A DNA stretch of 64,000 nucleotides. It comes from Lentzea sp. NBRC 102530 (GTDB taxonomy: Bacteria > Actinomycetota > Actinomycetes > Mycobacteriales > Pseudonocardiaceae). Position numbers and translations under genes: made by a program. Positions 1-64,000 of the stretch are shown here, piece by piece. Under the pieces are notes generated by a model. The model did not search any database. It was not told where the DNA came from and saw nothing but the letters and a program-made list of their open reading frames with translations. The stretch's first letter is position 1; every line of letters begins with the position of its first letter. The DNA is taken from contig NZ_BSTF01000009.1 of the NCBI RefSeq assembly GCF_030269365.1, positions 248,001 through 312,000 on the forward strand. Direction: 5' to 3'.

Positions 1-812
1 TAGAGGCCCGAACGGCCTTCCACGAGAGGCGAGACGGCGAGGACCAGGGTGGTCGCGGCGCCTTGTTCAGGCGTCTTGAGCTGCAGCGGGTTGTCTCCGC
101 CGCGCAGGCGGATGCGCGCCTGCAGTTCCTCCTGCGAGATGTGGCGCTGCAGGGCGGTGAGGATGCCGCCGGGCATCAGGGCGTTCATGGTGATGCCCTC
201 GGACGCCCAGCGCTTGCCCGCCTCGACGCCGAAGAGGATGTTCGCCGTCTTCGACTGGCCGTACGCCTGCCAGCGGTCGTACTCGCGGTGCGCGTAGTGG
301 ACGTCCTCGAAGACGACCGGGCTCGAGAGGTGGCCCGCCGAGCTCACGTTCACCACGCGGGCGCCCTCCGCGCGCAGGGCCTCGAAGAGCCCGAGCGTCA
401 GCGTGAAGTGGCCGAAGTGGTTCGTGGCGAACTGGAGCTCCCAGCCCTCCGCCGTGTGCGTCAGCGGCGTGGCCATGACGCCCGCGTTGTTGATCAGCAG
501 GTGCACCGGGCCGTCCCAGGCGGCGGCGAAGGCCTTCACCGACTCCTGCGAGGTCAGCTCCAGCGGCGCGACGCGCACCGCCTCGTTGCCCGTGGACGCC
601 GTGACGTCCGCGGCCACTTTCCGGCCCGCCTCGACGTCGCGGGCGGCGATGGTGACCTCGGCCCCGGCGGCGGCGAGAGCCCGCACGGTCTCGACGCCGA
701 TGCCCGACGCCCCACCGGTGACCACGGCGCGACGGCCGGACAGGTCGACGCCCTCGACGACCTCGAGAGCGGTGCTCCCGAACCCGAACGGGGTGGTGAT
801 GCGCTCACTCAT
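1..812 (-). CDS. SDR-family oxidoreductase, C-terminus cut by window edge
   Basis: NAD(P)-dependent short-chain dehydrogenase of the retinol-dehydrogenase/protochlorophyllide-reductase-like branch. About 270 codons are visible before the window ends. The Rossmann motif TGGASGIG lies near residues 32-39, followed by NNAG and the catalytic pair seen as S-x-A-G-H and Y-G-Q-S-K. The ATG at 812-810 has a weak GGGGA ahead of it. It is divergent from a TetR gene, and two palindromes lie between them, so the TetR protein probably controls it. Substrate unknown. Confidence 0.85.
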   Translation of the reverse strand, partial: MSERITTPFGFGSTALEVVEGVDLSGRRAVVTGGASGIGVETVRALAAAGAEVTIAARDVEAGRKVAADVTASTGNEAVRVAPLELTSQESVKAFAAAWDGPVHLLINNAGVMATPLTHTAEGWELQFATNHFGHFTLTLGLFEALRAEGARVVNVSSAGHLSSPVVFEDVHYAHREYDRWQAYGQSKTANILFGVEAGKRWASEGITMNALMPGGILTALQRHISQEELQARIRLRGGDNPLQLKTPEQGAATTLVLAVSPLVEGRSGL

Positions 813-841
813 CTGATTTCCCCAACCTCTGTCGTACACTG

Positions 842-861
842 AAACGGAGGTTCCTCCGGTT
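842..861. promoter_or_regulatory. TetR operator copy 1
   Basis: Inverted repeat AAACGGAGG-TT-CCTCCGGTT, one mismatch between arms. It lies 30 bp before the SDR start codon in the gap to the divergent TetR gene. The same arm sequence recurs at 875-894. Confidence 0.7.
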
Positions 862-874
862 CGAGTTCCACCGT

Positions 875-894
875 AAACGGAGGGTCCTCCGTTT
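875..894. promoter_or_regulatory. TetR operator copy 2
   Basis: Perfect 9-bp arms AAACGGAGG-GT-CCTCCGTTT, centred 33 bp (about three helical turns) from copy 1. It ends 26 bp before the TetR ATG. The position suits autorepression plus control of the divergent SDR gene. Confidence 0.75.
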
Positions 895-920
895 TGCAAG
901 TGACGTACCCCATAGGAGTG

Positions 921-1493
921 ATGAACGTGCGTGCCGACGCGGTCCGGAACCGGGGGCTGCTGATCGAGGTGGCGCGTGACGCGTTCACCCACCACAAAGA
1001 CGCGACGCTCGGCGCCATCGCGAAGGAGGCGGGCGTCGGCATCGGCACCCTCTACCGGCACTTCCCCACCCGCGAAGCGCTGATCGAGGCCGTCTACCGC
1101 ACCGAACTCGAGAAGCTCTGCGACGCCGCGCCCGAACTCCTGCGGACCCACTCCCCCGAGGACGCGCTGCGGGAGTGGATGAACCACTTCATCGGCTACA
1201 TCAACGCGAAGCACGACCTGAAGGACGCACTGCAGGCGGTGTTCGCGCTGGGCATCAACCCGTTCGAGCACAGCCGCGCGAAGCTGGTCGAGGCCATCAC
1301 CCTGCTGCTCACGCCACTGGGGGCCACCGCGGAGCCGCTCGACGTGATGACGCTGGTCGTCGCCGTCTCCCAGAACGACGACGAGGATCAGGCGGGCAGG
1401 CTGCTCGACCTGATCATGGCCGGGATCCTCCACGGCGCTGAGACTCGGCACGCTGGGCTTCGAAGCGCTCCACCAGCACCGGCGCCTCGTTGA
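921..1493 (+). CDS. TetR-family transcriptional regulator
   Basis: 190-aa one-domain repressor. The N-terminal helix-turn-helix reads ATLGAIAKEAGVGIGTLYRHF, the classic TetR recognition pattern; the rest is the ligand-binding helical domain. The ATG at 921 follows AGGAG; an in-frame TTG at 894 would place the start inside the operator and is less likely. The 3' end overlaps the convergent GbsR/MarR gene by 80 bp. Likely target: itself and the divergent SDR gene. Confidence 0.85.
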   Translation: MNVRADAVRNRGLLIEVARDAFTHHKDATLGAIAKEAGVGIGTLYRHFPTREALIEAVYRTELEKLCDAAPELLRTHSPEDALREWMNHFIGYINAKHDLKDALQAVFALGINPFEHSRAKLVEAITLLLTPLGATAEPLDVMTLVVAVSQNDDEDQAGRLLDLIMAGILHGAETRHAGLRSAPPAPAPR

Positions 1494-1905
1494 GCAGGAA
1501 CGCGTAGAAGTCCCGCATGTACTCGAGCCGGTCGCGCGCGCGACCGGCCCCGACCGCGTCGACCCCCTCGTCCACGGCGCGCAGCACCTCGTCGACCACC
1601 GAGTGCTGCCGGGTGTAGAGCGTCGTCCAGGCGTTGTCGCGCATGCGGAAGTGCTCCCGGCGGCTGCCGGCGACGTGCACCCGCTCGATCAGCCCCATCT
1701 GCGCGACCATCCGGACCGCACCGGACACCGACCCCGCGCTCACCCCGAGCTCGGACGCCAGGTCGGCCGCGGTCAGCGTCTCCTGCTCGGAGAACAGGAA
1801 CGCCGCCAGCGCGCGTGCGCCCATCCGCTGCATCCCGACGCCGACCAGCGTGAGCGCCAGCCGCTCGGCAGCCTCCCTGCGCTCTGTCTCGCCCGTCACA
1901 GCCAC
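1414..1905 (-). CDS. GbsR/MarR-family winged-helix regulator
   Basis: 163-aa DNA-binding protein. A winged helix-turn-helix occupies roughly residues 45-95 (LTAADLASELGVSAGSVSGA), followed by a helical dimerisation tail. This arrangement is typical of GbsR-like MarR proteins that control neighbouring transporters or oxidoreductases. The start codon faces the truncated FAD gene, with a perfect 16-bp palindrome between them, so autoregulation is likely. The 3' end overlaps the convergent TetR gene. Confidence 0.8.
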   Translation of the reverse strand: MAVTGETERREAAERLALTLVGVGMQRMGARALAAFLFSEQETLTAADLASELGVSAGSVSGAVRMVAQMGLIERVHVAGSRREHFRMRDNAWTTLYTRQHSVVDEVLRAVDEGVDAVGAGRARDRLEYMRDFYAFLLNEAPVLVERFEAQRAESQRRGGSRP

Positions 1906-1911
1906 CCTGTC

Positions 1912-1927
1912 TTCAGAAATTTCTGAA
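1912..1927. promoter_or_regulatory. 16-bp perfect palindrome, candidate GbsR/MarR operator
   Basis: TTCAGAAATTTCTGAA is a perfect palindrome 7 bp upstream of the regulator's start codon and 38 bp upstream of the divergent FAD gene. Confidence 0.65.
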
Positions 1928-1964
1928 CGTTCGCTAGCCTCAATCCTAGGGGAAGGGGCTGGTC

Positions 1965-2495
1965 ATGGCCACAGGACTCAGCGGCAGGGTGCTCGTCGTC
2001 GGAGCCGGGATCGCAGGGCTCGCCACCGCGCTGAGGTTCGCGCGCAGCAAGTGGGACGTCGTCGTCCTCGACCACGGCACCCACCCGCCGATCCCGATCG
2101 CCGGCCCCGACCGCCACGCCGCCCGCCGGCTCGCCGCACTCCCCCACGGCCTGCGCTACGAGACCCGCACGAGCCGGGTCACCGGCCTGCACCCCGACAG
2201 GTTCGGCGTCACGGTCACCTTCCACGACCACGAGGACGAGTGGTTCGACGTCGTCGTGTGCGCCCACCCCTGCTGCGAGGCGGAACGATTACCCGGTCTC
2301 TGCGTGGAAACGTGGTCGCGCGACCACATCGCCCTGCTCCACCGCGCCGTCCGCGACACCGGCCTGCCGCTGTCCGCCGCCGAACTCCTCGCTGACGCGT
2401 TCGACATCCACACCGACGACCGCACGGCTTTTGCTTGGTGGGAAACCACTCTGAAGCCACACACGATTAGGCGGGCCTTTACCCGCGTTCGGTAA
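1965..2495 (+). CDS. FAD-binding oxidoreductase, internally shortened, probably decayed
   Basis: 176 aa beginning with a clean dinucleotide-binding motif (VLVVGAGIAGLATAL, residues 9-23). The family of FAD-dependent monooxygenases is normally 350-400 aa. After the FAD motif the protein jumps to a middle segment (GVTVTFHDHEDEWFDVVVCA) and a short tail, so the GD motif and most of the substrate domain are missing. I read this as a remnant or minimal derivative that probably cannot bind FAD productively. It is divergent from the GbsR/MarR gene, and its tail overlaps a short GC hairpin (2471-2486). Confidence 0.55.
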   Translation: MATGLSGRVLVVGAGIAGLATALRFARSKWDVVVLDHGTHPPIPIAGPDRHAARRLAALPHGLRYETRTSRVTGLHPDRFGVTVTFHDHEDEWFDVVVCAHPCCEAERLPGLCVETWSRDHIALLHRAVRDTGLPLSAAELLADAFDIHTDDRTAFAWWETTLKPHTIRRAFTRVR

Positions 2496-2506
2496 GCCTG
2501 CTTGTC

Positions 2507-4021
2507 ATGACCACGTTACGGAGACGCACGTTCATCGTGGGCGGCCTCGCGGGCGCGAGCGCCGGGGTCCTCGCCCCCAGTCTCGCCAACGCGATCGGCT
2601 ACCCCTTCACCCTGGGTGTCGCGTCCGGCGAACCGGCAGCGGACGGGTTCGTGATCTGGACCCGGCTCGCCCCCAACCCCCTCAACGCCGACGGCCTCGG
2701 CGGCATGCCGAACACGAACACGGCAGTCGAGTGGCAGGTCGCCACCGACGAGCGCTTCACCGCGATCGCCCGCACCGGCACGTTCACCACCGCCCAGGCG
2801 AGCGCCCACTCCGTGCACGTCACCCTCACCGGCCTGGAGCCGGGACGCGAGTACTGGTACCGCTTCCGCGCCGACGGCCACATCTCCCCCGTCGGCCGGG
2901 CGCTCACCGCGCCGGCCGTCGGCACCCAGCCCGCGCTGACCATGCTCTTCGCCTCGTGCTCGCACTACGAGGAGGGCTACTTCACGGCCTACCGCCGGAT
3001 GGCCGAGGAGCACCCCGACCTGATCCTGCACCTCGGCGACTACATCTACGAGGGCGCCGCCACCACCACGAAGGTCCGCAAGTTCGCCCCCGCCACGGAG
3101 ATCAGCACGCTCGCGAACTACCGGGTCCGGCACGCCCAGTACAAGACCGACCCGGACCTGCAGGCCGCGCACGCCACCGCACCGTGGATGGTCGTCTGGG
3201 ACGACCACGAGGTGGAGAACAACTACGCCAACCTGGTCCGCAACGACAGCAGCCCGGCCGGTGACTTCAAGGCCCGCCGCGCCGCCGCGTACAAGGCCTA
3301 CTACGAGCACATGCCGCTGCGCAGCGCCCAGGCCCCGACGGCCGAGAACATGCTGCTGCACCGCAGGGTCCGCTGGGGCAGCCTCGCCACGTTCCACCTG
3401 CTCGACACCCGCCAGTACCGCGACGACCAGGCGTGCGGCGACGGCACCAAGGTCTGCCCGGAGGCCGACGCCTCGGCCCGCACGCTCACCGGCAATTCGC
3501 AGGAGACGTGGCTGGTCGACGGCCTGCGCCAGAAGCTCGGCACGTGGGACCTCCTCGGCCAGCAGGTGTTCTTCGCGCAACGCCTCGCCGCCGCCGACGG
3601 GTCCAAGAGCATGGACGCGTGGGACGGCTACACCGCCAACCGCGCGCGCATCCAGAACGCCTGGGACACCAACGGCAACAAGGGCACGGTCGTGCTCACC
3701 GGCGACGTGCACCGCAGCTGGGCCGCCAACCTCATGCAGAACTACGGCACCCAGAACCGCGTCATCGGCACCGAGCTCGTCACGACGTCGATCACGTCCG
3801 GCGGTGACGGCAACGCCGCCGACAACAGCCTCAACCCGACGCTGAACCCGCACGTCAAGTACTTCAAGAACCTGCGCGGCTACGTCAGGACCCGCACCAC
3901 CTCGACGCAGATGAACGTCGACTTCCGCGCCGTCGACAAGGTCACCGTGCGCGACTACCCGGTCAAGACCGTCGGCAGCTACGTGGTCGAGGCCGCCAAC
4001 CCCGGATTGCAGGCACCGTGA
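2507..4021 (+). CDS. phoD: Secreted alkaline phosphatase, PhoD family
   Basis: 504-aa metallophosphoesterase. The N-terminus RRRTFIVGGLAG is a twin-arginine signal, so export in folded form is expected, as for other PhoD phosphodiesterases/phosphatases. An N-terminal beta domain (about 30-140) precedes the catalytic domain. Metal-ligand motifs include FASCSHYEEG, HLGDYIYEG, VWDDHEVENN and LTGDVHRSW. Length matches the family. The stop overlaps the GTG start of the next secreted protein by 4 bp, so the two are translationally coupled. No clear PHO box was recognised. Confidence 0.9.
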   Translation: MTTLRRRTFIVGGLAGASAGVLAPSLANAIGYPFTLGVASGEPAADGFVIWTRLAPNPLNADGLGGMPNTNTAVEWQVATDERFTAIARTGTFTTAQASAHSVHVTLTGLEPGREYWYRFRADGHISPVGRALTAPAVGTQPALTMLFASCSHYEEGYFTAYRRMAEEHPDLILHLGDYIYEGAATTTKVRKFAPATEISTLANYRVRHAQYKTDPDLQAAHATAPWMVVWDDHEVENNYANLVRNDSSPAGDFKARRAAAYKAYYEHMPLRSAQAPTAENMLLHRRVRWGSLATFHLLDTRQYRDDQACGDGTKVCPEADASARTLTGNSQETWLVDGLRQKLGTWDLLGQQVFFAQRLAAADGSKSMDAWDGYTANRARIQNAWDTNGNKGTVVLTGDVHRSWAANLMQNYGTQNRVIGTELVTTSITSGGDGNAADNSLNPTLNPHVKYFKNLRGYVRTRTTSTQMNVDFRAVDKVTVRDYPVKTVGSYVVEAANPGLQAP

Positions 4022-5139
4022 AGACACTCCTGATCGCGAGCCTCCTGCTGGCACCCGCCCCCATGACGTGGTCCACGGTCAACAGCGACTCGACCGGCGA
4101 CCAGGACAACGCGTCCGTCTCGGTCTCCCGCAACGGTTACACGGCCGTCGTGTGGGAGGACGACCGCGACACCACCGCCCCCGAGGACCCGGTGCACTCC
4201 GACGTCTGGCTCCGCCTCTACAAGGAGGGCGCGCCGGTCTACGAGAAGAAGATCTCCACCGGTGGCACCGGCACGTGGCGGCACTGGCAGCCGGACGTGT
4301 CGGTGCGCGAGGACGGCAGCGCCGTCGTCGTGTGGTCGGAGGACCCGGACGGCAACGGCTACTACAACATCGCCGTCCGCAACGTCAGCGCGTCCGGCAC
4401 CGTCTCGGGCACCGGCACGGCCAACGCCAACTCCGACGGCCAGCAGTACTTCCCCAGCGTGGCGGCGGATCCGGACGGCCCGGGCTTCGCGGTCACGTGG
4501 GAGGACAAGCAGGGCACCGCCGCCCCCACCGTGCGCGTCAGCATGTTCGCGTCGATCAGCTCGAAGTCCTACGAGGCGCTGGTCAACAACGCCGGGGGCA
4601 CGCACGCCAAGCCGCAGGTGGCGATGGGCGCGGCGGGCAACGCCGTGATCGTGTGGGAGGCGGACGCGAACGTCGCCCGCAAGACCGTCACCCCCGCCGG
4701 CACCGTGAAGCAGGCGCAAACCACGACGGGGCAGGGACAGCGCCCCGCCGTGGCGGCCAACTTCAACGGCGACTTCGCGGTCGCCTGGGAGCAGTCGGGC
4801 GTGCGCGTCCAGTCGTTCACCGCCGCCGGGGTCTCGCGCGGCGCCGTGGCGAGCACGACCGGCGCGGACCCGCAGGTCGGCATCGACGACCAGCTCGGCG
4901 TCGCGGTGACCACGGCCGAGGCGCAGGACGTCCACACGAGCGTCTACAACCCCGACGGCTCCACGACCGGCCGTCCCGCCCGGCAGCTCACGGTCTCGAA
5001 CGCCACCGGCAGGCAGGACGAACCCGCCGTCGGCGTCGACCCGTGGGGCCGCGTCACCGTCGTCTACACCGACGACAACGACGGCAACGCGTTCGACCAG
5101 ATCTACCTGGGCACCGGCCTGAGCACCCAGCAGTGGTGA
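4018..5139 (+). CDS. Secreted beta-propeller-like repeat protein
   Basis: 373 aa with a short signal peptide (MKTLLIASLLLAPAPMTWS). The mature part is built of repeats of about 45-60 residues, each with a hydrophobic strand ending in a W-E/D pattern (VVWEDDRD, VVWSEDPDGNG, VTWEDKQG, VIVWEADAN, VAWEQSG). This suggests a BNR/WD40-like propeller. No catalytic motif is seen. It starts at GTG 4018 inside the PhoD stop region (4-bp overlap), so a role with the phosphatase, such as substrate or wall binding, is possible but unproven. Confidence 0.7.
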   Translation: MKTLLIASLLLAPAPMTWSTVNSDSTGDQDNASVSVSRNGYTAVVWEDDRDTTAPEDPVHSDVWLRLYKEGAPVYEKKISTGGTGTWRHWQPDVSVREDGSAVVVWSEDPDGNGYYNIAVRNVSASGTVSGTGTANANSDGQQYFPSVAADPDGPGFAVTWEDKQGTAAPTVRVSMFASISSKSYEALVNNAGGTHAKPQVAMGAAGNAVIVWEADANVARKTVTPAGTVKQAQTTTGQGQRPAVAANFNGDFAVAWEQSGVRVQSFTAAGVSRGAVASTTGADPQVGIDDQLGVAVTTAEAQDVHTSVYNPDGSTTGRPARQLTVSNATGRQDEPAVGVDPWGRVTVVYTDDNDGNAFDQIYLGTGLSTQQW

Positions 5140-5143
5140 GCGC

Positions 5144-6184
5144 TCAGCGCTGATTGAGCGGCCTGCGCCGCTGGTGGACCTCCGTCAGCGGCGCGGGCTT
5201 CCAGAACCCGTTGGGGTCGTAGGTGTCCACGCCCGGCGGCACGATCTCGTCGATCCGGTCCAGCACGTCGTCGGTCAGCACCAGCGACGCGCCCTCCAGC
5301 AACGACTCCAGCTGCTCCATCGTGCGCGGCCCGGTGATCGCCGACGTGACACCGGGGTGCGTCGTCACGAACGCGATCGCGAGCGCCGGCAACGACACGC
5401 CCATCTCGTCGGCGAGCTTCGCGAACTGCTCCACCGCCTCGAACTTGGCCGCGTTGCGCTGCAACGACTCGTCGAACCGCTCGGGGTTGAGCGACGCCCG
5501 GAACGCCTCCGGTGACGCCCCCTTGCGGTGCTTGCCCGTCAGGAACCCGCCCGCGAGCGGGCTCCACACCAGCACCCCCATACCGAGCCGTTGCGCGGTC
5601 GGCAGCACGGCCCGTTCGATCCCCCGCGCCAGCAACGAGTACGGCGGCTGCTCGGTGCGGAACCGCATCAGCCCGCGGTTCAGCGCCACGTGGTGCGCCT
5701 CGACGAGCTCCTCGGCCCCGAACGTCGAGCAGCCGAACGCCCGGATCTTGCCTTCCCGCACCAGGTCCGTGAGCGCGGACAACGTCTCCTCGACGTCGGT
5801 CCTCGAGTCCGGCCGGTGCACCTGGTAGAGGTCGATCCAGTCGGTGCCGAGCCGCTTCAGGCTGGCCTCGACCGCCCGCACGACGTACCGGCGCGAGTTG
5901 CCGCTGCGGTTGAGGCCCTCCCCCAGCGGGAAGTGGAACTTGGTGGCCAGCACGACGTCGTCGCGCCGGTCCTTCAGCGCCTTGCCGACGATCACCTCGG
6001 AGTCGCCCGCCGAGTACATGTCGGCGGTGTCGACGAAGTTGATGCCCGCGTCGAGCGCGCGGTGGATGATCCGCACGCCCTCCTCGTGGTCGGCGTTGGC
6101 GACGGAGCCGAACATCATGGCGCCGAGGCAGTGGTGACTGACCTCGATGCCGGTTCCCCCGAGAACGCGATAGCGCATGTTCAT
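5144..6184 (-). CDS. Aldo/keto reductase
   Basis: 346-aa NADPH-dependent TIM-barrel oxidoreductase. Catalytic residues are visible: Asp and Tyr in FVDTADMYSAGDSE, Lys in VVLATKF, and the equivalent of the catalytic His in YQVHRPD. Length is typical of the AKR11/YghZ-like branch. The ATG at 6184 lies 6 nt after a good -10 hexamer, so the transcript is probably leaderless. The divergent MerR gene is the likely regulator. It converges on the secreted repeat gene with a 4-bp gap. Substrate unknown. Confidence 0.88.
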   Translation of the reverse strand: MNMRYRVLGGTGIEVSHHCLGAMMFGSVANADHEEGVRIIHRALDAGINFVDTADMYSAGDSEVIVGKALKDRRDDVVLATKFHFPLGEGLNRSGNSRRYVVRAVEASLKRLGTDWIDLYQVHRPDSRTDVEETLSALTDLVREGKIRAFGCSTFGAEELVEAHHVALNRGLMRFRTEQPPYSLLARGIERAVLPTAQRLGMGVLVWSPLAGGFLTGKHRKGASPEAFRASLNPERFDESLQRNAAKFEAVEQFAKLADEMGVSLPALAIAFVTTHPGVTSAITGPRTMEQLESLLEGASLVLTDDVLDRIDEIVPPGVDTYDPNGFWKPAPLTEVHQRRRPLNQR

Positions 6185-6190
6185 GCGGCG

Positions 6191-6221
6191 AACCTATGAA
6201 GTAGAGCCGACTCTAGGTCAA
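6191..6221 (-). promoter_or_regulatory. MerR-type promoter with 19-bp spacer
   Basis: On the minus strand: -35 TTGACC (6221-6216), a 19-bp spacer, then -10 TAGGTT (6196-6191). The spacer carries the inverted repeat TAGAG-TCGG-CTCTA. An over-long spacer with a dyad is the hallmark of promoters that MerR proteins activate by DNA distortion. On the plus strand a TATGCT (6225-6230) could serve merR itself. Confidence 0.7.
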
Positions 6222-6237
6222 GCCTATGCTCGCGGGC

Positions 6238-6627
6238 ATGGGGTTGAGCATCGGACAGGTCGCGGAACGCACCGGGCTGAGCGTGCACGCGCTGCGCTTC
6301 TACGAGAAGGAAGGCATCCTCGCGCACCAGGTCCACAGAGGACCGGGCGGTCGCCGCGTCTACCAGCAGCAGGACGTCGACTGGCTGCGCATGTGCATCA
6401 TGCTGCGGATGTCCGGGATGCCCGTGCCGGAGATCCGCCGCTACACCGAGCTGGTGCGCCAGGGCGACGGCAACGAGTTGCAGCGCCTCGACATCCTCAA
6501 GGAGCACCAGGAACGCGTCCAGCAGCAGATGGTGCAACTGCAGGAATGCCTGGACCTCATCACCTACAAGGTGGGCAAGTACCAGGACTACGTCAATTCG
6601 ATCGCGACCAGGGCCGTCGGCCAATAG
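6238..6627 (+). CDS. MerR-family regulator
   Basis: 129 aa from ATG 6238. The N-terminal winged helix (SIGQVAERTGLSVHALRFYE) is diagnostic of MerR, followed by a coiled-coil dimerisation helix (about 75-115). There is no large ligand-binding domain and no metal-binding cysteine set, as in the small MerR proteins found beside aldo/keto reductases. ATG 6226 is in frame, but 6238 better fits the family and sits 7 nt after a TATGCT -10 element. It probably regulates the divergent reductase. Confidence 0.85.
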   Translation: MGLSIGQVAERTGLSVHALRFYEKEGILAHQVHRGPGGRRVYQQQDVDWLRMCIMLRMSGMPVPEIRRYTELVRQGDGNELQRLDILKEHQERVQQQMVQLQECLDLITYKVGKYQDYVNSIATRAVGQ

Positions 6628-6637
6628 CCTCGGGAGC

Positions 6638-7312
6638 ATGCCCGTCGTGCTCTCGTTGAACGTCGCCCAGAAGACGATGCCGGTCGACTACGCCCGCGCC
6701 GGCGTCACCGGCATCGACAAACGCCCCGTGGACGGGCCGTTGCTGGTCAGCCCCGTCCAACCGCGGGGTGAGGAGGGCAGCGGGGTCGCGGGCGACTCGA
6801 TCGGCGACTGGACCGTGCACGGCGGCGAGTACCAGGCGGTGTACGCCTACGCGCGCGAAGACCTCGACTGGTGGCAGTCCGAGCTCGGCGCCGAGCTGCA
6901 CGCCGGCCAGTTCGGCGAGAACCTCACCACGCAGGGCATCGACCACACGAACGCCGTGGTCGGCGAGCACTGGCGGATCGGCACGGCGTTGCTGGAGGTC
7001 ACCGGGCCGCGCATCCCGTGCCGGACGTTCGCGGAGTTCCTCGGTCAGCGCGGCTGGGTCAAGCGGTTCACCCAGCAGGTGCGGCCGGGCGCGTACTTCC
7101 GCGTCCTCGAGGAGGGCCTGATCGGGCCGGGCGACGAGATCACCGTCGTGCACCGGCCCGACCACGACGTCACGGTCGCGCTGTTCTTCCGCGCGGTGAC
7201 CACGGAGGCCGCCCTGCTGCCCCGGCTGCTCGCCGCCGGCGACTCGCTGCCGCCGGAGGTCGTCGAGCTGGTGCACAAGCGGTCCGTGGTCGAACTCGAC
7301 CCCCAGGCCTAG
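6638..7312 (+). CDS. MOSC-domain protein (YiiM-like)
   Basis: 224 aa. The MOSC fold covers most of the protein, with the conserved GDWTVHGGEYQAVYAYARED, GQFGENLTTQGI and the metal-sulfur cysteine in GPRIPCRTF. MOSC proteins bind molybdenum cofactor sulfur; YiiM relatives reduce N-hydroxylated compounds with a partner reductase. No partner gene is adjacent. It lies 10 bp downstream of merR on the same strand and may be co-transcribed. The stop TAG lies in a short direct repeat. Confidence 0.85.
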   Translation: MPVVLSLNVAQKTMPVDYARAGVTGIDKRPVDGPLLVSPVQPRGEEGSGVAGDSIGDWTVHGGEYQAVYAYAREDLDWWQSELGAELHAGQFGENLTTQGIDHTNAVVGEHWRIGTALLEVTGPRIPCRTFAEFLGQRGWVKRFTQQVRPGAYFRVLEEGLIGPGDEITVVHRPDHDVTVALFFRAVTTEAALLPRLLAAGDSLPPEVVELVHKRSVVELDPQA

Positions 7313-7326
7313 ATCCTCAGGCCTAG
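7304..7326. repeat. 9-bp direct repeat holding two convergent stop codons
   Basis: CAGGCCTAG occurs at 7304-7312 and 7318-7326. The first copy supplies the MOSC TAG and the second the TAG of the convergent phosphatase. No terminator with a T-run is seen between them. Confidence 0.6.
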
Positions 7327-7727
7327 GCCGGGAAGTTCCGCACCCAGCGCTTCTGCCACGGCGTCTCGACCGCGCGCTTGTGGTAGTTGGCGCGCGTCCA
7401 CGCCACCGCGTCGGCCGCCGGGACGCCCGCCAGCACGGCCAGGCACGAGATCACCGTGCCGGTCCTGCCGACGCCGCCGCTGCACGCCACCTCGACCCGT
7501 TCGCCGGACAACGCGCGGGCGTGCAGCGAGCGGATCAGCGCGATCGCGGCCTCGTGATCACGCGGAAGGCGGAAATCCGGCCAGTCGATCCAGTCGTGCG
7601 GCCACGGCACGTCCACGGGCTTCGGCTGGAGGTACACCCCGTACTGGGGGTGCGGCTCCACGATCCTGCCGTCGCGCAGGCCGCGCCCGGTGACCACGGC
7701 GCCGTCCGGTAGTTCGATGGTCTTCAC
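7323..7727 (-). CDS. Protein-tyrosine-phosphatase-like enzyme
   Basis: 134 aa with the cysteine phosphatase loop CSGGVGRTGT (Cys-x5-Arg) at about residues 82-91. A preceding Asp (WPDFRLPRDH) is a candidate general acid. The protein is close to the minimal dual-specificity fold and shorter than classic PTPs. Substrate could be a phosphoprotein or inositol phosphate; a Ser/Thr kinase lies 4 kb away, but no link is shown. Convergent with the MOSC gene. Confidence 0.8.
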   Translation of the reverse strand: MKTIELPDGAVVTGRGLRDGRIVEPHPQYGVYLQPKPVDVPWPHDWIDWPDFRLPRDHEAAIALIRSLHARALSGERVEVACSGGVGRTGTVISCLAVLAGVPAADAVAWTRANYHKRAVETPWQKRWVRNFPA

Positions 7728-7751
7728 GAAAAACGTTCCCCCATGTCATCG

Positions 7752-8141
7752 CTAGGCGAACAGGAGCACGACCAGCGGCGGAATCCCTTCCGCCGCAACG
7801 CCTCCCCACGCCGAGTTGCGCTTGCGGCTCAACGCCAGCTGGTCGGCCACGGCCAGCACGACGCTGCCGGCGAGCATGAACCACGAGATGTAGAAGATCA
7901 GCGTACGCCCGACCAGTTCCTGACCGGTGTGCAACGCCACCAGCCCGGCGACCAGGCCGCAGGCCAGGAACAGGTTGTAGAACCCGACCCCGAACGCCCA
8001 CAGCCGGATCGCCGGGACGTCCTGCGCCGGTTGCCCGAACATCGACTGGTGGACGCGCCCGATCAGGAACGCCTCGCAGATCCACACGACGACGTGCACC
8101 AGGGCCGCCACCACGACGGCGACCTGGGCGACGACGCTCAC
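7752..8141 (-). CDS. DUF1304-type membrane protein
   Basis: 129 aa from GTG 8141, with four hydrophobic segments (near residues 4-25, 45-70, 75-95 and 108-128). This matches the small four-helix DUF1304 family of unknown function. The start overlaps the cupin stop by 4 bp (GTGA), so the two form a coupled pair transcribed away from the LuxR gene. Confidence 0.8.
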   Translation of the reverse strand: MSVVAQVAVVVAALVHVVVWICEAFLIGRVHQSMFGQPAQDVPAIRLWAFGVGFYNLFLACGLVAGLVALHTGQELVGRTLIFYISWFMLAGSVVLAVADQLALSRKRNSAWGGVAAEGIPPLVVLLFA

Positions 8142-8527
8142 CGCGTCACCCCGTGCCGGGCCAGCGACTCCAGGCCGTTCGAGGAGAGGTCCGCGAAGAA
8201 CGCACCCATGACCTCCCCCACCGCGAACGCCAGGAACTGCACCGACGGCGTGTGCACGGTGAACGTGTGGGACGCGTTGGGCGCGATGGTGATGGCGTCG
8301 CCCGGTGAGAGGTCGAACAGCTCTCCGTCGAGGAACACCGCCATGCGTCCGTGCAGCACGTAGTAGGCCTTGGGCCACGGTGTGCGGTGCGGTGGTGCGG
8401 CCTCGCCACGAGGCGCGTCCACCTCGAACACCTCGTAGGCGCCTCCGGTGTCCTTCCCGGAGATCCGGACGGTGATGGTCGCGTCGGGCACGGTCAGCAC
8501 CGCGCCCTCGCCTGCGGTCGTCAACAT
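8138..8527 (-). CDS. Cupin-domain protein
   Basis: 129 aa from ATG 8527. The core reads YYVLHGRMAVFLDGE and then LSPGDAITIAPNASHTF, which are the two cupin motifs. The motif-1 His/Glu set is only partly kept, so metal binding is uncertain. The central part is a small beta-barrel. It is coupled to the DUF1304 gene and divergent from the LuxR gene. Role unknown; possibly a sensor or small-molecule-modifying protein. Confidence 0.75.
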   Translation of the reverse strand: MLTTAGEGAVLTVPDATITVRISGKDTGGAYEVFEVDAPRGEAAPPHRTPWPKAYYVLHGRMAVFLDGELFDLSPGDAITIAPNASHTFTVHTPSVQFLAFAVGEVMGAFFADLSSNGLESLARHGVTR

Positions 8528-8562
8528 GCGCACCAGCCTGCGCAGGCCCGCCCGCGCGCCAC

Positions 8563-8580
8563 ATCCCGGAAAACTGGGAT
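8563..8580. promoter_or_regulatory. Inverted repeat between cupin and LuxR genes
   Basis: ATCCC-N8-GGGAT, immediately followed by CCCGG, in the 88-bp divergent gap. A possible operator for the LuxR protein; short arms keep confidence low. Confidence 0.4.
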
Positions 8581-8615
8581 CCCGGACCGCCGCGGGCGGG
8601 CGCATACTGCCGACC

Positions 8616-9605
8616 ATGTGGGAGGGTCGGGCGCTCGGCGTGCGACGCGACGTCACGGCACTGGCGAGCGCGGGGCTCGACGTCGCCCAGCTGCACGAGG
8701 CGGCCATCGCACTGGTGGACCGGATGGTCCCGTGCGAGCTCACCTGCTGGGCGTCGATGGACCCGGACACCACCGTGATCAGCACGATGACCAGTGGCGC
8801 CAACCGCATCCCCCAGCAGTACGAACCGGTCCTGGCGGCCTGCGAGTACACGCCGGGAGAACCGCACACGTTCGCGTCGCTCGCCCGGCGCGGCGACACC
8901 GTGGCGCGGCTCGAGGACCAGGGGTCGGCGCGGTTGAACGAGGTCTGGCGGCCGCTCGGCCTCAGTCACGAGCTGCGGGCGTTGTTCCGCGCCGACGGCA
9001 CCTGCTGGGGCGCGGCGGGCATGGTCCGCGCCGGTGAGTTCAGCGACCGCGAACTGGAGTTCCTGGCGTCGGTGGCCCCCGCGCTGGGTGCCGCCACCAG
9101 GGTGGCGGCCCGCGTCTCCACGCGCGGCACCGGCGACCCCGCCATCGTCGTGGTCGCCAGGGACGGCACCGTGCGGGCCTCGACCGCGTCCGCCGCGCGG
9201 TGGCGCGACGAACTGGAGGACGTCGCACCCGGCCGGTTCGCGGTGATGCTGCGGGCGGCGGCGGCCGGAGCGCGGTCCGGCACGTTCCGGGCGCGCGTCC
9301 GCGACGCGCACGGCGGCTGGATCCTGCTGGAGGCGAGTGCTCTCGTGAGCGACGACGGCGACGGCGAGACCGCCGTGACGATCAGCAGGGCGACCGGCGC
9401 CGACCTGCTCGGCCTGCTGGTCAAGGCGCACGGTGTGACCAGCAGGGAGGAGGACGTCTGCCGCGGTGTGCTGGCCGGGCGGCCGACGGCCGAGATCGCG
9501 GCCGGGCTGGGCATCTCGCCCTACACCGTGCAGGACCACCTCAAGTCGCTCTTCGCCAAGTTCGGGGTGCACAGCCGGGCGGAGCTCGCCGCCAGGCTGT
9601 CCTGA
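8616..9605 (+). CDS. LuxR-family regulator with GAF-like sensor region
   Basis: 329 aa from ATG 8616. Residues 1-260 form an alpha/beta sensory region without a phospho-acceptor motif. The C-terminus carries a LuxR helix-turn-helix (VTSREEDVCRGVLAGRPTAE then GISPYTVQDHLKSLFAKF). The in-frame extension upstream to 8448 overlaps the divergent cupin gene and lacks family similarity, so it was trimmed. It probably regulates itself or the cupin/DUF1304 pair. Confidence 0.85.
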   Translation: MWEGRALGVRRDVTALASAGLDVAQLHEAAIALVDRMVPCELTCWASMDPDTTVISTMTSGANRIPQQYEPVLAACEYTPGEPHTFASLARRGDTVARLEDQGSARLNEVWRPLGLSHELRALFRADGTCWGAAGMVRAGEFSDRELEFLASVAPALGAATRVAARVSTRGTGDPAIVVVARDGTVRASTASAARWRDELEDVAPGRFAVMLRAAAAGARSGTFRARVRDAHGGWILLEASALVSDDGDGETAVTISRATGADLLGLLVKAHGVTSREEDVCRGVLAGRPTAEIAAGLGISPYTVQDHLKSLFAKFGVHSRAELAARLS

Positions 9606-9627
9606 CCGGCGTGCCCCGCCCGCGCGT

Positions 9628-10050
9628 TCAGCGGACCGCCCGGTCGTGCTCGGCCACGACCGAGAGGTAGTGGACGTTCGTCATGACGCCCAGGATGTTG
9701 CCGAACGGGTCGACGACCGACGCCGTCACGAAGCCCTCACCACGCACACGCGGTTCGTCGTGCGGCTTCGCGCCCAGCTCCAGCAGCCGGGCGAGCGTCG
9801 CGTCCAGGTCGTCCACGGCCCAGTAGAGGATCTGGCCCGCCGGGCCGTCGGACGGCGTCACCTCGAAGCGGCGCTGCACGATGCCGAGCTCCGCCTGGAA
9901 GTCGCCCAGCCGGAACTCGACGTAGGCGAGCACTCCGTCCGGGGTGCTCCGCGCGAAGTAGGCGTCGACGCCGAGGAACGCCGCGTACCAGTCACGTGCT
10001 TCGGCCACGTCGTCGGCGAAGTAGGACACGGTCGACATGCCTCGCAACAT
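9628..10050 (-). CDS. VOC-superfamily (glyoxalase-like) protein
   Basis: 140 aa with two beta-alpha-beta-beta-beta modules: VSYFADDVAEARDWYAAFLG at the start and VVDPFGNILGVM near the end, the usual bleomycin-resistance/dioxygenase-like fold. ATG 10050 is preceded by GGAGGA at good spacing. Divergent from the WYL regulator with a 25-bp operator between, so it is the probable target. Metal ligands cannot be assigned with confidence. Confidence 0.85.
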   Translation of the reverse strand: MLRGMSTVSYFADDVAEARDWYAAFLGVDAYFARSTPDGVLAYVEFRLGDFQAELGIVQRRFEVTPSDGPAGQILYWAVDDLDATLARLLELGAKPHDEPRVRGEGFVTASVVDPFGNILGVMTNVHYLSVVAEHDRAVR

Positions 10051-10097
10051 TGCTTCCTCCAGGGTTTTTCGGGCGGTGTGGGTCCAGCTTCGGCCGC

Positions 10098-10122
10098 AAA
10101 GTGCTCATCTGGTGAGCACTTT
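10098..10122. promoter_or_regulatory. 25-bp inverted repeat, WYL-regulator operator
   Basis: AAAGTGCTCA-TCTGG-TGAGCACTTT: perfect 10-bp arms, 47 bp ahead of the VOC gene and 18 bp ahead of the WYL regulator. Confidence 0.75.
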
Positions 10123-10140
10123 TCCTGGCAACCTGGAGAC

Positions 10141-11106
10141 ATGCGCGCAGACCGTCTGGTGGCCACCCTGTTGCTGATGCAGGCGAGGGGCCGGGTGACC
10201 GCCGCCGAACTCGCCGCGGAGCTCGAGGTCTCCACCGCGACCGCCCGGCGTGACCTGGAGGCCCTGTCGGCGGCGGGGGTACCCGTGTACCCCCAACCGG
10301 GGCGAGGTGGGGGCTGGTCGCTCGTCGGTGGTGCCCGCACGGATCTGAGCGGGCTGACCTCGGCGGAGGCGCAGGCGTTGTTCCTGGTCGCGGGACCCGC
10401 GGCGACGGTGGCGCCGGAGATCAAGTCGGCGCTGCGCAAGCTGGTCCGCGCGCTGCCGCGGACGTTCCGGGCGGAGGCCGAGGCCGCCGCCGACTCGACG
10501 CTCGTCGACACCGCCGCGTGGGGCGAGGACGTCCAGGACCGGCCCGCACTGGTCAGGGGACTGCAGCGCGCCGTCGTCGACCAGGTGCGGGTGCGGTTGA
10601 CCTACCGGAAACGGGGCCAGGAACCGGAGGGGCGCGAGGTCGACCCGTGGGGGCTCGTCGACAAGGACGGCACCTGGTACCTCGTCGCCGGCACCCCGGA
10701 CGGCCGGCGGACGTTCCGGCTCGATCGGATTCTGGGCATGACCCCCACCGGCACCCCGTCCAGCCGGCCGGCGGACTTCACCCTGGCCGGGGCGTGGGAC
10801 GAGATCGTCACCGCCGTCGAGGGCAAGCGGTCGGAGACGGTGGCGTCCCTGCTCGTGCCGACGAGGTTCCTGGAGGTCTTCCAGCACATGCACGGCCGCC
10901 ACTGCACCGTCGTCGAGGACCTGGGCGAGCAGACGTCGGTCGAGCTGACGGCACCGACGGCGCTCGACATCGCCCGCAACGTCGCCGGGTGGGGCGGGAC
11001 GATCGTGGTCGAGTCGCCGGACGTCCAGGAGCACCTGGCGCGCATCGGCGCCGAGCTCGTCAGGCGATACCCGCCTGCTGCTCCAGCCGCGTCAGCCGAG
11101 CCATGA
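10141..11106 (+). CDS. DeoR/YafY-type regulator with WYL domain
   Basis: 321 aa. The N-terminal HTH (GRVTAAELAAELEVSTATAR, residues 17-36) leads to the WYL ligand domain containing WGLVDKDGTWYLVAG and the arginine stretch RRTFRLDRI. A C-terminal WCX extension follows. ATG 10141 follows GGAG. The WYL domain senses nucleotides or other small ligands in characterised members. It likely represses itself and the divergent VOC gene. The 3' end overlaps the convergent ClpN gene by 47 bp. Confidence 0.88.
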   Translation: MRADRLVATLLLMQARGRVTAAELAAELEVSTATARRDLEALSAAGVPVYPQPGRGGGWSLVGGARTDLSGLTSAEAQALFLVAGPAATVAPEIKSALRKLVRALPRTFRAEAEAAADSTLVDTAAWGEDVQDRPALVRGLQRAVVDQVRVRLTYRKRGQEPEGREVDPWGLVDKDGTWYLVAGTPDGRRTFRLDRILGMTPTGTPSSRPADFTLAGAWDEIVTAVEGKRSETVASLLVPTRFLEVFQHMHGRHCTVVEDLGEQTSVELTAPTALDIARNVAGWGGTIVVESPDVQEHLARIGAELVRRYPPAAPAASAEP

Positions 11107-11725
11107 TCATCTTCAGCACCTCGGCCGAGTCCTGGCCTGCCTTGTGCTGCCTCTGCAGGTGGACGATGCCCGCGAGAGCCGCCTGGACGGCCCGGCGCGC
11201 GCCCTTGAGATCGGCGCCCTGGTCGCGCAGTTCCCGGCCGCCGGCGCCGTTCGGTTCGGCGAGGATGCCCAGCAGCAGGTGCTCGCAGCCCAGGTAGTTG
11301 TGGCCGAGCGCGATCGACTCGGTGACCGCGAGTTCCAGCGCGGCGGCCGCGTCGTCGTCGATGCCGGTTTTCCGGCCGAGGTCCACGGGAATGAAAGTGG
11401 CGAGGCCGTCCGGGTCGATGTCGATCGCGCGGAGCACGTCGAGCGCCAGGTTCCCCTCCTCCCGGACGATGCCCGCCAGGAGGTGCGTGGTGCCGATCTT
11501 GACGCCTTGGGCGAGTTCGCCGGCTGTCTGGAGCGCTTTCCAGGCTCGTTCGGTGAACTGCGGGAACTTCTCCCGTCTGAGATCGGCGACCGTGAGCCCC
11601 CTGATCGCGGTGATCCGCTTCACGGAGCCTTCGAGGGCGCGCTGGCAGATCGCCGAGACGGGGATGTTCATGTCCTTCACGGACTCCGCCAGCTCGTCAG
11701 GGAGGTACACGTTGATTTTAGGCAT
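11060..11725 (-). CDS. Ribbon-helix-helix/Clp-N domain fusion protein
   Basis: 221 aa from ATG 11725. Residues 1-45 (PKINVYLPDELAESV...) look like a ribbon-helix-helix DNA-binding unit. Residues about 60-200 hold two Clp-N repeats (FTERAWKALQTAGELA and LELAVTESIALGHNYLGCEH), the substrate/adaptor-binding fold of ClpA/ClpC. No AAA+ ATPase domain follows. A protein coupling DNA binding to protease-adaptor recognition is plausible but inferred. A nested inverted repeat sits over its start region and may be its own operator. Confidence 0.75.
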   Translation of the reverse strand: MPKINVYLPDELAESVKDMNIPVSAICQRALEGSVKRITAIRGLTVADLRREKFPQFTERAWKALQTAGELAQGVKIGTTHLLAGIVREEGNLALDVLRAIDIDPDGLATFIPVDLGRKTGIDDDAAAALELAVTESIALGHNYLGCEHLLLGILAEPNGAGGRELRDQGADLKGARRAVQAALAGIVHLQRQHKAGQDSAEVLKMIMARLTRLEQQAGIA

Positions 11726-11754
11726 AACCCCATCCCTACCCCCATATAGGGTTA
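11725..11754. promoter_or_regulatory. Nested inverted repeat upstream of the RHH/ClpN gene
   Basis: Outer arms TAACCC (11725-11730) and GGGTTA (11749-11754) enclose inner arms CCCTA (11734-11738) and TAGGG (11747-11751). It abuts the start codon, a usual place for RHH autoregulation. Confidence 0.5.
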
Positions 11755-11818
11755 CAGTCAACGCCCAACGCCACAACCGTCACACTTGTGAGTGATCAGA
11801 GGGGACGGGTGCACAACC

Positions 11819-13834
11819 GTGGAGGAGAGCAGCAGGCTCATCGGGAGCCGCTACCAGTTGAAGCAGAAGGTCGGCCAAGGCGCGATGGGAGTCGTCTGGC
11901 AGGCCTACGACGAGCAGCTCCACCGCGTCGTCGCCGCCAAGGAACTGCTCGGGCTGGACGGTCTCGACGACGCCAGAGTGGATCGCGCGAAGGCCAGAGC
12001 CATGCGCGAGGCCCGCCTCGCCGCCCGCCTGGAACACCCGAACGCCATCCGCGTCTACGACGTCGTGGAGGAGGACGGCAGGCCCTGGCTGATCATGGAG
12101 TACCTCCCCTCCCGCAGCCTCGCCGCCGTGATCACCGAGCAGGGCACGCTGCCGCCGCGCGAGGTGGCCCGCATCGGCTGCTACACCGCCGCCGCACTGG
12201 CGGCCGCGCACCGCCACGGCATCCAGCACCGCGACGTGAAGCCCGGCAACGTGCTGATCGGCGACCAGGAAGTCAAGATCACCGACTTCGGCATCTCCCG
12301 CGCCACCGGTGACTCCACGGCCACCGCGACCGGCACCGTCGGCACCCCCGCCTTCTTCTCCCCCGAGGTGGCCCGCGGCGAGGACGCGGGCCTGCCCTCC
12401 GACGTGTTCTCGCTCGGCGCCACGCTCTACAACGCCGTCGAGGGCGGCCCGCCCTTCGGCACCGCCGACAACCACCTCGCGATGCTGCACCGCGTCGCCG
12501 GTGGCTCGATCATGCCGCCCGCCAACGCGGGCCCCCTGCTGTCCCCGGTGCTGTTCCGCCTGCTCGCCACGGACCCCGCGCGCCGGCCGACCATGCAGGA
12601 GGCGGTGCACCTGCTGGCGGCCGTGGTCAACGAGACGCCGCAGGTGTCCGAGGCGACGGTGATCATCCCGGCGACCGTGCAGCTGCCGGTCGAGGCCCAG
12701 CCGGAGGAGAAGGCCAAGCAGGAGTCGGCGGCCGCGGCGGCGGGTCTGGTCGCGGGTGCCGCGTCGGCCGAGGCTGCCGGGTTGGTCAGCACGCCGGGGC
12801 CGGGAACGGCACCGGCGGCCGGTGCGACGGACACGGCGGCGAGCGCCGCAGACACGCCGGACGCGGCGGCCGGAGCGGCTGGGGCCGCGAAGGGTGCCGA
12901 GCAGGGGGCGGATGCGGGAGTCGCTCCGGACGACGCCGCGCAGTCCGCCGGACCGGCAGCGGAGAACGCGGCCGCGGAGAACGCGGCGGCGGAGCAGGCA
13001 GCGGCGGTCAAGGCCGCCACCGACAAGGCGGCCGCCGAGAAAGCCGCCGCGGACAAGGCAGCCGCGGACAAGATTGCGGCCGACAAGGCAGCCGCGGACA
13101 AGATTGCGGCCGACAAGGCGGCAGCCGAGCGGGCAGCCGCGGAGTCCGCGAAGGCCGCCGCCGCCACGAAGGTCGCCGCGGCGGCACCGACCGCCGTCGC
13201 CTCGCCCGTGACCCCGGTCAGCACCCCACCCGGTCCCCCGGGCCAGGAGGAGGAGCGGCGCAAGTTCCCGCTCGTCCCCATCCTCATCGTGCTGCTGGTG
13301 ATCGCGGTCGGCGTCGGCTCGTTCCTGTTGTGGCCCAAGGGCGGCAGTGACAACAACGCCCAGCCGCCGGCGAGCGACGGCCAGACCGGCTCCACCACCA
13401 CGGGCCAGACCACCGGGCAAACGACCGAGCAGTCCCAGCCCCAGCAGCCGGGCAGCAGCCAGACGCAGCCCCCGGCGACCGGCGAGACGCAGCCGCCCGC
13501 CAACGCCCCGAGCCAGCCACAGGCCCCCGCCGGCCCGAAGAACGCGCAGGAGGCGATCACCGCCTACTACGCGCTCATCCCCGGCAACCTGCAGGAGGGC
13601 TACTCGCTGCTGACGGACCGGTTCAAGGCGTCCAAGGCGGGGCCCTACGAGTCGTACCGGCAGTGGTGGGGCCAGTACTCCGGCGTGCAGGTCTCGAACC
13701 CCGTGCCGCAGGGCGACAACGGCATCACCGTGACGCTCACGTACCTGAGGAACGGGGTCGTCGACCAGACGGAGACGTCGACGTTCACGTTCGTGCAGCA
13801 GAACGGCAAGTGGTTGATCGACAGTCAGGCATGA
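11819..13834 (+). CDS. Transmembrane Ser/Thr protein kinase
   Basis: 671 aa from GTG 11819 (GTG 11792 is possible; neither has a convincing RBS). The kinase domain (about 10-270) shows the glycine loop GQGAMG, Lys41 in VAAKE, HRDVKPGN near 137 and DFG near 155. An Ala/Lys/Asp-rich linker (about 300-455) contains a 30-bp DNA tandem repeat. One membrane helix (about 482-505) leads to a Gln/Pro/Thr-rich spacer and an extracytoplasmic NTF2-like domain (about 575-671). The topology is that of PknB-class receptors, but PASTA repeats are absent. The next SDR gene starts 7 bp downstream. Confidence 0.9.
   Translation: MEESSRLIGSRYQLKQKVGQGAMGVVWQAYDEQLHRVVAAKELLGLDGLDDARVDRAKARAMREARLAARLEHPNAIRVYDVVEEDGRPWLIMEYLPSRSLAAVITEQGTLPPREVARIGCYTAAALAAAHRHGIQHRDVKPGNVLIGDQEVKITDFGISRATGDSTATATGTVGTPAFFSPEVARGEDAGLPSDVFSLGATLYNAVEGGPPFGTADNHLAMLHRVAGGSIMPPANAGPLLSPVLFRLLATDPARRPTMQEAVHLLAAVVNETPQVSEATVIIPATVQLPVEAQPEEKAKQESAAAAAGLVAGAASAEAAGLVSTPGPGTAPAAGATDTAASAADTPDAAAGAAGAAKGAEQGADAGVAPDDAAQSAGPAAENAAAENAAAEQAAAVKAATDKAAAEKAAADKAAADKIAADKAAADKIAADKAAAERAAAESAKAAAATKVAAAAPTAVASPVTPVSTPPGPPGQEEERRKFPLVPILIVLLVIAVGVGSFLLWPKGGSDNNAQPPASDGQTGSTTTGQTTGQTTEQSQPQQPGSSQTQPPATGETQPPANAPSQPQAPAGPKNAQEAITAYYALIPGNLQEGYSLLTDRFKASKAGPYESYRQWWGQYSGVQVSNPVPQGDNGITVTLTYLRNGVVDQTETSTFTFVQQNGKWLIDSQA
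13052..13111 (+). repeat. Two perfect 30-bp tandem repeats inside the kinase gene
   Basis: Two identical 30-bp units beginning GACAAGGCAGCCGCGGACAA encode the decapeptide DKAAADKIAA twice. Degenerate A/K/D units flank them on both sides. In-frame slippage would change linker length without breaking the gene. Confidence 0.9.
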
Positions 13835-13841
13835 TCGTGGC

Positions 13842-14579
13842 ATGACCCGACGCGCACTCGTCACCGGAGCATCCCGCGGCATCGGCGCCGCGATCGCCCA
13901 CGCACTCGCGGACAGCGGCCACCGGGTCGCCGTCCACTACCGTTCCGGGGCCGACGAGGCGCAGCGGGTCAGCGAGAGCCTGCAGGGCGACGGGCACGTC
14001 ACCGTGCAGGGCGACCTCGGCGCGAACCAGGCCGAGCAGGTCGTGAACGAGACCGTCGAGAAGCTCGGCGGTCTCGACGTCCTCGTGAACAACGCGGGCC
14101 TGTACTTCTTCCACCCCATCTCGACGACGAGCTTCGAGGAGTGGCAGGAGGCGTGGCGGCGCACCATCGAGCTCAACCTGTACGGGCCGGCCGACCTCGC
14201 CTGGCACGCCGTGCGGCACATGGGGCCGGGGGCGAGGATCATCAACGTGGGGTCGCGGGGTGCCTACCGGGGTGAGCCCGACGCCCCCGCGTACGGGGCG
14301 GCGAAGGCGGGGCTGCACGCGATGACGCAGTCGCTCGCGCAGTCGTTGGCACCGCAGGGGATCGCGGTCGCGGGCGTGGCCCCGGGGTTCGTCAACACCG
14401 AGATGGTCACCGAACTCATGGCGGGACCGGCGGGGGACGCCATCCGCGCGCAGAGCCCGTTCGGGCGCGTGGCGGAGCCCGAAGAGGTCGCGTCGGCCGT
14501 GGCGTGGCTGGCTTCGGAGAAGGCGACCTGGGCCAGCGGCACGATCATGGATGTGAACGGGGCCTCTCACCTGCGCTGA
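13842..14579 (+). CDS. SDR-family 3-oxoacyl-ACP-reductase-like enzyme
   Basis: 245-aa classical SDR. Motifs: TGASRGIG (residues 7-14), NNAG, catalytic Ser in INVGSRG, and YGAAK; the C-terminal GTIMDVNGA is standard. Length fits FabG-like reductases. No acyl carrier or PKS gene is nearby, so the substrate is open. It starts 7 bp after the kinase stop and is probably co-transcribed. A strong hairpin follows. Confidence 0.88.
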   Translation: MTRRALVTGASRGIGAAIAHALADSGHRVAVHYRSGADEAQRVSESLQGDGHVTVQGDLGANQAEQVVNETVEKLGGLDVLVNNAGLYFFHPISTTSFEEWQEAWRRTIELNLYGPADLAWHAVRHMGPGARIINVGSRGAYRGEPDAPAYGAAKAGLHAMTQSLAQSLAPQGIAVAGVAPGFVNTEMVTELMAGPAGDAIRAQSPFGRVAEPEEVASAVAWLASEKATWASGTIMDVNGASHLR

Positions 14580-14591
14580 CGGGGAAACCGC

Positions 14592-14613
14592 CGACCGGAA
14601 CGAGTTCCGGTCG
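14592..14613 (+). terminator. Hairpin terminator after the kinase/SDR genes
   Basis: CGACCGGAAC-GA-GTTCCGGTCG, perfect 10-bp stem followed by CTTGTTG, 12 bp after the SDR stop. Confidence 0.7.
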
Positions 14614-14631
14614 CTTGTTGATCTTCCAGCA

Positions 14632-14647
14632 ACCGGTCTAGACCACT
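14632..14647. promoter_or_regulatory. DasR-responsive element (dre) upstream of chitinase
   Basis: ACCGGTCTAGACCACT differs at one position from the dre consensus ACTGGTCTAGACCACT known from Streptomyces chi genes. It lies 45 bp before the chitinase start. Implies repression by a DasR orthologue relieved by glucosamine-6-phosphate. Confidence 0.8.
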
Positions 14648-14691
14648 AACGTCGCGGTGGGCGCTCGACGAAGTGGAAGGCCTCCCCTGCA

Positions 14692-16029
14692 ATGCGTTCA
14701 TTCCGCTCACGCCTCGGTGCCGCCGGCCTCGCGCTGGCCGCCGCCGCGGCGACACTGACAGTCATGGCGCCTGCCGCGCAGGCCGCCTACCCGGCCGGGT
14801 TCAAGAGCGTCGGCTACATGCCGTCGTGGTCCGGCGATGTGAACACGCTTCCGTACAACAAGCTGACGCACATCAACTACTCGTTCGTGCTGCCGAACGG
14901 CAACGGCACGCTCCAGGGCGTGCCGGACCCCGGGAAGCTGCAGACGCTCGTGAGCCGCGGTCACGCCGCCGGCGTGAAGGTCTCGATCGCGATCGGTGGC
15001 TGGAACAACGGCAACGACTCGGCGTTCGAGCAGCTGGCCGGCAACGCCGGCGCGCGGACGACGTTCGTGAACAGCCTCATCAACCTCGTCAACCAGTACA
15101 ACCTCGACGGCGTCGACATGGACTGGGAGTACCCGGACCCCGGCACGTCGGCGACGAACTACACGACGATGATGCGGCAGCTCGGCACCGAGCTGCACAA
15201 CCGCGGCAAGCTCCTCACCGCCGCGGTCGTCAGCGAGGGCGGCACGGCCAACGGCGTCCAGCCCGAGGTCTTCGGCATCGTCGACTGGCTGAACATCATG
15301 GCCTACGACGGTGGCAGCCCCCACGCGAACTACGACTGGTCGATCAACTCGGTGAACTTCTGGAAGGGCCGCGGGCTTCCCGCGAGCAAGGCCGTTCTGG
15401 GCGTTCCGTTCTACAGCCGGCCGACCTACATCTCCTACCGCGACATCGTCGCGGCGGACCCGGCCAACGCCAACCGCGACACCTACAACGGCAACTCCTA
15501 CAACGGCCTGCCGACGATCCGCCGCAAGACGCAGTGGGCGCTGGCGAATGCGGGCGGCATCATGAACTGGGAGCTCTCCCAGGACACGACCGGGAGCACC
15601 AGCCTGCTCAACGCCATCTGGGAGACCGCCGGCGGCGGTACCCAGAACCCGCCCACCGGTGGCACCATCACCGGCTTCGGCGGCAAGTGCGTCGACGTGG
15701 CGGCGGCGAGTTCCGCCAACGGCACCGCCGTGCAGCTCTACACGTGCAACGGCACCAACGCGCAGCAGTGGACCCGCAACGGCAACACGTTGCGCGCCTT
15801 GGGCAAGTGCCTCGACGCGTCCGGCACCGCCAACGGCGCCGTGACGCAGCTGTGGGACTGCACGGGTTCCGGCAACCAGAACTGGACGCTGGAGTCCAAC
15901 GGCCAGCTGCGCAACGCGGCGTCAGGACGTTGTCTCGACGCCACCGGCAACAGCTCCGCCGACGGCACCCGGCTCCAGGTCTGGGACTGCTTCGCCAGCG
16001 CCAACCAGCGCTGGACCATCAACGCCTGA
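14692..16029 (+). CDS. Secreted GH18 chitinase with ricin-type CBM13
   Basis: 445 aa. A Sec signal peptide (about 1-32, ending APAAQA) precedes a GH18 TIM barrel (about 35-310) with catalytic DGVDMDWE near 139-146, whose last Glu is the acid/base. A ricin-B/CBM13 lectin (about 323-445) follows, with repeated C-x-D and QxW-like motifs. Function: extracellular hydrolysis of chitin with carbohydrate anchoring. The dre site 45 bp upstream ties it to N-acetylglucosamine control. The convergent SMR gene overlaps its last 108 bp. Confidence 0.92.
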   Translation: MRSFRSRLGAAGLALAAAAATLTVMAPAAQAAYPAGFKSVGYMPSWSGDVNTLPYNKLTHINYSFVLPNGNGTLQGVPDPGKLQTLVSRGHAAGVKVSIAIGGWNNGNDSAFEQLAGNAGARTTFVNSLINLVNQYNLDGVDMDWEYPDPGTSATNYTTMMRQLGTELHNRGKLLTAAVVSEGGTANGVQPEVFGIVDWLNIMAYDGGSPHANYDWSINSVNFWKGRGLPASKAVLGVPFYSRPTYISYRDIVAADPANANRDTYNGNSYNGLPTIRRKTQWALANAGGIMNWELSQDTTGSTSLLNAIWETAGGGTQNPPTGGTITGFGGKCVDVAAASSANGTAVQLYTCNGTNAQQWTRNGNTLRALGKCLDASGTANGAVTQLWDCTGSGNQNWTLESNGQLRNAASGRCLDATGNSSADGTRLQVWDCFASANQRWTINA

Positions 16030-16320
16030 TCTCAGGAACTTCAGGCCGATGACGCAGGCGATGATCCCGGTGAGGAACACGATCTTCCACGCGGAGACCA
16101 CCTCCTCACCGGTGATCATCGCCCACGTCACCGTCAGCGCGGCACCGATGCCGACCCACACCGCGTAGGCGGTCCCGATGGGAATGCGTTTCATGCCGTA
16201 GGACAGCCCGATCATGCTCAGCACCATGGCGACCACGAAGAGCACATAGGCCTCTTTGGACAGAGCCGTCGCCCACACCGCTTCGAGCACCGCGCTTCCC
16301 AGCAACACGGCCCAGTACAC
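15922..16320 (-). CDS. SMR-family efflux subunit with C-terminal extension
   Basis: 132 aa from GTG 16320. Four membrane helices with the conserved Glu in SAVLEAVWATAL (the proton/drug site) and GTAYAVWVGIGA. SMR proteins are about 105 aa; here the last 27 residues run antisense to the chitinase lectin domain and look like read-through after loss of the original stop. The start follows directly on the stop of a second SMR gene, so a heterodimeric pump (EbrAB/YkkCD style) is likely. Confidence 0.85.
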   Translation of the reverse strand: MYWAVLLGSAVLEAVWATALSKEAYVLFVVAMVLSMIGLSYGMKRIPIGTAYAVWVGIGAALTVTWAMITGEEVVSAWKIVFLTGIIACVIGLKFLRSGVDGPALVGAGEAVPDLEPGAVGGAVAGGVETTS

Positions 16321-16635
16321 CTAGCTCACCACCTTCAGGCCCACGACGCAGCCGACCAGGGCCGTCAACACGAGTGCGCGCTTGACGTCGAGCTCCTCCT
16401 CGCGGCGCAGCACCGCGACGAGCACCGTGAGCACGGCTCCCACGCCGACCCACACCGCGTACGCCGTGCCGACCGGGATCCCCCGCATCGCCCACGCGAG
16501 TCCGACGACGCTCAACGTCATGGACACGGCGAACACCACCACCGGCCAAGGCCGGCGGAAACCTTTCGACGCGGCCAAAGCCGTCGCCCACACGGCCTCC
16601 AGCACCCCGGAGGCGATCAGCACCACCCAGTACAT
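16321..16635 (-). CDS. SMR-family efflux subunit
   Basis: 104 aa from ATG 16635, four membrane helices, active-site Glu in SGVLEAVWATALAASKG and GTAYAVWVGVGA. First gene of the SMR pair, sharing a zero-gap junction with the second. A perfect palindrome touches its start codon. No RBS is visible, so a leaderless message is possible. Expected role: export of cationic or small guanidine-like compounds; the actual substrate is unknown. Confidence 0.88.
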   Translation of the reverse strand: MYWVVLIASGVLEAVWATALAASKGFRRPWPVVVFAVSMTLSVVGLAWAMRGIPVGTAYAVWVGVGAVLTVLVAVLRREEELDVKRALVLTALVGCVVGLKVVS

Positions 16636-16651
16636 TGGTACGACCGTACCA
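16636..16651. promoter_or_regulatory. Palindromic operator at the SMR start codon
   Basis: TGGTACG-AC-CGTACCA, perfect 7-bp arms ending exactly at the SMR ATG. Occupancy would block initiation. The cognate TetR-type repressor is not adjacent. Confidence 0.65.
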
Positions 16652-16686
16652 GAAAAACCGGCCACCGGCCGCTACGATCCCGTGAC

Positions 16687-17580
16687 GTGGCTCCCAGCCT
16701 GGAAGACCTGCTGGTCGTAGGCGTCGCGTCCAGCGCCTTGTTCGACCTCACCGAGTCCGACGCCGTGTTCGCGTCCGAGGGCAAAGAGGCCTACCGGGCC
16801 CATCAGGAAGCGCACCTGGCCGACCCGTTCGCGCCCGGCGTCGCGTTCCCGTTCCTGCGCCGCCTGCTCGGCCTGAACGAGCTGGCGCCGCTGGTCGAGG
16901 TGATCGTGCTGTCGCGCAACTCCCCCGACACCGGCCTGCGGATCCTGCGGTCGGCCGCCCACCACGGCCTGAGGATCAGCAGGGCGATCTTCACCGAGGG
17001 CCGCGCGCCGCACGAGTTCATGCCGGCGCTGAACATGTCGCTCTTCCTGTCCGCCAACGAGAACGACGTCCGCAGGGCCACCCTCGCCGGGATGCCCGCC
17101 GGCCAGGTGCTCACGTCGTCGTTCCAGGACGACGACGATCCGGCGCTGCGGATCGCGTTCGACTTCGACGGCGTGCTGGCCGACGACGCGTCCGAACGCA
17201 TCTACCAGGCGGGCGGGCTCGACGAGTTCCAGCAGCACGAGGCGTCGAACCTCGTCACGCCGCTGGACCCGGGGCCGTTGCGGAACTTCCTCGCGGGCGT
17301 GAACAGGATCCAGCGGGTGGCCGAGGACCGCGTGCGCGTGTCGGTGGTGACCGCGCGGTCGGCTCCGGCGCACGAGCGGGCGATCAACAGCCTCAAGGCG
17401 TGGGGGCTGACGGTGAACGACGCCTTCTTCTTGGGAGGCTTGAAGAAGGCGCCGATCCTGGACGTGCTGAAGCCGCACATCTTCTTCGACGACCAGCGCG
17501 GGCATCTGACGCGGACGGTGCCGTGCGTGCACGTGCCGTTCGGCGCGATCAACGAGAAGAGCCCGGCCACCGAGGGGTGA
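16687..17580 (+). CDS. Cytosolic 5'-nucleotidase, NT5C1-like
   Basis: 297 aa from GTG 16687. The fold is the cN-I type rather than the secreted UshA type: the N-terminal VGVASSALFDLTESDAVF replaces the usual DxDxT, and a second core RIAFDFDGVLADD (about 157-169) carries HAD-like aspartates. VSVVTARSAPAHERA and HIFFDDQRGH supply later HAD motifs. Expected reaction: dephosphorylation of nucleoside 5'-monophosphates. Divergent from the SMR pair and convergent with the carboxylase. Confidence 0.82.
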   Translation: MAPSLEDLLVVGVASSALFDLTESDAVFASEGKEAYRAHQEAHLADPFAPGVAFPFLRRLLGLNELAPLVEVIVLSRNSPDTGLRILRSAAHHGLRISRAIFTEGRAPHEFMPALNMSLFLSANENDVRRATLAGMPAGQVLTSSFQDDDDPALRIAFDFDGVLADDASERIYQAGGLDEFQQHEASNLVTPLDPGPLRNFLAGVNRIQRVAEDRVRVSVVTARSAPAHERAINSLKAWGLTVNDAFFLGGLKKAPILDVLKPHIFFDDQRGHLTRTVPCVHVPFGAINEKSPATEG

Positions 17581-17589
17581 CCGGGCTCT
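17558..17589. terminator. Bidirectional hairpin between nucleotidase and carboxylase
   Basis: AGAGCCCGGCCA / TGACCGGGCTCT, 12-bp arms with one mismatch and an 8-nt loop, overlapping the nucleotidase stop and ending 13 bp before the carboxylase stop. Confidence 0.65.
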
Positions 17590-17601
17590 GTCCCAGCAGA
17601 A

Positions 17602-23067
<5,466 letters not shown>

Positions 23068-23374
23068 CGACTTGGCTCCTCGCGGACATACGACCTCAGC
23101 GGCAAACGCCGCCCAATCGGTGTACACACTCTCGTCTACTACCCGGTAGGAAAACCGCTAGATCGAAGCGAGTTGAGCAGCGTGGTTTGTATAGAACCAA
23201 CAAGCCACCAGGTCTTCGGCACAGTCTCGCTTGAGCCCCGTGGCACAGCTCACCACGCGCGGTGGCGGAGCGCTCACGAGGGCGTTCGGGCGGGTCCTCC
23301 CCCGTGTCCGCTTCGGGAGGGGACCGCACGGCCCAAGATCAGGACTGGGGATCCCGATCACGGTCCCCGGCGAG
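23068..23374. other. Gene-free upstream region of the carboxylase
   Basis: About 300 bp without a credible ORF. Holds the carboxylase RBS and promoter. TATACA (minus strand, 23193-23188) is a candidate -10 inside a short inverted repeat TGGTT (23183-23187)/AACCA (23195-23199); no good -35 is seen. Confidence 0.5.
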
Positions 23375-23455
23375 TGGTGGAGGTCGGAGTCGAACCGACT
23401 GTGCGCGAGGCTCCCGTTTTACAGACGGGCGGGGCTCCACAGCCCCGTCTCCACC
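23375..23455 (-). tRNA. tRNA-Tyr (anticodon GTA)
   Basis: Minus-strand cloverleaf of 81 nt without encoded CCA: acceptor GGTGGAG/CTCCACC plus A73, D-stem GGGG/CCCC, anticodon stem CCCGT/ACGGG with loop CTGTAAA (anticodon at 23420-23422), a 13-nt variable region as expected for class II tRNA-Tyr, and T-stem GTCGG/CCGAC with loop TTCGACT. Position 8 is A and position 14 is C in this fold, so the usual U8-A14 tertiary pair is absent. Confidence 0.85.
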
Positions 23456-23486
23456 ATTGTTCGATCACTTTTCGAGTGCACGAAAA

Positions 23487-23520
23487 AGCCGCCCTGCCCG
23501 TTCTGCACGGGAGGGCGGCT
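23487..23520 (-). terminator. Rho-independent terminator upstream of tRNA-Tyr
   Basis: Minus strand: AGCCGCCCT-CCCGT-loop-ACGGG-C-AGGGCGGCT followed by TTTTTC. A 14-bp stem with one bulge and a T-run. It stops minus-strand transcription 32 bp before the tRNA; no minus-strand gene lies immediately upstream of it. Confidence 0.75.
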
Positions 23521-23676
23521 CTCGACGTCGGTGACGCGTCAGAGCGTCACGACGGAGAGCCTGAGCTGGGCGGATAGCTGCGATAGCGGCGCATGCGAAC
23601 CACCTTGCCCGATCTGGTGAAAGCGTGCGAACGATTTATCGGGAAACGTGCTCGGCGGTTTGCGCGATATCCAGGC

Positions 23677-26238
23677 GTGCAGGTCGTGGGACGCACTCGG
23701 GAACTCGCCGCGGCACGGTCGTGGCTCGCCTCGGACACCGGACGGCTGGTGCTCTGCGGCGGCGAGCCGGGCATCGGCAAGACGCGCCTGGCCCAGGAAC
23801 TCGCCGGGCACGCCCTGGCGCTGGGCCGCCAGGTGGTGTGGGGGCACTGCGTCGAGACCGCCGGGGCGCCGGCGTTCTGGCCGTGGCGGCAGGTGCTCAA
23901 GGCCGTGGGAGCCGACCCCGACGTGGTGCTCGCGCACGACGCCGAGGTGCCGCAGGACCGGTTCCGGGTGTTCGACGCCGTCGCGGCCGCGCTGGACCGC
24001 GACGGGCTGGTGGTCGTGGTCGAGGACGTGCACTGGGCCGACGAGGCGTCACTGCTGGTGCTCGCGCACCTCGCCACCCGGCCGCGCGGGCTGCTGTTCG
24101 CGACGTTCCGCGACCCGTGCCCCGCCGTCGCGGACCTGATGCGTTCGGCCGAGCGGATCGACCTGCACGGCCTGTCCGCCGACGACGTCGCGCGGCTCGC
24201 CGGGGACGAGCACGCGGCCACGATCATGGAGCTGACCGGCGGGAACCCGTTGTTCGTCACGGAGATCGCCCGCGCGATCTCCGACGGCACGTGGCGCGCG
24301 GACCAGCCACCGCGCAGCGTCCGCGACATCGTCACGGCCCGCCTCGCGCGGCTGCCCGCCGACGCCGGCGAGCTGGTCAGGACGGCGGCGCTGATCGGCC
24401 GCGACTTCGACCTCGACCTGGCGGCGGCGGCCTCGGGAGTGCCGATCAGCGCGCTGGACGAGGCGGGGACGCTCCTCGACGCGACCGGGCACCGGTTCGC
24501 GCACGCGCTGACCAGGGACGCCGTCGAGGCGTCCCTCTCCCCCGCCGAACGCCGCGCGCGGCACCGCCGGATCGCCGAGGAGATGGCGGACAGCACGCAC
24601 TACGCCGACGTGGCCCGGCACTGGCAGGCGTGCGGTGAGAACGAGCAGGCCCGTGCGTGGACCATCCGGGCCGCGCGGGACGCCGTGACGCGCCTGGCCT
24701 ACGAGGAGGGCGTGCGCCTCTACCGGGCGGCGGCCGCCCTCGGCGACAGCCACGAGGTCCAGGTGGCGCTGGGCCGGGCGGCCTACTTCGCCGGGGACCT
24801 CCCGGGGTGCGTCGCCGCCGCGCAACGCGCCGCCGAGCTCGCCGGGACGCCCGAGCAGGTCGCGGAGGCGGCGCTGGTCCTCGAGGCGGCGCCGGGCGCG
24901 GGCGTCAACGCGGTTGCGACCCCGTTGTGCGACCACGCGCTGAGCCAGGAGGTCAGCCCACCGACCAGGGCCCGCCTGCTCGCCCAGCGCAGCCACCTGG
25001 CGTTCTACCGGGGCGAACAGCACCGGCTCGACGCGCTGAGCCGGGAGGCGCTCGCCCTCGCCCGTGGCGACGACCGCGCGCTCGCGGAGGCGTTGCACGC
25101 GAGGCAGGAGGCGTGCCCCGGCCCTGCGGGGAGGGCCGAACGCCTCGAACTGGCCGCGGAGATGATCGCGCTCGCCCACCGCACGCACAGCCCGCGCGGC
25201 GCGATGTGGGGTTCGCTGTGGAGGGTCCACGCGTTGCTCGAGAGCGGCGAACTCGCGGCCGCACAGGAAGAGCTCCCGGCCCTCGCGAGAGCCTGCGAAC
25301 GGGTCGGCGGCCAGGTTCCGTGGTGGCACCTCGACGTCGTGACGGCGTGCCTCGCGCAGGCGCAGGGCCGTTTCGCGGAGGCCAAGGCGACGGGCCGGCG
25401 CGCCTACGACCGGATGCGGGTGGTCGAACGCGAACCGGCCTCCGGCGCCTACTTCGCCCTCCAGTGCGGGCTCGCCTGCCACCTGACCCCCACCGAGGAC
25501 GGTCTCGCGCTGGCCCGGCACTTCCACGACCCGCCCCCGCGGTTCCGGCTGATGTCGAAGCTCACCCGCGCGTTCCTCCTGCTGCGCGCGGGTCTGCGCG
25601 ATGAGGCCCTGGAGTGCTACCGCGGCGCCGGACCGGTCGAGCAGTGGGACCTGCCCGCGTTCTTCGTGCTGCCGGGCCTGGTCGACGCCGTCCTCGTGAC
25701 GTCGGGTCTCGGCCTCGCCGACGACCTGCGGCTCGTCCTGCCCCGGCTCGCGGAGTTCCGGGGCGAGCACGCGGCGGGCAACGGTGTCGCGTACATGGGT
25801 CCGGTGACGCTCGCGCTGGGCCGCGGCCACCTCGCCCTGGGGGAACACGACCAGGCCGTCACCGACCTCACCAGCGCCGCCGACGAGGCCTCACGCGCGG
25901 GCGCGCCCGCGTTCGCCGCCGAGGCGCGCTGGCACCTCGCGGCCGCGCTGCGCGCCGTGGGCCGGGACGCCGACGCCGTGCAACGCGCCGCCGACCACAC
26001 GATCCGGTCGCTGGGCATGACCGCGTTCAGCACGACCGAACTCAGCAGCCGGGAGCACGAGGTAGCCACGCTCGTCGCCGAGGGTCTGACGAACCGCGAG
26101 ATCGCCCGCCGGCTGGTGATCTCCGAACGCACCGCCCAGAACCACGTGCAACACGTCCTCACCAAGCTCGGCTTCCGCACCCGCAGCCAGATCGCGGCGT
26201 GGATGAGTACCGCACCGAGTACTCCGGCGGATGGCTGA
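23677..26238 (+). CDS. LAL-type LuxR regulator with AAA/TPR region
   Basis: About 853 aa from GTG 23677. An in-frame ATG at 23593 would add 28 residues with no family resemblance. An ATPase domain (about 1-250) has Walker [12 protein letters not shown] and Walker [14 protein letters not shown] long helical TPR-like middle follows. The C-terminal LuxR HTH ([39 protein letters not shown]) closes the protein. LALs are large ligand- or ATP-responsive activators (MalT-like), often of catabolic or antibiotic genes. It overlaps no target; the small monooxygenase-like gene follows. Confidence 0.88.
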
Positions 26239-26287
26239 CCAGCGCGAACTCCCTACCTTCGGACGCAACGACCTGAAGGAGGACCCC

Positions 26288-26578
26288 ATGTGGCTCACCA
26301 TCGCGACCCCGCCGACCGACTCCCTCGACAAGCTCGACCAGGCGATGGGCGCGCTCGTCCCGGACGGCCTGCGCGCCCGCTACGCCTGCCGGGCGGACGG
26401 CGAGTTCCGGGTCATCGCCGTCTGGGAGTCGAAGGAGCACGCCGACCGCTTCTTCCGCGAGGTCCTCGGCCCGGTCCTGGCCCGCGTGCTCGGCCCCGAA
26501 CCGGCCGGAGCGCCCACGATGACGGGCATGGAGGTGCTGCGGGAGTTCGTGCCGAGCCAAGTGAACGGTGTCAGTTGA
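26288..26578 (+). CDS. Small dimeric alpha/beta-barrel (ABM-like) protein
   Basis: 96 aa from ATG 26288, preceded by AAGGAGG at 5-nt spacing; this decides against ATG 26231, which overlaps the LAL gene. The pattern ([19 protein letters not shown] ... [17 protein letters not shown]) fits a dimeric ferredoxin-like barrel, as in antibiotic-biosynthesis monooxygenases. Just 49 bp after the LAL gene, so possibly in its operon. Its end overlaps convergent tspO by 8 bp. Confidence 0.7.
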
Positions 26579-27044
26579 GGACGGCGATCGACAGGTTCAG
26601 GGCCGCCGCGAAGCTCACCCACGCCAGGTAGGGCACGAGGAGCAGACCGGCGGCCTTGTTCCGCCTCCAGAACACCACGATCAGGACGGCGATCGAGGCC
26701 CACAGCACGATGATCTCGGCGAACGCCGGCCAGAACCAGCCCAGCCCGAAGAACAACGGCGTCCAGGCCGCGTTGAGCACCAGCTGCGCGCCGAACAACG
26801 TCAGCTCGCCCCGCGTCGCCCCGGACCGCCACGCGAGCCACCCGGCGGCCGCGATCATCACGTAGAGCGTCGTCCACACCGGACCGAACAACCACGCGGG
26901 CGGCGCCCAGGAGGGCTGCTCCAGCATCGCGTAGGTCGACCCGGCGGACACGGAGAACAGCGACCCCACCACGGCGGTGACCAGCACGGCCGCCGCGAAG
27001 AGCCCGAGGGCGCGGACCGGGTGCCGTTGGGAAACGAGCGTCAT
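26571..27044 (-). CDS. tspO: TspO/MBR-family membrane protein
   Basis: 157 aa from ATG 27044 (GTG 27053 also possible). Five membrane helices. Family signatures: [32 protein letters not shown] and [15 protein letters not shown]. TspO binds tetrapyrroles and is linked to stress and porphyrin handling. It follows a small hypothetical gene by a few bases in the same direction. Confidence 0.93.
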
Positions 27045-27061
27045 GGCACTCACATACCCGT

Positions 27062-27349
27062 TCAGCGGCCCGGCAATGCACGCACGATGCCGAGCACGGC
27101 CGCGCGACTGGGCCGCTCACCCTGCGCGGGCCCGAGCAGGGTGAGCTCGTCGACCAGCACGGCCTCGCGGATCGCCGCGTCGTGGCCCGGCAGCTCGGCG
27201 CGCAACGCCTCCACCAGCCGTCCGCGCAACGCCCGGCCCAGCGGGTCGTCGGTCGGCAGCAGCCGCCAGTGCGTGCTCAGGACACGGGATGCCACGTCCT
27301 CACCGCCGACCGCCCAGAGCAGGCGGATCATCCGGTCGGCGAGGCCCAT
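27062..27349 (-). CDS. Hypothetical protein, small
   Basis: 95 aa, mainly helical, with no signal peptide, membrane segment or catalytic motif that I recognise. Acidic and Leu/Arg-rich. It lies between the Ppm1 terminator and tspO, with a 17-bp gap to the tspO ATG, and may be co-transcribed with tspO. Reading frame and GC3 look coding, but function is unknown. Confidence 0.5.
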
Positions 27350-27364
27350 GCGTCACACAGTGCG

Positions 27365-27394
27365 GTCCGGCGGTCGCGCTCGCAACCGCCGGAC
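27365..27394 (-). terminator. Hairpin after the mannosyltransferase gene
   Basis: GTCCGGCGGT-N10-ACCGCCGGAC, perfect 10-bp arms, 14 bp after the ppm1 stop on the minus strand. No T-run. Confidence 0.6.
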
Positions 27395-27407
27395 ACGCCG
27401 ACCGCCG

Positions 27408-28175
27408 CTACTTCTTCTTGCCGGTGAACAGCGCCTTCACCTGGTTGCCGCGCCTGCGCAGGCCCCACTTCGTCACGCGGATGAGTGCCTCGCGGACGAT
27501 GTTGCCGCTCATCTTCGACTCGCCGAACTCGCGCTCGAGGAAGGTGATCGGCACCTCGCGGACCCGGAAGCCCAGCTCGATCGTGCGCCACAGCAGGTCG
27601 ATCTGGAAGCAGTACCCGGCGGACGCGACCGAGGCGAGGTTCAGCTTGCGCAGGGTGTCCGCGCGAAACGCCCGGAAGCCGCCGGTCATGTCGCGCACGT
27701 TCGCGCCCAGCGCCAGCCGCGAGTAGAGCGATCCGCCCAGTGAGAGGAACTTGCGCTGCGCGGGCCAGTTCACGACCTCGCCACCCGGCACCCAGCGCGA
27801 GCCGAGCACGAGGTCGGCCTGCGGCAGCGCGTCGAGCAGCCGGTGCAGCTGCTCCGGCGCGTGCGACCCGTCGGCGTCCATCTCGCAGATGACGCCGTAG
27901 TCCCGCGCGAGAGCCCACTGGAAGCCCGCGACGTACGCGGCGCCCAGCCCGGCCTTCTCGGTGCGGTGCATCACGTGGACCCGGTCGTCAGCGGCCGCCA
28001 TCTCGTCGGCGAGCTGGCCGGTGCCATCGGGGCTGCCGTCGTCGACGACCAGGACGTGCACGTCGGGCAGCGCCGCGTGCAGCCTCTTGACGATCTTTCC
28101 GATGTTGTCCCGCTCGTTGTAGGTCGGGATCACCACCAGCACCTGCCCGAGTTCCTGGTCAGGCTGCCGCGCCAT
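27408..28175 (-). CDS. ppm1: Polyprenol-phosphate mannose synthase
   Basis: 255-aa GT2 glycosyltransferase. [25 protein letters not shown], the metal motif MDADGSH, and LGSRWVPGG are typical of dolichol/polyprenol-phosphate mannose synthases. It transfers mannose from GDP-Man to polyprenyl phosphate for lipoglycan and protein mannosylation. There is no membrane anchor; the adjacent lnt gene overlaps by 17 bp. Mycobacterial Ppm1 is a fusion of the two domains, so the pair is an unfused version. RBS GGAAGGA precedes the ATG. Confidence 0.92.
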
Positions 28176-29706
28176 TCGAGTCCTTCCGTCGTCGGGTGAA
28201 GCCCAGCGCCAACGCCACGAGGCCCGCAGCGGAAATCACCCACTCGGGCCAGGCTCCTAGCCAAGTCGCCAGCGTAGTCTGCGTCCGCAGCGGCAGTGTC
28301 GCGACCAGGGCACCCGGTTCGAAAAGCCCAGTCTTCTGAGTGACGGAACCGTCAGGTTGCACGATCCCGCTGACCCCGGAGGTGGCGGCCACGACCACCG
28401 CTCGCCCGTGCTCCACGGCCCTCACCCTGGACATGGAAAGCTGCTGGTAGGTCATCTCCGTGTACCCGAACGTGGCGTTGTTCGTCGGGATCGCGATGAT
28501 CGTCGCGCCGGCCGTCACCGTGTCGCGCACCACTGAGTCGAACGCCACTTCGTAACACGTGTCAATCGCGACCTTCGCGGGCCCCATGACGAAACCCTCG
28601 GGGTCGGTGCCGGGCTGGAAGACGCCCGCCCGGTCCACGGTCGAGGAGAAGAGCCGGAAGAACGACCGCATCGGCATCGTCTCGCCGAACGGCTGGAGCT
28701 TGCGCTTGGTGTAGGTGTCCGTCGGCCCCTTCTCCGGGTCCCAGAGCACCACCTGGTTGCGCGGCAGCCCGTCGTTCTTGTCCACGACGACGGCGCCCAC
28801 CGCGATCGGGGCCTTGATCGCCTTCGCGGCCTGGTCGATCCGCGCGGCGGCGTCGGGGTTGCGGAACGGGTCGATGTCGGAGGAGTTCTCCGGCCAGATG
28901 ACGACGTCGGGCTGCTTCTGCTCGACCGCCTTCACGTCGTTCGCGAGCTCGATGGTCCGGTTGACGTGGTTGTCGAGCACCGCGCGGCGCTGGGAGTTGA
29001 AGTCGAGCCCGGCGCGCGGCACGTTGCCCTGGATCGCGGCGACGGTGACGGTCCCGGCGGAGGCGTCCACCCCCACGGGCACCACGAGCCCTGCCACGAG
29101 CGGTACGGCGACCAGCGGCAGGCCGAGCTTCCAGTTCCTGACCAGCCAGAACAGCCCGAACCCGGTGAGCACCACCCCGAACGTCAGCAGCGGCGCGCCG
29201 CCCAGCGACGCGAGCGGCAGGAACCACCCCTCCGGCTGCCCGAACGCGATCTTGCCCCAGGTGAACCCGCCGAACGGCACCAGCCCGCGCACCCACTCGT
29301 CGGCCACCCACAGGCACGCGGCCCACAGCGGCCACCCCGGCACGCGCGAGACGAACGCCATCGCGGCCGTGCCGAGCGAGATCATCAACGCGCACACGAG
29401 CGCCAGCGGCAGCCACGCGATGAGCCCGACGAACTCACCCGTCCACCGCAGCAACGGCACCATGAACCCGAGTCCGAACAGCAGCCCGTACCCGAACCCG
29501 GCGCGCGCACGCTTGTCGTAGATCACATGGGCGAGGAGCGCGAAGCCCACCGGCGCCAGGAACCACAGCGGCCGCGGCGGAAAGCTCAGGTAGACCAGCA
29601 CACCGCCGACGACGGCGAGTGCCATGCGCGTGAGAACCGGAACGCTCAGCTTTCGCCTGCGCACGGGCGATTCCGGCGATTCCGGCGCGATGGGGGGTGC
29701 GACCAC
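28159..29706 (-). CDS. lnt: Apolipoprotein N-acyltransferase
   Basis: 515 aa from GTG 29706; the ATG at 29745 would overlap the divergent ligase start codon. Five to six N-terminal membrane helices (about 20-215), then the periplasmic nitrilase domain with the Glu-Lys-Cys triad visible as [18 protein letters not shown] and [10 protein letters not shown]. One C-terminal helix. It adds a third acyl chain to lipoproteins. Overlap with ppm1 mirrors the Lnt-Ppm1 fusion of mycobacteria. Confidence 0.92.
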
Positions 29707-29743
29707 CCGATCAGCGTACGAGGCCAGGAGTACACAGAACGTC

Positions 29744-31120
29744 ATGACCTACGTCGACCTGGTGCTCGAGCGACTGTCCACAGAAGACGAACGCGAGGCG
29801 TTGATCGGCGGCGACACCAGACTCACCCGCGCCCAGGCCCGTGACCTGCTGTTCCGGCTCGCCGACGGCCTCGTGCGCCGCGGCATCGGCCCCGGCGACG
29901 GCGTGGCGGCGTTCGTCGGCAACACCCCCGAGGCCGTCCTGCTCGGCGTCGCCGTGCACCTGCTCGGCGGCCGCCTCGTCCACGTGCCACCGGAGCCGGG
30001 CACGAACGAGCTGAAGGCGTTGCTCGAACGGGCCGAGGTGAAGGGCGTCGTGGTCGACCCGGCGTTCAGCGACCGGCTCGACGGCTGGGACCTGGACGAC
30101 CTCCCCGGCGAGCCGGTCGAACGCACACCGGCGCCGAGCTTCACGACGGTCATGTACACCGGCGGCACCACCGGGCTGCCGAAGCTCGCGGTCCACCGCG
30201 CCGACCGCCGCTGGGAGGCGTTCCGGGGCATGCCGCCGATGAGCGTGCTGTGCACCACCCTGATCACCCACGGCAGCGGTGCCGCGGCCTGTCAGATGGC
30301 GCTGACCACCGGCTCGAAGCTGGTGCTGGGGCCGTCGGTGTTCGACGCGGGCACCTTCTGCCGCCTGGTCCGCGAGGAGCGGATCACCTCGACCGTGCTC
30401 GTGCCGCCGATGCTGTACGAGGTCCTCGACCACCCGGACCGCCCCGGACCGCAGTTCGGCGCCGTGATCGTGGGCGGGTCCGCGCTCGCCCCGCGCCGGC
30501 TGCGGCAGGCGATCGAGGCGTGGGGCCCGGTCGTGCACCAGACCTACGGCCTGACGGAGGCCCTCTCGATCACGACCATGCCCGCCACGTCCGTCGACTT
30601 CGACCGGCCGGACACGATGCGGACCGTCGGCAAGGTCAACCCCGCGCTGGAGGTCGAGACCCGCGACGGCGACATCTGGGTGCGCGGGCCGTTCGTCATG
30701 GAGGGCTATTGGGGCGAGCCGTCTCTGAGCGAGACGGCGGAGGGCTGGTTCAACACCGGCGACATGGGTTACTTCGACGACGAGGGCTACCTCTACCTCA
30801 ACGACCGCAGCAAGGACGTCATCGTCACCGGCAGGACGTCCGACAACGTCTACTCCCGGCTGCTCGACGACTTCCTGGTGACGTTGCCCGGCATCAGGCA
30901 GGCCGCGGCCGTCGCGCAGCCCGACGAGGAGCTGGGCGAAGTGGTGCACGTTTTCCTGGTCGCCGAAGGACCGGATGTCGATGTCGACAGGATTCGTGCT
31001 TCGGTCGTGGCCGAACTGGGTGAGCTCTACCAGCCCAGCGGGGTGACGGTGGTGTCGAAACTTCCGCTGACGAGGATCGGAAAGGTCGACAAGCGCAAGC
31101 TTCGTTCCCTGTTTCGGTAA
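29744..31120 (+). CDS. AMP-forming acyl-CoA ligase, short form
   Basis: 458 aa from ATG 29744. ANL-superfamily motifs in order: VMYTGGTTGLPKLAVH (phosphate loop), TYGLTEA, NTGDMGYFDDEGYLYL, and the catalytic Lys near the end in TRIGKVDKRK. About 50-80 aa shorter than typical acyl-CoA synthetases, with a compressed N-terminus. Likely activates a carboxylic acid to its CoA thioester; the substrate cannot be told. The TetR gene 27 bp downstream probably belongs to the same operon. Confidence 0.87.
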   Translation: MTYVDLVLERLSTEDEREALIGGDTRLTRAQARDLLFRLADGLVRRGIGPGDGVAAFVGNTPEAVLLGVAVHLLGGRLVHVPPEPGTNELKALLERAEVKGVVVDPAFSDRLDGWDLDDLPGEPVERTPAPSFTTVMYTGGTTGLPKLAVHRADRRWEAFRGMPPMSVLCTTLITHGSGAAACQMALTTGSKLVLGPSVFDAGTFCRLVREERITSTVLVPPMLYEVLDHPDRPGPQFGAVIVGGSALAPRRLRQAIEAWGPVVHQTYGLTEALSITTMPATSVDFDRPDTMRTVGKVNPALEVETRDGDIWVRGPFVMEGYWGEPSLSETAEGWFNTGDMGYFDDEGYLYLNDRSKDVIVTGRTSDNVYSRLLDDFLVTLPGIRQAAAVAQPDEELGEVVHVFLVAEGPDVDVDRIRASVVAELGELYQPSGVTVVSKLPLTRIGKVDKRKLRSLFR

Positions 31121-31147
31121 GGTCTGGCCAAACCCAGGAGGTGACGG

Positions 31148-31750
31148 ATGCCCCGTCCAAGCGTGGAAGCCGAACGCAAGGCGCAGATCCTCGCGTCCAC
31201 CTGCAAGGTGATCGCGGCCGAGGGCTTCCGGCATCTCCGGGTCTCCGACGTGGCCAAGGACGCCGGTGTCTCCGGCGGCACGGTGCACTACTACTTCGAG
31301 ACCAAGCGCGAACTCACCGACGCGGCGTTCGAGCACTGCTTCGAGATCTCCGTGACGCGGCGCCGCTGGATCCTCGAGTCCGACGAGCCGCCGCTGTCAC
31401 GCCTGCGCATGGTGGTCGAGTCGTACCTGCCCGAGGGCGCGGAGACCGTCGAGGCGTGGAAGGTCTGGGCCGAGCTGTGGGTCGAGGCGATCCGCAACCC
31501 GGAGCTGCAGGAGCTCAACGAGCGCTTCTACGGCGAGTGGCGCGACATCGTGGCGAGCATCTTCCGCGACGGTCAGGCGTCCGGCGACCTCGTCGCGTCC
31601 GGTGACCCGCTGGAGCTGGCGAACATGATGGTCAGCATGCTCGACGGCCTCGCACTGCAGGTGCTGGCGGGCTCGAAGGCGATGACGGTCGACACGATGC
31701 GCACGACGTGCCTGCGGTTCGTAGACCAGCTGTCGACCGCGTCCGTCTGA
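31148..31750 (+). CDS. TetR-family regulator (BetI-like)
   Basis: 200 aa. HTH LRVSDVAKDAGVSGGTVHYYF, then a TetR_C_6/BetI-type ligand domain. ATG 31148 follows AGGAGG. It sits directly behind the acyl-CoA ligase and probably controls it. No obvious operator palindrome was found in the 37-bp ligase/lnt gap. Confidence 0.88.
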   Translation: MPRPSVEAERKAQILASTCKVIAAEGFRHLRVSDVAKDAGVSGGTVHYYFETKRELTDAAFEHCFEISVTRRRWILESDEPPLSRLRMVVESYLPEGAETVEAWKVWAELWVEAIRNPELQELNERFYGEWRDIVASIFRDGQASGDLVASGDPLELANMMVSMLDGLALQVLAGSKAMTVDTMRTTCLRFVDQLSTASV

Positions 31751-31908
31751 CCAACTGCCCGGAAGCCCCGTCCGCCCCAACGAAGCTCTCCGCGTGCACT
31801 CCGGCAACGTGAGACGCGCTCGTGAAACAGGACTTCCGGCGAAGCGCTCAGACGTCCGGCGTGCGCGTTCTGTTGAACGGGAAATCCCCGGTCTCGCGTG
31901 ACGTCGAT

Positions 31909-31964
31909 CATCGGGGTTCAACCAGGGTTCGACCCCGATGCAACAAATGCCCGAAACTGGGCAT
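31909..31964. promoter_or_regulatory. Two inverted repeats upstream of pspC
   Basis: CATCGGGG (31909-31916)/CCCCGATG (31933-31940) and ATGCCC (31947-31952)/GGGCAT (31959-31964). The second lies 9 bp before the PspC start. The rest of the 31751-31973 gap shows no gene. Confidence 0.45.
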
Positions 31965-31973
31965 CCTTGGTAC

Positions 31974-32168
31974 ATGACCACGACAGTTGCTTTGAGCAGG
32001 CCCAGGACCAACCGGATGATCGCGGGTGTCTGCGCGGGGCTCGCCCAGCGCTGGGGGATGAAGGCCGGCACGGTGCGCCTTCTGTTCCTGCTGTCCTGCC
32101 TTCTGCCCGGACCGCAGTTCGTCGTCTACATCATCCTCTGGGTGATGATGCCCGACCGCGGCTACTGA
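31974..32168 (+). CDS. PspC-domain membrane protein
   Basis: 64 aa from ATG 31974. RMIAGVCAGLAQRWGMKAGT followed by a hydrophobic helix (VRLLFLLSCLLPGPQFVVYI) is the PspC core. Such small proteins take part in envelope-stress signalling. In-frame ATGs upstream would run through the inverted repeats, so the later start was chosen. Its 3' end overlaps the convergent hypothetical by 38 bp. Confidence 0.85.
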   Translation: MTTTVALSRPRTNRMIAGVCAGLAQRWGMKAGTVRLLFLLSCLLPGPQFVVYIILWVMMPDRGY

Positions 32169-32682
32169 TCGGCTCGCCGCCGGACTTCTCGAACAGGACG
32201 GCCTCGGGCAATCCCACGCGGGTGCCGTCGCCGAGGCTCCTGTTCGACGTCCACAGCTGAGCCCTCAGGGACTCGTTCTCGACGGACAGGACGTCGGCGT
32301 TGTGCCGCATCGGCTCTCCGGTGCCGCGCCGCCAGTGCGCGACGTCCGTCCAGAACCGCTCCACCTCGTCCCACACGTCGAGGGTGCGCGGCCCGAGGGC
32401 CATGCGGATCTCCTGCGGGGAGCGGACCTGCTCGAGGCCGTGCGAGGCGAGGTTCTGGAAGTCCTCGACCAGCTCGGCCACGAGCCCGTGGTTGGCGTCG
32501 TCGGCGAGCAGCTTCTCCGCGACCCGCGCGACCGTGGGCAGCACGTCGTCGGGCGCCGACCGTTGCGCGGCCACGTAGGCCGTGACCATGGCGGCGCTCG
32601 ACTCGCTGCGGTCGGTCAGGTGCTTCCAGCCGAACCCCGACGCGTCGACCAGCTTCTGCGGCGCGGACCTGCGTCCCCACAT
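32131..32682 (-). CDS. Hypothetical protein, helical
   Basis: 183 aa from ATG 32682, which has GGGGGAG 6 nt upstream. Soluble and largely helical, with no recognised motif; the last 20 residues (Ser/Arg/Gly-rich) overlap pspC antisense. The segment RSPQEIRMALGPRTLDVWDEVERFW looks like a structured core. Function unknown. Confidence 0.55.
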   Translation of the reverse strand: MWGRRSAPQKLVDASGFGWKHLTDRSESSAAMVTAYVAAQRSAPDDVLPTVARVAEKLLADDANHGLVAELVEDFQNLASHGLEQVRSPQEIRMALGPRTLDVWDEVERFWTDVAHWRRGTGEPMRHNADVLSVENESLRAQLWTSNRSLGDGTRVGLPEAVLFEKSGGEPISSRGRASSPRG

Positions 32683-32895
32683 GTGCTTCTCCCCCGGGCT
32701 TTGTCCGGTTGGGATCATCTCATCCGGACTCGCGGTGTTCGTCGCCGAGGGTGTCTGAGTGCTCGCACGCTGTTCAAACGTTGTTGCCGAGCACGTGGAC
32801 GCGCTCTCGCAACCAGCGGGTCTCGTGCGCCGGCCAGGAGTCCGGCCGAAGTCGAACGCCGCCGTGCACCCGGCGGCTGCCGGACCGCGCGCTGT

Positions 32896-33675
32896 TCAGC
32901 GGTTCTCGTCGATCGGGATCGCGGCCAGCTCCTCCGACAGGCTCGTGAACGACTCCGGTTCCACCCGGAACCACCCGTCGAACGGCTGGGTCATCCCCAG
33001 GCACAGCACGCAGACGAAGGCGAGCACCGCCGAGGTCAGGCACATCTGCAGGATGTGGCGTTTGCGCGCGGTGAAGCCGATCAGCAGCGGGAACACGATC
33101 ATCGCGACGGCGCCCGCGATCGTGCCGATCAGCATGATCCGGCCGGTGTTGTCGAGGCCGCTCGCCGAGTCCAGCCGGTCGCGCCGCAGGTCGGTGACCT
33201 CGCGCAGGCGTTCCAGCGACCGTTCGCGGGCGCTCTTCACGGCGTCCGGGGACGACGGCAGGGACAGGACGTCGGCGTGCAGCGAGTTGAGCGCCGCGGT
33301 GGTGGCGTCGTCGGACTCGCCGACGGCCAGCTTCGGCCATTCCTGGTCCGCCACCAGTTTCGGGTAGTCGGTGAGCAGCGTGCGGATCTGGTCGCGTTGC
33401 GGCTGCGGCATGACGGCGGTCTGCCAGTAGACGTCGGCGACGGCGGCGGCCTCCTTCGCGGCGTTGTCCTCGGCGGCGCCGCCCTCCTCCCAGACGATCA
33501 CCATGTAGAACGCCAGTGCCACGATGAACAGGCCGCTGATCACCGCGCCGAGGAAGCCGCGCGAGTCGGCGTCCCTGTCGTCGGCCTGCTCGTGCGCGCG
33601 GGAACGCCCGAACAGCAGGAAGGCGATCGCCGTGACGACCACCGACGCGAGCACGATGACAACACCGGTCCACAT
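32896..33675 (-). CDS. DUF4239 (bestrophin-like) membrane protein
   Basis: 259 aa from ATG 33675 (GGGGAG 9 nt upstream). Two N-terminal membrane helices, a soluble helical segment with DVYWQTAVMPQPQRDQIRTL, then two C-terminal helices, the layout of DUF4239 proteins. Channel or scaffold function is only suggested by distant bestrophin similarity. Divergent from the surface-protein gene; the 262-bp gap between them shows a lone TTGACA (33813-33818) without a matching -10. Confidence 0.75.
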   Translation of the reverse strand: MWTGVVIVLASVVVTAIAFLLFGRSRAHEQADDRDADSRGFLGAVISGLFIVALAFYMVIVWEEGGAAEDNAAKEAAAVADVYWQTAVMPQPQRDQIRTLLTDYPKLVADQEWPKLAVGESDDATTAALNSLHADVLSLPSSPDAVKSARERSLERLREVTDLRRDRLDSASGLDNTGRIMLIGTIAGAVAMIVFPLLIGFTARKRHILQMCLTSAVLAFVCVLCLGMTQPFDGWFRVEPESFTSLSEELAAIPIDENR

Positions 33676-33937
33676 GGCCTCCATCTCCCCACAGCGGACA
33701 GCGTTTGACCACCGGCACCACGCTTCCCGGCACTCTTCCCCGCCCATCAAGAGCAACGTGGTGTTGATCAAGCACACAGCAGGTCCACATCGGAGGGTGT
33801 GCCGCGAAGTCGTTGACACGAACAGGAGAACCGGTCACGGCCGTCCTCAACGGAGAGTGATCACGGCCTGAACCGCGTGCGGTGACAACCACCCGCGGGC
33901 GTGCCAACCTGTGCCGACCCCGACCGGAAGGCGTGGC

Positions 33938-35995
33938 ATGCGTGTCCCGATCCTCATCGCCGTCGTGCTGCTGGTTCCGCTGTTCACGCCGGGGCCGCCG
34001 GTGGCCGCGGCCGAGGTGTGGCACACCCAGTTCGACGAGGCGGTGTACGGGGACGTCGCGGTCGTGGGCAACTCCGTCGTCACGTGCCCGACGGCCGAGC
34101 AGGCGGGGCCGCACCCGAAGTTCCCGCCGCGGTCCTGTGTGGACGCCTTGGACCGCAAGGGTTCCGGGCTGTCCGCGCTGAACAACGGCCACCGCATGTC
34201 GTGGCTCGACGAGGACACCGATCCGGCGACGTACAACTCGTCGACCGCCCGGCTCACGATCCCGGACGGCGCGACCGTCGCCCACGCCAAGCTCGGCTGG
34301 GCGGGCAGCGCGACCTGCCGGGACGGGGTGACCCCACCCGGCACCCCGAGGGATCCCGTCACGTTCAACGGCACCCGCGTCTCCCCCGCCACGTTCGTGG
34401 TCGACGAGCCGGACGACCTGACGCACACCGACAACGCCTTCTACAGCGCCGAGGCCGACGTCACGCGGGCGTTGACCAGCGGCACCGTGACGGTCGGCAA
34501 CGTCTGGGCGCCGCAGGGGTTCGACTGCTTCGGCGGCTGGTCGCTCACGGTCGTGTGGAAGTTCGCGGGTGCCACCGCCGCCGCACCCGCCAAACGGCAC
34601 GTGGCGGTGCACGGCGGGCACGTCCGGCTGCCCACCCGGAAGCCCGTGCTGACCACGCCGATCGCACCGACGCACCCCACCGGCGGGGTCGTCCGGATGG
34701 GAATCACGGCGTACGAGGGCGACTGGGCCACCGACGGCGACCAGATGCTGGTCAACGGATTCCAGGTCGGCGGGCGCAACGCGTTCACGTCGTTCGCGCA
34801 GGGAGCCGCGCACCCCAACAACATGAGCGTCGACGCACGGGTCGTGACCGTCGGCGAGAACGTCCTCAAACCCGGCACGAGGAGCGCCGAGCTGGGGTTC
34901 AAGCGGGCGGACGACGCGTTCCTCGTGCAGAGCGTCGCCTGGTCGTTCCCGCTGCCCGAGCTCACCCTCGCGGTCGCTCCCGAGAACCCGGCCGCGCACG
35001 CGAAGGAGACCGTCACGCAGACCGCGACCGTCACGAACGCCGGGGACGCTCCCGCCGCCGACGTCACGGTGTGCGGGCAGCAGGTCGGCACGCTCGCGCC
35101 GCGGGCGAGCGTGCGGCAGGCCTGCACGACCACGGCCGCGGACGACGACTACCCGGCGACCGTGGCGGTCAGCGGCACGAGCCTCGCGGGCGATCCGCTG
35201 ACCGCGCAGAAGGCCTCGACCGTGGACGTGCTGCACCCGGCGTTGCGGGCGACCACCAGCACCGACCCGATGACAGCGCTGCCGGGGCAGGCGGTCACGT
35301 TCACGACGACCGTCACGAACACCGGCGACACTCCGCTCCTCGGCCTCACCGCGAAGGCGGGTGCCCCTTGTAACCCCATGCAGGGGCAACTCGACCCCGG
35401 TGCGTCGTCCACGGTGGACTGCACGGCGCCGGCCGGGGACGAGAGCGGCGCGCTGACCGCGACCGTCACCGCCGCCGACCGGATCGGCGGCCGGGTCGAG
35501 GCGTCGGCGTCGGTGCGGGTCGAGGTGATCTACCCGCGGTTGACGATCACCGCGGCCTGGTCGAAGGACCGGGCTCGCGACGGTGAGGAGGTCACGGTGA
35601 CGGTCACCGTCGGCAACCCCTCGGACCTGCGGATCGCCGACGTCCGGGTCGAGGGCGAGCCCGCCGCGTGCCACCGCGCGTTCCCCGCCCTGGAGCCACG
35701 GCAGCGCGTCACCTACACGTGCCTCGCCACGGCGCCGCTGAACTCGCGGCTGACCGTGTCCGGGGCCGGCACGAACGTCGCCGTCAGCGAGAGCGCGCTG
35801 GTGCGGGTCGAGTCGCTGTCCGCCCCGCTGCCACCCCTGCCGGAACCCCCGGCACCGGGCGTGCAGCAGCCGCCGACACCGGTCGCGCACGTGCAGCAGG
35901 TGCCGAAAGCCGCGGCGGGCGGCATCGCGGCGGTGCTCGGGATGATCGGCATGGTGGTCGTGGCCAGCGCGTTGTCCGGTCTGGGACGCCGCTGA
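33938..35995 (+). CDS. Secreted, membrane-anchored surface protein with DUF11-like repeats
   Basis: 685 aa from ATG 33938 with GGAAGG upstream. Signal peptide to about residue 25 (ending VAAAEV). The N-terminal half (to about 340) is a beta-rich domain with paired cysteines of the kind seen in actinobacterial surface proteins. Three tandem Ig-like CARDB/DUF11 modules follow (about 340-610), each with a TVTNTGDTP-type motif. A Pro-rich stalk and one C-terminal helix (GIAAVLGMIGMVVVASAL) with RR tail anchor it. Probably an adhesive or structural wall protein. Confidence 0.75.
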   Translation: MRVPILIAVVLLVPLFTPGPPVAAAEVWHTQFDEAVYGDVAVVGNSVVTCPTAEQAGPHPKFPPRSCVDALDRKGSGLSALNNGHRMSWLDEDTDPATYNSSTARLTIPDGATVAHAKLGWAGSATCRDGVTPPGTPRDPVTFNGTRVSPATFVVDEPDDLTHTDNAFYSAEADVTRALTSGTVTVGNVWAPQGFDCFGGWSLTVVWKFAGATAAAPAKRHVAVHGGHVRLPTRKPVLTTPIAPTHPTGGVVRMGITAYEGDWATDGDQMLVNGFQVGGRNAFTSFAQGAAHPNNMSVDARVVTVGENVLKPGTRSAELGFKRADDAFLVQSVAWSFPLPELTLAVAPENPAAHAKETVTQTATVTNAGDAPAADVTVCGQQVGTLAPRASVRQACTTTAADDDYPATVAVSGTSLAGDPLTAQKASTVDVLHPALRATTSTDPMTALPGQAVTFTTTVTNTGDTPLLGLTAKAGAPCNPMQGQLDPGASSTVDCTAPAGDESGALTATVTAADRIGGRVEASASVRVEVIYPRLTITAAWSKDRARDGEEVTVTVTVGNPSDLRIADVRVEGEPAACHRAFPALEPRQRVTYTCLATAPLNSRLTVSGAGTNVAVSESALVRVESLSAPLPPLPEPPAPGVQQPPTPVAHVQQVPKAAAGGIAAVLGMIGMVVVASALSGLGRR

Positions 35996-35997
35996 AC

Positions 35998-36016
35998 GCC
36001 GGGCGAACGACCCGGC
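35998..36016 (+). terminator. Short hairpin after the surface-protein gene
   Basis: GCCGGG-N7-CCCGGC, 2 bp after the stop codon; no T-run. Confidence 0.45.
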
Positions 36017-36069
36017 ACAACGTGAACCCGGGCGTGTCGTTTCTGGGCCGGATGCGGTAGAAGGGTCGT

Positions 36070-36624
36070 GTGGAGATCACCGCCTTCCTCGAACGCAAGC
36101 TCGCCCGCCGGTTCCGGACCTACGACACCGACGGTGACGGGTTCATCGAGCGGGAGGACTTCGCCCAGGCGGGCGAGCGCACCACGAAGGCGTTCGGACT
36201 GGTCCACGACGACCCGAAAGCCGTGCGGTTCCACGGGATGTTGCTCGCGCTGTGGGAGCACCTGGTGTCGGTGACCGACCAGGACCGCGACGGCCGGATC
36301 AGCGTCGAGGAGTACAAGAGGGCGTTCGCGAACGGGTTGCTGGAGACACCTGAGTCGTTCGACGAGGGCTACGTGCCGTTCCTCGACGCGGTCATGGCCG
36401 TGGCGGACGAGGACGGCGACGGCAGGCTCACGCTGGAGGAGCACGTGAAGTGGACCGGCGCGTTGATGGGCCTGTCCGAGGCCGATGCGCGGGGCATCCA
36501 CGACCTGCTGTCCGACGAGGACGGTCTGCTGTCCACACAGGCCTTGCTGGCGGCGATCCGGGAGTTCTACTTCTCCGAGGACCCCGCCGAGGCCGGCAAC
36601 TGGCTGCTGGGGTCGTTGGACTGA
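36070..36624 (+). CDS. Four-EF-hand calcium-binding protein (calerythrin-like)
   Basis: 184 aa from GTG 36070. Three good EF loops are visible: DTDGDGFIEREDF (about 19-31), DQDRDGRISVEEY and DEDGDGRLTLEEH. A fourth near the C-terminus (LSDEDGLLSTQAL) is degenerate. Length and spacing match bacterial sarcoplasmic calcium-binding proteins such as calerythrin/CabD. Probably a Ca2+ buffer. The GNAT gene starts 1 bp after its stop. Confidence 0.9.
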   Translation: MEITAFLERKLARRFRTYDTDGDGFIEREDFAQAGERTTKAFGLVHDDPKAVRFHGMLLALWEHLVSVTDQDRDGRISVEEYKRAFANGLLETPESFDEGYVPFLDAVMAVADEDGDGRLTLEEHVKWTGALMGLSEADARGIHDLLSDEDGLLSTQALLAAIREFYFSEDPAEAGNWLLGSLD

Positions 36625-36625
36625 C

Positions 36626-37342
36626 GTGCTGCTCAAGACGCTGCAGGAGCACGCGGCCCGCGCCCAGCCCGCCGCTCACGTCGAGGAGGCGGGCGGCTGG
36701 TGGCTGCGGCACTCCCCCGGCGACGCCTGGTGGGTGAGCGCCGTGCTGCCGCACGACCGCGAGGACCGGGTCGCGCAGGCCGAGGAGTTCTGCGCCGAAC
36801 GCGGCGCGCGGGTGCGGTTCCAGATCACGCCGGGCGTGTGCGCGGAGGACCTCGACGACACGCTCCACGCCAGGGGTTACACCCGGGGTCATGCCATGTC
36901 GTTGCAGATCGCGTCGACCGCGGACGTGCTGCGGCAGTCCGACTCGGACGCGGGCGAGGTGACGGTCCGGCCGACCGACGAGTGGCTCGCGGCGTGGCAG
37001 GCGGTGACGACGCGGGACGTGAGCGCCGAGCGCGACCTGCTCAGCCGCGTCGAGCACCCGTCCGCCTACGCGTACGCCGAGGTGGACGGCCAGGTCGTGG
37101 CCGTCGGGCGGGCGGTGGCCGAGCAGGGCTGGGCAGGCGTGTTCGGCATGGCGACGCTCCCCCACGCACGTGGTCAGGGCGCCGCACGGTCCGTGCTCGC
37201 CGCCTTGGCGTCGTGGGCGGCCGCGCGCGAGGCGAACCACATGTACCTGCAGATGGAAAAGGCGAACACCACGGCGTTCCGGCTGTACGAGCGGACGGGG
37301 TTCCGCGAGGTGTGCACCTACCACTATCGAATTCGTGGATGA
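36626..37342 (+). CDS. GNAT-family acetyltransferase
   Basis: 238 aa from GTG 36626. The GNAT fold is in the C-terminal half: VFGMATLPHARGQGAARSVL is the acetyl-CoA loop (R/Q-G-x-G/A), and FRLYERTGF is motif B. The N-terminal half is a separate degenerate GNAT-like domain. Coupled to the EF-hand gene by a 1-bp gap. Substrate unknown. Confidence 0.82.
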   Translation: MLLKTLQEHAARAQPAAHVEEAGGWWLRHSPGDAWWVSAVLPHDREDRVAQAEEFCAERGARVRFQITPGVCAEDLDDTLHARGYTRGHAMSLQIASTADVLRQSDSDAGEVTVRPTDEWLAAWQAVTTRDVSAERDLLSRVEHPSAYAYAEVDGQVVAVGRAVAEQGWAGVFGMATLPHARGQGAARSVLAALASWAAAREANHMYLQMEKANTTAFRLYERTGFREVCTYHYRIRG

Positions 37343-37393
37343 CCGATCACGAATCGAGAAGCACGAGCGGGGCGCGCGAGTTAGTTTTGCGCC

Positions 37394-39784
<2,391 letters not shown>

Positions 39785-39788
39785 GGGG

Positions 39789-40205
39789 CTATTCGGCCGC
39801 TTTCTTGATGGAGGCGGCCTCGGCGGCCACGTAACGCCTGGTGATCGACCGGGTCAGCAGCCAGCCGAAACCGGCCAGCGGGCCGGTCAGCAGCAGGCCC
39901 AGGGTGAGCCGGGTGCCGTTCTCGTGCGGTTCGACGAGGTGCTCGGCCGTGATCGTCACGCCGGGCGACTTCGACACCCACGTGAACGAGGAGTTCTCGG
40001 TGAGTTCGGTGACCGTCCACACCGCCTCGGACAGCTTCGGCTGTTTGAGGCGGGTGCGGGCGCCGACGTGCAGGGGGCCGTCGTCGAGGCGCTCGGCGGT
40101 GGTGACGGTCGGGATGTGCTCCGGCCACCGTTCGACGTCGGCGAGCACCGCCCAGACCCGTTCGGGCGGTGCCGCGATCGTGGAGATGTTCTTCAGGCCC
40201 GGCAT
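39789..40205 (-). CDS. SRPBCC-family (START-like) protein
   Basis: 138 aa. ISTIAAPPERVWAVLADVERWPEHIP is the N-terminal signature of polyketide-cyclase/dehydrase-like SRPBCC lipid-binding folds; the C-terminal long helix is amphipathic. A hydrophobic ligand is likely. It is convergent with the UvrA-like gene (4-bp gap) and lies 11 bp after the dehydrogenase stop on the same strand, so may be its operon partner. Confidence 0.8.
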   Translation of the reverse strand: MPGLKNISTIAAPPERVWAVLADVERWPEHIPTVTTAERLDDGPLHVGARTRLKQPKLSEAVWTVTELTENSSFTWVSKSPGVTITAEHLVEPHENGTRLTLGLLLTGPLAGFGWLLTRSITRRYVAAEAASIKKAAE

Positions 40206-40216
40206 GGCCCCGAAGT

Positions 40217-41350
40217 CTAGAACCGCTTTTCGATCTCCTGCACCGCTTTCCCGGCGATCTTCCGCGCGGCCTCACGCGGCAAGCCGCCGTCGGTGAGGAC
40301 CTTGGTCGTGAGCGCGCGCATGCTCGTGCGGATCTTCTCGAACGCCGACTCGGCCGTGGGGTCGATGTCTCCGAACAGGGTCCACCACCACCAGGAGTTC
40401 GTGGCGGAGTTCGCGACGACGTCCGGGACGATCACCGCGTCGATCTCGGCCTCGGCCTGCGCGGTCACCGGCATGTTCGCGGCTTCGACGATCAGCTTCG
40501 CGGTGACCTGGTGCGCGTTGGCGGCGTCGATCGCGTAGCTGGTGGCGGCGGGGACGAGGACGTCGGCGTCGAAGGTGAGCCAGCTGTCGCGGTCGTGTTG
40601 CCGGTCCTGCGGCCTGAGCCCGGTGCGGTCGATGGCGCCGTGCGCGTCCCTGGTGAGCAGCAGGGTTTCCACGTCGAGGCCGTCCGGGTTCGCGACGACT
40701 CCGTGGACGTCCGCGAGGCCGACGATCCTGACCCCGGCTCTGGCGAGGTAGCGGGCCGTCGCGCCGCCCATCGAGCCGAAGCCCTGCACGAACGCCGTGG
40801 GGTTGCCCAGGTCGAGGTGTTCGATGGCGGTGAGCGCGGCCTGCGCGACGCCGTAGCCGCCGACGAGTTCGTCCAGGCTGACGCCGTCGACGGTCACCGC
40901 GAACGCGTCCTTCAGCCGTTGGCGCGCCTTCTGCTCGTCGTCGAGCAACGGGTAGACGGCCTGGATGGACGATTCGAGTCCGATCCTCGCGATGGCCGCG
41001 TCGATCGTGGACTGCCGCAGCCCGAGGTCCTCGCCCATCGTCCAGAAGCGTTCGATGTAGGGGGACATGGCTTTCAGGTACGCGGTGAGGACGTCCTCCG
41101 CCCGCGGGTCGTAGGGGTCGAGGTCGATGCCACCCTTGGCGCCGCCGAGCGGGACGTACTTCGCGTGCGGGTCGTAGTTGAGGGCTTCCTTGGCGGTCAT
41201 CCCCTCCGCCAGGCCGCGCACCTCGTCCATCGTGCAGCCCGCGCGCATGCGCAGTCCCCCGCTGCTGACCCCGCGCACCAGCCGGTCGATCACGAGGTAG
41301 CCGCGCGCCTGCGTGGCCGGGTCGGTCCAGGCGACCTGGAGGTAACTCAT
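40217..41350 (-). CDS. Glu/Leu/Phe/Val dehydrogenase
   Basis: 377 aa from ATG 41350, preceded by AAGGGG. The catalytic lysine loop VPLGGAKGGIDLDP (about 68-81) and NAD fold VQGFGSMGGATARYLA are clear, so oxidative deamination of an amino acid to its 2-oxoacid (or the reverse) is expected. Slightly shorter than hexameric GDH and in the range of Leu/Phe dehydrogenases; amino-acid preference is not certain. An 18-bp operator 58 bp upstream is nearly identical to one in front of the acyl-CoA dehydrogenase operon at 52.7 kb. Confidence 0.88.
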   Translation of the reverse strand: MSYLQVAWTDPATQARGYLVIDRLVRGVSSGGLRMRAGCTMDEVRGLAEGMTAKEALNYDPHAKYVPLGGAKGGIDLDPYDPRAEDVLTAYLKAMSPYIERFWTMGEDLGLRQSTIDAAIARIGLESSIQAVYPLLDDEQKARQRLKDAFAVTVDGVSLDELVGGYGVAQAALTAIEHLDLGNPTAFVQGFGSMGGATARYLARAGVRIVGLADVHGVVANPDGLDVETLLLTRDAHGAIDRTGLRPQDRQHDRDSWLTFDADVLVPAATSYAIDAANAHQVTAKLIVEAANMPVTAQAEAEIDAVIVPDVVANSATNSWWWWTLFGDIDPTAESAFEKIRTSMRALTTKVLTDGGLPREAARKIAGKAVQEIEKRF

Positions 41351-41407
41351 CGAACACCCCTTGACTTCAGCGTAGAACCGCGGCCGCGTGGTCCACCCCG
41401 AACAACT

Positions 41408-41425
41408 GACTGGCGAATCAGTCAA
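41408..41425. promoter_or_regulatory. Operator A: TGACTGGCGAATCAGTCA
   Basis: Inverted repeat TGACT-N8-AGTCA upstream of the dehydrogenase. It matches 16 of 18 positions with the site at 52702-52719. The length and symmetry suit a TetR-family protein. The rest of 41351-41648 shows no gene or other signal. Confidence 0.75.
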
Positions 41426-41648
41426 CCATCTCGAGGGCCCAGCGGGAACTGACTCGGCGAACGCACGCACCTGCGCAAGTCTCTCCGCCGCGCGAACGTG
41501 ACGTTCTCCCGACCGTGGTGTTCTTCGTGCGGCCTCGCTGCCGTGGCGGCCTCGCTGCGGACCGGCGAGCGGGTACCGATCGCCCGCATCGTCCTGCTGG
41601 GGTTCCTCATGATCTCGGTGGTCGTGAGCACTGCACCGCCGGCCTCGC

Positions 41649-42674
41649 TCACCTCGACATCTGCAGGAGGAACTCGGCGTTGCTCCGGGTCTTGCGCAGT
41701 CCTTCGACGAGCGCGTCGATCTCGCGGTCCGCCAAGGCCCGGCGCACCGCGTCCATGATGGCCATCTCCTGCGGCGACACCAGGAGTTCCGCCTTGCGCG
41801 TGCTCGACTGGACGAGGTCGATCGCGGGGTAGATCCGCCGCTGGGCGGCCTTGCGGTCGAGCTTGAGCTCGGCGTTGCCGGTGCTCTTGAGCTCCTCGAA
41901 GATCGCCGTGTCCGCCAGCGACCCGGTCTCGACCAGCGCGGTGGCGAAGATCGTGAGGCTGCCGCCGTTCTCGATGTTGCGCGCGGCCCCGAGGAACTGC
42001 TTCGGCGGCGTCAGCGCCCTGGCGTCGATGCCACCGCTGAGGATCCTGCCCCCGTTGGGCTGCGCGAGGTTGTACGCGCGCCCCAGCCGCGTGAGCGAGT
42101 CGAGCAGGACCACCACGTCCTGGCCGTCCTCGACGAGCCTCTTGGCCCGTTCGACCGCCAACTCGGCGACCCGGATGTGCTCGCCGGGGTGCTCGTCGAA
42201 GGTGGAGGTGAACATCTCCCCGGGGATCGTCGTTCGCATGTCGGTGACCTCTTCCGGCCGTTCGCCGACCAGTGCGACGATGAGGTGCACCTCGGGGTGG
42301 TTCTTCGCGATCGCCTGCGCGATCTGTTGCAGCACAATGGTCTTGCCCGCCTTGGGCGGCGCGACGACGAGCGCCCGCTGCCCCTTGCCGACGGGCATGA
42401 CCAGGTCGATCGCCCGGCTGGTGAGCTCTTCCGGATCGTGCTCCAGCCGCAGCCTTTCGTTGGGGTAGAGCGGCGTCAGCTCTTCGAACCGCGGCCTCTG
42501 GTGCGGTGCGCGCCCGTTGACGGTGTCCACGCTCACGAGCCGGTCGTTCTCGGCTTCTCCGCTGATCCGGTCGCCGCGCCGCAGGTCGAACTGCCGCACG
42601 AGCGCCTGCGGAACCTGAGCCCCGCCAACGAGGAACGCCTTGTTGTTACGTACGTCGAGTACACCGATGTCCAT
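41649..42674 (-). CDS. Short Rho-family ATPase (Rho paralog)
   Basis: 341 aa from ATG 42674 (AAAGGA upstream). It keeps a small OB-like RNA-binding region (about 1-60) and the whole RecA-type motor: Walker A VAPPKAGKT (104-112), catalytic VALVGERPEEV, Walker B VVVLLDSLTRLGRAYN, and C-terminal RRIYPAIDL. Missing are the N-terminal helix bundle and the long basic insert of the 600-700-aa house-keeping actinobacterial Rho. It is therefore a second, compact Rho. It lies downstream of the NLR gene on the same strand, with a 243-bp leader. Confidence 0.88.
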   Translation of the reverse strand: MDIGVLDVRNNKAFLVGGAQVPQALVRQFDLRRGDRISGEAENDRLVSVDTVNGRAPHQRPRFEELTPLYPNERLRLEHDPEELTSRAIDLVMPVGKGQRALVVAPPKAGKTIVLQQIAQAIAKNHPEVHLIVALVGERPEEVTDMRTTIPGEMFTSTFDEHPGEHIRVAELAVERAKRLVEDGQDVVVLLDSLTRLGRAYNLAQPNGGRILSGGIDARALTPPKQFLGAARNIENGGSLTIFATALVETGSLADTAIFEELKSTGNAELKLDRKAAQRRIYPAIDLVQSSTRKAELLVSPQEMAIMDAVRRALADREIDALVEGLRKTRSNAEFLLQMSR

Positions 42675-42917
42675 CGGTACTGTCCTTTCAGGAGGGTTGC
42701 TCGAGGTGCGTCTCTGCAACTCCGCTCGCAGGGCCTCTTGTGGCCGTGCTCGTTTGCGGAGGAGAGCGCTTCGAATACAGGTCCACCAGCGTGAGAGGCT
42801 GGAGGGTCTTCGCTGCGGATCTCTGATGGTCCAGCAGCTGGTCCGGTCCTTACGTGTGCGTCCCGCACACCGCCGGTTGCGAACGAACCATAGCAGAGAA
42901 CGTCAGTCACGCACCTG
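42675..42917 (-). other. Structured leader/intergenic region before the short rho gene
   Basis: 243 bp without an ORF. Two stem-loops: GTGTGCG-TCC-CGCACAC (42854-42870) and GGTCCAGC-A-GCTGGTCC (42828-42844, one mismatch). TATGGT on the minus strand (near 42892) could be a -10. Rho genes are commonly autoregulated by premature termination in the leader, and this would suit that, but it is inference. Confidence 0.45.
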
Positions 42918-45900
42918 TTATTCCGAGCACGTGTCCCTCAACCGGACCAACAACGCCCGCGCGTCCTCCCGCATCAACGTACTCCACAACGCCAGATCCC
43001 GCGCCGCGTTGCACCTGACGTGCCTGGCGACGGACTCGTCCCACGCCACCGACCGGGCCACCCCGGCCGCCCACTCCCGCTGGTCGTGCCTGAGTCCGAC
43101 CGCCACGCGCGCACACCGCATCCGCACGACGGCGTCACCCTCACTCGCCGCCAGCGCCCGCAACGGCTCCACCGCACCCAGCCGCTTCCACACCTCGACC
43201 CGCCGCAACGGGTCAGCCAGCGCCGCGAGCTCCGTCAGGGTGGCGACCACCTTCCGCCGAGACGTCCGAGCCGCCTGCAGGAGCGCCACGGCGGACTTGG
43301 CCCGAACCAGCACGGGAAGCCCGTCGTCCGCCATCATCACCAGCGCGATGGCCGCCGCCCGTTTCCTCCCCACCTCACCGAACTTCAGCAGGTGCCCGAC
43401 CGACCGAACCCTCAACGCAGGACGGACAGCCCCGTCTTCGGCCACCTGTGCGAGCACTCGCACACCGGCGACGCGGTCCTCGGTCGTGCACGTCCGCAGC
43501 ACCTCCGCCGCCCGCGCCCGCTCGACCGGTTCGCCCGCGTCTCTGATGCGGCGCAGGGCATCGACGTCCTCGCGGGCCGAAAGACCGTCGATGCGGTTCA
43601 GCCACACCTCGCCCGGCACGTCGACGTGGAGATCGTCGAGCACCTGAGCGGCCTGCCCGCGCACCCGACGCGGCAGGCCCACGTCCGTCACCTCGGCGAA
43701 GGCCTCGTCGCGCACCCGCCACCACTGCGCCTCACCCATCCCGGCGAGCGCGTTCCGCGCGAACCTGCCCGGCAACCGCTCCAGCACCGCGACAGCCTCG
43801 GCGTGGAAGGTGAACGAGATGCCGAACAACGCGACCGCCGCCCGGACACGTTCGCGCAGGCTGGTCTCCGGCGCCGCGATGACGTCGCGGATCTCCGCCA
43901 CCGCCTCGTCACGCAACGGCAGGTCGTCCCACTGGTCGGCGGCCGGCACCCGATCCGCGATCGAGATCGACCGGATGTGCAGCCGGGTGCGTTCGAGATC
44001 CGTGCGCACCGGACGGTCCAGCGTGGCGACGAGCGGGTGCCACTCCTCTCCCAGGACGTCCGGCCCGCGCAGGACCTCGATCACGGCCCGCCGGTACCGG
44101 TCCGAGCGCGGGCGGAGCAGCGTGTCCAACTGCCGCAACGTCTTCGCCCGCTCGACCGCGGTGATGCCGGGATCCGCCACCAGCCGCCACAAGGCGTCGA
44201 TCGAGAACTGCCAGGTTCTCCTGTCCAGCTTGGCCAGCGCACAGGCCGCCTGGCCTCGCTCCTCGACCGGCGCATCGGGGTCGTCCAGCGTCGCGCGGTG
44301 GAACGCGAGCGCCTCCGGTGCCGCAAGACTGAAGTAGGCCGATTCTCGCGGCCTTTGGCCCACTGTCGCATCCCGTGCGATCCGGAGCAGTTCATCCTCG
44401 TCACCGAGCGCTGTGGCAGCCGAGATGCGCTTGGCCACGGCCGTTGCGTCGGAGGCCAGCTGGGCTCGGAACCTCCCGCTCAAGTCCACACCGGACGAAA
44501 GCAGGTCACCGACCAGGTCCTTCAGCCGCTCGAACAGGAAGTACCTCGCGGCGGACGCGACCAGGTCCGCCGCGAGTTCCGACCTGGCAGCGAGCGCTGC
44601 CCCTGCTCGCTGCGCGGGATCAGCACCGGGGAACTCGGCCAGGCTCCGCAAGGCCGCCACCGTCTCCGGTTCCTCGCCGTGTCCCAGAACCTGCAGCGCC
44701 TGCAGCGCACTCCACCTCCGCGCGGTGGAGGTGCGGCCATCGGCGAGCACCGCGTGTAGTGCCCGAGCCAGTTGCGCGCGGGGCCCAGGGCCGTTGCTGG
44801 AGTGGTAGGTGACGGCGTAGACGAAGTCGGTGATCATCGGCTGGCCTGTGATCATCCGGCTCAGTTCGACGGCGGACTCGCGGTCGAACCGGCCGGCCAG
44901 CAGGCTGAGCCCGCTGGCGGCGGTGAGGCGGGCACGCATCGGGCGACGCGCGTCCCGCACCACCGCCCGCAACACCTCGACCGCTTCGTCCGCCCGTGCA
45001 CCGTCCCCGTGCGCCACAGTCGCCGCCAGCACGTGCATCACGTCGGAATCCTCCGGCGTGGCGCCTTCGACCAACGCGCTGAACGCTTCGTCACCCGCGC
45101 TGGTACTCCCCAGTTCGTAGAAGGCCTGCGGTTCCACGGATGTGATCTGCCACAACGCTGCGATCACTTCAGTGTGGAGTTCCGGCCCGGACCGGATGAG
45201 GATGTTCGCGGCACGGCACCGCACCTCGGCGGCTACCGCTGCGTCTGCGAGCAGATCACGGAGGTCGGCGATCGCACGTGCCCGATGAGGCGCGCCGAAC
45301 CGGGCGACCTCGTTCAGCACGGTGACGTGGTCGTGCGATCCGCGCGGTGGGCTGGACCCCAGCAGGGCTTCGGCCGCCTCGCCCCGGTACGCGGGTCCGA
45401 CACCTCCCAGGGCAGCTGCCGCCCGCGTGACGTTGTTCCAGTTCTGATGACGTTCGGAGAGCATCTTCCGCAGCCCGGCCAGTGCCGCGTCGCGTTCCGG
45501 CTGATGAGTCACCAGCCGCCCGAGCAGGATCGACCGGTCGAACGCACGCCCGGCGTTGACCGCCATCTCGGCGAGCAACCGGCCCGCTGAGTGGCGTTGC
45601 TGTGACCCCAACTCGCTCAACGCTCGTGCCGCTCTGACCTGACCACTCGCGGACAACCGGCGGTCGGTGATGTGCGCGGTGAGCGCGGTGGCCGCCTGTT
45701 CGAGGTGCGCGGGGCTGATCGACGCAAGTCCGAGCGCAGCCGTGTCCCAGCAGTGCGCGGTCCCTTCCGCACCGCGCAGAACGACCAGGAGGTGGTGTGC
45801 GCAGAAGTCGGCGAACTCGGGACTGATCTCCAGCAGACCCGTTGCCGCTTCCACGACGTGACCCGGCCGTGAGTCCTCATCGGACAGAATGCGGACCAGC

Positions 45901-47885
45901 GAGTCGACCGCGAGCTTGCGAGCCGCGCCATCGAATGCCGCCAGCACGACAGCAGCGACCCGCAACGACACGTCGTCGGCGTTGGGGTCGGCGAGCACTT
46001 CGCGCAGGCCGCGTTCCGCCGTCTCGCGTTCGTGAGACCCGCACTGCGCAAGCGCTTCCGCGGCCTTGAGCCGGTCGCTCACCAGCGCACGCGGCTCGTC
46101 CACCAACTGGCGCAGGAACCTCGTCGCCTCCGCGCTGTGCGGGCCCCGCACCCGGATCGCCAGTGCGGCAGCACATTCCGCCCGTGACCGTGTCGGCGCG
46201 TCGCTCTGGTGCATCAAACTGCGCAGCCACGGCACCAGGTCGGGGTAGCGGGTCGCACGGGTCGCCTCGCTGAGGATCTCGGGTGCGTCGGCGTGCGTGG
46301 TCATCGCCCAACCGCGCACCGTCGCCAGGAACGCCTCGGGTGAGGCGGGCAGGTGGTGGGCCAGCAGGCGGGCCGCCAGGAGGTGTTGGGACGCATCGCC
46401 TTGGTGGAGCCACGCCAGGAGGCGGTCGGCTTCCGCGGGGTGCAGGCGCGTGTGGTGCAGGAGGACGGCTCGGGCGAAGCGGCCCGACTCGCGGGCTTCG
46501 GCCGCGTGCAGGAGGTCGGCGAAGGCGTCCGGGCAGAACTCGTCGGGAAGTTCGCGGGCGCGTGAGGTGGCGGCGAGGTGTTCGGCGAAGCTCTGGTGCA
46601 GGAACTGGAGGTCGTCACCGCGCAGGATGAACGGGCCGACGGAGAGCAGGTAGTCGGCCAGTTTCTCGGGCCACACGTTCTCCGCCACGAACTCGCGGGC
46701 GGCGGGCAGGAGGGGGAGGTCGGTTTCCAGGCGAACGCGCGCCAGGTGTTCGAGGAGGTTCTCGCGGTCGAAGCGATCCGGCTGGTCCCGGCGGATGTGG
46801 GCCAGGTAGGTGTCGTAGAGGGAGTACTGGTTGCCGGGCAACGGGGTCGAGGCGTACTCGCCGTAGATGATCGCGGCGATCGTGGCGAGCAGGGGAACCT
46901 GGAGCAGTTCGTCGAGGTGGGCCTCGCGGATCTGGCGCAGGAAGCGGTGGGCGTCGTCCTCGGGGAACCAGTTGGTGGCGAAGCGGCGCAGGGCGGTCGC
47001 GTCGAAGGGCTGGATCTCGTAGCGGACGGCGCCGATGCGGTGCAGGGACGCCAGTGCGCCGCCTTCGGTGGGGCGGGTGGTGAGCAGGAGGCGGTAGGTG
47101 TCGTCGGAGGCCCAGGCGGCGAGGGCGTTGACGAGGCGGAGGCGTTGGTCGGCGTCGGAGACCTCGTCGAGGCCGTCGACGAGCAGGAGCCAGCGGCAGC
47201 CGACCGGGCGGGTGGTGAAGAGTTCGGGGTCGACGGACGAGCGCAGCAGCGGGCCGTATTCGGCGGCGGCGCTGTCGGCCAGGGCCTGGGCGAACGACAG
47301 GTCGAGGCGGCCGGCCAGGGCGCGGGCGGTGATCCGGAGGGGCACCACCGGTTCGGTCAGCGGGGCGTTGTCGGTGCGGGTCTTCCAGTGCTGGGCGATG
47401 TCGGCGGCCAGGCGCAGGGTCAGCGTGGACTTGCCGAGGCCCGGGCCGCCGGTGACGACGAGGTGGTCGTCGGCGTCGAGGGCGGTGCTCATCGCGCGGG
47501 ACGGTGGGCGGACGGTGATGCGCACGGCCGGGCGGGCCGGCGTTTCGACCAGCCTGCCGTCGTCGTCCAGGACGGGGCCCTGGCGGGGCGTCTCGGGTTC
47601 GTCCACGGCGGTGCCGAGGTCCTGGCGGACGTAGACGGTGTCCAGGGACGGTTTGCGGGCGCCCGGCAGGCGGTACGGGGTCTCGTGCGCGGCGTGCAGT
47701 TGCGCCCACAGCAACGACTGGATCTCCGGTGGCGGTTCGGGAGCGTCAGTCCAGTTCGCGGGTGGGTCGTGGGCCACGCGAGGGGTCTTGCCAGGGTGGA
47801 CGTGCACGTCGCCGTGGATGTTCTGGGCCTGGAACACCGTGCCCGTGACGTCACCGGTGCTGAAACCCAGGTCGTCGCGTGCCAT
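42918..47885 (-). CDS. Bacterial NLR: NACHT ATPase with long HEAT-repeat array
   Basis: 1,655 aa. Residues 8-30 hold VFQAQNIHGDVHVH, a Gly-spaced beta motif like the amyloid-signalling motifs found on actinobacterial STAND proteins. A linker (31-135) leads to a NACHT ATPase: Walker A GGPGLGKST (146-154), Walker B LLLVDGLDEV (233-242), TTRP sensor (269-272). From about 500 to the end, repeated 30-45-residue helical pairs (A-L-A-x-L-G type) form a HEAT array, the presumed sensor. No nuclease, TIR or protease effector domain is fused. The short rho gene follows in the same direction. Likely intracellular immunity or stress sensing. Confidence 0.85.
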   Translation of the reverse strand: MARDDLGFSTGDVTGTVFQAQNIHGDVHVHPGKTPRVAHDPPANWTDAPEPPPEIQSLLWAQLHAAHETPYRLPGARKPSLDTVYVRQDLGTAVDEPETPRQGPVLDDDGRLVETPARPAVRITVRPPSRAMSTALDADDHLVVTGGPGLGKSTLTLRLAADIAQHWKTRTDNAPLTEPVVPLRITARALAGRLDLSFAQALADSAAAEYGPLLRSSVDPELFTTRPVGCRWLLLVDGLDEVSDADQRLRLVNALAAWASDDTYRLLLTTRPTEGGALASLHRIGAVRYEIQPFDATALRRFATNWFPEDDAHRFLRQIREAHLDELLQVPLLATIAAIIYGEYASTPLPGNQYSLYDTYLAHIRRDQPDRFDRENLLEHLARVRLETDLPLLPAAREFVAENVWPEKLADYLLSVGPFILRGDDLQFLHQSFAEHLAATSRARELPDEFCPDAFADLLHAAEARESGRFARAVLLHHTRLHPAEADRLLAWLHQGDASQHLLAARLLAHHLPASPEAFLATVRGWAMTTHADAPEILSEATRATRYPDLVPWLRSLMHQSDAPTRSRAECAAALAIRVRGPHSAEATRFLRQLVDEPRALVSDRLKAAEALAQCGSHERETAERGLREVLADPNADDVSLRVAAVVLAAFDGAARKLAVDSLVRILSDEDSRPGHVVEAATGLLEISPEFADFCAHHLLVVLRGAEGTAHCWDTAALGLASISPAHLEQAATALTAHITDRRLSASGQVRAARALSELGSQQRHSAGRLLAEMAVNAGRAFDRSILLGRLVTHQPERDAALAGLRKMLSERHQNWNNVTRAAAALGGVGPAYRGEAAEALLGSSPPRGSHDHVTVLNEVARFGAPHRARAIADLRDLLADAAVAAEVRCRAANILIRSGPELHTEVIAALWQITSVEPQAFYELGSTSAGDEAFSALVEGATPEDSDVMHVLAATVAHGDGARADEAVEVLRAVVRDARRPMRARLTAASGLSLLAGRFDRESAVELSRMITGQPMITDFVYAVTYHSSNGPGPRAQLARALHAVLADGRTSTARRWSALQALQVLGHGEEPETVAALRSLAEFPGADPAQRAGAALAARSELAADLVASAARYFLFERLKDLVGDLLSSGVDLSGRFRAQLASDATAVAKRISAATALGDEDELLRIARDATVGQRPRESAYFSLAAPEALAFHRATLDDPDAPVEERGQAACALAKLDRRTWQFSIDALWRLVADPGITAVERAKTLRQLDTLLRPRSDRYRRAVIEVLRGPDVLGEEWHPLVATLDRPVRTDLERTRLHIRSISIADRVPAADQWDDLPLRDEAVAEIRDVIAAPETSLRERVRAAVALFGISFTFHAEAVAVLERLPGRFARNALAGMGEAQWWRVRDEAFAEVTDVGLPRRVRGQAAQVLDDLHVDVPGEVWLNRIDGLSAREDVDALRRIRDAGEPVERARAAEVLRTCTTEDRVAGVRVLAQVAEDGAVRPALRVRSVGHLLKFGEVGRKRAAAIALVMMADDGLPVLVRAKSAVALLQAARTSRRKVVATLTELAALADPLRRVEVWKRLGAVEPLRALAASEGDAVVRMRCARVAVGLRHDQREWAAGVARSVAWDESVARHVRCNAARDLALWSTLMREDARALLVRLRDTCSE

Positions 47886-47936
47886 CCGGGGATGATCCCA
47901 CGCCGCGCAGCGTCGTTCCTGGACAAAACAAGGACT

Positions 47937-49541
47937 TCAGGCGCCGGCCAGGTCCCCGGTCACGTGGATCACCGTCGGACGGTCCGCGGTGAACGCCTTG
48001 CGCAACGCCGTCGTGAGCCTGTCCTCGTCGTCGACGGTGACCCCGTGGCAGTTGAGGCCGCGCGCCACCTTCGCGAAGTCGACGCCCGGGAGGTTCACGC
48101 CGTGCACGGGTTCGCTGCGGTCGACCATCTCGCGGCGGATCTCGCCGTAGCCGCCGTTGTCGGCGACGACCACGGGCAGCGGCAGGCGTTCCTGGGCCGC
48201 GGTGGCCAGTTCGGCGACGGTGAACATCATGCCGCCGTCGCCGTGCAACGCCACGACCTGGCGGTCCGGGGCCGCCATCTTGGCGCCGATCGCCGCCGGC
48301 AGGCCGTAGCCGAGGGTGCCGAAACCCGTGGGGTACAGGAAACTCGCCGGGCGGTCGAGCCTCAGGTTGGACAGAGCGCCGTAGTAGCAGGCCATCGCGC
48401 TGTCGCCGGCGATGATCGCGCCGGGGGCCACCGCGTCGGCCAGCGACCCCACCAGGGGTAGCCACGGGGCGCCCTGGGTCCTGGCCTGTTCGGTGAAGAG
48501 CGTGCGCCAGCGGTCGGCACGGGTGGCGTCGACGGCGCCCGCCGGGTTGCCCAGGCGTTGGTTCAGGGCCGCGACCGTGGCCTCGGCGTCGCCCACCAGC
48601 GGGTAGCCGGGCAGGGCGTTGGTGATCATCTGGGCCGGGTCGACGTCGATCCTGATCAGGTCACCGGGGAACTCCAGCGGGCCGTTCCAGAGGTCGGTGG
48701 AGGCCAGTTCCGTGCCGACGGCGAGGACGGCGTCGCACTCGGCCACGAAGTCCGCCACCGCCTGGTGGTGCAGGCCCGCGCCGATGGACAACGGGTGGTG
48801 CTCGGAGACGATCCCCTTGCCGTTGGCCGTGGTCACGACCGGGGCACCGAGGCGTTCGGCCAGAAGCGTGATCTGCTCGGAGGCCGCTTTGGCACCGCCA
48901 CCGATGATCATGCCCGGTGCCGTGGCGGCGTTCAGACGCCTGGCCGCGGCGGCGATCGTCACGGCGTCGGCCGGCGGGTGGGCGAGCACCAGCGGGGGCA
49001 CCTCCACGACCTCGTCCAGGGCGTCGATGAGGTCCAGCGGGATCTCCAGGTGGGCCGGCCGGGGGCGGCCCGCGGTCATGTGCGCGAAGGCCTGCGCCAC
49101 GGCCAGGGGGATCTCGGCGACGCTCTGGACCCGGTTCGAGTACCCGATCACGGCCTCCAGCGCGACGCTCTGGTGGCGCACCTCGTGCAGGGTGCCGTTG
49201 CCGCGGCCGGGGTGCCGCGACGGCATGCCCGGCGAGATGAGCAGGACGGGCACCGAGTCCGAAGAGGACTGCGTCACCGCGGTCATGGCGTTGAGGACGG
49301 CGGGGCCGCTCGTGGTGAGGCAGACGCCGACCTTGCCGGTCACGCGGGCGTAGCCGTCGGCCGCGAAGCCCGCGCCCTGCTCGTGCCGGGGCGTCACGTG
49401 CTGGACGGAGTGGCCGGCCAGCGCCCGGTAGATGCCGAGGTTGTGGGTGCCGGGGATGCCGAAGACCAGCTCGGTGCCGTGGGCCACGAGGGCGCGCACC
49501 AGGGCGTCGGCGCCGCTCAGGCGAGGTGGGGTCGTGCTCAT
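47937..49541 (-). CDS. ThDP-dependent 2-oxoacid decarboxylase/acetolactate-synthase-like enzyme
   Basis: 534 aa with the three ThDP-enzyme domains. The catalytic Glu lies in RHEQGAGFAADGYAR; the ThDP/Mg motif reads HGDGGMMFTVAELATAAQERLPLPVVVADN. Length and motifs fit the acetolactate synthase/benzoylformate decarboxylase/5-guanidino-2-oxopentanoate decarboxylase group. As no small regulatory subunit is present and the neighbours are an acyl-CoA ligase and dehydrogenase, a catabolic 2-oxoacid decarboxylase is more likely than valine biosynthesis. Start overlaps the upstream ligase by 4 bp. Confidence 0.85.
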   Translation of the reverse strand: MSTTPPRLSGADALVRALVAHGTELVFGIPGTHNLGIYRALAGHSVQHVTPRHEQGAGFAADGYARVTGKVGVCLTTSGPAVLNAMTAVTQSSSDSVPVLLISPGMPSRHPGRGNGTLHEVRHQSVALEAVIGYSNRVQSVAEIPLAVAQAFAHMTAGRPRPAHLEIPLDLIDALDEVVEVPPLVLAHPPADAVTIAAAARRLNAATAPGMIIGGGAKAASEQITLLAERLGAPVVTTANGKGIVSEHHPLSIGAGLHHQAVADFVAECDAVLAVGTELASTDLWNGPLEFPGDLIRIDVDPAQMITNALPGYPLVGDAEATVAALNQRLGNPAGAVDATRADRWRTLFTEQARTQGAPWLPLVGSLADAVAPGAIIAGDSAMACYYGALSNLRLDRPASFLYPTGFGTLGYGLPAAIGAKMAAPDRQVVALHGDGGMMFTVAELATAAQERLPLPVVVADNGGYGEIRREMVDRSEPVHGVNLPGVDFAKVARGLNCHGVTVDDEDRLTTALRKAFTADRPTVIHVTGDLAGA

Positions 49542-51523
49542 GCCACGCGTTGTCCGCTCGTGTCGTTCACTTCGCTGGAGGGGATGATCAGCGCGTCCAC
49601 CGCGAGGACGCCGTCCGGTCCCACGCGCACCGGGTTCAGCTCGATCTCGGCCAGGTCCGGTCTGGCCGCCAGCGTCTCGGAGATCTGGGCGATCACCTCG
49701 GCCAACGCTGCCACGTCGACCGGCGGGGCGCCACGCGCGCCTGACAGGAGCGGGGCAGAGATGAGGCGTGCCAGCATGTTCCTCGCCGTGGCGGGGGTCA
49801 CGGGGGCGAGTTCGACGGCCGTGTCCCGCAGGAGTTCCGCGTGCACGCCGCCCGCTCCGACGAGGACGACCGGGCCGAACGAGTGGTCGCGCTGGGCGCC
49901 GATGATCAGCTCGACGGTGTGGTCGCGCCCGTCCATCTCCTCCAGGACGTACGTGCCCGGTCCGAGCCTCGCGCGCATCTCGTCGAACGCCGCCGCGGGA
50001 TCGGTGAGGTCGAGCCGCACGCCGCCGTGCTCGCTCTTGTGCGCGAGCCAGTCGGCTTTGAGCGCGAACGGCCCGGTCAGCGGCGTGCCCGTCACGTCGG
50101 CGGCGGACGTCACGGCGTGGGCCCGCGGGAACCGCACGAAGTCCAGCAGGTCGCGGGCCGCGAGGTACCCGGGCCGGTACGCCGTGGTGGTCGTGGCGCG
50201 GGGAACCGCCGCCGCGGTGTGCCTGGTCAGGCGGTGCGCGTTGCCCAGGGCGGCCATCGCGCGTTCGATCGTGTGCTGGACGGGGACGCCGCCCGCGCGC
50301 AGCACCCGGACGGCGGCGGAGTCCGCGCGCATGCTGTGCACGAGCACGGGCACGCCGGTTTCCCTTGCCAGCGAGCAGATCCGGGTCGCCACGGTCACCT
50401 CGGCCGCCTCCAGCGACGGCGCGTCCTCGCCGTAGCTGCCGAAGTACCCGGACAGCACCACGGTGTCGATCTCACCGCCGCGCGCCAGCACCTCGACGGC
50501 CCGCGCGTAGTTCGCGAGGTCCTGTTCCCCCGTGCCGGCGAGGTCGATCGGGTTGCGCACGGACGCGCCGGCGGGCAGACCGTCCACAGCGGACAGTGGC
50601 GGCACCGCGAGACCCGCCGCCACCGCGAGGTCGGCCGCGATGGCGCCCTGACCACCCGAGTCGGAGATGACCCCCACCCTGCTCCCGCCCGGCACCCCGC
50701 TCGTCAGCACCGACGCCAGGTCGACCAGCGCCGCGGGCGTCGTCACCCGGACCGCGCCCGCCCGGCGGCAGGCCGCGTCCACGACGTCCAAGGACGACGT
50801 CAGCGCGCCCGTGTGCGTGCGCGCGGCCTCCTGGGCGGCGAGCGAGGACCCGACGGTCAGCAGCACCACGGGCTTCCCGGCGGCGCGCAGGTCCGACATG
50901 GCCGCCACGATCCCGGGGCCGAAGCTCTCCAGGTACACCCCCACGACGGTGGTCAGGTCGTGGGACACCAGGTCCCGCAACGCTTCCGCGGCCGTCACGT
51001 CCGCCTGGTTGCCGACCGAGACGAACCTGCTGACGCCGATCCCCGTCGACGCCGCGAGCCCGGCGATCTCCAGCCCGACCTGCCCGCTCTGCGACACCAC
51101 GCCGAGCGATCCGGCCTGGAACCGGCCCCACGCGAGGTGCAGCGACGTCGCCGCGTCGAACACGCCCAGGCAGTTGGGGCCCAGCAGACGCGCGCCCGCC
51201 TCGCGGATGCGGCCGACGACGGCCTCGTCGATGCCCGCGGGGATGCCGACGAAGCCGCGCACGCCGACCGCGAGCGCCTCGTCCACCACGGCGGGCACGT
51301 GCGCCGCGGGCACGGCCAGCACGACCAGTTCGGGAGCCTCGTCCAGTTCGGAGAGCGACCGCACCGTGGGCCGTCCGAGCACGGCGCCGCCACCGCGGTT
51401 GACCAGGTGCACGGTGCGGCGTTCGTGGCCGTCGAGGGCACCGCGCGCGAGCCAGTGCCCCCACTTGGCGGGGTCGTCGCTGGCGCCGACGACGGCGACG
51501 GACGCGGGGTCGGAGAAGATCAT
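49538..51523 (-). CDS. ADP-forming acyl-CoA synthetase (fused alpha/beta)
   Basis: 661 aa. CoA-binding Rossmann domain (about 1-130; VAVVGASDDPAKWG), succinyl-CoA-ligase-like region (about 140-420; SQSGQVGLEIAG, phospho-His region) and a C-terminal ATP-grasp domain (about 430-661; FALKADWLAHKSEHGGV). It converts carboxylic acid + CoA + ATP to acyl-CoA + ADP, or the reverse. Overlaps the acyl-CoA dehydrogenase upstream and the ThDP enzyme downstream by 4 bp each: a tight three-gene operon. Confidence 0.9.
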   Translation of the reverse strand: MIFSDPASVAVVGASDDPAKWGHWLARGALDGHERRTVHLVNRGGGAVLGRPTVRSLSELDEAPELVVLAVPAAHVPAVVDEALAVGVRGFVGIPAGIDEAVVGRIREAGARLLGPNCLGVFDAATSLHLAWGRFQAGSLGVVSQSGQVGLEIAGLAASTGIGVSRFVSVGNQADVTAAEALRDLVSHDLTTVVGVYLESFGPGIVAAMSDLRAAGKPVVLLTVGSSLAAQEAARTHTGALTSSLDVVDAACRRAGAVRVTTPAALVDLASVLTSGVPGGSRVGVISDSGGQGAIAADLAVAAGLAVPPLSAVDGLPAGASVRNPIDLAGTGEQDLANYARAVEVLARGGEIDTVVLSGYFGSYGEDAPSLEAAEVTVATRICSLARETGVPVLVHSMRADSAAVRVLRAGGVPVQHTIERAMAALGNAHRLTRHTAAAVPRATTTTAYRPGYLAARDLLDFVRFPRAHAVTSAADVTGTPLTGPFALKADWLAHKSEHGGVRLDLTDPAAAFDEMRARLGPGTYVLEEMDGRDHTVELIIGAQRDHSFGPVVLVGAGGVHAELLRDTAVELAPVTPATARNMLARLISAPLLSGARGAPPVDVAALAEVIAQISETLAARPDLAEIELNPVRVGPDGVLAVDALIIPSSEVNDTSGQRVA

Positions 51524-52686
51524 CTGGCACCGAGGCCGCGGGAGATGATCAGGCGCTGGATGTCCGAGGTGCCTTCCTCGATCTCCTCGAGCTTCGCGTC
51601 GCGCATCCAGCGTTCGACGGGGTGCTCACGGGAGTACCCGTAGCCCCCCAGCGTCTGCACGGCGGCGTGCGTGCACCACATGGCGTTCTCGGAGCCGACG
51701 AGCTTGGCCATCGCCGACTCCTGCGCGACCGCGTGCCCGTCGTCGTGCAGCGTCGCCGCCCGGACGGTGAGCAGGTGCGAGGTGTCGACGCGGGTGGCCA
51801 TGTCCGCGAGCCGGAACGCCACAGCCTGGTGCTGAATGATCGGCTTGCCGAACTGCACGCGTTCGGTGGCGTACGCGGTGGCGAAGTCCAGTGCGGCGCG
51901 GGCGAGTCCGGTGGTGGCGGCGCCGATCAGGATGCGCGAGGCGTCGAAGGTCCGCATCAGGCCGGCGAACCCCTGCCCCTCCTCGCCCAGCCGGTCCGCG
52001 ACGGGCACGCGCACGTCGTCGAGGAACACCTCGGCGTTGACGATCGCGCGCTGCCCCATCTTCTTCAACGGTGGCCCGACGGTGAGCCCCGGCGCGGACC
52101 GCGGCACGACGAAAGCCGTGACACCACGGGACCTCAGCGCCGGATCGACGGTCGCGAAGATCACGAACATCTCGGCGTACGGCGCGTTGGAGATCCACGT
52201 CTTCTGTCCGTTGAGGACGTACTCGTCGCCCTCGCGCCGCGCCGACGTCCGGATGCTCGCCGCGTCCGACCCGCTGCCGGATTCGGTGACGGCGACGGCG
52301 GTGAGCGGTGGTGCCGCGCCGCAGAGCGGTGTGAGGAACCGTTCCTGCTGCTCGGGTGTGCCGAGGATTTCGATCGGAGCGCTGAAGAACCCGTTCGAGG
52401 TGACCAGGTTGCCGATGCCGATGTCGCCGTGGCACAGCTCCTGCTGGACCAGCACCTGGGTGAGCAGGTCCGTGACGCCACCGCCGCCGAACTTCTCCGG
52501 GAGCATGAACGAGGTCAGCCCGAGCGCCGCCGCCTTCTCCCACACGTCGAGCGGCGACTCGGTGTCCGCCTCGTCGACGGCACGCCCGCGCGGCCGGATC
52601 TCGCGCGCGGCGAACTCCCCGGCCAACTCGACGAACTGCTGTTGTTCGGCCGTGAGCCGCAGGCCGTCGCGGACGGTCCGCCCCAT
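51520..52686 (-). CDS. Acyl-CoA dehydrogenase
   Basis: 388-aa FAD enzyme. AVTESGSGSDAASI and WISNAPYAEMFVIFA are the FAD/substrate signatures. C-terminal QTLGGYGYSREHPVERWMRDAKL carries the GGYGY and R-D motif. The catalytic Glu would be expected near the end, but the exact subfamily (short chain, isovaleryl or glutaryl-like) is unclear. First gene of the ligase/ThDP operon; operator B lies 16 bp upstream. Confidence 0.92.
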   Translation of the reverse strand: MGRTVRDGLRLTAEQQQFVELAGEFAAREIRPRGRAVDEADTESPLDVWEKAAALGLTSFMLPEKFGGGGVTDLLTQVLVQQELCHGDIGIGNLVTSNGFFSAPIEILGTPEQQERFLTPLCGAAPPLTAVAVTESGSGSDAASIRTSARREGDEYVLNGQKTWISNAPYAEMFVIFATVDPALRSRGVTAFVVPRSAPGLTVGPPLKKMGQRAIVNAEVFLDDVRVPVADRLGEEGQGFAGLMRTFDASRILIGAATTGLARAALDFATAYATERVQFGKPIIQHQAVAFRLADMATRVDTSHLLTVRAATLHDDGHAVAQESAMAKLVGSENAMWCTHAAVQTLGGYGYSREHPVERWMRDAKLEEIEEGTSDIQRLIISRGLGAR

Positions 52687-52701
52687 CTCGCACCCCTAAA
52701 T

Positions 52702-52719
52702 TGACTGACGAATCAGTTA
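52702..52719. promoter_or_regulatory. Operator B: TGACTGACGAATCAGTTA
   Basis: 16/18 identical to operator A at 41408-41425 and placed 16 bp before the acyl-CoA dehydrogenase start. It should block transcription when bound. Confidence 0.75.
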
Positions 52720-52799
52720 TTCACGATCCAGGGGGCAGCCTAGCTCCGCCAAGACGCCTCATGAGGTCCGCGAACGGGTGACTACCAGGGCAGATGCGA

Positions 52800-53519
52800 T
52801 CACTCGCCTGGAGCAGCGGACCAACTGACAGCACACACGCTCGACTCCACGGCGTCGCTGAAAGTCGCGCCGGGGAACGCGAGCGCGTACTCGCGGCGGA
52901 ACTCCTGACGGCTCAGCACGTGCGCGTCCGCCGCCAGGTTCCGCCACTGCTCGTGCCGCTTGAGCCGCACGGCGGCGAGCGCGTCCCCGACCGATCCCCC
53001 GGCCACACCGGCCCGCACCGCGCCGCGGACCGTGCGCCCGAGGCGGTAAACCCGGTACGCCACCGGGTTCGCGGCCCAGCGAGGGGTGTGCCGGACGACG
53101 TCGACGACCACGACCTGACCGCCGGGCCGCACGAGCCGCCGGACGTGCGCCAGGTAGGCGGCCGGGTCGGAACCGAGGTGGTGCAACGTGTTGACGCCGA
53201 GCACGAGGTCGAAGACGCCGAGACGCTCCGGTGTCGCCTCCCACAGGTCGCCGACGTCGCACTTCACCGCCGGGAACCGCGCCTGCGCCAGGTCGATCAT
53301 GCGCGCGGAGGCGTCCACCCCGACCACCTCGCCGTAGCGGTCGGCCAGCAGGTCGAGGAACCGGCCGGAGCCGCACCCGAGGTCGATCGCCCTGCCGCCG
53401 GACGCGGGCAGCACGCCCGTGATCCAGCGGCGGAAGCGGTCCTGCGTGAGGGACGCGAACCTGTCGTACAGGTCGGCGATCGGGTCGAACGTCGCGCCGG
53501 ACGTGCGGCGCACCTTCAT
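52800..53519 (-). CDS. Class I SAM-dependent methyltransferase
   Basis: 239 aa from ATG 53519. Motif I AIDLGCGSGRFLDLLA, motif II VVGVDASARMID, and VFDLVLGVNTLHHL define the Rossmann methyltransferase fold (UbiE/Methyltransf_11). In-frame upstream starts (53558, 53588) would translate through two palindromes and were rejected. Downstream of the GntR gene on the same strand. Substrate unknown; a link to the lysine locus is positional only. Confidence 0.8.
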   Translation of the reverse strand: MKVRRTSGATFDPIADLYDRFASLTQDRFRRWITGVLPASGGRAIDLGCGSGRFLDLLADRYGEVVGVDASARMIDLAQARFPAVKCDVGDLWEATPERLGVFDLVLGVNTLHHLGSDPAAYLAHVRRLVRPGGQVVVVDVVRHTPRWAANPVAYRVYRLGRTVRGAVRAGVAGGSVGDALAAVRLKRHEQWRNLAADAHVLSRQEFRREYALAFPGATFSDAVESSVCAVSWSAAPGE

Positions 53520-53547
53520 GATCACGTTGACGGAGAACGTGATCATG
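53517..53547. promoter_or_regulatory. 12-bp-arm inverted repeat over the methyltransferase start
   Basis: CATGATCACGTT-GACGGAG-AACGTGATCATG, perfect arms. The ATG of the methyltransferase lies within one arm. It may be an operator or an RNA hairpin that masks initiation. Confidence 0.65.
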
Positions 53548-53560
53548 GTGGTGACCATTG

Positions 53561-53578
53561 TGGAACGTTGCCGTTCCA
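53561..53578. promoter_or_regulatory. Inverted repeat between GntR and methyltransferase genes
   Basis: TGGAACG-TTGC-CGTTCCA, perfect 7-bp arms, 29 bp after the GntR stop. Confidence 0.55.
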
Positions 53579-53606
53579 GAAACCGCAATACACCCAGGAG
53601 AGTGAC

Positions 53607-53960
53607 CTAAGCGCGCAGAGCCGCGCGCACGATCTCCAGCGCCTCCTGAGGTGCGAGCCCCAGCTCCGCGGACATCGCCGCGTAGTGGGCAGCCGCCGCA
53701 CGAACGCGTTCGCGGTTGCTGTCGCCGTTCGCGCTGACCACCGTGCCTGCCCGGCCCCGCGTCTCGACGAGACCGGCTTCTTCCAGCTCACGATAGGCGC
53801 GCGCCACCGTGTTGACCGCCAGACCGAGGTCTTTCGCCAGGGCCCGCACCGTGGGCAACTTGGCGCCCACGGGCAACTCCCGGTTCGAGATGGCGTGTGC
53901 GTAGTGCACGCGCACCTGCTCGTACGGAGGTGTGTCCCCCTGGTGGTCGATCTTCACCAC
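53607..53960 (-). CDS. GntR-family regulator, YtrA type
   Basis: 117 aa from GTG 53960; GGGGAGGA lies upstream. Winged helix PPYEQVRVHYAHAI ... LPTVRALAKDLGLAVNTVAR, then a short helical tail without an effector domain, as in YtrA-subfamily GntR proteins. It lies 178 bp downstream of kal on the same strand and next to the methyltransferase. The palindrome GTAGCTAC (53979-53986) sits in its upstream region. Candidate regulator of the lysine locus. Confidence 0.85.
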   Translation of the reverse strand: MVKIDHQGDTPPYEQVRVHYAHAISNRELPVGAKLPTVRALAKDLGLAVNTVARAYRELEEAGLVETRGRAGTVVSANGDSNRERVRAAAAHYAAMSAELGLAPQEALEIVRAALRA

Positions 53961-54137
53961 GCCGCATCCTCCCCGCATGTAGCTACTTCTGTATTGACCA
54001 ACGGGAGAAGGCGGCGGAGGTTGCGGTCAATTCAACGCGGATTCTTCCGTGCTCCGCTCGGGGAGAGCGGGAGGCCGGCGACGGCCGGGCTCACGACGGG
54101 GTCGGGTCGGCCACCGGCCCGACCGCCGCCCTGGGAG

Positions 54138-54536
54138 CTATTCCGCGGCTTTCGGCGCGACGACCGTGCCACGAGCCCGCGTCACGACGATCGGCTCGGC
54201 GAGCAGGTCCGCCGCCGACGGACCGCGTTCCGGCGCGGACCGGCACACCACGCGCGCCTCGAACTCGATCTCCCGCGACCGCTTCCCGATGCGCACGAGC
54301 GTCGCGGAGGCCTCGATGACGTCACCGGCCTGGATCGGCGCCACGAACTCGACGGAGCTGTACCCCGCGAACAGCCCCTCGTCCGCGTCGGTGTGGATCA
54401 GCAACTCCGTCGCCACGTCACCGAACATGCCGAGCCCGTAGGCGCCGTCGACCAGGTTGCCGCCGTAATGCGCGTGAGAGTGCGGCACGTACCGGCGGTG
54501 CGTCACCACGAAACCCTCGACCAAAGCTCCGCTCAC
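54138..54536 (-). CDS. kal: 3-aminobutyryl-CoA ammonia-lyase
   Basis: 132-aa hot-dog protein. [20 protein letters not shown] and [23 protein letters not shown] fit Kal, which eliminates ammonia from L-3-aminobutyryl-CoA to give crotonyl-CoA in lysine fermentation. On fold alone it could be a thioesterase; the position behind kamE with a 4-bp overlap decides for Kal. Confidence 0.85.
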
Positions 54537-55285
54537 GCGGCGACCCCCTTCTTCTCCTGCATCGCGTGCACCAGGTAGCTCGCGACCTCACCGGGCGTGG
54601 TACCCCGGCTGAACACCCGGTCAACCCCGAGTTCGCCCGCCATCAACGGGTCGAAGCGCGGACCGCCGGCCACGAGCAGCGGCCGCCGGTCCCCCATCGC
54701 CTCGCGGAACGCCGCCGACATCTCCTGCGTGTTCAGGATGTGCGCGTCCCGCTGCGTCACGACCTGCGAGATCAGCACCGCGTCGGCCTTCTCGGCCCGG
54801 GCGGACCGCACGAGTTCCGGAACGCTGACCTGCGCGCCGAGGTTCACGACCTTCAGCTCGCGGTAGTACTCCAGGCCCTTCTCGCCCGCGAACCCCTTGA
54901 TGTTGAGGATCGCGTCGATGCCGACGGTGTGCGCGTCCGTGCCGATGCACCCGCCGACGACGACCAGCTTGCGCCGCAACACCTTCTTCAACGCACTGTT
55001 CACTTCGGACGGTGACAGCAGCGGGTACTCGCGCTCGACGACCTTGACCTCGTCGAGGTCCACCAGGTGCTTCACCGAGCCGTACACGACGAAGAACGTG
55101 AAGTCGTCGCCGATGGGGTTCGAGTGGACCACCATCGCGGGGTCCATGCCCATCTTGTTCGCGAGCTGCAACGCCGCGCCGTCCGCCTTGGGGCCGAACG
55201 GCACCGGCAGCGTGAACGACGTCTGGATCATGCCGTCGCCGGTGGTGTCCCCGTACGGCCGCACGTACTTCTTCGCGTCAGACAT
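54533..55285 (-). CDS. kamE: Lysine 5,6-aminomutase beta subunit
   Basis: 250 aa. The adenosylcobalamin-binding motif D-x-H-x-x-G is D117-A-H119-T-V-G122. Lys130 in [14 protein letters not shown] is 11 residues after His119, the same spacing as His133 and Lys144 (the PLP lysine) of the clostridial enzyme. With KamD it moves the terminal amino group of beta-lysine to C5, giving 3,5-diaminohexanoate. Overlaps kamD by 8 bp and kal by 4 bp. The length, about 250 aa, is normal. Confidence 0.93.
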
Positions 55286-56849
55286 CGCTCGCCTCCAGCA
55301 TCTCCGAAGCCGGGTTGAAGTACGCGGGAGCCTTCTCCACGACCCCGTCCGCGCCCTTGCCCTTGTCCGCCGGGCGTTTCATCAACCCGAACGTCCCGTC
55401 GGCGATCGCGTTCAGCAGCCCGTCGTCCACGATCCGCTCCAGCAGGTCCACGGCCTCGCCGAGCACCTGGTGCGCGCGCTTGACGATCAGGCCGTCCGGC
55501 GAGGGCCGGAAGTCCTCGGCGAGGCTGCCCGCCGCGTTCAGCACGTACCGGACGTTCTTCAACGCGAGGTCGCGGTCGGAGAGGAACGGCGTCACGACCG
55601 CCTCGGTCATCATGCCCACCAGCAGGATCGACTGTCCCGTGAGGACACCCGCGAGGTTGAAGAACCCGTCCAGCAGGTAGCCGTCGAACACGTCGCCGGT
55701 CATGTGCTTGGTCGGCGGCATCCACTTCAGCGGCGCGTCCGGGAAGAGCTCGCGGGCCAGCAGCGCGTGCGCGAGCTCGAGCCGGAACGAGTCGGGCACC
55801 TTCGGGTTGATCTCGAACGCGTGCCCGAGGCCCAGCAGGTGGTCGGGCAGCCCCGCCTCGTGGGCGAAGTGCTCGTTGAGCAGCTGGGACACGGTCACGG
55901 TGTGCGCGGCGTCGACGGCGTCCGCGGTGGTGAGGTAGTTGTCCTCGCCGGTGTTGATGATGATGCCCGCGCGGGCGTGCACCTGGCGGGAGAACCGCTG
56001 GTCCACGAACGTCCGGATCGGGTTGATGTCGCGGAACAGGATCCCGTACATCGAGTCGTTCAGCATCATGTCCAGGCGCTGGAGTCCCGCCAGCACCGCG
56101 ATCTCCGGCATGCACAGGCCGGACGCGTAGTTGGTCAGCCGCACGTACCGGCCGACCTCCTTCGACACGTCGTCGAGCGCCGCGCGCATGATCCGGAAGT
56201 TCTCCTGCGTGGCGTAGGTGCCCGCGAACCCGTGGTGCGTCGCGCCTTCCGGCACGTAGTCGAGCAGCGACTGCCCGGTCGAGCGGATCACCGCGATGAT
56301 GTCGGCGCCCGCGCGGGCCGCGTTCTTGGCCTGGACGACGTCCTCGTCGATGTCACCGGTCGCGACGATCAGGTAGATCCACGGCCGTTGCGCGGGATCA
56401 CCGAGCTTGGCGACGAGCTTGTCGCGCTGGACCTTGTTGCGGTCCACGGTCTTCAGTCCCTTGGCGACAGCCGAGGTCGAGGCCTTCCGCGCCGCTGTCA
56501 GGTCCTTGCCGGTCGGGATCGTGAACTGGACCTGCCCCGCGGCGGTGGCCTCGGCGAGTTCCGTCAACGAGCCGAGGTTGTGCTGGCGCAACGCGTGGAA
56601 CGCCGGCAGCACCACGCCGTGCTCAAGCCCGCACTGCTCGCGCACGGTGTCGATCACGCGGTTCACCCACGGCACGTCACCGGCGCGGTGCGTGGAGTCC
56701 GCGCCGATGATGCCCGCGAGGCGGAGGGTGGCGCGCTCGACGGCAACCGTGGTGTGCGCCTTCGCGAGGGACACCACCGGTTCGGCCGCCCGCGCCGCGA
56801 GTTCGCGCGCGGTGGCGACCACCGAGGGGTCGAGGTCGAGCAACGCCAT
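55278..56849 (-). CDS. kamD: Lysine 5,6-aminomutase alpha subunit
   Basis: 523 aa, the usual KamD length, a TIM-barrel chain binding PLP phosphate and the cobalamin. Diagnostic stretches include GDVPWVNRVIDTV, ATGDIDEDVVQAKNAARAGAD, HHGFAGTYATQENFRIMR and LPDHLLGLGHAFEINP. ATG 56849 is preceded by AGAGGAAG. It follows the amidohydrolase by 3 bp and overlaps kamE by 8 bp, so the two subunits are made together. Needs adenosylcobalamin; no B12 genes or riboswitch were found in the window. Confidence 0.95.
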   Translation of the reverse strand: MALLDLDPSVVATARELAARAAEPVVSLAKAHTTVAVERATLRLAGIIGADSTHRAGDVPWVNRVIDTVREQCGLEHGVVLPAFHALRQHNLGSLTELAEATAAGQVQFTIPTGKDLTAARKASTSAVAKGLKTVDRNKVQRDKLVAKLGDPAQRPWIYLIVATGDIDEDVVQAKNAARAGADIIAVIRSTGQSLLDYVPEGATHHGFAGTYATQENFRIMRAALDDVSKEVGRYVRLTNYASGLCMPEIAVLAGLQRLDMMLNDSMYGILFRDINPIRTFVDQRFSRQVHARAGIIINTGEDNYLTTADAVDAAHTVTVSQLLNEHFAHEAGLPDHLLGLGHAFEINPKVPDSFRLELAHALLARELFPDAPLKWMPPTKHMTGDVFDGYLLDGFFNLAGVLTGQSILLVGMMTEAVVTPFLSDRDLALKNVRYVLNAAGSLAEDFRPSPDGLIVKRAHQVLGEAVDLLERIVDDGLLNAIADGTFGLMKRPADKGKGADGVVEKAPAYFNPASEMLEASDV

Positions 56850-56852
56850 CAG

Positions 56853-58391
56853 TCACTTCCTCTCGTAGATCGTCCGGCCGTTCAGGACGGTCCGCACGCA
56901 GACGGGCGCGGGGCCGGTGAGGTCGGGCAGGCCGGGCACGCCCGACCGCGGGTCGGTCGACCAGCGCTGCACGCGGGCGTCGGACCCGGCGACGACGAGG
57001 TCACCGGTCTCCCACACCGCGTACGTCGCGGGCGCGCCGGGCTGCAACGTGCCGGTCAGGCCGTCGTTGACGCCCGCCGCGCGCCAGCCGCCGCGGGTGT
57101 GGGCGGTGAACGCGGCGCGCGGCGAGATGCCGTGGCCCTCGGTGCGGTGGTGCACGGCGGCCTTCACGGTCGCCCACGGGTCGATCGCCGTCACGGGCGT
57201 GTCGGAGCCGAACGCGAGCACCACACCGGCGGCGGCGAGCTTCGAAAAGGGGTTCAGCCCCACTCCTCGCTCAGCCCCGAGCCGCTGGGAGTACATCCCG
57301 GCCGGCCCGCCCCACTCGGCGTCGAACAACGGCTGGACGGACGCGATGACACCCCACCCGGCCAGTTTCGCGGCCTGCTCCTCCGACACCATCTCGACGT
57401 GTTCGAGGCGGTGCCGCGCGGACGCCAGCGACGGCGTGCCGATCGCCTTCTCGGCGAGCTCGAAGCCCTCGACCACGGCGGCCATCCCCGCGTCGCCGAT
57501 GACGTGGAACCCCGCCTGCACCCCCAGCTCGTCACACCGGACGAGGTGATCGGCGATCTGCCGGCCGTCGAGGTAGAGCGCCCCGGACGTGGCGGCGTCG
57601 GCGTAGGGCTCGGTCAGCGCGGCCGTGCGCGAACCGAGGGCGCCGTCGACGAAGTGGTCCCCGGCGAGACCCCGCACCTCGACGCCCGGCAGCTCGGCCG
57701 CACCCCAGTAGGCCACCACCTCGGGCCCCTCGGTGTGCGCGAGGAGTTCGCGCAGGTCGTCCTCGCCGGAGATGTCCGGACCAGCGCACTCGTGCACGGA
57801 CGCGATGCCCATGGACGCAGCGTGACGCAGGAACGCCAGTTGCGCGGCCTGACGTTGTTCGGACGTGATGGCGGCTTTCGCCGTACCGCGCACGTGGTGG
57901 TGGGCAGCGCGCGAGAGCGGGCCGTCCTCCGAGAACCCGTCGGCGTTGCGCGCGTCGTCGGTGATCAGGTCGGACGAGACCAGCGCCGAGTGCACGTCGA
58001 TACGCGACAGGTAGACCGTCTTGCCCTGCGCGGCCTCGTCGATCTCGGCCCGCGTGGGCGGCCGGTTCTCGCTCCAGCGCGTCTCGTCCCACCCGTGCCC
58101 CCAGACGAGGGGGCCCTCGGCGGCGCGGACCTGGTCGAGCAGGTCGTCGGCCGAGGACGTCTTCGTCAGGTCGAGGCCGGTCAGCAGCAGGCCGGCGGAC
58201 GTGGCGTGCACGTGCGCGTCGACGAACGCGGGCGCGACGAACGCGCCGTCCAGCTCGATGACCTCGGCGTCGGGGTGCAGCGCGTGCCCGACCGAGTCCT
58301 GTCCGATCCACACGACGACGCCGTCCGTGACGGCCATCGCCGTCGCATCCGGTGCGTAGATGCGGCCGCCGACCAAAAGTTGCGTACTCAC
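56853..58391 (-). CDS. YtcJ/amidohydrolase-3-family metal hydrolase
   Basis: 512 aa from GTG 58391. Metal-dependent TIM barrel: VDAHVHATSAG, SVHECAG, RHRLEHVEM and FGSDTPV hold the His/Asp ligands. Related to YtcJ and N-substituted-formamide deformylase. It sits between kdd (1-bp gap) and kamD (3-bp gap), so belongs to the lysine operon, although no hydrolase is part of the known route. It might act on a lactam, cyclised or N-acylated aminoacid intermediate; that is inference. Confidence 0.88.
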   Translation of the reverse strand: MSTQLLVGGRIYAPDATAMAVTDGVVVWIGQDSVGHALHPDAEVIELDGAFVAPAFVDAHVHATSAGLLLTGLDLTKTSSADDLLDQVRAAEGPLVWGHGWDETRWSENRPPTRAEIDEAAQGKTVYLSRIDVHSALVSSDLITDDARNADGFSEDGPLSRAAHHHVRGTAKAAITSEQRQAAQLAFLRHAASMGIASVHECAGPDISGEDDLRELLAHTEGPEVVAYWGAAELPGVEVRGLAGDHFVDGALGSRTAALTEPYADAATSGALYLDGRQIADHLVRCDELGVQAGFHVIGDAGMAAVVEGFELAEKAIGTPSLASARHRLEHVEMVSEEQAAKLAGWGVIASVQPLFDAEWGGPAGMYSQRLGAERGVGLNPFSKLAAAGVVLAFGSDTPVTAIDPWATVKAAVHHRTEGHGISPRAAFTAHTRGGWRAAGVNDGLTGTLQPGAPATYAVWETGDLVVAGSDARVQRWSTDPRSGVPGLPDLTGPAPVCVRTVLNGRTIYERK

Positions 58392-58392
58392 G

Positions 58393-59403
58393 TCACGCAG
58401 TCTGCCGTTGCTCGAACAGCGCCCGCACACCCGCCCGGGTCCGGACCAGGTCCAACGCGAACTGGGCGTGACCAGGCACATAGCCGTTGCCCACGATCAT
58501 CTCCACGTCCGCCGCGAGCCCCTCCGCACCGAGGGCGGCCGCGCTGAACGAGGTGGCCATCGAGAAGAAGACCACCGTGCCGCCGTCCGCGGTCGCGAGG
58601 ATGGCGCCGTGCTCGCATCCGGGCACGTCCACGCACACGACCGTGACGTCGACCTGCTTGCCCACCGCCTCGGCGACGGCGACGGGGTTGCGTGCGTCGG
58701 CGATCACGACCTCGTCGGCGAGGCCGGACTCACGAACCTGTGCTGCCTCACGTTCCGTGGGCACCAATGCGACGAGACGCGACGCACCTGCCTGACGTGC
58801 GGCCGCAAGAGAGAGCGACCCGGACTTGCCGCCACCGCCGAGCACGAGCACGGACCCACCGGGGTGCCTGCGCACCACACGGTCGGTCAGTGCCGGTGCA
58901 CCACACACGTCGAGCACGGACAGCGCGAGTTCGTTGGGCATGTCGTCCGGCAGGACGGCCGCGATCGACCGGCCGAACAGCACGGCGGTCCCCTGGCACG
59001 GCACCTGCTCGTCCTCGCCGTCCCAGTCCCGCAGGCCGTCGGTGATCCGGAGCGGCGTGAGCGTGAGGCTGACCAGCGTCGCGATCCGGTCACCGGCCTT
59101 GAGCCCGAGCGGCGACTCCGGCCCGGCCTCGAGGACGGTGCCGAGCAGCATCCCGCCGGACCCGGTGACCGGGTTCTGCATCTTGCCGCGCTCGGAGACG
59201 ATGTCGAGGACGGCCTGCCGGACCGCGGCGCCGTCGCCGTGCTGCTCCCTGAGCTGCCGGAACGACGCCGCGTCGAGGTTCAGCCGCTCGACCGAGACGA
59301 CCACCTCGTCGGGGGCGGGCACGGGGTTCGCGTCGAGCCGCCACGCCTGCTGCGGCAGTACCCCGGCCGGTTCGAGGACGCGGTGCAGTCCGTACGCGCT
59401 CAC
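58393..59403 (-). CDS. kdd: L-erythro-3,5-diaminohexanoate dehydrogenase
   Basis: 336 aa from GTG 59403, with GAAGGA 7 nt upstream; the longer frame to 59532 runs into the preceding gene. Zinc-less MDR fold: VLVLGGGGKSGSLSLAAARQ is the nucleotide-binding motif, and GSGGMLLGTVLEAGPES and VPGHAQFALDLVRT are typical of Kdd. It oxidises 3,5-diaminohexanoate to 5-amino-3-oxohexanoate with NAD(P)+. First gene of the kdd-amidohydrolase-kamD-kamE-kal run; upstream 70 bp holds palindromes shared with kamA. Confidence 0.9.
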   Translation of the reverse strand: MSAYGLHRVLEPAGVLPQQAWRLDANPVPAPDEVVVSVERLNLDAASFRQLREQHGDGAAVRQAVLDIVSERGKMQNPVTGSGGMLLGTVLEAGPESPLGLKAGDRIATLVSLTLTPLRITDGLRDWDGEDEQVPCQGTAVLFGRSIAAVLPDDMPNELALSVLDVCGAPALTDRVVRRHPGGSVLVLGGGGKSGSLSLAAARQAGASRLVALVPTEREAAQVRESGLADEVVIADARNPVAVAEAVGKQVDVTVVCVDVPGCEHGAILATADGGTVVFFSMATSFSAAALGAEGLAADVEMIVGNGYVPGHAQFALDLVRTRAGVRALFEQRQTA

Positions 59404-59434
59404 GCGAAAATCCTTCGGTCGACGACGCTGTCTC

Positions 59435-59463
59435 GAAGATATCTTCACGTGAACCGTAAAGAT
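59435..59463. promoter_or_regulatory. kdd operator region
   Basis: Palindromes GAAGATATCTTC (59435-59446) and TTCACGTGAA (59444-59453) overlap. Read differently: ATCTTCACG-N5-CGTAAAGAT (59441-59463), an inverted repeat with one mismatch. GATATCTTCACG recurs as GATATCTTTACG before kamA. Confidence 0.65.
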
Positions 59464-59473
59464 TGCGCAAGCA

Positions 59474-60982
59474 TCACTCGACAGATACGCGGAACCAGCG
59501 GCAGTCGTAGGGTGCGAGGTCCACCTTGGCACCGGTCTTCGCCGGCTTCACGGGCTCACCGGTCAGCACGTTCGTGAGCACGCCTTCCGCCGGAACCCGG
59601 ACGGTGACCTCCTCGTCCGCGAAGTTGTGCACGACGATCACGGCCCCGCCGTCGCAGTCGGCGCGATGGGCGAACACGCGCGGATCGCCGACGTCGAGCA
59701 CCTTCACCTCGCCCCACGCCAGCTCGGGGCACTCCCGGTAGCACTCGACCAGCCGCCGCATCCAGGTCAGCAACGAGTCGGGGTCGTGCCTCTGCTCCCC
59801 CGCGGCACCCCAGTCCATCGGCACCCGCACGGCGAGCCTGCCCTCCAGCGACAGGTCCTCCTCCAGCCCGATCTCCTCGCCGTAGAACAGCACGGGCGTG
59901 CCCGGCAGGCTGAACAGCAGGCTGTAGACCATCCGGATGCGGCGCTGGTCGCCGTCGAGCATGCCGGGCAGTCGCCGGCGCAGGCCCCGCCCGTAGAGCT
60001 GCATCTCCGGTTTCGGGCCGAACGCGTCGAAGACCTCCTGGCGTTCGTCGACCGGCAGCTTGTCGAGGGTGAGCTCGTCGTGGTTGCGCACGAACGTCGC
60101 CCAGTGGCCGTCGCGCGGCGGGTGCGGGCGTTCCTGCAACGCCTTGGTGAGCGGACCACTCGACTTCCGCGCCAGGGCCAGGAACATCGCCTGCATGCCG
60201 ACGAAGTCGAAGCACATGCTCAGCTCGTCGCCGACGCCCTGACCGTAGAACGCCATGATGTCCTTGTACGGCAGGTTGACCTCGCCCAGCAGCACACCCT
60301 CACCGTTGCGGCGGTTGAGGAACGCCCGCAGGTCCGTGAGGTAGTCGTGGGGGTCGGGCAACGCGAGGGCGTCCATCGGGTCGTTGTGCTCCAACAGGAA
60401 CGGGACGGCGTCGACGCGGAACCCGCTCAGCCCCAGTTCCATCCAGAAGCCCATGATCCGGGCGATCTCGTCGCGGACCTGCGGGTTGGACACGTTGAGG
60501 TCGGGCTGGTGCTTGTAGAAGCGGTGCAGGTAGTACCTGCCGACCTCCTCGGAGTACTCCCACAGCGAGTTCTCCTTGTCGGGGAACGTGATCCCCTGCG
60601 GTCCGTCCTCCTGCGGTTCGTCGGCCCAGACGTACCAGTCGCGCTTCTCGGGGTCGTGGAACCACGGGTGCTGGTCCGAGGTGTGGTTCACGACGAGGTC
60701 CGCGATCACGCGCAGGCCGCGGTCCCGTGCGGCGCGCACGAACTCCACGAAGTCGCCGAGCGAACCGAGCCGCGGGTCGACGTTGTAGAAGTCGGTGATG
60801 TCGTAGCCGTCGTCCTGTTCGGCGGTCGGGTAGAAGGGCATCAACCACACACACGTGACGCCGAGTGCGTGGAGGTGGTCGAGGTGTTCGGTGGCACCGC
60901 GGAAGCCATCAGGGGTGAAGGTCTCCACGTCGAGGCAGTAGAGGACGGCGTTCTTCCACCAGACGTCGGACGTGCGGATCAC
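59474..60982 (-). CDS. GH13 alpha-amylase-family enzyme (trehalose-synthase-like)
   Basis: 502 aa from GTG 60982, overlapping the LLM stop by 4 bp with GGAGGT upstream. GH13 conserved regions: DLVVNHTS (region I), GFRVDAVPF (II, nucleophile Asp), GEVNLPYK (III, Glu) and FVRNHDEL (IV). The N-terminus WWKNAVLYCLDVETF and length resemble trehalose-synthase-like hydrolases/isomerases rather than secreted amylases; no signal peptide, so cytoplasmic. Cotranscribed with the LLM gene. Confidence 0.9.
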   Translation of the reverse strand: MIRTSDVWWKNAVLYCLDVETFTPDGFRGATEHLDHLHALGVTCVWLMPFYPTAEQDDGYDITDFYNVDPRLGSLGDFVEFVRAARDRGLRVIADLVVNHTSDQHPWFHDPEKRDWYVWADEPQEDGPQGITFPDKENSLWEYSEEVGRYYLHRFYKHQPDLNVSNPQVRDEIARIMGFWMELGLSGFRVDAVPFLLEHNDPMDALALPDPHDYLTDLRAFLNRRNGEGVLLGEVNLPYKDIMAFYGQGVGDELSMCFDFVGMQAMFLALARKSSGPLTKALQERPHPPRDGHWATFVRNHDELTLDKLPVDERQEVFDAFGPKPEMQLYGRGLRRRLPGMLDGDQRRIRMVYSLLFSLPGTPVLFYGEEIGLEEDLSLEGRLAVRVPMDWGAAGEQRHDPDSLLTWMRRLVECYRECPELAWGEVKVLDVGDPRVFAHRADCDGGAVIVVHNFADEEVTVRVPAEGVLTNVLTGEPVKPAKTGAKVDLAPYDCRWFRVSVE

Positions 60983-61938
60983 GCGGTCACCTCCGGTAAG
61001 ACGTGCTCGCCGAACGCGTCGACGAAGGCGGTCAGGTCCTGGCCGACGTGGTGCAGGTAGATCTCCTCGAAGCCGAGTTCCGCGTAGGCGTGGAGTTGCT
61101 CCGCGTGCCACTTCAGGTCCGATGACACGTTCACGACCTTGGCGACTTCTTCGGGCGTGACGTGTTCGGCGGCGATGTCGAAGTGCTCGGCCAGTTCGAG
61201 GTCCCAGCACACGGGCGGGCGGAACACGTTGGTGCGCCACTGCTCGTGGGCGGTTTTCGTCGCGGTGTCCTCGTCGGGGTCCCAGCTCAGGTGCACCTGG
61301 AGGTGCAGCTTGCCGCGGCCGCCGGCGTCGCGGTAGGCGTCGGCGAGCGCGCGCAACCGGTCCGGTGGCGCGTTGACGGTGATCAGGCCGTCGGCCCACT
61401 CCGCACACCACCGGGCGGTCTCGGGGCTGACGGCGGCGCCGATCAGCAGCGGCACCTCGTCCGGCCGCGTCCACAGCTTCGCGCGGTCGACCGTGACCAG
61501 GCCGTCGTGGCTGACCTCCTCGCCTTCGAGGAGTGCGCGGATGACGTCGACACACTCGCGCAGCCGTCGCGTGCGGACGTCCTTGCGCGGCCAGCCGTCG
61601 CCGGTGATGTGCTCGTTGCTCGCCTCGCCGGTGCCGAGCGCGGCCCAGAACCGGCCGGGGTACATGGCGGCGAGGGTGCCGATCGCCTGGGCGGTGATCG
61701 CCGGGTGGTAGCGCTGGCCCGGTGCCGTGACCACGCCGAACGGCAGGTTCGTGGCCTGCAGCGCCGCGCCGAGCCAGGACCAAGCGAACCCGGACTCGCC
61801 CTGCCGCGCGCTCCACGGCGAGAAGTGGTCGGAGCTCATCGCGGCGGAGAACCCGGCCTGCTCGGCCCTGGTCACGGCGTCGAGCAGGCGGGCGGGATGG
61901 ATCTGCTCATGTGACGCATGGATGCCGTAAACGGTCAT
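60979..61938 (-). CDS. LLM-class flavin oxidoreductase (TIGR03885-like)
   Basis: 319 aa from ATG 61938. Luciferase-like TIM barrel: GIHASHEQIHPARLLDAVTR, SSDHFSPWSARQGESGFAW, ALGTGEASNEH and WADGLITVNAP. It resembles the FMN-type LLM subfamily often found next to trehalose-synthase-like GH13 proteins, as here. Donor and substrate unknown. Upstream lies the divergent ssgA-like gene. Confidence 0.85.
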   Translation of the reverse strand: MTVYGIHASHEQIHPARLLDAVTRAEQAGFSAAMSSDHFSPWSARQGESGFAWSWLGAALQATNLPFGVVTAPGQRYHPAITAQAIGTLAAMYPGRFWAALGTGEASNEHITGDGWPRKDVRTRRLRECVDVIRALLEGEEVSHDGLVTVDRAKLWTRPDEVPLLIGAAVSPETARWCAEWADGLITVNAPPDRLRALADAYRDAGGRGKLHLQVHLSWDPDEDTATKTAHEQWRTNVFRPPVCWDLELAEHFDIAAEHVTPEEVAKVVNVSSDLKWHAEQLHAYAELGFEEIYLHHVGQDLTAFVDAFGEHVLPEVTA

Positions 61939-62080
61939 GCGCTTCCAGGTACCCACCAAGCTCGCGGGGGAAGCACTCCCAGGTCAGAGCGCTCCGAAAA
62001 AATCTTCGACGAGTTCTTGAACCGGCTCGCGACCACGTCCGTGTTGATGGCAGCACCCTCACCGCGGAGGAGGAACGGCG

Positions 62081-62476
62081 ATGTTCAACGAGACCCGGGT
62101 CGGCACAGCCACCGTCGTCGAGTTCATCCGGCCGGACGGCTCGGTCGAGCCGATGAGCGTCGACCTCCAGTACCGATCAGACGATCCGCATGCCGTGACC
62201 ATGCGTTTTCAGGCGCGCGACCAGGAGTCGACCTGGCTCGTCGGCCGCGAACTGCTCGCCGACGGCATCCTGTCGCCGTCCGGGCTCGGCGACGTCCGGC
62301 TGCGGCCCGGTGACGGGGACGTGCTCGTGCTGGAGCTCTTCACCGAGGACTCGCACGCCGTGTTCCACCTGTCGGCGGCGGAGCTGCAGAAGTTCCTCGA
62401 CTCGACGTACGCGGCGGTGCCGGCCGGGCGTGAGGTCCTCGACTTCGAGCTGTTGATGAAGGACCTGCTCGGCTGA
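62081..62476 (+). CDS. SsgA-family sporulation/cell-division regulator
   Basis: 131 aa. Features of SsgA-like proteins: MRFQARDQESTWLVGRELLADGI, SPSGLGDVRLRPGD and LSAAELQKFLDSTYA. ATG 62081 follows GGAGGAACGGCG. The size fits SsgB/SsgA (130-145 aa). These proteins steer FtsZ placement in sporulating actinomycetes. It converges on the GNAT gene with a 9-bp gap. Assignment to SsgB or another paralog is not possible from this sequence alone. Confidence 0.88.
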   Translation: MFNETRVGTATVVEFIRPDGSVEPMSVDLQYRSDDPHAVTMRFQARDQESTWLVGRELLADGILSPSGLGDVRLRPGDGDVLVLELFTEDSHAVFHLSAAELQKFLDSTYAAVPAGREVLDFELLMKDLLG

Positions 62477-62485
62477 GCGCTCCGG

Positions 62486-63046
62486 CTAGAGGCGCAGTCC
62501 CATCACGAGCTTGTCCGCGGAGTCGATCACGCGGAACCCCAGGTGTTCCCAGAAACCGATCGCGTGTGTGTTGTGGTGCCGCACGTGGATGTGGACGCCC
62601 TTCTCCAGGCGTTCGAGCACGGTGCGCACGAGCGTGCCGCCGAAGCCCTTGCCCTTCGCGCGGGGCAACAGGTTCGCGTGCAGGTGCGCCGGATAGTCCC
62701 TGACCAGGAACGGGTCCACGCGCGGCGGGTGGTGGATGTGCCGCACGATCCGGTTCGGGTCCCCGGTCAGCGGGTAGCGCACCCGCAGGTCGGGCCACCA
62801 GTCGCGGTCGCAGCGATCTTCGAACGCCTCGGTGTCGGCCGTCGCGAGCGCGTAGCCGGCGATGCCCTCGTCGTCCTCGGCCACGAACACCAGGTCGGGT
62901 TCGAACGCCGCGTACGGGCCGACGAAGGCGTGGCCCATCAGCTTCGGATCCTCGAACAGGTGGCGCGCGCCGAGGCCGCCGTCGCCGGTGTCGAGGCAGA
63001 TGTCGTAGAGCGCGTCCAGGTCGGGCAGCCGGTACGCGCGGATCAC
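62486..63046 (-). CDS. GNAT-family acetyltransferase
   Basis: 186 aa from GTG 63046. IRAYRLPDLDALYDICLDTGDGG at the start, LLPRAKGKGFGGTLVRTV (acetyl-CoA loop) and NTHAIGFWEHLGFRVID (motif B) place it in the GNAT branch that includes the C-terminal domain of bacterial O-GlcNAcases. Start overlaps the FxsA stop by 4 bp. Substrate unknown. Confidence 0.85.
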   Translation of the reverse strand: MIRAYRLPDLDALYDICLDTGDGGLGARHLFEDPKLMGHAFVGPYAAFEPDLVFVAEDDEGIAGYALATADTEAFEDRCDRDWWPDLRVRYPLTGDPNRIVRHIHHPPRVDPFLVRDYPAHLHANLLPRAKGKGFGGTLVRTVLERLEKGVHIHVRHHNTHAIGFWEHLGFRVIDSADKLVMGLRL

Positions 63047-63507
63047 GTGAGCTCGCGCCGTTCCGTGATGACGACCGGGCCCGCGTCCACGTCGACGACC
63101 TCGCCCTCGACGACCTGACCGGCGCCGAAGCGGCGTTCGTGCTCGAACTTGAGCGCCGCGGCCTCCGCCTTCCGCGCGATCCGCCTGCTCACGAGCTTGC
63201 GCGTGGGTGGGAAGAGCAGGAACAACGCCACCACGTCGCTGATGAAGCCCGGCACCATGATCAACGCACCGGCCGTGGCGATGAGCACGCCGTCCGCCAT
63301 CTCCTGGTGCGGCTGCTGGCGGTTGAACACCGACTCCCGGAACGCGGCCATCACCTGCGCACCCTGGCGGCGCACGAGCGACAGACCCACCAGGGTTCCC
63401 AGCAGGAGCAGGGCGATCATCCAGAGCCCGCCGATGGCGTTGCCGACGGCGACCATGACCGCGATCTCGGCGAACATCCCGAGCAGCAGCAGCGCGAAGA
63501 GGGGCAT
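63043..63507 (-). CDS. fxsA: FxsA-family inner-membrane protein
   Basis: 154 aa. Two membrane helices at the N-terminus (LFALLLLGMFAEIAVMVAVG, IGGLWMIALLLLGTLVGLSL) and two central (DGVLIATAGALIMVPGFISD, VVALFLLFPP), with the FxsA motif VPGFISD. A charged C-terminal tail follows. FxsA in E. coli antagonises phage-exclusion protein PifA; the wider role is unknown. Coupled to the GNAT gene; divergent from kamA with a 131-bp gap. Confidence 0.9.
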   Translation of the reverse strand: MPLFALLLLGMFAEIAVMVAVGNAIGGLWMIALLLLGTLVGLSLVRRQGAQVMAAFRESVFNRQQPHQEMADGVLIATAGALIMVPGFISDVVALFLLFPPTRKLVSRRIARKAEAAALKFEHERRFGAGQVVEGEVVDVDAGPVVITERRELT

Positions 63508-63572
63508 GTCCGTGTCAACGAACGAGGTCGCGTCTTTGCTCCCGACCAGCTCTCCACCAGGTCTTGAGCTGA

Positions 63573-63614
63573 AATATTTACGGCAAGCTAGCGATGTGAC
63601 AGGATATCTTTACG
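63573..63614. promoter_or_regulatory. kamA upstream elements shared with kdd
   Basis: AATATTTACGG (63573-63583) and GATATCTTTACG (63603-63614) are direct repeats of the same word 32 bp apart. Matches near kdd: AATCTTTACGG (minus strand, 59464-59454; 10/11) and GATATCTTCACG (59438-59449; 11/12). TTGAGC (63564-63569) and TAGCGA (63589-63594) could be -35/-10. Confidence 0.6.
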
Positions 63615-63638
63615 CGACCTCGACGCTGAGGAGTACGG

Positions 63639-64000
63639 ATGACCGCGCTGCACGACGCCCCCACGGCGCTGGAGCGGCTGGACCGCCAGCCGTACACGTA
63701 CGTCCGCCGTGAGCTGGTCGAACCGGACTGGCGGCGGTTCCCCGGCTGGTCCCACGTGACCGAGGCGCAGTGGCGCGACGCCCAGTGGCAGCGCGTGAAC
63801 TGCGTGAAGAACGTGAAGCAGCTCCGCAAGGTCGCGGGTGACCTGCTCACCGACAAGTTCTACGACGACCTCGCCGCCGACCAGTCGGCGTTCGCGACGA
63901 TGTCGATGCTGATCCCGCCGCAGATGTTCAACACGATGGCGGTCGACGCCCCGCTGTCCCCCGACGCCTTCACCGAGGCGTTCCTGGCCGACCCGGTCCG
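63639..64000 (+). CDS. kamA: Lysine 2,3-aminomutase, N-terminal part (cut by window edge)
   Basis: 120 codons visible. ATG 63639 is preceded by GAGGAG at 5-nt spacing. VTEAQWRDAQWQRVNCVKNVKQLRK and FATMSMLIPPQMFNTM match the N-terminal region of radical-SAM lysine 2,3-aminomutases; the CxxxCxxC cluster motif lies beyond the window. It makes beta-lysine from lysine. Its promoter elements resemble those of kdd on the other side of the locus. Confidence 0.88.
   Translation, partial: MTALHDAPTALERLDRQPYTYVRRELVEPDWRRFPGWSHVTEAQWRDAQWQRVNCVKNVKQLRKVAGDLLTDKFYDDLAADQSAFATMSMLIPPQMFNTMAVDAPLSPDAFTEAFLADPV

Follow-up and report, generated by a model that had tools for sequence, protein, structure and literature searches.

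The lysine-degradation genes of Lentzea sp. NBRC 102530 raise the question of how two of them, kdd and kamA, could answer to one regulator when a block of other genes stands between them. The window studied here, which is the whole 64-kb stretch of DNA analysed, holds both genes together with kamD, kamE and kal (Table 1). A sequence-only reading had noticed similar short words in front of kdd and kamA, had taken them as the mark of one regulon, and had proposed the GntR protein encoded beside kal as a candidate reader. The name kamA follows that reading and synteny: the best model for its product is lysine 2,3-aminomutase TIGR03820 (159.5 bits, below the cut-off of 525.4), the score against the KamA family TIGR00238 is 157.9 bits (cut-off 199.2), and its orthologues are 66–97% identical in the loci compared.

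Table 1. Positions of the lysine-degradation genes, the candidate operator sites and the two candidate regulators (window coordinates, except for the last line)
Feature	Position	Strand	Remarks
GntR protein	53607..53978	-	best model Rv1152 family NF053730, 110 bits, below cut-off 170
kal, 3-aminobutyryl-CoA ammonia-lyase	54138..54536	-	NF052388, 189 bits, cut-off 160
kamE, lysine 5,6-aminomutase beta	54533..55285	-	NF052385, 344 bits, cut-off 280
kamD, lysine 5,6-aminomutase alpha	55278..56849	-	downstream of kdd; NF052384, 694 bits, cut-off 600
kdd, L-erythro-3,5-diaminohexanoate dehydrogenase	58393..59403	-	NF052381, 260 bits, cut-off 200
kdd operator site 1	59404..59418		GCGAAAATCCTTCGG, CCGAAGGATTTTCGC when read in kdd direction
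kdd operator site 2	59435..59449		GAAGATATCTTCACG, includes word GATATCTTCACG (59438-59449)
Third, inverted half-site upstream of kdd	59454..59468		word AATCTTTACGG (59454-59464), minus strand
Gene block between kdd and kamA	59474..63507		amylase/TreS-like, luciferase-like, SsgA, GNAT, FxsA
kamA operator distal site	63569..63583		CTGAAATATTTACGG, includes word AATATTTACGG
kamA operator proximal site	63600..63614		CAGGATATCTTTACG, includes word GATATCTTTACG
kamA, KamA-like radical SAM protein	63639..64000, continues beyond window end	+	462 aa, L078:5639-7027
Own LrpA-type Lrp/AsnC gene (L104)	G000:C10:142425-142883

A recheck of the window confirmed the four words with their coordinates, strands and identities (11/12 and 10/11). 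Within the window, GATATCTTYACG with up to two mismatches has nine matches (two exact) where shuffling predicts 1.72, and AATMTTTACGG with up to one mismatch has two where it predicts 0.06. In the genome of 9,531,454 bases the exact forms of both patterns occur twice each, only at the kdd and kamA promoters, and GATATCTTYACG with one mismatch is found at 15 further places. The words are thus not common in the genome. They are halves of 15-bp semi-palindromes, which are themselves parts of a larger two-site element.

This larger element was revealed by comparison of actinobacterial loci, in 105 of 150 of which kamA and kdd run divergently from starts <420 bp apart. Unconstrained motif discovery, with the width set to 15, in 56 dereplicated regions from other families returned the near-palindromic 15-mer CcGgAGgATtTcCGG, and the palindrome-constrained motif scored 1280, compared with 470–553 in eight shuffled sets. 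The kamA–kdd gap contains two CCGGAGGATTTCCGG-like 15-bp semi-palindromes 31 bp apart; the two top sites have this spacing in 46 of the 56 regions and in all 16 held-out Pseudonocardiaceae regions. In a matrix scan of 2.58 Mb, a 31-bp pair lies within 330 bp of a kdd or kamA match in 135/150 loci, a set in which the training loci are included and some genomes were fetched more than once. The only two pairs elsewhere in these loci both precede kamD, which belongs to the same pathway, by about 42 bp. Of 37 kamA promoters that lie farther than 420 bp from kdd, 34 have their best spacing at 31 bp. The kdd promoters are looser: in 19 of 45 the best spacing is one base pair off, at 30 or 32 bp, and no credible pair was found at kdd in loci L085, L141, L215, L239 and L268.

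Simple pattern searches added little. CGTRAA-n26-CGTRAA has matches in 15 of 20 genomes, all 15 with a match at kamA or kdd, while eight matches lie elsewhere and the control gave three. With two or fewer mismatches, CGTRAAGATATGCTGCCA was found in 24/26 genomes, 23 of them at kamA promoters by coordinates and the other being G268, and one further two-mismatch match (G237) lies away from kamA promoters; at three mismatches, matches are about as frequent as those of the control. With the conservation of the element before orthologous genes and the uniqueness of the words in the genome, both results that were to speak against the regulon, namely words common across the genome or lacking before orthologous kdd and kamA, have failed to appear, and the claim of a shared regulatory element marking one regulon is supported. 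Chance similarity, or a functionless leftover sequence, might be suspected of words so short, but their genome-wide uniqueness, the success of the held-out prediction and the conservation across families make this explanation practically negligible. An RNA element was also considered, and dropped, as no Rfam match at the gathering threshold exists in 48000-64000.

With a matrix trained without Pseudonocardiaceae, just two places in the 64-kb window show a 31-bp pair: 59404/59435 before kdd and 63569/63600 before kamA. The first kdd site, which scores 13.0 and ranks second in the window with the matrix from other families, is kept in the Lentzea and Saccharothrix loci. It adjoins the kdd start codon and takes in a Shine-Dalgarno-like GAAGGA, an overlap that may be a partial cause of its conservation in Pseudonocardiaceae. 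The second (5.1, rank 112) is weak alone, but lies exactly 31 bp from the first. At this promoter in our own locus (L078), a 50-bp pair scores 18.3 versus 18.1 for the 31-bp pair; the third half-site scores 5.2 (rank 108), and by eye its TTTACG half is variable within the genus and the neighbouring CTTGCG is steady. The distal kamA site (12.5, rank 4) is conserved across the genus, and the proximal one (8.7, rank 17), exactly 31 bp from it, contains a -10-like TATCTT at 63605-63610. An operator and a -10 box are compatible, and the operator may cover the -10. The words had been described as inverted before kdd and direct before kamA. They are indeed present, but the conserved pairs share the 31-bp spacing at both promoters, and the contrast results from the choice of words, because the conserved kdd partner of GATATCTTCACG is GCGAAAATCCTTCGG and not AATCTTTACGG.

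The -10-like hexamers, seen by eye in both directions inside the proximal site, could suggest that only overlapping -10 boxes are present, TATCTT in the kamA direction and TATGCT or TATCTT in the kdd direction, without any protein operator. Such a core promoter would leave unexplained why another 15-bp semi-palindrome lies at a constant distance of 31 bp, and why the same pair stands before kamD and before lat (see below), and we regard this account as very unlikely. The form of the element is rather that of an Lrp/AsnC-type operator. PMC2995911 describes Lrp sites as imperfect inverted repeats of 13–17 bp that follow one another at two or three helical turns; the 15-bp sites are repeats of this kind, and their helical phasing agrees, including that at both window promoters. 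Rex-, MocR-, GlnR-, PHO- and CRP-like readings were considered from consensus sequences and dropped.

Which protein, then, reads the element? The GntR protein had been proposed, and its gene adjoins the operon in the Lentzea, Saccharothrix, g6 and g94 loci, which are lineages with kdd and kamA separated. However, a linked GntR homologue (>60% identity) occurs in only 23/150 loci, all in Lentzea, Saccharothrix or genera g1, g6 and g94 (a count in which our own-locus stretch L078 ends short of the window's gntR), versus 135/150 with the operator pair near kdd or kamA. Gene and element are not conserved together, as they should be for a GntR (YtrA-like) operator, and the element is found in front of lat as well, next to an Lrp gene. 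The proposal is thus abandoned as highly improbable. In Pseudonocardiaceae, a comparison of the open reading frames (ORFs) of 11 reference loci with 60 family loci showed no conserved regulator adjoining the cluster: outside the core genes no flanking ORF matched more than 28/60 loci, the most widespread being fxsA. Ten flanking proteins scanned were of peptidase, lipase, acyltransferase, ABC transporter and AMP-binding types, with one TetR and two without family.

The reader is most likely the Lrp/AsnC protein encoded on contig C10, a member of a family of regulators that sense amino acids. It has an AsnC-type HTH and an Lrp/AsnC ligand-binding domain (PF13404 and PF01037, both over cut-offs), and an orthologous gene is linked to the cluster in 53/150 loci of several families; no locus has both linked Lrp and linked GntR genes. 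In the tree and by best matches, the Lentzea protein lies inside the clade of kamA-linked Lrp proteins and does not group with its own paralogues, and 53 of 54 linked Lrp matches are closest to it. Each of the 103 family genomes that match kdd (102 of them over cut-off) has an orthologue, and so do 192/287 family genomes without a kdd match, so other targets must exist. In Lentzea the gene is unlinked to the cluster, on another contig; the matrix scan found no 31-bp pair near it within its 19-kb stretch, and autoregulation is not suggested.

A further target appears to be lat, which encodes an unrelated lysine-degrading enzyme. Of 30 loci of the order, 17 have their best spacing upstream of lat at 31 bp and 22 have it at 30–32 bp, compared with shuffle means of 0.37 and 1.8, respectively, and with three and one of 30 in two control stretches. 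An Lrp gene lies upstream of lat in 19/30 loci, and all 19 match the Lentzea Lrp best by BLAST; no Lrp match was found within the fetched 3–4 kb at the other 11. Over cut-off, lat is found in 63 and kamA/kdd in 53 of the same 200 genomes, and one genome has both. LrpA binding upstream of lat in mycobacteria is stated in PMC4726150, citing Reddy et al. 2008. The results at lat bear on a further reading, that the operator belongs to some other, unlinked regulator and the linked Lrp gene owes its position to something else. The unlinked position of the gene in Lentzea and its presence in many genomes without kdd would fit such a reading, but two independent linkages, at kamA and lat loci, lead to the same Lrp group, site size and spacing are typical of Lrp proteins, and the LrpA–lat interaction has been reported (PMC4726150, as above). 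We therefore consider another regulator unlikely.

Based on these results, we propose, with a probability of roughly 0.85, that kdd and kamA each carry a two-site Lrp/AsnC operator, read by the LrpA-type protein of contig C10, which would control both genes in step. Each promoter would present two 15-bp semi-palindromes 31 bp apart, about three helical turns, with one dimer bound per site and the two dimers joined in a higher oligomer, probably an octamer, as is usual in the Lrp/AsnC family. The protein would be the orthologue of the kamA-linked Lrp in many actinobacteria. Since the sites lie over a -10-like box at kamA and, at kdd, over the start region, binding should control the entry of lysine into the aminomutase pathway; repression or poised activation is expected, with lysine or a pathway intermediate as the switch. 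In most of the relatives examined, kamA and kdd are divergent and would share the single operator between them. In the Lentzea lineage, where the gene block splits them and a pair stands on each side, the operator was presumably duplicated.

In a wider sense, we think it rather probable that lysine catabolism in Actinomycetota is switched, whatever the route, by one LrpA-type regulator with its two-site operator, a module placed on lat or on kamA/kdd, which are unrelated and near-exclusive routes, and that both halves kept the full operator when the divergent promoter came apart in the Lentzea lineage. If this is true, the control module has outlived the enzymes that it controls. The actinobacterial 'lysine fermentation' genes would gain a candidate regulator with its operator, as well as an inducer that can be tested, and LrpA would act on another lysine pathway besides that of lat.

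Our searches of open-licence PubMed Central text found no title or abstract opening that describes this operator; what is new is the operator, the kind of regulator being already known. According to PMC10201364, BarR, the beta-alanine-responsive Lrp of Sulfolobales, binds as an octamer between divergent genes, at semi-palindromic sites of 15 bp, and the spacers of Sa- and St-BarR (15–17 bp) resemble that of Lentzea (16 bp). In contrast, the archaeal system has three to five sites, with 27–29-bp spacers also in Ah-BarR, where Lentzea has two sites per promoter, and BarR acts on an aminotransferase as well as on its own gene, whereas nothing points to autoregulation of the Lentzea Lrp. Escherichia coli Lrp belongs to the same family and its oligomers bind DNA, but the Lentzea protein scores 83.9 bits against NF008370, far below the cut-off (233 bits), and E. 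coli Lrp is a global regulator, whereas within the 150 loci scanned the 31-bp pair occurs only at lysine-pathway genes. The closest PDB chains to the Lentzea Lrp are 2w25 and 2vbw (E 3e-52 and 1e-51), which we take to be Rv3291c, the mycobacterial LrpA. Compared with the mycobacterial system of LrpA (Rv3291c) and lat (Rv3290c), the Lentzea protein would have kamA and kdd, of the aminomutase route, as its targets, and its gene is unlinked, but the protein is nearest to the LrpA structures and the two-site pattern, at 30–32 bp, recurs upstream of lat.

The regions in front of kdd and kamA were said, on a sequence-only reading, to share words of 12 and 11 nucleotides and thereby to mark one regulon. 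The positions of all four words were confirmed by re-reading the sequence, and a scan of the genome (9,531,454 bases in 72 contigs) established that each exact pattern occurs exactly twice, at the kdd and kamA promoters only. Within the window, GATATCTTYACG has nine matches at up to two mismatches (1.72 expected) and AATMTTTACGG has two at up to one mismatch (0.06 expected).

Motif discovery by expectation-maximisation, for which we set a width of 15 and a prior of roughly two sites in each region, used 56 dereplicated kamA-kdd gaps (69 before dereplication), none of them from Pseudonocardiaceae. The consensus obtained without a palindrome constraint is CcGgAGgATtTcCGG; with the constraint, the score is 1280, compared with 470–553 in eight dinucleotide-shuffled sets. 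The top two sites are separated by exactly 31 bp in 46 of the 56 regions and by 30–33 bp in 49, as against 4.8% in shuffles. In the Pseudonocardiaceae gaps, which were outside the training set (16 dereplicated, 36 before), the 31-bp spacing is found in all 16. The element is a predicted two-site operator of the Lrp/AsnC type, with a 16-bp spacer between its 15-bp semi-palindromic sites. Among kamA promoters more than 420 bp from kdd, 34 of 37 score best at a 31-bp spacing. Of 45 kdd promoters with kamA equally distant or beyond the fetched stretch, 40 have their optimum at 30–32 bp (21 at 31 bp, 14 at 30 and 5 at 32); L141, counted among the 40, has a meaningless score of −2.1.

Our 150 loci (2.58 Mb in all) comprise 60 from the family and 10 belonging to other families within its order, together with the best 80 of more named loci; certain genomes are represented twice. 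The closest relatives among the named loci are Lentzea species. In 135 of the 150 (summed score at least 17; training loci included), a 31-bp pair is located within 330 bp of a kdd or kamA match. Just two such pairs occur elsewhere (L251:16441 and L259:10677, in Phycicoccus and Pedococcus loci); each precedes a kamD match by approximately 42 bp and is a second occurrence of the operator in its locus. Judging by these, a split of the cluster seems to leave the operator with the pathway genes.

With thresholds of at least 5 for each site and at least 18 for the sum, the 64-kb window contains exactly two 31-bp pairs, those of kdd and kamA, and a single pair at the remaining spacings from 16 to 79 bp, at 50 bp. 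In 32 other stretches of the same genome (132,007 bases, including L078, which overlaps the window) there are no additional 31-bp pairs, and five pairs at other spacings besides the 50-bp pair of kdd. In the kdd promoter itself, the 50-bp pair (18.3) is narrowly ahead of the 31-bp pair (18.1).

Predicted operator sites in front of kamA and kdd, with a further half-site
Feature	Sequence	Position	Matrix score
kamA site	CTGAAATATTTACGG	63569-63583	12.5
kamA proximal site	CAGGATATCTTTACG	63600-63614	8.7
kdd site 1	GCGAAAATCCTTCGG	59404-59418	13.0
kdd site 2	GAAGATATCTTCACG	59435-59449	5.1 (weak by itself)
Third, inverted half-site upstream of kdd		59454-59468	

Because a −10-like TATCTT falls within the proximal kamA site, and kdd site 1 overlies the Shine-Dalgarno sequence and abuts the start codon, predicted binding at both operators would directly influence kamA and kdd. 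Upstream of the kdd site CGTGAA is CTTGCG (59466-59471, minus strand), present before kdd in Lentzea, g6 and single g94 and g71 loci at a distance similar by eye; it may serve a newer kdd promoter as its −35 box.

The gene neighbourhood looks like the lysine aminomutase pathway from its protein matches, kdd, kamD, kamE and kal exceeding curated NCBIfam cut-offs. The protein starting at 63639 (L078:5639-7027, running beyond the window) has lysine 2,3-aminomutase as its top model (159.5 bits; cut-off 525.4), scores 157.9 against the KamA family model, below the cut-off of 199.2, and gave no match in a Pfam search. By these scores it is KamA-like but diverged; the name kamA is retained on grounds of gene position, and its putative activity is based on synteny. 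The diverged product is nonetheless strongly conserved beside kdd across actinobacteria. In this and many other clusters an amidohydrolase (Amidohydro_3; here 56853-58481) occupies the place between kdd and kamD, a position in which one might expect a 3-keto-5-aminohexanoate cleavage enzyme (BKACE, PF05853); the sole full-length BKACE match of the genome is on a different contig, C3.

Of 390 family genomes, 103 have a kdd match (E ≤ 0.001), 102 exceeding the cut-off; for the order the figure is 55 among 200, with 53 exceeding it. In 105 of the 150 loci, kamA and kdd diverge from starts separated by less than 420 bp, whereas in the Lentzea loci (g1) and six g6 loci other genes lie between them or kamA is beyond the stretch; the arrangement in the window is therefore a derived state. 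The separating block (59474-63507) carries amylase/TreS-like, luciferase-like, SsgA, GNAT and FxsA genes, and its content and length differ across Lentzea and g6 loci.

The regulator first proposed was the GntR protein encoded at 53607-53978, a homologue of which (>60% identity) is linked in 23 of the 150 loci, none with a linked Lrp gene too. A linked Lrp gene (>50% identity), frequently tail to tail with kamA, is present in 40 of the 80 best-listed named loci, 7 of the 60 family loci and 6 of the 10 order loci. Of 15 AsnC/Lrp matches in the Lentzea genome, L104 (G000:C10:142425-142883), the probable reader of the operator, best matches the linked gene: among 13 own proteins compared (L102 and L111, short open frames, being excluded), it is best for 53 of 54 linked hits of at least 120 residues. 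In a tree of these 13 and 30 random linked proteins, L104 falls inside the linked group, beside the family's linked members (support 99/97); long branches make the placement of several own paralogues uncertain. L104 orthologues (E ≤ 1e-48) exist in 295 of 390 family genomes, including all 103 that have a kdd match and 192 of the 287 that lack one; the Lrp protein must have further roles. Among solved structures, those nearest to it are 2w25 and 2vbw, which we take to be Rv3291c LrpA. The Lentzea lrp gene overlaps the end of an M24 metallopeptidase gene (creatinase/prolidase-like; L104:1471-1932 and L296:9869-11113), and the two adjoin in several family loci as well.

LrpA binding upstream of lat, a separate lysine-catabolic gene, is reported in PMC4726150, and lat loci were therefore chosen as an independent test. 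LAT matches exceed the cut-off in 63 of 200 genomes of the order; in the 30 best of these loci, the 150 bp upstream of lat has its best pair at 31 bp in 17 and at 30–32 bp in 22, compared with averages of 0.37 and 1.8 in 30 shuffles (at most 2 and 6), and the mean best-pair score is 16.7 versus 1.9 shuffled. Control stretches inside lat had their best pair at 31 bp in 3 of 30 loci (0.33 on average and at most 2 in shuffles), with a mean score of 1.8, and those farther upstream in 1 of 30. A same-strand Lrp hit lies upstream of lat in 19 of the 30 loci, ending 103–137 bp from the lat match in 17 and 279 bp in L310, with a partial hit 1.3 kb away in L311; L104 is the best own match for all 19. 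Genomes with LAT (63) and KDD (53) above cut-offs overlap in one of the same 200 (G178), against about 17 expected under independence, an expectation that ignores genome relatedness. In Mycobacterium tuberculosis, according to PMC3898074, starvation raises the lat transcript 28-fold, and the gene is listed there under the LrpA/lat regulon, which is compatible with either activation or relief of repression.
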